A stretch of DNA of 27,276 bases, taken from positions 1 to 27,276 of the forward strand of contig KV919299.1 of assembly GCA_002049455.2 (NCBI GenBank), given 5' to 3'. Shown here in pieces: positions 1 through 27,276 of the stretch. Both the position numbers and the translations under genes were made by a program. The stretch comes from Porphyra umbilicalis. Lineage: Eukaryota; Rhodophyta; Bangiophyceae; Bangiales; Bangiaceae. The notes beneath the pieces are model-generated. The model saw only the letters and a program-made list of their open reading frames with translations, made no database searches and had not been told where the DNA came from. Position 1 is the first letter of the stretch. Each line of letters begins with the position of its first letter.

Positions 1-694
1 CGCCGAGCGCGCCACCGCCCTGACGGCTAGGGTAATTCACGCACGTGCCTGGACTGCGAAAACGGCCTTCACTTTCTCGCAGATCTTGATGGATGTGGCA
101 GAGTGATACAAATGAGCAAGTTTCAACACTCATGAGTACACTGCGTAGGACACGAGTCAGCCATCTGTCAGAATTGATGAGGCGCAGCCGCGATCCTTGC
201 AGTGGGAGAGCGCTGCCAGCCTGATTAGGTTGACTCACACGTCGGAAGACGCAGGCGATTCGGCGACTGTACGCGTTCGATGAACCAATTCAATTCCCTC
301 GACACGCCAAGTCATTCAGACGCTTCTGGAAGGAGTGTAATCACTGCACTCTTGATCGTGCGGCGGCTTCCAGTGTCTGTGTTTTGTTGCTGTTCGCATT
401 GTCCGCCACAGCGTATGTCACACGCGAGCGTGCACCTGTGTGGCGCCTGTGCGGGTGCGCGCCCGCGTGCGTGAGAGCGCCAGACGCGCGCGGCGCCCAA
501 AACTCCTGCGCGCGCGACTATCCGCCTTGGCTCGCACGCACGCCCCCACGTCCGCACGCTCCTTGGTTCCAACGCGCCGTCACCGGCTGGCCGTGGCAGC
601 TTGCGCCTCCTCTCTCCCCCTCCCCCCACCTCGCCCCCCACTCCGCCCCTCCCTGCCCGCTCCGGTTTTCGCATCCACGTCACGCTCTTTTGTC
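1..694. other. Left flank, no supported gene
   Basis: No open frame here resembles a protein family. Bases 1-440 have mixed composition. Bases 440-694 are C-rich; the downstream frame is open through them but codes low-complexity Arg/Ala/Pro, so I read them as leader sequence of the gene starting at 695. The left end of the PIF/Harbinger element should lie in this stretch, but I found no convincing terminal inverted repeat matching the 15.5-16.4 kb side. Confidence 0.5.
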
Positions 695-2005
695 ATGGCG
701 GTCGATACGCCAGCGGGCTCGAGCCCGCCCGCCGATGGTGTCCCTCGGACCAATCAAGATGGGCGCGCTGCTGGGGGGAGCAGTAGTGCTCCTGCCCGTG
801 TGGTGGGGGGGTCTAGCGGCAGCGGTGCGTCTGGTAGTGGCGCTACGGAGGGTTTGGTCCAAGGCAAAAGCTCCTCTACCACTTTTTTTCCCCTTGTGCG
901 GGTCGGTGTCGTCAAACTGTGGCACGATACTGTGAACGAGCGCGCTCGGCGGCACCAGAGCCGCGGCGTCTCCCAACGCCTGCATGTTGCCTTCATTTCC
1001 GCCCACCCCGTGAACACCAACAAGTGGGTGCGGCGCCTTTGTGTCGACGGCAAGCCAATTGGCAAGGCCGCGGTGTCTCGTTTGATAACCAAGGCCGTGG
1101 CGCTCTTCAATGTTACCAACACCATCAAGATGCACAACACGGGCAGAGCCGCCGACTACGTAGAAGGCCGAGTCAAGAAGCGCGTTGGCGAACAGGGCAA
1201 GGCGTGGCGCATGTCCTACGAGGAGGCCAACAAAACTTTAAAACTCGTAACTGACACGCAGCCCTTGGTGGGTGGCGTGCAATGTGTCGCCCAGCCTTTC
1301 GGCGGCTCCCCGCCCGATGACGGACCCGCTGGCACGCCAAGCGGCAGTGGGCAGCACGGCGAGACGGGGGAGGCTGAAGAAGGGGCAGACGGTACCAATG
1401 GGGATGGTCGGAGCGACGGCCGCGGGGGGGGGGCGAGCAGCGCGGCGGGGGCAGGGTGGAGTGCTTCTGCACCCGGGCCTGTAGACGACATGCTCGGCAA
1501 CCCCCCCGGCGTGAACGACCTGGACGATGAACTTGCTGAGGACGAAGCCGGTGGCAGCGAAGCGGATGACGCGGACAATGGCGGCATGGACGATGGCGCT
1601 AGCGGCGTGTCGGACGGCAGCGGGGGTACCGCGCCGGGCCCTCGACCAGCCAACCCGGGCGGCGCGCCCCGCATGCAGGCCTCCCCCGTGTCCGCCACGG
1701 CCCTTAACCGTGTTAGTGCGAGCGGGCGGTCGCGCCGTGCTGCCGTGGCTGACGCGGCCGTTGAAGCCATGGTGCCAGGCGGTGGGGAATTAATGCGGCG
1801 CTTGGCCGAATCCCTCTCCCATGGTGTGCGCTGTTTCGACGAGAAGAAAACGACCAAGTGGATGGCGACGATGGAGTCGGAGCACACAAAGAGGGTGGCA
1901 ATGCTGACGGCCGCCGTCGAGAAGCATCCGGAGAACGAGACGTCTCGCGAGATGCTCAATATTGCGATGGGGGAGCCCACCGGGTCCTCTGATCCTACTC
2001 TTTAG
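695..2005 (+). CDS. Accessory ORF of a PIF/Harbinger-like element, function unknown
   Basis: I do not recognise this protein by family. The frame is open from 440, but I place the start at the ATG at 695 (GTCATGGCGG context), because the upstream part is low-complexity Arg/Pro/Ala. From that start it is about 436 residues: a Ser/Gly-rich N-terminus, a compact region rich in Lys, Arg, Trp and hydrophobic residues (roughly residues 60-180), a long acidic Gly/Asp/Ala linker, and a Lys/Glu-rich helical C-terminus. It ends 45 bp from the stop of the minus-strand transposase and converges on it. Autonomous PIF/Harbinger elements usually carry a second, Myb/SANT-like DNA-binding protein beside the transposase. 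Position and layout fit that role, but I could not pick out the tryptophan pattern of a Myb repeat, so the role is inferred from context only. Unlike the transposase it has no internal stop. Confidence 0.6.
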   Translation: MAVDTPAGSSPPADGVPRTNQDGRAAGGSSSAPARVVGGSSGSGASGSGATEGLVQGKSSSTTFFPLVRVGVVKLWHDTVNERARRHQSRGVSQRLHVAFISAHPVNTNKWVRRLCVDGKPIGKAAVSRLITKAVALFNVTNTIKMHNTGRAADYVEGRVKKRVGEQGKAWRMSYEEANKTLKLVTDTQPLVGGVQCVAQPFGGSPPDDGPAGTPSGSGQHGETGEAEEGADGTNGDGRSDGRGGGASSAAGAGWSASAPGPVDDMLGNPPGVNDLDDELAEDEAGGSEADDADNGGMDDGASGVSDGSGGTAPGPRPANPGGAPRMQASPVSATALNRVSASGRSRRAAVADAAVEAMVPGGGELMRRLAESLSHGVRCFDEKKTTKWMATMESEHTKRVAMLTAAVEKHPENETSREMLNIAMGEPTGSSDPTL

Positions 2006-2050
2006 ATGAATAGCTTTCTCTCTCTACACGCTCTCTCTGTATACCCCTTT

Positions 2051-2723
2051 CTATCGCATAAAATCGCAGACCCTGACCAGGATCTGCTGTCGTCGCGGAA
2101 GCGCACCCACGACAGGCTCAACGGCGGACTCGGGGGAGAGCTCTGGCACCGGCTGGTCGGGGAAGCCGTCGCCCACATCGACGCACACATTGTGTAGCAC
2201 GATGCACGCCGTGATCCAGCTCATAGCGAAGGAGAAATGGCGTTCCGTGGCCGGCACCAGGCGTAGCTCCCTCAAGCTGCTCCACCGCCCCTTGAGGATG
2301 TCGATTGCGTGCTCGGACTTGACCCGCAGCCGAACCAGCTGGTAGTTGAAATTTCGATGTTCCGCGCAAGTACATTCCGGTTCGTTGAACGGCCCAATCA
2401 TAAATCGCGACTACAGCATCCCTTTATCGCCCAACACGAACTGCCCGGCAGAGAAAAAGATATTTGGGCGGCGATGCCACTCTGCTGTGGACTGCACAAA
2501 GGTGTCGGTTGCCGCCCCCGTGCAGCCGAGCACGACGTTCGTGATGTAGCAGTCCCAGCGACACGTGATGAGCCCATTGAGGCTGTACCTCTGCTTCCTG
2601 TCGAAGTAGATCCACGGCTGCAGCGCAGGCTGGTAGACGAGCGGAAACGTTGTACCGTCTGTCGCCCACATGCAATGCTGAAAGTCATACTTTTCTGCAA
2701 CAAACGCGGAGAGCGCGGCGCGC
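2051..2723 (-). pseudogene. PIF/Harbinger transposase, C-terminal catalytic part
   Basis: This is the DDE nuclease half of a HARBI1-like transposase, which cuts and re-inserts its element. In minus-strand order the landmarks are WATDGTTF (first catalytic Asp), LGDKGM (second Asp), RNFNYQLVRLRVKSEHAIDI (Glu in the SEHA motif) and LKGRW, all in the order and spacing of the family. A TAG at 2411-2413 interrupts the frame just after the second Asp, and the same frame resumes immediately, so this is a nonsense mutation and not a frameshift. The stop at 2051-2053 faces the end of the accessory ORF. At 2723 the coding sequence meets the LTR. It continues in the same frame at 14990-15527 once one copy of the CGCGC duplication is removed. 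The gene cannot make full-length protein as it stands. Confidence 0.85.
2719..2723. repeat. Target site duplication CGCGC, left copy
   Basis: These five bases directly precede the left LTR and match 14990-14994 directly after the right LTR. They lie inside a codon-for-codon continuous transposase frame, which confirms both LTR boundaries. Confidence 0.88.
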
Positions 2724-3120
2724 TGTGGTATTACTAACATTGGTGCATTTACCAGTGTACTGAGACCGACCGTAGCCAAGCAATAAAGCGAGTTCTATCG
2801 CCGTCGCGGCCAGAAAGAAAGACCTTTTGTTGAAGGGCATCCGATGGGGAGCCGGGTGGTGCCCACGACGGCGACCCCGGACCCATGGTGATTTAATATA
2901 AGCGAGGGTACTGGTCGATCGACCGTCCGATCACAAGCGATCGGAATGAGTGCCGGCAGACAGATAAGACAGGCAGGCAGACAAACAATAAAAAAATGAA
3001 CAATTCCGAAGTAACCCCCCAAAGGGCGTGCGACAGGCCAATTCCCACAATACATGGGCTTTGGCCCGTCAAGGAGGCTAAGTGTGGCCAATTGCCCATT
3101 GGGAGCAGAGATATGCTACA
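2724..3120 (-). repeat. 3' LTR of the chromovirus
   Basis: A direct repeat of 14594-14989. On the plus strand it begins TGTGGTATTAC and ends ATGCTACA, so it has the TG...CA ends recognised by integrase. Differences from the other LTR include small indels near 2730 and in the A-run near 2990, and about 20 substitutions. On the minus strand TATATTAAAT (plus 2891-2900) is a possible TATA element. No clear purine tract is visible on the minus strand just upstream of this LTR, where the polypurine primer would be expected. Confidence 0.9.
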
Positions 3121-3144
3121 TGCTTCCAACGCGAGATTCGAACC
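3121..3144 (-). other. tRNA T-arm-like sequence just inside the left LTR
   Basis: Directly inside the LTR the minus strand reads GGTTCGAATC (plus 3135-3144) followed by about 14 bases that could be an acceptor arm ending in CA. That resembles the 3' part of a tRNA, and the plus strand would then resemble a primer binding site. The T-stem does not pair well locally and no cloverleaf can be completed, so it is not a tRNA gene. On orientation grounds this is where a polypurine tract should be, so its role is unclear. Confidence 0.25.
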
Positions 3145-3489
3145 GTCCCGGTGAGATCCGAGGATGGTGAAACCCGATTGGGCGATCGCGGCCTCTTACA
3201 GGCCCGCGCGGGCGTAACCGCCCAGGCGGCGGGAGTCGTGGGGGGGCGCGCCGACCAGTCCCAATTGGGGGGAGGTGGCGGTTTGCCGTCGCCGGTCGCG
3301 ACCATCCGGCCACGCACGCGCGTGCGTGTGCGGCGGGCAGCTTGCGCTGCTGGCCAGATCGAGCTTACGCGTACGCGCGCACGCGCAGGCGGTTAGGCGT
3401 CGGAGTGCGGCCAGGCGGCCGGGTGCCGGGGGACGAGCGTCGGGGTTAAGACCCGTCGGTGTGTGGGGGCGCCGTGCAGCACGTGCTGG

Positions 3490-3760
3490 GGTGGTCGTCG
3501 TCGGTGCCGAGTGGCGCCTGCTTCGTCGGGGTTTGACTACTTCGGCAACCAGGCGAAAGCCGGGACGCGGGTCCGTGTTGCCGAGAGTGGGGGGGGGGGG
3601 TACGTACCCTGGGACCGGTTACCACCGTGTCGTGTGCGTGGGGCAGCGCGGGCTGGGTGGCCGGCGTCGTTGCCGGGTGGCGCCTACCTCGTCGGGGTTT
3701 GACTACCCCGGCGACAAGGCGAAAGCCGGGACGCGGGTCCGTGTTTGTCGGCACGGGGCA
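3490..3760. repeat. Two-copy direct repeat, 166 bp period
   Basis: The blocks around 3490-3590 and 3655-3757 share GTGGCGCCT, GTCGGGGTTTGACTAC and GGCGAAAGCCGGGACGCGGG at a constant 166 bp offset, with scattered differences. 166 is not a multiple of three, so the duplication does not preserve a reading frame and is more likely non-coding. Confidence 0.65.
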
Positions 3761-3899
3761 ATCCCGTGTCTTCGTGCTCACGCACAGGTTGAGTCCCAAC
3801 GGCATTACTTGAGTGGGGGTGCGCAACCGCGAGGTGTCAAACCGCGAGGTTGCGGACCCGGTGAGTGTGGGTTTGCGTTGGGGGGGGCGGCGGCGCGCA

Positions 3900-3985
3900 C
3901 GGCGGCAAGAGCGGCAAGCCCGGCGACGGCGGCAAGGGCGGCAAGCCCGGCGACGGCGCCAAGGGCGGCAAGCTCGGCGACGCGG
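3900..3985 (+). repeat. Short tandem repeat coding collagen-like Gly-X-Y triplets
   Basis: About three copies of a unit close to GGCAAGCCCGGCGACGGC. In the frame starting at 3865 it would code runs such as GKPGDGGKGGKPGDGAKGGK. There is no sign that this frame is translated, so I treat it as a microrepeat. Confidence 0.5.
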
Positions 3986-4105
3986 GTGGTTGGCCTCAGG
4001 GCGCGTGTGGGTTGCCTGGCGGCGCGGCGGTAACTGCCGGCGGCGCGGGCGATTGGCCTTGCGACGACGTACGGGAGGAGGAAGGGTTCGCACCCAAGTA
4101 CCAGC

Positions 4106-4735
4106 ATGGCCGACCAGACCGCGATGGTGGTTGTTCGCGGCCACGGCGATGGCGAATCGCCCGTGCCCCACGCCGTGGGGGGTGACGAACCCGATGTGGA
4201 ACGGTCCACCGACCCGAAGGTGGTTCGGCAGTTTAGGCCTAGCAGTATGTTCTATGCCCACGTGTGTCCAACCGAGGTGGTGGACGGGGTCTCGGTCATC
4301 ACGGACCATGGTCTTCAAGAGATTTTCATTCGCAACCGCGCTCGCACGCACACTCGGCGTCTGCACGGGCGCTACGAGGCCCTGCCGGGCTTTGTAGACG
4401 TGTTGGCCTAGCACGGCGCACCTGCCCATGCGGGCGACCGCGTGGCCGAAGTCCATGGGGACCCGTTCTTTGCGAACCAGGGGCCACAGCGCCGTATATA
4501 CGAGTTCATGTCGTTTTGCAACGAAGTCATCCGGTACCAGGTGCCCTTGAACCCCTTCCACCGTTTGGTATACACCAACGCCTTGTTGTTTCCCGTGCGA
4601 GGTACCGAGACCTTCGAAGCGGCAGCCAACTCGTTTTGCCGCCTGTTGTGGAACTGGCCTAAGAGCATTGTTAACAATGAGATGCTATCCCCATATTCAA
4701 GCCACGTTGCACAACGTGTCCCATTATGCACCTGA
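4106..4735 (+). pseudogene. Antisense gene of the chromovirus, N-terminal part
   Basis: Lies between pol and the 3' LTR on the strand opposite to pol. It starts at an ATG at 4106. The frame holds TAG at 4409-4411 and resumes at once in the same frame to 4735. The protein is mixed in composition and looks globular, with segments such as FRPSSMFYAHVCPTEVVDG, IYEFMSFCNEVIRYQVPLNP and FCRLLWNWPKSIV. I do not recognise a family. Coding character fades after about 4680, where GC content drops and an AT-richer block begins. The likely continuation is at 6831-7559. Antisense ORFs between pol and the 3' LTR are known from some plant Ty3/gypsy elements, but whether this one is related to any of them is untested. 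Confidence 0.5.
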
Positions 4736-4807
4736 AGTCCGACGTAGCACCACTTTTTAGACGAAGAAGCTCTTTTTTTGTTCGGGCCATGGAAATCGAA
4801 CTACCTA

Positions 4808-5300
4808 CAGTGCATTCTCGTTATAACGTCCACGGATACAAGAGACTTATGCGAAACAAAACCGAAGTTGGCGTAGATCATATGCGCGCTGGGTAACGAA
4901 TTGAGGCGCCAGATGCTGTTCAAAAGCCATGGCTTCTGGAGCGGACAGCCTCTGTCAGTTCCAAATTTGGTGGTGCGGGGCCTGGTGGTATGGGACAGTT
5001 CGGCTCCATATCAGACAATGTGAGGACGGAGTGAGCCGACAGGTAACGGTCTCAGGATTCTGACCGAAAAAAGGCGCTGGGGCAGTGGGGGACGTTGCCA
5101 GATAATTAATTATGATCGTGACAACGCCCTTCACGGTCCAATCGCACGCGACAAGACTGAAAGGAAGCCTCGAAAGCCGAGCCGCCGCAGCATAGTTCGA
5201 AGGCTTCAAATCTCTTGAGCGAATCGGATACAAGCGACTTTAAACTTTAATCTGGCAGATTTATGTGAATCAGGGTGGACGTTATAACGAGAATGCACTG
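4808..5300. mobile_element. Non-autonomous TA-flanked DNA element (MITE), 493 bp
   Basis: The ends are perfect inverted repeats of 26 bp beginning CAGTGCATTCTCGTTATAAC. The flanks are TA on both sides (4806-4807 and 5301-5302), the target duplication of Tc1/mariner/pogo elements. The CAGT start and short terminal repeat are most like pogo/Tigger-type elements. There is no transposase ORF inside, so it must have been mobilised in trans. It sits inside the chromovirus, making it a later insertion in the nest. Confidence 0.88.
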
Positions 5301-6546
5301 TACTTGATTCTGGCTTCCGCTGACCAAGAATAGCTGTGCGGCTATCGCTTTTCTATTTCGAGTCGGAATAGCTTTTAGGATAGCCGAGGCTATCTCACGG
5401 GGGCCTCTGATTGGCCCATGTGATGGATCAACGACCCGTTTCACAGCAAATAGTAGCACGTGGCTGCAACGTGTGCGCCACGTCTGCAAGATTGACTGCC
5501 AGTTTCTTCTGGGCAGAGGTGGTGGGAACGTCCGCAAGAGCTGTCGTGCGTGGCAATGGTCCTACAGTGACGTCCTTCTAGACGTGGCCGTCATCAAGCG
5601 TTGGACATTTTGACCTGTTTTTTTCGTCCGTCTGCCGACGAGCGTTCTCTGCGCCTTCGTTATGGTTGATACGGCTTCTCACCTCAGTTGTCATCTACCG
5701 CTGCAGTGAATCAAGTCCTGGCAGAAAATATCATCTTGATCGGGCCCAGACAAGGCCTGGTGTAAGGAAGCCTGCAGGTACTTAGGCTCATGCCAGCACA
5801 GCAGCCAACCGCTGACGTACATGTGGCTGTCTAAGGACGCGGACTTCATTCTAGAATGGAATAGCCGATAGCGATAGCCTGAGTTGTTGGCAATGCTCTA
5901 AACCCGTCTTTCTCTTGCGCTCGGTGAAAACCAGGGCCTGAGGTGGATAAAGTAGAGCCAGACATGTCCGCACATTATACTTGTAATAATCCATAATCCA
6001 TGCCGCAGCCGCGTATCCATATCGTACTCTGTTCATTTACCGCCGGATATACCGAGCCTGAATGACTCTCCGAAGGCCGGATATAATATAATCTGAATCG
6101 AATTTCCACCTTGCCTGATCCGGCTCACATATTCTGCGCCGCAGTGCTGGCGCGTGGGGATACCTCCCCACCCTGTTCAACCGCCATCATCTGGCAGTGC
6201 CAAGCGGCGATCTTGACGGAAAATTCCCGAACGGTTCTGTCCCGTGTCTGAAACCGCCTGCCTTGTTGTCAACGGCCCGCGCGAGAATCCAAACGGGCAC
6301 CCCCGGGTGAGCACACGAGAGTTCCAACGATCACTACTGACGAGGACCGCTGCACCACCCAACTAAATTCCAACAACCAAATGGTACTTGAAGGCGGTTC
6401 ATCGCAACAAACGCTTGTCAAGAGACACGCGTATTTAAATCACATGTAAGAATGTACCTGGAGAGATGTCTCCTTTCATTTCATTTCGTTTCAATTTTAG
6501 TCTTCTTCCAGATCCATCATCCAAGAGAATATATTCAATCTGTCTA

Positions 6547-6677
6547 CAGTGCGTTCTCGTTATAAGAGACAGCTGATTCGGCTCAATATGAAGAAAAAGT
6601 GGCCCACACGGACTGGAATGGAAGACTCGCGACCCATATTCTTTTGTAAACGATTCTCTTATAACGAGAACGCACTG
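6547..6677. mobile_element. Non-autonomous TA-flanked DNA element (MITE), 131 bp
   Basis: The ends are perfect inverted repeats of 23 bp beginning CAGTGCGTTCTCGTTATAAG, flanked by TA at 6545-6546 and 6678-6679. The terminal sequence differs from the 4808-5300 element by one base over the first 19, so both were probably moved by the same or closely related transposase. The interior is only about 85 bp and has no coding capacity. Confidence 0.85.
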
Positions 6678-6686
6678 TATCCTAAC

Positions 6687-6772
6687 TATATCCAAAATCG
6701 TACTAATTGAATATCCGACTATAATATTGATCCTGACTCTGTCCGCCCCAGCAGGATCTGATTTTGGATATA
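6687..6772. repeat. 13 bp inverted repeat with 60 bp loop
   Basis: TATATCCAAAATC at 6687-6699 is matched by its reverse complement at 6760-6772. It starts 10 bp after the smaller MITE. It could be a cruciform or the remnant ends of another very small element; no target duplication was identified. Confidence 0.45.
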
Positions 6773-6830
6773 TGACCTCGTCAAATACTCAATCCAGAGT
6801 GCATGTGAGGGTATGTGGGTTATATCCTAA

Positions 6831-7559
6831 TGCAACCAAAAGTGCCTGATTCCAAAGCCCCTGGTGACAACGGACCTCACGGTACCGATCGGTCACGATG
6901 CCGGGTTGGCGGAGTACCTGGATCAGCTTACGCTGGTGGCGGCGGAGGAGAACGATGCGGTCGATAAAGATCGAAGCCCTCGCATGAGCGAGCTACCGAA
7001 CCCCTTTCGGGTGCTGATGTTCGCGACTGATCATCGCCGCGCGGCGGACACCCGGTTCTTCCGCGGTCGCGGGCTGCTGCCGACGGAGTGGTCAGCCGGA
7101 TTCCTCCGGGCGCAGAAGTCATTTGACTTGTCTCGTTGGCTTCCGCCAGTCCCTGACTGGGAGCCCAAGACCGATCTTTGGGTGGCGACCCCGGTGGTGG
7201 TATCGTACCTGGCGGACTCGTTGCGAAACTAATATAGCGCCGCCTGGAAGATTGTGTACTCGGAGTACTACTGCAATCTGATTGCTTCTTGGGTTCGCAC
7301 CCTTCAAGAGGACAAGGTCTTTGTCCGCTCGGATGAGAAGACACTTCGTCACTTTGACGTCGTGGACACGTCCATACTGCGTGAGGCGCCTGACGGCGAG
7401 GTGGCACATGCCTTATATGGCATGGTGCGCCGCGCGATGGACGTGTTCCCATGGGGGGTCGTCCTCAAGGACGTGGTCCGTCGGGACCGGGACACCGGAG
7501 AGGCGCGGCAAGTGCGCGTGACGGTCGACGAGACCAAGGAGTTCGGCTTTTTGCCTTAG
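6831..7559 (+). pseudogene. Antisense gene of the chromovirus, middle part
   Basis: An open frame after the in-frame TAA at 6828-6830. GTG at 6864 could serve as a start, but as part of a split gene none is needed. The frame is stopped by TAA at 7230-7232 and resumes in frame to TAG at 7557-7559. Recognisable segments are rich in aromatic and charged residues (FRVLMFATDHRRAADTRFF, IVYSEYYCNLIASWVRTLQ, ALYGMVRRAMDVFPWGVVLK), which suggests a folded protein, but I do not recognise the family. It is in GC-rich DNA like 4106-4680 and on the same strand, supporting one ancestral gene cut by the AT-richer block. The next frame (7570-8256) probably carries the C-terminus after a frameshift near 7550. 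Confidence 0.5.
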
Positions 7560-7569
7560 ACACGCGTGT

Positions 7570-8256
7570 GTGGATTTCGACTGGGCGCCTGACCCGAACA
7601 CGCCCGCCCATGTGGCGCCGGTTCCTTCGAGTCACCTCGGGGTAAGGCGTCGCGGTCGACAGACCCATCCAGGAGGGGCTTATGCCGTCAGTGGCGAGCG
7701 TCGGGGTTATCACCGGCCGCGTTCGCCACGTCGCGATCGCTCGCGGTCGGCGTCGCCGCCCCGGGCCATCGAGGCCACTCGGCCGACGCGTGCTTCTTCC
7801 TCTGCGGCGGTTGCCTTGTTTGGGTCGGCGCGCGTGCGCGACGTGCGCCTTCGCGCGCCCCGTGGGGCGGCTGTGTCAGCGGTAGCGCACGCCCGGGTAG
7901 ACCAAGTGACTGGCTTGCGCCGTGCTGTGGAGCGGGCGGACGGCCGAGGGGTCGAGTCGGCCTTGGCCATCATTGGGCAGGCCGTGGCTCGCGCTGTCGA
8001 TGGCGATGCCAACTACGAGCGCTTTGCTCAGCATCTCGAGGCTATCCAGCCGGAGGAGGTGGCGGCGCCGACGCGCTCCAACGCGCCGAGCGTTCTGGGG
8101 CGTCGCGCCCATGCTGACGGGGGGCCGTCCGGCGGAGCTCCGCCCTCGGCGCGTAATACGCGTGCGCGTAGTGTGTCTCAGGAGTCGGGGGCCAGCGCTG
8201 GCTCTCGCCACACTTGTCGTCGCGACTCGCGTCGTAGTGATGAGGAGGACGAGTAG
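7570..8256 (+). CDS. Antisense gene of the chromovirus, C-terminal basic region
   Basis: Open in a different frame from 6831-7559, which ends at 7559, and open upstream past the GTG at 7570. The predicted 228 residues hold an RS-like tract (SPRRDRSRSASPPR), an Ala/Val-rich helical section around residues 75-140 and a Ser/Arg tail ending in acidic EEDE. Such a tail is typical of nucleic-acid-associated, intrinsically disordered ends. It ends 137 bp from the pol stop and converges with pol. No family is recognised, and a separate small gene is possible. Confidence 0.4.
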   Translation: MDFDWAPDPNTPAHVAPVPSSHLGVRRRGRQTHPGGAYAVSGERRGYHRPRSPRRDRSRSASPPRAIEATRPTRASSSAAVALFGSARVRDVRLRAPRGAAVSAVAHARVDQVTGLRRAVERADGRGVESALAIIGQAVARAVDGDANYERFAQHLEAIQPEEVAAPTRSNAPSVLGRRAHADGGPSGGAPPSARNTRARSVSQESGASAGSRHTCRRDSRRSDEEDE

Positions 8257-8392
8257 CGGGGTTCACTGTTAAGTGACTTGCTCGGCTGACCCTGGCGGGA
8301 GGGGGTGCCAATGTCGGGGGCTTACGCCTTTAAGGTGTTGATGTTTCTTCGTCTTGTGATTGTTTGTCGTTTGACATGTTTGTATCCACTTC

Positions 8393-8930
8393 TCAGCTTT
8401 TCTGTTTATCGTCATAGAGATGAAGGAAGTTGCAGGCCAGCATGGCCCAGGGTGTGGGATTCGTATCCCGTGCATCTGTTGGTAAAAGTACTTCGTACTC
8501 GAAACATGCGCGCATGGCGGTTGCGTACCAACTGGTGTTTGTCCACTGTGGAATGACCACGGTTGCTTCCTCTTTGGTTGTCACCAGGCGTCGAAGGACT
8601 GAGTCCAAGTACTGTACAGGGGGTACAAGAAACCCGTGCGGGAGCACTGGTACAGAGGGATCGCTCCCGATCAGTTTCGCCTGCGCGGATTTCGGCCACA
8701 CATATGTGTACGGGCCGTCAACACGGTTCAGCCGAGGGAAATGCCGCAAGGCAAGTTGGGGATCATACGCAAAGTTGCGCGCCATGGACGGCAGAGTGGA
8801 CTTCAGCCATGTGACGGAAATTACTTCTTTAATTGCGGCGGCTGTACTTGAATCTGCCCACGAGACATCGGCATGGATAACTCCGTCACCGGTAACATGG
8901 ACATGTTGGATAGTGGGTATCCACGTGGGA
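8393..8930 (-). other. Unusual C-terminal extension of pol
   Basis: Roughly residues 690-867 of the pol ORF lie beyond the chromodomain. The segment includes PVQYLDSVLRRLVTTKEEAT followed by VVIPQWTNTSWYATAM. A pattern of this kind (PP, Leu-rich helix, then a hydrophobic strand and VP-W-W-Y) is known to me downstream of RT/RNase H in DIRS-like elements. That resemblance is from memory and unverified. Ty3/gypsy chromoviruses normally end soon after the chromodomain. Confidence 0.5.
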
Positions 8931-11890
8931 TCCATGACAATGTTGGCCACGGTTGTGAGCCCGGCCTGTCGGCGACTTGGTCGCGTTGGCGTTTGCCATT
9001 CGTACCCTGGTACGTGTTTCTTCTTCTGCCAAAGAAAGCGCACCACCAGGTTGCGTGGGAGATTCTCCAGAGGTTCCCTGGTGTCGTCTTTCGACCCGTA
9101 GTCGAACCAGCGCACCTTAGCGCTATAGCTGTCGCCAGTCTGGCGTAAGCCTAGAGGTTTGTCGACAACATACTCGTCGGCAGTTGCCGGGGGTGGCTTG
9201 CGTTGGTCAAGACCATTTAGCAGGGGGTGTGGAACCGTGTCCGTCGTCGTTGGACGAGGAGCTGGGGTGACATGGTCCCTGCTGACACGTTTTTCCTCGC
9301 CGTCAATGTCAATGACAAACGTGGAGGCATCCGCGTCTGCGTCGATGACCACGAAGGGTCCAATGGCTTTGCTTTGTAGCTTATATTTCCGATCGTGGTT
9401 GGTTGTGTATACGGAGTCGCCGATCTTGACGTCCGCATTGCGGGTTGCGACCCGATGGTCGAAGTTACGTTTGTAACGTTGTTGCGTCTTACGCAAGGCC
9501 GCGACTACGACAGGGATCTGCTTGTGCAGGCGGGCCATGAACTCGCGTTTGCGAGCTAGGGGTGACCCATCCTTTAGCGTTCCCTTATTGGTAAGCGGAG
9601 TGCCCGGGGGCATGCGAATCGTGAGGTTGGGGATCCGCCTTGGGATAACGAGCTCAAAGGGAGCGATACCCGTAGACCGGTGTGGTTGGCTATTATATGC
9701 CATGGTGATTACCGGGAGTAGCTCTTCCCATCGTGTTGGGTCGTCGGCGACGTAAAGTCGCAGCTGAGTAGCCATGGTACGGTTGTACCGTTCCACTTGC
9801 CCATTGGCTTGGGGATGATACGCCGTGGTGCGAACTGTTTCAATGCCAAGTATTCTCATCACAGCGATGAAGAAGTTCGACATGAACTGGGGCCCTTGGT
9901 CCGATAGGATCCGGTCCGGGGGCCCGTAGGCGGACAACCACGCGTCGATGATGACTGACGCCACGGACATGGCCGTAATTCGCCGTAAGGCGACACACTT
10001 AGTGAGCTTGGCGCAACGGTCGGTGATAAGCAAGATGAAGCGATTGCCCTTCTTGGAGGCCGGGATGGGCCCAAAGATGTCAACGGACAGCTCCGTGAGA
10101 GGCTCAGTAGCCGGGAACAGAGTCAAGGGCGTGGTGTGTCGCCGCAAGGCGAGGCGGTTTTGGGCACGAGTTGTGCACTTGGTGATGGTGGTGTGGATGT
10201 CCGTTACCATCGACGGCCAGTAATATGCCTTTCGCATGGTGTAATACATCCGGTTCATATCAGAATGGGCTGGCACTGTGGCGTGGTGCTCGAGCGTCAA
10301 GACGCGTTTGCGTAATGCTTTTGATATAACCAATTGGTTGCCGTAAGGCGTCCGGCGATACAGAGCGTGATGCTCGTTGCGGAAGAAGGCCTTGGCCGTT
10401 CCGCGCTCCACGCGAGGGGACATCTCGACACAATAGTCGTCTGTTTGTTGTGCTTCGACAACATCGTCGAACTCCACCGGTTCCGGTGTGTCGGTACCCG
10501 TGTACCTCCCCGTCCTCAAGCCGTTGGCCGTCTCGGCCAATGCCAGGCAAGGTATATAAGCATGGACATCTTCTGGCGGCGCCACCGTCGAGGCGCGCGA
10601 CAGGAAGTCGGGCAAGTGGTGCGATGCACCTGGTTTATAAACCATATCGAATGTGTATTCGGACAGGCGAAGTTGCCATCGCATCAAGCGTCCGCTTGAG
10701 TCAGTCGTGCTGTAGATCCAGCTCAGTGCTTGGTGATCCGTTCGGATAAGGAACCGTTGCCCATCGAGGAAATGCCTCAACTTGAGGACAGCCCACACGA
10801 CGCCGAGGCATTCGCGCTGCGTTGTGGAGTAGTTTTGCTCTGCAGCAGTGAGTCCTCGGCTCCAATATCTGACAGGATGAAGCAGTTCGCCCGGTTCCTC
10901 CTGGAGGAGGGTACACCCAACTTGGTCGGCGCATGCGTCAACGTCAACGACGATCTTCCGATTGGCCTTTGGCAAGGCAAGTACCGGTGGGCACAACAGT
11001 GCGTTTAGAAGGTCCTAGAAGGCGGCGATGGCCACGCCCGTCGGTGGTGGTAGATCCGGTGGAATCTCTGCCCTAGTCAGGACGTTCAGGGGCTTCGCTC
11101 GTTTGGCAAAGTCCTTGAGGAAACGTCGATAGACGTTGCACATGCCCAAGAAGCTTTTCAGCTGGGTCTTTGTCGTTGGGAGCTTGGCGTGCTTCAGAGC
11201 ATCCACGTTCTTGTTATGCACGTGCAGTTGCCCGGGGCGGACAATGTGTCCGAGGTACTCGACTTCGTCGGAGAACCATGTGTACTTTTCCAAGTTTAGA
11301 GTAACCCCGGCTTCACGCAGACGGTGCAGAACCGTATCAACGTCTTTGAAGTGTTGTTCCGCGTTTGCGGAGAAGATGATGACATCGTCTAAGTAGACAA
11401 GGCATATTCGCCACTTCAAGCCCGAGAGGATAATATCCAACGCGCGCTGAAAGGTAGCGGGCGCGTTCGTCAAGCCAAAAGGCATTGATAACCAGTGGTA
11501 TGTACCACAATGCGTGGTGAACGCCGTCTTCTCTTGGTCTTCCATGCGTAAGGGCACTTGCCAGTACCACGCGGTGCAGTCGAGAGAAGTGAACACCTGG
11601 ACATCTTCCAAGGAGTCGAAGAAGTGCTCCATCCGAGGCAAGGGATACGCATCCTTCTTGGTGATGTTGTTTAACCGACGATAGTCGACACAGAATCGGG
11701 CTTTGTCGTTCTTCTTTGGTACAATTACCACGAGGCTTGCCCAAGCACTATGGCTAGGGGCAATGACGTTGAGCTTCAATATCTTGTTGATCTAATCAGC
11801 GATGATCTGCCGTTTGAACGGCCCGGTTCGGTAGGGTTGAGCCCGTATGGGCAGAGAGTCTGGAGGAGTGACGATGGCGTGCTGCGTAGC
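8393..11890 (-). pseudogene. Chromoviral pol: reverse transcriptase, RNase H, integrase, chromodomain, extension
   Basis: RT motifs (DYRRLN, FTSLD, YLDD) lie in 11015-11779, and the frame also covers the usual pre-RT HAIVT and PIR motifs near 11870. TAG at 11792 and 11015 interrupt it in frame. The ORF at 8393-10996 then holds RNase H (Asp20, Glu62, Asp87, Asp130), integrase with the DD35E triad Asp306, Asp366, Glu402, and a chromodomain-like segment around residues 608-655 (EPLENLPRNLVVRFL). In the integrase zinc finger the last ligand is Arg277 where CxxC expects Cys. After the chromodomain about 200 further residues follow, ending DDKQKS. Pol copies the RNA into DNA and integrates it; the chromodomain in this clade steers insertion to particular chromatin. 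Confidence 0.93.
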
Positions 11891-12711
11891 AAGGATGACG
11901 CCAAGGGTTCCATCCCACAGACGGCGGCCAACATCGGCCCTTGGTAGGGTTCTGCAAACCCCAAGGTTGAGTTCTTGCGAACAATGACTTGGTCTCTGCC
12001 AAAGTTGCATAACTTGACTAAGAAGGGTTCGTCGGGCTTGACAATTGCCAGGCCGCGGGCGACCGCCATTGACTTATGTCGGCAGAACCGAGCGTTCGGT
12101 GTGATGGTAACCATACCAGGGGTGTCGCATGTGGCCATGATTCACTCCTCTTGTTGTCCGTCGACACGTACCTGTTTACAGGCTCTCACCCTTGCGGGTT
12201 TGTCTTGCCCATGGCGGTCCCAGGCACTGTCATTAAGACAAGCAAAGATCGGCGTTGGCCGAGGAAGCTCCTCCGTGCAGCGCACGTGTTCCTACCAGAC
12301 GATCTTACGCAAACGCGGCAAGATCGCCTCGATGTTTTGTTCAATGGACTCGGTGCCAAGGATGCATGGGACTGACAAGTTGTCGGAAAAGAGGAATGAG
12401 TCGAATAGACGTACACCTTCGGTGTCTACATAAAGATGTATGGCATACTTTGTCACGAGACGATTGCTGTTTGCATCTCGGATGCGCGGAAGCGTGGTCA
12501 ATTCCTCGGCGTAAGCCATCCAGTTCGCAGGGAGAACACTAGTTCGCACTATGTTGACCCCAGCGCCCGTGTCAAGTACAGGGCGGCAGCTCCGCATCAC
12601 ATGCATGCACGGGCCAAACGTGGCGGCGATCTCGTAGTGCCGTAAGGCACGGCGCAACAACCTTGTTACCGTACGCAATCGCGTTCCGCCGGGCAACCCC
12701 AAGTCGAGCAC
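11890..12711 (-). pseudogene. Chromoviral aspartic protease and linker to RT
   Basis: The protease motif is PVLDTGAGVNIV with the catalytic Asp at about residue 47 counted from 12711, and a later ILGTE segment matches the second half of a retropepsin. The enzyme cuts the Gag-Pol polyprotein. The frame differs from gag, which ends at 12717, so the junction is a possible frameshift site. TAG at 12292-12294 and TGA at 12142-12144 break this frame. After them it resumes with the post-protease linker (VTITPNARF ... FGRDQVIVRKNSTLGFAEP). A further frame change at roughly 11890-11950 is needed to reach the RT frame. Confidence 0.8.
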
Positions 12712-12716
12712 CCGGC

Positions 12717-14363
12717 CTAGGCGTTTTTCGAGTCGTCCACGGCGTCGGCCTGATGTTCGATCTCATCTTCTTCGAAGTTACTGTCGGAAAGGGCAAGAAC
12801 GCCGATAGGCGGTTGGCGACGCTCGCAAGGGCGATATGGTTCGGCACACTTTGCGGCGAAGTGCCCCGGCTTGTTACAATTGTAACAGATGTCAGCCCGC
12901 TTGACTTGAGGGACGGCGGCCCGCGGGGGCGGCGGGTTGTGAACCGGTGTGAACGGTCGCTCCGTCGTCGTCCGCTGGTCCTGTGTCTCGTAAGCGACTT
13001 TGATTGCCGTTGGGCGGGTCATCTTGAGCTGCACGCGCAGCTTGTTGGTGCCGTCCCAGTACATCTGGGCGGTAGCAACAGTCTCGGAAAGAGTCCGATC
13101 CGAGAAATCGTCATTCAAGACCCGCACGTGCGCTTGCACAAGGTCCGAAAGACCAGTGATGAAGACGTCCTTAACGTCTTGGATGTCGAACAAACCGTTC
13201 AGGAGGTCGCATTGCGTTTCCACGCGGTGACTAAAGGCCGTGAGCGCCTCGTTGTGTTGTTGCTTCATCGTACTGATGTCTTGGTAGGCGTTAGCCATTG
13301 TTGCGTGTGTCGCATACTTCGGAAGAAGCCAGTTGACGGCATCTCCGTATGTACGGATGGCATAACGCTTACGTCCGAGGGTGCTGTTAAGCGCGCCGGA
13401 GAAGGCCATCTTGGCATTGCCAGCTAGTCGACAGACCATGAGCGGAAGGGCTTGACCGTGTGTCAGCCCAGCCGCGTCGCACGCGCGGCGAAAAGTCGTT
13501 AAGAACGTGAAGATGCCCAAGGGCAGGGCTCCCGTGAATGGCTGTTGCCCATGGAACGCTCCGTCTCAAAGTTTGTTGAGACGATGCGACCGTTGTGCCT
13601 TCTTAGGCGTATACGTCAGTTGACGGTGGATCAGGAAGTACGTCCTGTGGTCCAGGAGTGTCTTGAAGCGGCTATTAGCCGGGCGGATCATTTTGATCCT
13701 ATCGGCTTTTTCAAGTCGCTCCTTCCGCTTGGTGGGGGTCACGGGGCGCTTGCGCGCGGCCGCGTCCGACTCGCTCGAGCTGCCGCTCGGTGAGGACCCA
13801 CTTGGGGGCGACGGAAGGCCTGGTGGCCCGTGCCCATCTTCCGAAGAGGACATGTCCGTCGCGTTCGAGTTTTCGTCGTCTGACGACGTCGGGCTTGACC
13901 TAGAGGCGGAGTCATCGGAATATGAGGAAGGTGCGGCGTTAGCCGGATCGACCTTGCGGACGGACTTGTCTTGAGTCACCTTGCTTGTCTTCTTGACATT
14001 CTTGGTCTTGTCGCCCGACTGGTGGCGAGACTCAGCCACACAGTGTTCCTCCTCATGGGAGTCGACCTTGTGCAGGGCCTCGACGTCGTCGACCAACTTG
14101 TCATTGGCTCGCGCCAGAGACTCGTTAGTCTGTTCTTGGGCCGTTAGGCGTCGCTGAAGTGCTTCAACGGCCGCCTTCAGGCTCTCCACCACCTGCATCT
14201 GCCCGGAGGCGGCTTGATCCGCAGGGATGAGAGGGGTAGGAGCACCGTCCGTTGGGGCATCAGAAGCGGCAGGAGTGCCGTATCCCCCGCCCGGCGGCCG
14301 GTAGCCAACTGGAAACTTGCCGTCTCTGGCTCGCCGAGTGCCGCCGGTACCACCAGTATACAT
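12717..14363 (-). pseudogene. Chromoviral gag with zinc knuckle
   Basis: One frame from ATG at 14363 to the stop at 12717, broken by a single in-frame TGA at 13566-13568. The N-terminal part has a coiled-coil-like Gln/Glu/Ala region (about residues 60-100) and a long Ser/Asp/Lys-rich linker. The C-terminal part contains a capsid-like helical region and the nucleocapsid knuckle CYNCNKPGHFAAKC, a CX2CX4HX4C motif. Gag packages the element RNA into virus-like particles. The frame is open some way upstream of the ATG, so an earlier start cannot be excluded. Confidence 0.85.
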
Positions 14364-14571
14364 ACTGGGACCTGGACAAAGTGTTTCGACTTGACCAACG
14401 CCCTGCGCGCCAACGTCGAAGATCTCAACCGTGATGCCCCCGGCACCACGCCCACAAGTCTATGGCTTACGCCCCGCGCGCCAAGCGACCGTATCGACAC
14501 CGTCACAATACCACGAGGCTGCGACAAAGTTCTCGGGGACACCGTGCCGCGAGGCACGATGAAGGCGAGGG

Positions 14572-14591
14572 TATCCCCTGCTGCTCCACCA
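14572..14591 (-). promoter_or_regulatory. Candidate primer binding site
   Basis: Two bases inside the 5' LTR the minus strand begins TGGTGGAGCAGCAGGGGATA. The TGG start and short spacing fit a tRNA-primed first-strand origin. The complementary tRNA 3' end would be ...CUGCUCCACCA; I cannot name the tRNA. Confidence 0.45.
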
Positions 14592-14593
14592 AA

Positions 14594-14989
14594 AGTGGTA
14601 CTAATAACGTTGGTGCAATTACCAGTGTACTGAGACCGACCGTAGCCAAGCAATAAAGCGAGTTCTATCGCCGTCGCGGCCAGGAAGAAAGACCTTTTGT
14701 TGAAGGGCATCCGATGAGGAGCCGGGTGGTGCCCACGACGGCGACCCCGGACCCATGGTGATTTAATATTACCGATGGCACTGCTCGATCGACCGTCCGA
14801 TCACAAGCGATCGGAATGAGTGCCGGCAGAGAGGTAAGACAGGCAGGCAAACAAACAATAAAAAATAAACAATGCAGAAGTAACCCCCCAAAGGGCGTGC
14901 GACAGGCCAATTCCCACAATACATGGGCTTTGGCCCGTCAAGGAGGCTACGTGTGGCCATTTGCCAATTGGAAGCAGAGATATGCTACA
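14594..14989 (-). repeat. 5' LTR of the chromovirus
   Basis: Direct repeat of 2724-3120. Its outer end is ATGCTACA on plus, matching the other LTR; its inner end reads AGTGGTA where the other copy has TGTGGTA, so the inner terminal base has mutated. It should hold the element promoter on the minus strand; AATATTAAAT (plus 14761-14770) is where the other copy has a better TATA-like sequence. Confidence 0.9.
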
Positions 14990-14994
14990 CGCGC
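14990..14994. repeat. Target site duplication CGCGC, right copy
   Basis: Matches 2719-2723 and directly follows the right LTR. The flanking transposase codons on the two sides are in phase when one copy is removed. Confidence 0.88.
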
Positions 14995-15527
14995 CGTTGC
15001 GCATTTGGCCACCGGATGTGCTGCGGGGCGGCGCCCGCAAGCACCTTGAGCACCCGCCACGTGCTCTTGATTACCGCCCCCACCGACACCCCGAACAGGT
15101 CCGCGACGGCGTCTACGGAACACGCGTTGCCGTAGTGCCTCAAGCGAAAGAGGGTGATAGCGAGCGGTAACTCCAGCTTCACTTGAGCCCCCCCTCGCCG
15201 GCGGGAAAATACAGGGGGCGCGCGTGTCAGGAGGAGGTTTTTCAGAGTTGGAAAAGTTGATCTGCTGACTCGAAAATGCTTGTGGAAGCGCTCCTCCGAC
15301 GCGCTGTAGAACACCATCCTTAACCAAGCGTCTGTCTTGGCCAACCCGCCCCTGTCGCTCCGCAGGTACCGCCGTGCGTGCGTATGGTGCAGGGTGTGCC
15401 ATGACAGCCCCCAGCACAGGTGCAAGCACACCTTGCCCAGCTGCCCGCCCTCAGGAAGCAGGTCTCCCTTGTCTAGGAGCCCCGCCTCCAGCGCCGCAAG
15501 GATGATGGTGAAAAGCAGAACTCGTTT
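14990..15527 (-). pseudogene. PIF/Harbinger transposase, N-terminal part
   Basis: Open on minus from 15527, just after a TGA at 15528-15530, to the LTR junction. It holds the N-terminal helical region (ERFHKHFRVSRSTFPTLKNL) and the helix-turn-helix typical of HARBI1-like transposases (LAITLFRLRHYGNACSVDAV, then LFGVSVGAV), ending in HIRWPN just before the insertion point. This half recognises DNA, while the DDE half is at 2051-2723. The two halves minus one target duplication total 1206 bases, exactly 402 codons with the stop. No ATG opens the frame before the conserved part (first internal ATG near 15316), so an upstream exon or a lost start is possible. Confidence 0.83.
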
Positions 15528-16796
15528 TCACATCGTAGATAGGATCTCCTTTCGGGTACGCTGGCCCATGGAGATGCGGACAACTAAAAACCCGCCGAAA
15601 GTTTGACGCAAATTTCCCACAAGGGCGGGGCGCACACAAAGAGAGGGGCGCACCCGACAGACCTCAATGCGGAGGCGTGCGGCGGGGGGGCGGGGGGGGG
15701 GTGGTGCGGGGTAGCCGGTGGTAGGGGCGGATAAAGAGGCCAAAAATTGACAGCGACAACCCGACGCCCGCACGTAGCGCCAAGAGAGACGTAACGACGC
15801 CACGCACGAGTTGGACAAGGCGAGAGAGAGGCAGAAGATGCAGGAGGACGAGGAAGGATGAGCCGACGAGAAGGTGCACGCGTCGACGTCGGCACGCCAC
15901 GCGCGAGTAGGCCCGGACGAGACGCCGTCGCACCTGCAGAGGGACCTGTGGGAGGGAGAAGGGAAGGAGGACCACGCATACAGTTCAACATATCATCCAT
16001 CCAAGAGAACGAAGGACCAGAGCGGGGCGGCCACACGCGTCAGAGCCGATGCTCGTCCTGGAGGGCGACGAAAACAAAACAGAAGCGGCTCACCCATGGG
16101 TCTCAGAGCACGAGGGGCATACCGTCTGTGTACTGCTACCGCACCGCGGAGCGCAAAGAGGGCCGGAGCTGCTGGCCGTGGGGGGGGCACGTAGGCGGTG
16201 TTGACGGGACCGAGTCGATCCGGAACGCGGTGTCGAGGTAGAATCCCCTGACTCAAGTGGAGGTCTGACGGCCTCAGGGTCCGCACACAAGCGATTTTAT
16301 GAGTCTCGCGTAGTCTCTGAGACTTTGTTGGAACTTTTCGTATTTCGTTGAGACTTAAGATTGAGAACGCGATGGCCCGGTAGAATCGCCTCCGCAAGCT
16401 AGAATCGCTTGCAGCCGTGAAACAGCCTATTGCCGCGATCGTCCTGCCGCCCACCGACCGCTGCCCACCCCCTCCTTTTGTCCCCAGACCACCGTCGTCC
16501 GCCCCATCGTCCCGGTCACCATCGTCCTCCCCAGGCCTTCCCCGTCCCCCCCAAGCGTTGTGGCGCTTTGCGGTAGCCACCCCCCCCGGCTTCCCCGCTG
16601 TCCCTCTGTCGCCGCGTCCATCAATCCTGTTGGAACGTACACCCCGCCTTGGGCACATAGTTTTACGTCATATATTCGAAGCAGCTCGGTACCGGGGCTT
16701 CCATTGGTGCCGTTAGCGGACGAACGAGCCGCTGACCTCTCTTTTCTCGTTGCAGATCACCCCCCGTGTTTCTTTTGAGTGGCGGCTGCTCGGCCT
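15528..16796. other. GC-rich interval, no supported gene
   Basis: This should contain the right end of the PIF/Harbinger element and old flanking DNA. It has a G-rich stretch at 15680-15711 with several runs of three or more G and short repeats of TAGAATC (16231-16412). From 16440 to 16620 the plus strand is strongly C-rich. Open frames here are low-complexity Pro/Arg/Ala and overlap on both strands, so I assign no gene. Confidence 0.5.
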
Positions 16797-17132
16797 ATGA
16801 GTTTTCTTCTTGCGCTGCTCCGTTTGGTCCTCCTACTCCATAACGATGCTACAGGTGTGGTTGACGTGGCGGGTCTCGGTGCCCTTCCAACGCTGGCGGG
16901 GGGTCCGGGGCTGCTTGAAGACAAGAACGGCTGGGAACGCGCCGTGGTGGGGATGGCGGTCGATGCTCCGTCGTCCCCCTCCCCTGTCCCCGCACCGCCA
17001 CCTCCGTGGCCCTCGCCTGGAGCGGCGGCTGTCACTCCCCCTTGGGAGTCGCCATCCTCGGACCCCACCGCGTGGGTGCGAACAAGAACTATGAAGGGGG
17101 CGGGTCGTGCGGGGCTCCGCTCGGTGGGGTAA
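16797..17132 (+). CDS. Doubtful small ORF with hydrophobic N-terminus
   Basis: From ATG 16797 the frame codes about 111 residues beginning with a signal-peptide-like stretch (SFLLALLRLVLLL), followed by a Pro/Ser/Ala-rich region. TTGCAG about 45 bp upstream could be a splice acceptor. Nothing in the protein is recognised, and GC-rich DNA easily yields such frames by chance, so this is weakly supported. Confidence 0.2.
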   Translation: MSFLLALLRLVLLLHNDATGVVDVAGLGALPTLAGGPGLLEDKNGWERAVVGMAVDAPSSPSPVPAPPPPWPSPGAAAVTPPWESPSSDPTAWVRTRTMKGAGRAGLRSVG

Positions 17133-17775
17133 CTGGGCCATCCCCCGCGGCGAGCGCCACAACGAGCAGCGGCGATGGACAACACTGAGAGCGGGGGCGG
17201 CGTTTGTCACGTAGCTTTTGTCGCTGAGCGCGGTGGCTTCGAGAGCGCAAAGGACGGCACGGGGGTATGGGGAGAGTGTGCGTGCGCGTCGCCGCCGCTG
17301 CAGGGGCGGCACGGCGGCCGCCACATCCGGGGGGGGGGAAACATCGGGTTCGGCGAAGCAGGGTGGAGGCGACGCGGCGGGCGGTGGCGGTGGCGGGGGA
17401 GGTGGCGGGGGCGGCGGCGGTGGGCGGTGGCCGGCAGGCCGAGCAGAGTTGGCGTCACCAGGCAGGCGGAGCATACTTCCACGCCTCGCCCGCCGCAAAC
17501 CGCGGCCCCAGCCTGTGCGGGGTGGCCCGCGTCCGCGCCGCCACCCCTATGTGGCCGGGGCGGCAATCCAACCACTCCGCACGAGGCGCGGGTGGCCGAC
17601 CGCGCGTCGCTGGTGGGCGTGGGACTGCCGCCACGGCCATGGCGCCACTACCCGCATCGCCGCGCGGCCCGCCAAGGCGGGCGACGACGCTGCTCCCCAC
17701 CCCTCCGGCGGGGGTGGCGCGAGTGCCGCCCTGGCCGCTGTCCGCACCCGGCGGTAACCGCCGGCCGGGGGCGGC

Positions 17776-17933
17776 AGCGGCGGGGGGCGGGGAGGCAGCG
17801 GCGGGCGACTGCGGCTGGGAGGCCGATGGTAACGGCGTCGCGGCGGCGCGGCCAGCGGCGGGGGGCGGGGAGGCAGCGGCGGGCGACTGCGGCTGGGAGG
17901 CCAATGGTAACGGCGTCGCGGCGGCGCGGCTAG
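17776..17933. repeat. 78 bp tandem duplication
   Basis: The block from AGCGGCGGGGGGCGGGGAGG through GGTAACGGCGTCGCGGCGGC occurs at 17776 and again at 17854, nearly identical apart from single-base differences such as GCCGATGG versus GCCAATGG. The near identity indicates a recent local duplication. Confidence 0.85.
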
Positions 17934-18720
17934 CGGACAGCGGCGGCGCGGTGACACGCGTCGGCAACGGCAAGGCGCCGGCGCCTGGCAGCCTGGCACC
18001 GGCAGACCGTTGCGACCGCCCGCGGGCCGCGTCAAGGCGGCGGGTGGCGACGGCGCCGCGGCGGACGTGGCGGCGTCGCGGGCGACCGGCGCCCCCCCTC
18101 CCCCCCCTCCCGGGCGCGCGACGGCCGAGGAGGCGCGCGCATGGGCAGCAGGAGGGTCCGCCACCCGTGCCGCGCGGCCGCGAGGCACGGCTCAGGCGGC
18201 ACCGGCGGCGCCGGGCGGCGCAACAACGCCAAGCACGGCAGGCGCCCCGGCGGGCGACGGACACGGTGGGTGGGGCGGCGACGCAGCGGCCGGCAGCTCT
18301 GGCGGCGCGCCGGAGGTTCTCGGGCCTGACCGGCAGCTGTGGGGCGGGGCGGCAGCGGCGCGGCAGGCGGGTTTGGCGGGCGGCGACGCGGCCACGACAG
18401 GCTCGTCGGCGGCGAGGGCGGACGCCCCGCCCCCCCCCCTACCCCGGCGCGCGACGACCACGGCCGGAAAAGGGGGGGGGGAACGCATCCACCGGCGGCA
18501 GCGACGGGGATGGTCGGCGGCGGCCGCTGGAGCGCGTCGGCGCGCGCGCGCGTTCGCGGCGCATCGGCGTAAACAGGAGGGGACGGCGGACCGACGGCGG
18601 CGGCAACCCGCGGCGAGGCGGCAGGCGGCAACGGCGTCGCGGCGCAGGCAGGGTGCGCCCCCCCACCACGTCCCTCCACCGGGGGAACAGGGAAGGCCCG
18701 AAGAGGGGCGGCGGCGGCGT

Positions 18721-19468
18721 CGCGGCGGCAAGGGACCGCGGCGCCGGCGCGTCATGCGCGCCCGGCGAGGCGGTTGCGGCCGGCGGCAAGGCCTCCGCCG
18801 GCGGCGCACGCAGCCTGCGTTGACCTGCCGCGTTGCCGACCCCGAAGGCCGGCAGCGGAGGCGCGACCGCCGCTGCAGCCGCTGCGAGTGCCAAGCCCGC
18901 GGCGGCAAGCCGTGGCGGCGCGGGCGCGGCGGTCGGTGTCACGCCGTCCGCGTCGATGATGGCGACGCGGCTGCCGGCGCCGCGGCGCGGCCGCGTCTGG
19001 CTGACGGAGCGCGTCGCGACCGGGGCGCCGCCAGGCCCGCGGCGGCCGTCGAGCGGTGGCGGCGGCGAATGGCGCGCGGGCGGCTGCGTGGCGGGGCGGC
19101 AAGGGACCGCGGCGCCGGCGCGTCATGCGCGCCCGGCGAGGAGGTCGCGGCCGGCGGCAAGGCCTCCGCCGGCGACGCTCGCAACCTGCGTTGACCTGCC
19201 GCGTTGCCGACGCCGCAGGCCGGCAGCGGAGGCGCGACCGCCGCTGCAGCCGCTGCGAGTGCCAAGCCCGCGGCGGCAAGCCGTGGCGGCGCGGGCGCGG
19301 CGGTCGGTGTCACGCCGTCCGCGTTGATTATGGCGACGCGGCTGCCGGCGCCGCGGCGCGGCCGCGTCTGGCCGACGGCGCGCGTCGCGACCGGGGCGCC
19401 GCCAGGCCCGCGGCGGCCGTCGAGCGGTGGCGTCGGCAGGTGGCGCGCGGGCGGCTGCGCGGCGGGGC
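18721..19468. repeat. 371 bp tandem duplication
   Basis: Copies at 18721-19091 and 19092 to about 19468 align at a constant offset of 371 bp, checked at GTCATGCGCGCCCGGCGAG (18751/19122), GTTGACCTGCCGCG (18819/19190) and GGTCGGTGTCACGCCGTCCG (18931/19302). The copies differ at scattered positions. Because 371 is not divisible by three, any frame shifts between copies. Confidence 0.9.
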
Positions 19469-19758
19469 GCGGCGCGGGCAGATGGGTCCGTCGCCCGGCG
19501 CCCACGCGCGTCACCCGCCAGGGCGGCTGTCATGGCGGGGGCGCGGTGGGCGGCGAGTCCGTCGGCGGCGATGGCGGCGGCGCCGTCACCGCCGACGCGG
19601 CCATGCCGCGGGCACGACGGACGCCGCGTTGGATGCGCCGCGTGGCACCAGCGGCGCGCTGACCGCGCGCAGACGTGGGCGGCTAGGCGCCAAGATCGAG
19701 ACAGGGTCAGCGTGGCAGAGTCTCCCGCCGCGGGCGCTGGCGGCAGCAGCAGGCCACC

Positions 19759-20735
19759 ATGGGGCGAAAATGATCAAGACTGACCACATCCAGGACGAGC
19801 GCAACCGGGCGGTACGTACGAGGCGCGCCGGGTGTGAAGCGCAAGGGGGGAGGGGAGAGGCGGCCGGTCGGCTCGGAGCGAAAGGGGGGGCGAGACGGAC
19901 GCGCGCGGAAGTGGCGAGTTGTCGCAGCGTCAGGGATGCGGCGCCCGAAACGGTATTGCCAGCGTCTGCGTGGCCACCCCGCCGATGCGCAGGGGGACTC
20001 TAGCGGCGCGGCGCACTACCCGTCGTGTGGTTGTTGGTAGCCGGGTCTGTTTCCTGCATGGTCGATGGTTGCAACACTCCCCACTGTCCCCTCCCCGCCC
20101 CCCGCCACCATTGAATGACGTCGGTCTGCGTGGCGCAGGTGCCCTTTACCAAGCGCAAGACCGGGTTGCTCAAAAAGGCGCGGGAGCCGTCCATCCTGTG
20201 CGACTGCGAAACTGCGGTGCACAACACCAACGGGCGGTGCTTTGAGTTTGCATCGGGCGACACGAGCCGAACGCTCACCCGGTTTGCTTCCTTCCAGGGC
20301 ACCGTCGAGCTCCGGGGGTTGGCAGAGGTACGCCATCGTCACGCGCTGCTGTGCGGGGAGTTCGTGCGCTTGCGTGTTGGCAGCGGCCGCTGCCGGTAGA
20401 GTACAAGCAGCCGTCGGCGGTAGGCGCGGCGCGGACGACGACTGACGTGCCTCGTGGTGCCCCCTACGGTCTCTTCCGCGTGTCCCATGACCTTGGTTCC
20501 ATCACCCCTCCTCATACTCTTTTCTTTGGCTGATCTCCTCTCCTCTCCTCGCCTCTTTGGCCCTGGTTGACGGCCGCTGGTCGCAACACCCCCCACTTAC
20601 CCACAGGATGAGCGAGCGCGGCTGGTTCACCGCCGGTCGCTCGACCCCGACTCGCGGCACTTGCAGGCGGTCGCCGCCGCCACCGCCGCCTTGTGTCGGG
20701 CGCCGCCCGACCCCCTATGGGTGCTTCTCGGGTAG
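19759..20735 (+). CDS. MEF2-type MADS-box transcription factor gene, frameshifted in exon 1
   Basis: Three exons: 19759-19811, 20139-20327 and 20607-20735, with phase-0 GT-AG introns. Exon 1 starts GCCACCATGGGGCGAAAA, a perfect Kozak start coding MGRK, then needs one extra base to read IKTDHIQDERNRA. Exon 2 codes VPFTKRKTGLLKKAREPSIL then CDCETAV and CFEFAS, the MADS dimer and DNA-binding region with the CDCE signature of MEF2-type proteins. Exon 3 codes 42 residues to TAG at 20733. MADS proteins bind CArG-like DNA as dimers in the nucleus. Oddities: one A missing in exon 1, about two residues missing in the strand after CDCE, and Pro in the usually helical AYEL position. The intron between DERNRA and VPFTKR matches the intron position I recall for animal MEF2 genes. 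It may be a young pseudogene, or the frameshift may be an assembly error. Confidence 0.8.
19812..20138 (+). other. Intron 1 of the MADS-box gene
   Basis: Donor GTACGTACG at 19812 and acceptor GCGCAG ending at 20138, preceded by a C-rich pyrimidine tract (about 20085-20110). The 327 bp intron splits the MADS box between Ala and Val in phase 0. Confidence 0.75.
20328..20606 (+). other. Intron 2 of the MADS-box gene
   Basis: Donor GTACGCC at 20328 shares GTACG with intron 1; acceptor CCCACAG ends at 20606 after a pyrimidine-rich stretch (20500-20560). The 279 bp intron is phase 0. Exon 3 assignment rests on splice signals and frame only. Confidence 0.55.
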
Positions 20736-22149
20736 CTCCCACCCCCGCCGCCGCCGTTTCCGACGCCGCCCACGACTGATGGCGGTTGCGAGGGTGCGGC
20801 GGGCCCCGCCGACTGCGGCGGCTGCGGTGGCGCCAGCAGCGCCGCCGCCGGCTGCGGGAAAATTGGCTATGCGGCGGCGGCCACGCCGCCGCGCCCGCCG
20901 GCCGCGCAGCAGTTCACCACCTCTTCGTCCACGTCGGAGGCGTCGGGCAGGCCCCGCCGCCGTGCAACGTCTGCGCGCCATGACGGGTATGGCGGCGGCG
21001 ACGGGCCGGTGGCCGACGCGCGGTTCGCCTACCCACCGGCGGGGGCGTCTGGCCCCGCGGCGGCCGGCGGCTGCCAAGCGCTGCCGGCGGCTGCCACAGG
21101 CAAGCAGGCGCCTGAGGTGTCAGGCAAGGCGGTGGCGGTGGCGGCCACGGGTCACTTTCAACGTCGACGCCACCGCCGTCGAGTGACGTGCAACCGCCGT
21201 CACCGCGCGGGTAGCGGGGTGGCGGGGAGCCATCCCCCCAACCCCCACCTTCCGTCCCGTCGGCAGCGTCGCCGCGGGGTGCTCCCCCCCCCCCCACCAC
21301 TCAGACGACCACCCGTACAGCGGGTGACGACCGCCACCGAGTCCGGAGGCCTACACCCTCCCCGCTGTCCGCGGGCCGCCGTCGGTGGTGGCGGCACGGT
21401 CTGCGCGGGGTACTCCCCCCCGGCCGGGGATACTCCACGGCGGGCGGGCGGGCGGGGGTGGAGCCCGGCAGCCGCCGCTGCCGCACGGAAGACGTGGCAG
21501 GGGATGACGCGCCGCCCCCACCGCCGCGCGCCCGCAACGCCGTGGCCGTCAGGGACGATGCGTGGTGCCGCCCCGGCGCGGGCGGCAGCGCCTCGGCGGC
21601 ACTTTGGCGGGGGCACGGGCCGACCCGTCGGGGAGCAGCCACAGGCGCGGCCACGGGTCGCCGCGGCTTTGCCCGCACCAGGCGGTGCAGACACGTGATC
21701 CGCTGCTGCCAGCGTCGCCCGTCGCGCGGCTCGTGCAGGGGCTCGGCGCCGCGCGCGTGGCGCCCGGCGCGGCCGGCGCCGACGGGCGGCCGTGGGGGGT
21801 GTACCCCGCCACCGACGCGCCGAGGGACCCTCGGGAGCACCCTGCGACGACGCGGGGGATTACCCGCTGCCATCTTCGCGGGGGGCGCCTCTCTCCCCAC
21901 GGCGGGGGGCGCACAACTCGCTCATGGCGCTGCCGGGTCCCCCCTCACGGACGCGGGAGGGCACCCGTCGGGTATGCCACCCGCTCGTTGAGGCGGCCTA
22001 CGCGGGGCCCCCGCAGCCGTGGGTCAACCCCCCCGCCGCCGAACCGCCGGCGCCGCCGGACCGCCGGCGGGGCGGCGGCCGCGGGCAGGCGGCGTGCCGC
22101 CGCCGCCGCCGCTGCCAACGACGGCGCGTCCGGCAGCCGAGGTGGCGGC
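20736..22149. other. GC-rich interval downstream of the MADS-box gene
   Basis: Dominated by CGC/CGG/CCC-rich sequence with short homopolymer runs. Overlapping frames on both strands code Arg/Pro/Ala/Gly mixtures. I see no domain, no splice pattern I could defend and no RNA gene. The MADS gene 3' untranslated region should begin here. Confidence 0.5.
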
Positions 22150-22566
22150 GGCAGCCATGGCGGCGGTGGCCGTCGTGACGTTCGTGCCAATGGCGGTGGT
22201 GGAGGGGGTGGCGGCAGCCATGCGGCGGCCAATGGCGGTGGTGGAGGGGGCGGCGGCAGCCATGCGGCGGCCGTCGTGACGAGGGTGGCAATAGCAATGG
22301 CGGCGGCCGAGGCGGTGCCGGCAACCATGGCGCCAGCGGCCGTCGTGCCGTTGGAGGCAATGTAAATGGCGGTGGCGGCAGCTGGCGGCGGCGGCAGCCA
22401 TGGCGGTGGCGGCGGTTATGACGGCCGTGGCAATGGCGCTGGCGGTGACGGCAGCCATGGCGGTGGCGGGAGCCATGGCGGTGACGGCGGTTACGATGGT
22501 CGTGGCAATGACGCTGGCGGCGGCCTGAGGTGGCGGCGGCAGTCATGGTGGCGGCGGACGTCGTGA
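22130..22566 (+). repeat. Gly/Ser/His-coding minisatellite
   Basis: Repeated units around GGCGGCAGCCATGGCGG, including a 42 bp tandem pair starting GCCAATGGCGGTGGTGGAGG at 22186 and 22228, and further variants to 22566 (reading GGSHGGGGGYDGRGN in the frame from 22366). Several ATG triplets and a stop at 22363-22365 fall within it. It could be the 3' part of a Gly-rich protein gene, but frame changes between blocks make a plain minisatellite more likely. Confidence 0.6.
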
Positions 22567-22654
22567 CGTTGGTAACAATGGCGACGCCCTCCTGCCCACG
22601 AGGGCCCAAATCCACATCACACCCGACCTCACACCCGACCGCCGACTCCACCGC

Positions 22655-24304
22655 CTACATAGACTCGCCACCACTATCGCTCCGGACCGACAAAGGCGCT
22701 TCCTCATCATCTACACCTTCATCCACGTCGATGGCCGCCGTCGTCCGCCCTCTCTTGCGCGACGGCGCCTCGCTCGCACCGGCCCCCCCGGACCCCCCCC
22801 CGTCTGGCTGCACTTCAGTGCCGGGCGGCGTGACGACCACCTCCGCAACAGAGCATTCGATGACCAGGTTTTGTACCCACTTCGCGATCATCGGCAACAC
22901 ATTGATGTTCGGTGTCAGCGTACGTTTGTAGCACAGCTGCTCTGCAACCTCAGCAGGAGAGACCGCGCCGCACGTGAGCGTCATCCCTGTAAGGACGTGG
23001 TCCTTGGCCGCGTCGATGAAGGCCTCTTCCATCCTCGGGAAGAACTGCGCGTTGGCCGGCCCAATAGCACCCACAAATACAGCCCTGGCAAGCTGCACCG
23101 GGGTCCACTGGTTCACCGTCGGGTGCGAGAAGATCACAGCGTTGTCAAACTTGGCTCGTTGGCCGGGGCGCCACACGAGGTGGTCCGGCGGGGATGCGGG
23201 ACGCACACCCACAGCAGCAGCGAGGGCGCCGCCGCCGCCGCCGCCGCCGCCATCTCCGCCGCCGCCGACCACCGAGTCGACCGCCACTCCCGGCGCCGTC
23301 ATGCGACGAACGGCCGAGGCGGCGCGCAGAGCCGCTGCCTGCATAACTCCCTTCTCCTTGGAAACCATGCGGGCGGCGACTAGAGAAACTCCGCCGTCGC
23401 TTCCTGCCCGAGAAGAGGCGGTCACGAGAGAACTCACCGACGCCGCCCGAGCCGCTCCCCGAGCTGCTATCCCAGCCCTCACCCCTCCACGGCCGCGCGC
23501 CGTCGGAGACGCAGTGCTGCCCCCGAGTACCGGCAACGCCCCAGGTCCCTCCCCAGCGCCCCCCGTCGCCTGCACCGCCGCAGAGGCTTCAGCAATGGCC
23601 GTTGCCGCCGCCGCCGACCGCGCCCCACCGCCGCCCGCGCCAATAGCACCCGCGAGTCTGCCATGGGCAGCACGGCTGGACGCGGTGCTGCCCGTCGCTG
23701 CTGCCATTGCCGCGCCAACGGCCGACATAGCAGGATCCATTAATGCAGCAGCTGTCCGGTCAAAAAAGGCTCGATTGTCAACCGAGTTAGTAGCGGCCTG
23801 GATACCGCTCGACCGCATGACGTCGGCCGCCCCAGTTGTCGACAAACCAGTTTGGTACAAGTTGTCCCGCAACAGCTCCGCGTTGCTGGCCGAGCGTTGC
23901 CGCTCGCCCCAGGCCGACCAGCACTTGTCATGGTAAGCCTTGAGCCACTCTTTGACGCACTGGTCATCGACTGCGGCGCACACGAAGTCCGCGCCCGACA
24001 GCTCAGGGGCCGTTCGCTTGCGGGACGGTAGTCTGCGGCTCCCCGACCGCACGTACAGGTCGTCATTGATGACGAGAGTGCGCACGTGGTGGCCTCGTTG
24101 TTTGCACTTGGAGCACTTCTCATCGTGGGCGCAGCCTTGCATCGTGCATGTCTCAGGGTCGTAGAACGAGTCGTCGGTGGGGAGTTGATGAAAGCACGGG
24201 TAGTTTTTCATTTCACACGACCGCGCGTCGTGTCCCCCCTTGCGCAACTCACCGTCGTCCCCCCGCCCGAGATCGAAGCTGCACATCGTGCACCGGCCGA
24301 CCAT
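22655..24304 (-). CDS. Zinc-knuckle-like Cys/His protein, 549 residues
   Basis: A single uninterrupted frame from ATG 24304 to the stop at 22655. The N-terminus has C5, C8, H25, C30 (CX2CX16HX4C, ending GHDARSC) and a second set C64, C67, H72 (CSKCKQRGHHVRT). In the second set the fourth ligand expected in CX2CX4HX4C is Leu77. Extra Cys at 37, 53 and 58 may complete other sites. Residues 180-350 are Ala/Ser/Gly-rich with a long Gly run coded by a GCC repeat (plus 23227-23275). Residues 370-480 look globular (LVWRPGQRAKFDNAVIFSHP, MIAKWVQNLVIECSVAEVVV). The tail has a basic KRGR nuclear-signal-like motif and an acidic end. Knuckles of this kind bind nucleic acid and are common in transposon-derived proteins; the function here is unknown. 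Confidence 0.7.
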   Translation of the reverse strand: MVGRCTMCSFDLGRGDDGELRKGGHDARSCEMKNYPCFHQLPTDDSFYDPETCTMQGCAHDEKCSKCKQRGHHVRTLVINDDLYVRSGSRRLPSRKRTAPELSGADFVCAAVDDQCVKEWLKAYHDKCWSAWGERQRSASNAELLRDNLYQTGLSTTGAADVMRSSGIQAATNSVDNRAFFDRTAAALMDPAMSAVGAAMAAATGSTASSRAAHGRLAGAIGAGGGGARSAAAATAIAEASAAVQATGGAGEGPGALPVLGGSTASPTARGRGGVRAGIAARGAARAASVSSLVTASSRAGSDGGVSLVAARMVSKEKGVMQAAALRAASAVRRMTAPGVAVDSVVGGGGDGGGGGGGGALAAAVGVRPASPPDHLVWRPGQRAKFDNAVIFSHPTVNQWTPVQLARAVFVGAIGPANAQFFPRMEEAFIDAAKDHVLTGMTLTCGAVSPAEVAEQLCYKRTLTPNINVLPMIAKWVQNLVIECSVAEVVVTPPGTEVQPDGGGSGGAGASEAPSRKRGRTTAAIDVDEGVDDEEAPLSVRSDSGGESM

Positions 24305-24760
24305 TCTCTCGGACCGTCGGTGCGAGACGACACGGCGGAGATAAAATAGGCACTTGGGTGACCACCCCGGGAGACCGGGGGGGGAACGAGAGCGTCTCTG
24401 GGACGGATCTTAGAGGCTGGAGGCGGGCGCGCGGCACAGTGTCGTCAACGTGCCGCACCAAGTGTGTTCTGATTGGACTTGGTGGAATCCTTCAAGCGCC
24501 GTCGACGCTTCAGCTGCACATTCGTGCAGCAAATGAGAGTGGTCCACTGCTGAATCCACCGGGAGATCCAGTCTCATGACACGATCTGCGGCAGGAGCGC
24601 GGCCACTGATGGTGTCTCGTGACCGGGCGTGCGGCGCGAGCAGGCCCAATGAAAATGGACGCTGCAACTGGCACTCGACAGATGCGCCGACAGCCTGTGG
24701 CGAGAGGCGGATGGGCATGTTTGCACCACAGAACTTACGGATTGCACGTTAGACGGGCCA

Positions 24761-25122
24761 GCACGATGTCCTGCACGATGTGCTTTCTTCAGATCGAGAG
24801 GCCCGATATTGGCAGCCCTAATCGAGACGAAATCACCCGACCCGCTTCCACTGGCTCAGTTAGAGGCTGCCGATTAACACAGCACGAAGTGGACATCGTG
24901 CATCGAGCACGATGTCGAGCACGATGTCGAAACCGGGAATCTTAATGGCAACAAGTAGCCCGATATTAAGACGTGGCCCACTTTGCTGAGACAATGGGGC
25001 ATCAGATCACTCGCCCTCTTCGATTCCGCCATCCCGGCCACGTGATGAGCGAGAATTGTCCTGGGATCCGAACTCGTGTTGAGCTGTTCTGTAAGACATC
25101 GTGCGCTCCGTCGACATCGTGC
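24761..25122. repeat. Cluster of the 10-mer GCACGATGTC in both orientations
   Basis: Perfect copies are at 24761, 24907 and 24919 on plus, and as GACATCGTGC at 24892, 25095 and 25113. A one-base variant, GCACGATGTG, is at 24773. The pair at 24907 and 24919 forms a 12 bp tandem repeat GAGCACGATGTC. Six exact copies in about 360 bp far exceed chance. The arrangement resembles a binding-site array, perhaps for the gene at 22655-24304, though a decayed satellite is also possible. Confidence 0.7.
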
Positions 25123-25952
25123 AGCCCCTCACGGGGTCTGTGAGAGGGGTGATCGTGCGAACGATCCGCGGCGTGTCCATTTTTTAGGGAAGTGCCATAT
25201 GTACCTGCATTCTTGATCGTCAAGACTAGAACTTTGGCACCCATGGCTTTGGGGCCTCACATCGCCTTGCGTCTTGTCACCAAGGGTTTCATGTACACGA
25301 TTTCATTGAGAATGCAAAAAAAAAAACAGAAAATTTGCTGTCGGCAACACAAACGATGAATGAAATTTGCGCACATTCTCCGTGGAATGGATAGATCTGG
25401 TGCATGTTACTCTCTGTACTATGCAGATATGTTGCACGACCTGTGGTGATTTGGACAGACGTTGTGCACAACCAGGTCGTACCTTGCATATTCTGGCATG
25501 CCCTGGTGTCGTGATTAGCTTACTCCAGCACCTTAGTTTGCTTGTGTTGCTTGGAACTGTACATCAAGCAGCCAAAGCTCAGCAGATTCGAGCTGCAGAC
25601 CTGCACGGCCAGCAATGCTGATCGGCTCGATCTGGATCGCTTCTCACCACCTCCCCGCTCATCGTCCCGCACAGCACCACGAGGAGCTCTCACGTTCTGA
25701 CCAGGTTTTGTCCACACCAAGGCACTTTTTGGCGATGCCCCGCCTCACGACCATGGGACACGTGCCTTTCTTGGAAGGATGACTGGTACTCCTCCCAATG
25801 GCAGCCTGAAATGCAGGTTCCAGATGAAAATCTGCGCAAGTGGGTGTCCTGAGGTTGCAGGACTCCATGCGCTTTTCTGCATGCCTCGACACGCGTTTGG
25901 TGCATGTTCGCAGTAGTCTAACACAGGCACGAGAGATTCCTGTGCAGGTGGC

Positions 25953-26288
25953 GTGCACCTCGCACCAGATTTTGTGTCGGAAGCCAACTCAAGTTTATCA
26001 GGTCTGACCGTCCCTGCAGAAAGATGCCGCAAGAATATTGTTCATATTACACAAAACCATGCGGGTTCCCCCGCGCCACGTACCAGGTATGACCCACGGA
26101 CGGAATTTTCATGTCCATCTTTGTTCGTGAGGGGAGCTCTGGTACCATGCCATAATTGTCAATGTCGACAAGAAATGGACGTTCCAATGCGGAAACAGGG
26201 CTCTCTGCAGGCCCTCTGTTGGGCGTGCGAACGGCCAACGGATCCGTGCAAGAGGCTGGAACCGACGGTCGTGCGGCTGAGGGGGTAA
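25953..26288 (+). CDS. Possible small Cys-rich ORF
   Basis: A 111-residue frame with clustered cysteines in its second half (VPCHNCQCRQEMDVPM, then CWACERPTDPC), which could form a zinc ribbon. The first half is unremarkable. It has no recognised family, no neighbours to support it and no clear start, so it may be a gene fragment or chance. Confidence 0.22.
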   Translation: MHLAPDFVSEANSSLSGLTVPAERCRKNIVHITQNHAGSPAPRTRYDPRTEFSCPSLFVRGALVPCHNCQCRQEMDVPMRKQGSLQALCWACERPTDPCKRLEPTVVRLRG

Positions 26289-26494
26289 CGTGGTTTTGAT
26301 CCTGCTGTGCCGCGCCCTGCGCGCGACCGAGAGGTGGCCGAGGGCCTGGCGCCACCCGCCGACGTTCCCGACACCCCTCCTCCTCGTGTTTGTTTCCGCA
26401 AACCCACTTTATGAACGAGCGCAGTCAGTCACAGACATTGGGCGGGAAGACGTCCCAAACACGCGTCGAGCAGTTCACGCCTGGCGCGCCCGCG

Positions 26495-27276
26495 TCACTC
26501 CTCGGGCGACGGCTCGTCGCTGGCGGGCGGCGGCTCGTCCCAGGCCAAACCAATGTCGCCCCCTGCAAGCGCCCGGTCGTCACCGTCTGGCGGTGGCTGC
26601 GCACAGGCCCACGCCCAGTCGCTTGAGACGGGCGACGACGCGTCACAGGCGAGCGATCGGTCGTCATAGGGCGGCGGAGGCGCTTCACCTGCGGCCGACG
26701 GCACTGCACGGGCCGGCGGCGCCGTCGCCAGAGCCAATGCTGACGTGCCAGGCGTGGGCGGCGGCTCGTCCGAGGCCAAACCCACGTCCCCACATGCCAG
26801 TGCCCGGTCGTCACGGTCTGGCGGTGGGTGGCCGCCGCCCAAGTCCCAATCGTTTGAGAGGGGCGCCGACGCGTCATGGGCGAGCGCCAGATCACCGCAA
26901 GGCGGCGGCGGCGCTGCGCCGGCTGGCGACGGCGCTGCAGGGGCCGACGGCAGCGCCACCGACGCCAATGCCGACGTGTCAGGGGCGGGCGGCGGTGCAT
27001 CGCCGGCCGGCAGCGGCGCGGCACGGGCCCAAGGAGGCGCACTACCGGCGAGCTCCACGTCCTCACACGCAGCGGGCGGCGCACCGTCGGCTGGCGACGG
27101 CGCCGCACGGGCACACGGCGGTTCGAACCGGGAATCCGCCCCACACAGGCCGACTGGGTTGGCACCGTCGGCCGCCGCTAGCGCCGCAGCGGCCGACGCC
27201 GCCTCCGAGGCAGACGGCGCCGCGTCGCAGGTCAGTTTCCCTGCGGCGCGGCGCAACGCGTGTGCCATCCACGCCG
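26495..27276 (-). CDS. Pro/Ala/Asp-rich repeat protein, truncated by the window edge
   Basis: The minus frame is open from the right edge to TGA at 26495-26497. An ATG lies at 27268, but the frame is open past it, so the true start may be outside. The protein is built of 77-residue repeats (231 bp in DNA) with segments such as PPPDRDDRALACGDVGLASD and PPPDGDDRALAGGDIGLAWD. Toward the N-terminal side there are about 28-residue Pro/Ala sub-repeats (ARAAPSPADGAPP). Because the period is a multiple of three and no stop has arisen, selection for coding is plausible. The composition suggests an extended, disordered or cell-surface/wall-like protein. No family is recognised. Confidence 0.5.
   Translation of the reverse strand, partial: AWMAHALRRAAGKLTCDAAPSASEAASAAAALAAADGANPVGLCGADSRFEPPCARAAPSPADGAPPAACEDVELAGSAPPWARAAPLPAGDAPPPAPDTSALASVALPSAPAAPSPAGAAPPPPCGDLALAHDASAPLSNDWDLGGGHPPPDRDDRALACGDVGLASDEPPPTPGTSALALATAPPARAVPSAAGEAPPPPYDDRSLACDASSPVSSDWAWACAQPPPDGDDRALAGGDIGLAWDEPPPASDEPSPEE
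26500..27050. repeat. 231 bp tandem minisatellite
   Basis: The constant 231 bp offset was checked at CTCGTCC within GCGGCTCGTCC (26534/26765) and at GACGTG within the next block (26742/26973). The third copy is partial and more diverged, and grades into ~84 bp sub-repeats (GCGACGGCGCxGCAxGGGC at about 26924, 27010 and 27094). Confidence 0.8.

Follow-up and report, generated by a model that had tools for sequence, protein, structure and literature searches.

A 27,276-nt stretch of the Porphyra umbilicalis genome (contig KV919299.1, positions 1 to 27,276 of the forward strand; hereafter the window) contains a MEF2-type MADS-box region in which a start codon in strong context opens a frame of only four codons. 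Such a region could be a host gene that was broken recently, an intact gene misread at a homopolymer, a gene now translated from a later start, or a sequence that does not belong to a host locus at all. Comparison with the rest of the genome identifies it as the last of these: the MADS region of the window is a decayed piece of a host MEF2-type gene inside a giant Tc1/mariner-type transposon, and not a host locus.

A decayed MADS fragment and its intact homologue

At 19759 the window reads GCCACC ATG GGG CGA AAA TGA, which encodes M-G-R-K followed by a stop, and an open frame from the first ATG is thus absent. Aligned with the intact homologue on contig C137 (ATG GGG CGA AAA AAG ATC...), this copy has one base fewer and an A>T change, which bears out the one-base loss behind the start codon described in the initial annotation. 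The sequence and this alignment place exon 1 at 19759..19811, including the four-codon mini-ORF (19759..19773), the TGA of which overlaps a second ATG at 19770, and intron 1, with its GT..AG borders retained, at 19812..20138; all MADS features lie on the forward strand. Exon 2 (20139..20327) is the MADS core and translates as VPFTKRKTGLLKKAREPSILCDCETAVHNTNGRCFEF. On its own it reaches 40.4 bits against the Pfam SRF-TF family (PF00319; cut-off 26), far above chance. Alignment with C137 shows that exon 2 carries L35P, and the proline previously noted in the first helix is therefore real, as well as a 9-bp deletion that keeps the frame and removes three residues (L-I-F) of the first strand. A loss from the strand after CDCE had been recognized correctly, and its size, given earlier as about two residues, is corrected here to three. 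Intron 2 (20328..20606) also retains GT..AG, and exon 3 (20607..20735) runs to a premature stop at 20733-20735, where the intact homologue is open.

Eight places in the genome match the MADS domain of Pfam, namely C137, C58, and six copies of the window's MADS region (the window itself, C59, C387, C31, C47, and C105). At the DNA level this region matches seven, the same set minus C58; the latter holds a second, clearly different MADS gene (L001, 68.7 bits) outside this repeat family. C137 is an intact MADS gene with a MEF2-like start and a 1438-codon ORF spanning GT-AG introns, and among solved proteins it is closest to MEF2C (E 1.7e-25), followed by plant SEP3 (1.1e-14) and SRF (1.9e-9). The search for a paralogue that the initial annotation had suggested thus yielded an intact homologue, and its closeness to MEF2C, together with the SRF-TF match in exon 2, upholds a MEF2-type origin of the window's MADS sequence. 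The segment of host origin extends over 19608..22134 (forward strand) and comprises an upstream part, exons 1 and 2, both introns, and part of exon 3; it is 82-84% identical to C137, and no other match of at least 150 bases exists between the window and the compared 20 kb of that contig. We take C137 to be the donor of the captured fragment or the closest descendant of that donor. Both introns align with C137. Since they were kept, capture took place at the DNA level, and a processed (retro) pseudogene, which would have lost them, was rejected.

By alignment, the same base of the A run is missing in all five element copies in which exon 1 is retained (window, C59, C387, C31, and C47), while C105 has other sequence where exon 1 would stand. 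The window, C59, and C387 are mutually 98-99% identical, and C31, C47, and C105 match the window copy at 85-89% identity and C137 matches it at 84-86%. Because the loss is common to five copies that differ by up to about 15%, it is old and is no homopolymer error. The site is indeed a homopolymer, as the suggestion of a sequencing or assembly error supposes, but the base is short in C59, C387, C31, and C47 alike, the identical string stands on the separate contigs C59 and C387, and C31 and C47 have further substitutions beside the shortened A run; an error of this kind has next to no chance of being the explanation. Similarly, the start context and the splice sites can still be read, as can much of the MADS sequence, which would suit a native host gene that was freshly broken, as had been proposed. 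However, that proposal is refuted by the loss shared among five of five exon-1 copies, with the introns of C31 and C47 about 10-14% different from those of the window copy, and the intact homologue is located elsewhere, so that a fresh break at a host locus is scarcely credible.

It had also been proposed that translation starts at the second ATG, in which case the lineage of the window would make a 119-residue MADS protein without the N-terminal arm from 19770, perhaps by reinitiation after the MGRK mini-ORF. The reading frame itself stands: this ATG is in frame with exons 2 and 3 up to 20735 (119 codons), the 9-bp deletion preserves the frame, and the product retains an SRF-TF score of 50.4 bits (cut-off 26). 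In addition, the stem shared by the window, C59, and C387 has 3 nonsynonymous and 6 synonymous changes in exons 1 and 2, a ratio taken over nine changes only and somewhat unlikely under neutrality (binomial 0.010-0.025 for a neutral share of 0.75-0.70). A working MADS fold, in contrast, is disfavoured by L35P in helix 1 and by the three residues gone from the first strand, and the intact homologue reaches 80.6 bits for SRF-TF. Decay is evident in C31 and C47, where the shared stem has 7 nonsynonymous to 3 synonymous changes, the MADS ATG is also lost, and exon 2 contains one stop (C31) or several (C47). Among the window, C31, and C47, variable sites are distributed fairly evenly over the three codon positions (55, 69, and 70 of about 367 each), and dN/dS over all MADS codons (357-367) is 0.69 for window-C31, 0.94 for window-C47, and 0.87 for C31-C47. 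We consider it unlikely that a truncated MADS protein is made from this ATG.

The carrier element and its transposase

The MADS fragment lies within the right-hand remnant of a giant Tc1/mariner-type element at 17280..25199 (forward strand), the 5' part of which is missing. The remnant is defined by its identity to C387 and C59 (pieces of 98.4-99.2%) and by a common right end, which falls at 25199 in the window, 278864 in C59, 38085 in C387, 144236 in C31, and 230084 in C47. The C47 end is the same base as that of the window and the C31 end is within one base of it, and the sequences beyond 25199 differ among copies. The right end is a 26-bp terminal inverted repeat, TATGGCACTTCCCTAAAAAATGGACA, at 25174..25199 on the reverse strand (0 mismatches). 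Comparison of C449 and C31 located the left end, and both ends proved to be 26-bp inverted repeats, perfect in C59 and matching at 25 of 26 positions between the left end of C449 and the right end of the window. With up to three mismatches allowed, the repeat pattern occurs 110 times in the genome, and a reversed control pattern 0 times. When a forward repeat was paired with a reverse repeat less than 50 kb further on, at least 32 paired elements were recognized among the 100 of 110 repeat places listed, 18 of 24-44 kb and 14 of 3.2-9.8 kb. The MADS-bearing copies with both ends measure 36,816 bp (C59), 34,653 bp (C31), and 40,933 bp (C47). Because few copies match the MADS region by DNA, the MADS capture is restricted to one subfamily.

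Upstream of the MADS fragment, window positions 18710-19469 hold a tandem duplication of ~371 bases that is also present in C59 and C387. A 143-base tandem satellite occurs at C59:246000-251603 (about 39 units in the stretch read) and at C449:35980-36759; to the left of the E(z) gene of C59, it was considered as the edge of the element and proved to be internal.

When the flanks of the C31 copy were joined by one TA, the junction with both its sides was matched at 38 other places, at 86-92% identity and with spans of equal length in 38 of 38. Therefore, the C31 element entered a repeat at a TA that is now found on both sides, and a TA target site duplication is demonstrated for this one insertion. 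A large segmental duplication was also considered as the means by which the MADS region had spread, since some 26 kb of C59 and C387 match at about 98-99% identity. However, the common ends with inverted repeats, the transposase, and the empty sites of C31 led us to drop it as highly improbable. The host MADS fragment sits between the element ends and its intact homologue lies outside, on C137, in keeping with transposon capture. In that process, the giant Tc1/mariner-type element took up a fragment of a host MEF2-type gene as DNA, introns included, and the fragment was then copied along with the transposon, apparently as passenger cargo.

The window copy begins inside the element at 17280; the left part with its transposase, E(z), and VEFS is gone, and the copy is not autonomous. 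Its contents are the MADS fragment, one terminal repeat, and a cysteine-rich ORF of 549 codons at 22655..24304 on the reverse strand. For this ORF, dN/dS between the window and C31 is 0.24 (0.91 and 2.54 in frames +1 and +2), with values of 0.46 against C47 and 0.86 against C14. Seven relatives of its protein were found, none of them named, none of the Pfam families matched it, and its AlphaFold model has a mean pLDDT of 28.8.

The window holds other repeats as well. A Ty3/gypsy retrotransposon at 2725-14989 has gag, RT, RNase H, and integrase frames on the reverse strand (8393-13520) and direct repeats of 396 and 395 bases that are 94.4% identical. Two pieces of a DDE_Tnp_4 transposase, which we take to be of PIF/Harbinger type, lie at 2051-2779 on the reverse strand, and a direct repeat of about 240 bases (79% identical) lies outside the element at 26525-26995.

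In C59 and C449, an open frame immediately within the left end matches DDE_3 (PF13358) at E 1e-9 and 6e-10, above the cut-off. In an alignment of the query with 12 of its 84 relatives, D159 is found in 12 of the 13 sequences, D256 in 13, and E290 in 12, with D256 and E290 34 positions apart; these are presumably the catalytic D, D, and E residues of the transposase. Given the DDE_3 transposase and the TA site, the element is therefore of Tc1/mariner type. Between C59 and C31, the transposase has a dN/dS of 0.27 (at least 1.19 in the other two frames), and the C31 frame is interrupted by TGA. A relative is present in Pyropia yezoensis (P0074), the sole one shown with a species name. The genome itself holds phycobilisome linkers on C665 and seven further contigs, which mark it as that of a red alga. 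Viral contigs, from which near-genome records were possibly left out, gave 30 pattern-matching stretches for the transposase and no relatives by tblastn.

Polycomb-type genes of the element

The C59 element contains an E(z)-type gene at 251845-255174 (SET 4.2e-12, CXC 4.7e-5). The best solved relative of this CXC-SET protein is EZH2 (2.7e-30), and the next SET families follow at 1.1e-17 or weaker. Across nine aligned sequences, down to 37% identity to C59, no change is seen at 14 cysteines in the CXC region or at the N-H, F-D, and last Y of the SET domain; at one further CXC cysteine, which C387 and C449 keep, C59 has Gly. Upstream of the CXC region, where the ESC/EED-binding part of E(z) would be expected, the match to EZH2 is weak and consists of a single stretch (553-826, i-Evalue 0.42). 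The same element contains a Su(z)12-type VEFS-box gene at 267970-270306 (VEFS-Box 3.8e-10, 40.2 bits, cut-off 23). VEFS-Box alone is listed for its protein in Pfam at E up to 0.1, with no C2H2 zinc finger of the Su(z)12 kind at that threshold, and a search of solved chains gave no match at E up to 0.1.

Between C59 and C31, dN/dS is 0.38 for E(z) and 0.46 for VEFS, with values of at least 1.19 in the other two frames. Against C47, VEFS has a dN/dS of 0.52 with five frameshift gaps; near-identical copies, with few changes, range from 0.36 to 2.8. The VEFS genes of both C31 and C47 have frameshift gaps, and the SET match of C47 is partial. Overall, these sequence comparisons support the view that E(z) and VEFS are maintained genes of the element. 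No ESC/EED-type gene was found in Pfam scans of chosen element frames, and a complete PRC2 would therefore need host parts. For E(z), the viral contigs yielded 66 pattern-matching stretches and no relatives by tblastn, again with near-genome records possibly left out. C352, the best SET match in the genome, was rejected as an E(z) gene, as its translation is not E(z)-like as read and it has no CXC match. A compact arrangement, with SET and VEFS matches 0.7-2.2 kb apart, was seen at C57, C86, C117, C113, C23, C33, C71, C261, C317, and C154.

The E(z)-type genes are linked to one clade of transposases. Among the 18 paired elements of 24-44 kb, a transposase match is present in 17, CXC in 17, SET in 16, and VEFS in 10, where chance would give 0.6 SET and 0.19 VEFS matches over the paired elements; the C13 element lacks all four. 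In the genome, 60 of at least 76 CXC matches lie within 25 kb of a transposase that is at least 53% identical (at most 4.0 expected). At least 89 such close transposases were counted, 58 with a CXC match within 25 kb and 31 without, and in the tier of 42-47% identity 1 of 28 has a CXC match that close; the CXC and transposase counts are lower bounds, obtained by scoring the best candidates. Fifteen CXC matches have no close transposase within 35 kb. Some of these are on contigs that cut the element off, for instance C387, and a host E(z) gene may be among the fifteen.

The 14 short paired elements with the same terminal repeats (C22, C234, C263, C33, C3, C12, C44, C46, C354, C524, C56, C96, C103, and C202) have no SET or VEFS match, and that of C12 has no clear gene by eye. 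They are perhaps internally deleted passengers.

The E(z) and VEFS genes could be inert hitch-hikers that bring the element no benefit. The MADS fragment in the same element looks like passive cargo, the VEFS match is missing in 8 of the 18 paired elements, and some copies are damaged (the TGA in C31, the frameshift gaps, and the CXC cysteine of C59). However, the dN/dS values of 0.38 and 0.46 apply to the coding frame only, the CXC match recurs in 17 of 18 paired elements, and the 14 CXC cysteines and the SET N-H and F-D are unchanged in nine sequences as distant as 37% identity. Inert cargo is thus a doubtful account of these two genes, to be given some weight.

A functional account can be put forward tentatively. 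The giant mariner clade may have gained E(z) near its base and a Su(z)12-type gene in part of its members, and a self-encoded PRC2-like enzyme may set the chromatin of host targets or of the clade's own copies. Together with host ESC/EED-type subunits, the element's E(z) and VEFS proteins would form this enzyme, which would methylate H3K27 on or near element copies, and the outcome would be either a tolerated silent state or interference with host silencing. We regard such methylation as possible rather than probable. If the element does use Polycomb genes in this way, then the dozens of red algal E(z)-type genes would mostly be transposon genes and not host developmental regulators.

As a whole, MADS capture by a giant Tc1/mariner-type element carrying E(z) and VEFS, with a proposed PRC2-like role, is the best explanation of the element ends, the one TA insertion, the DDE_3 transposase, the CXC-SET and VEFS-box genes, the conservation of coding sequence in a pair of diverged copies, and the association of E(z) with a transposase clade, and we hold it with good confidence. 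In red algal genomes, counts of E(z) genes may be, in large part, counts of transposons, and MADS-like matches may be captured fragments.

Comparison with known systems

Typical Tc1/mariner (IS630) members are about 1-5 kb long and have one gene. The elements described here resemble them in the DDE_3 transposase, the short terminal inverted repeats, and the TA target site, but they are 24-44 kb long and have further genes as cargo: E(z), in many cases VEFS, and a captured MADS fragment in a single subfamily. In Pack-type capture, fragments of host genes are taken up by DNA transposons. The intron-containing host fragment between terminal inverted repeats, with an intact homologue elsewhere, is similar, whereas the carrier family here has its own transposase and exceeds 30 kb. 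Giant cargo DNA transposons and Tc1/mariner elements are thus known kinds, and a 24-44 kb mariner-type element with PRC2-type genes was not found described; no paper on Polycomb-carrying mariner elements was found in the open-licence literature, which most subscription journals lie outside.

Giant DNA transposons with cargo have been reported from algae, including KDZ, EnSpm, and Sola-1 elements in Ectocarpus, enlarged En/Spm elements in Chondrus, and giant EnSpm elements in red algae (PMC12477816, PMC6431247). Giant size and accessory genes are common to those elements and to ours, and one algal family encodes a ParB-DNA methyltransferase for which modification of the element that encodes it has been proposed (PMC12477816), which offers a parallel. 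However, those transposons belong to other transposase superfamilies, and the accessible portions of the two papers mention no PRC2 cargo (PMC12477816, PMC6431247). SETMAR likewise joins a SET methyltransferase to mariner biology; according to the portion of the source available, it is a primate host gene, a fusion in which the transposase is inactive, and is associated with H3K36me2 (PMC8704517), whereas the genes here are separate, lie within elements, and include a SET domain of E(z) type.

A further comparison is with PRC2 itself, to which the CXC-SET protein closest to EZH2 and the VEFS-box protein correspond as E(z) and Su(z)12. In contrast to PRC2 genes of hosts, these are encoded inside transposons, with at least 76 CXC matches in the genome and no ESC/EED-type gene in the scanned element frames. 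PRC2 has been discussed, in the part of the source available, as a host repressor of transposons, perhaps ancestrally (PMC8788455). Here, transposons carry genes for a PRC2-type catalytic subunit and a Su(z)12-type partner, and for both, a comparison of two diverged copies gives a dN/dS well below 1. If these genes are active, the usual relation between PRC2 and transposons would be turned round.
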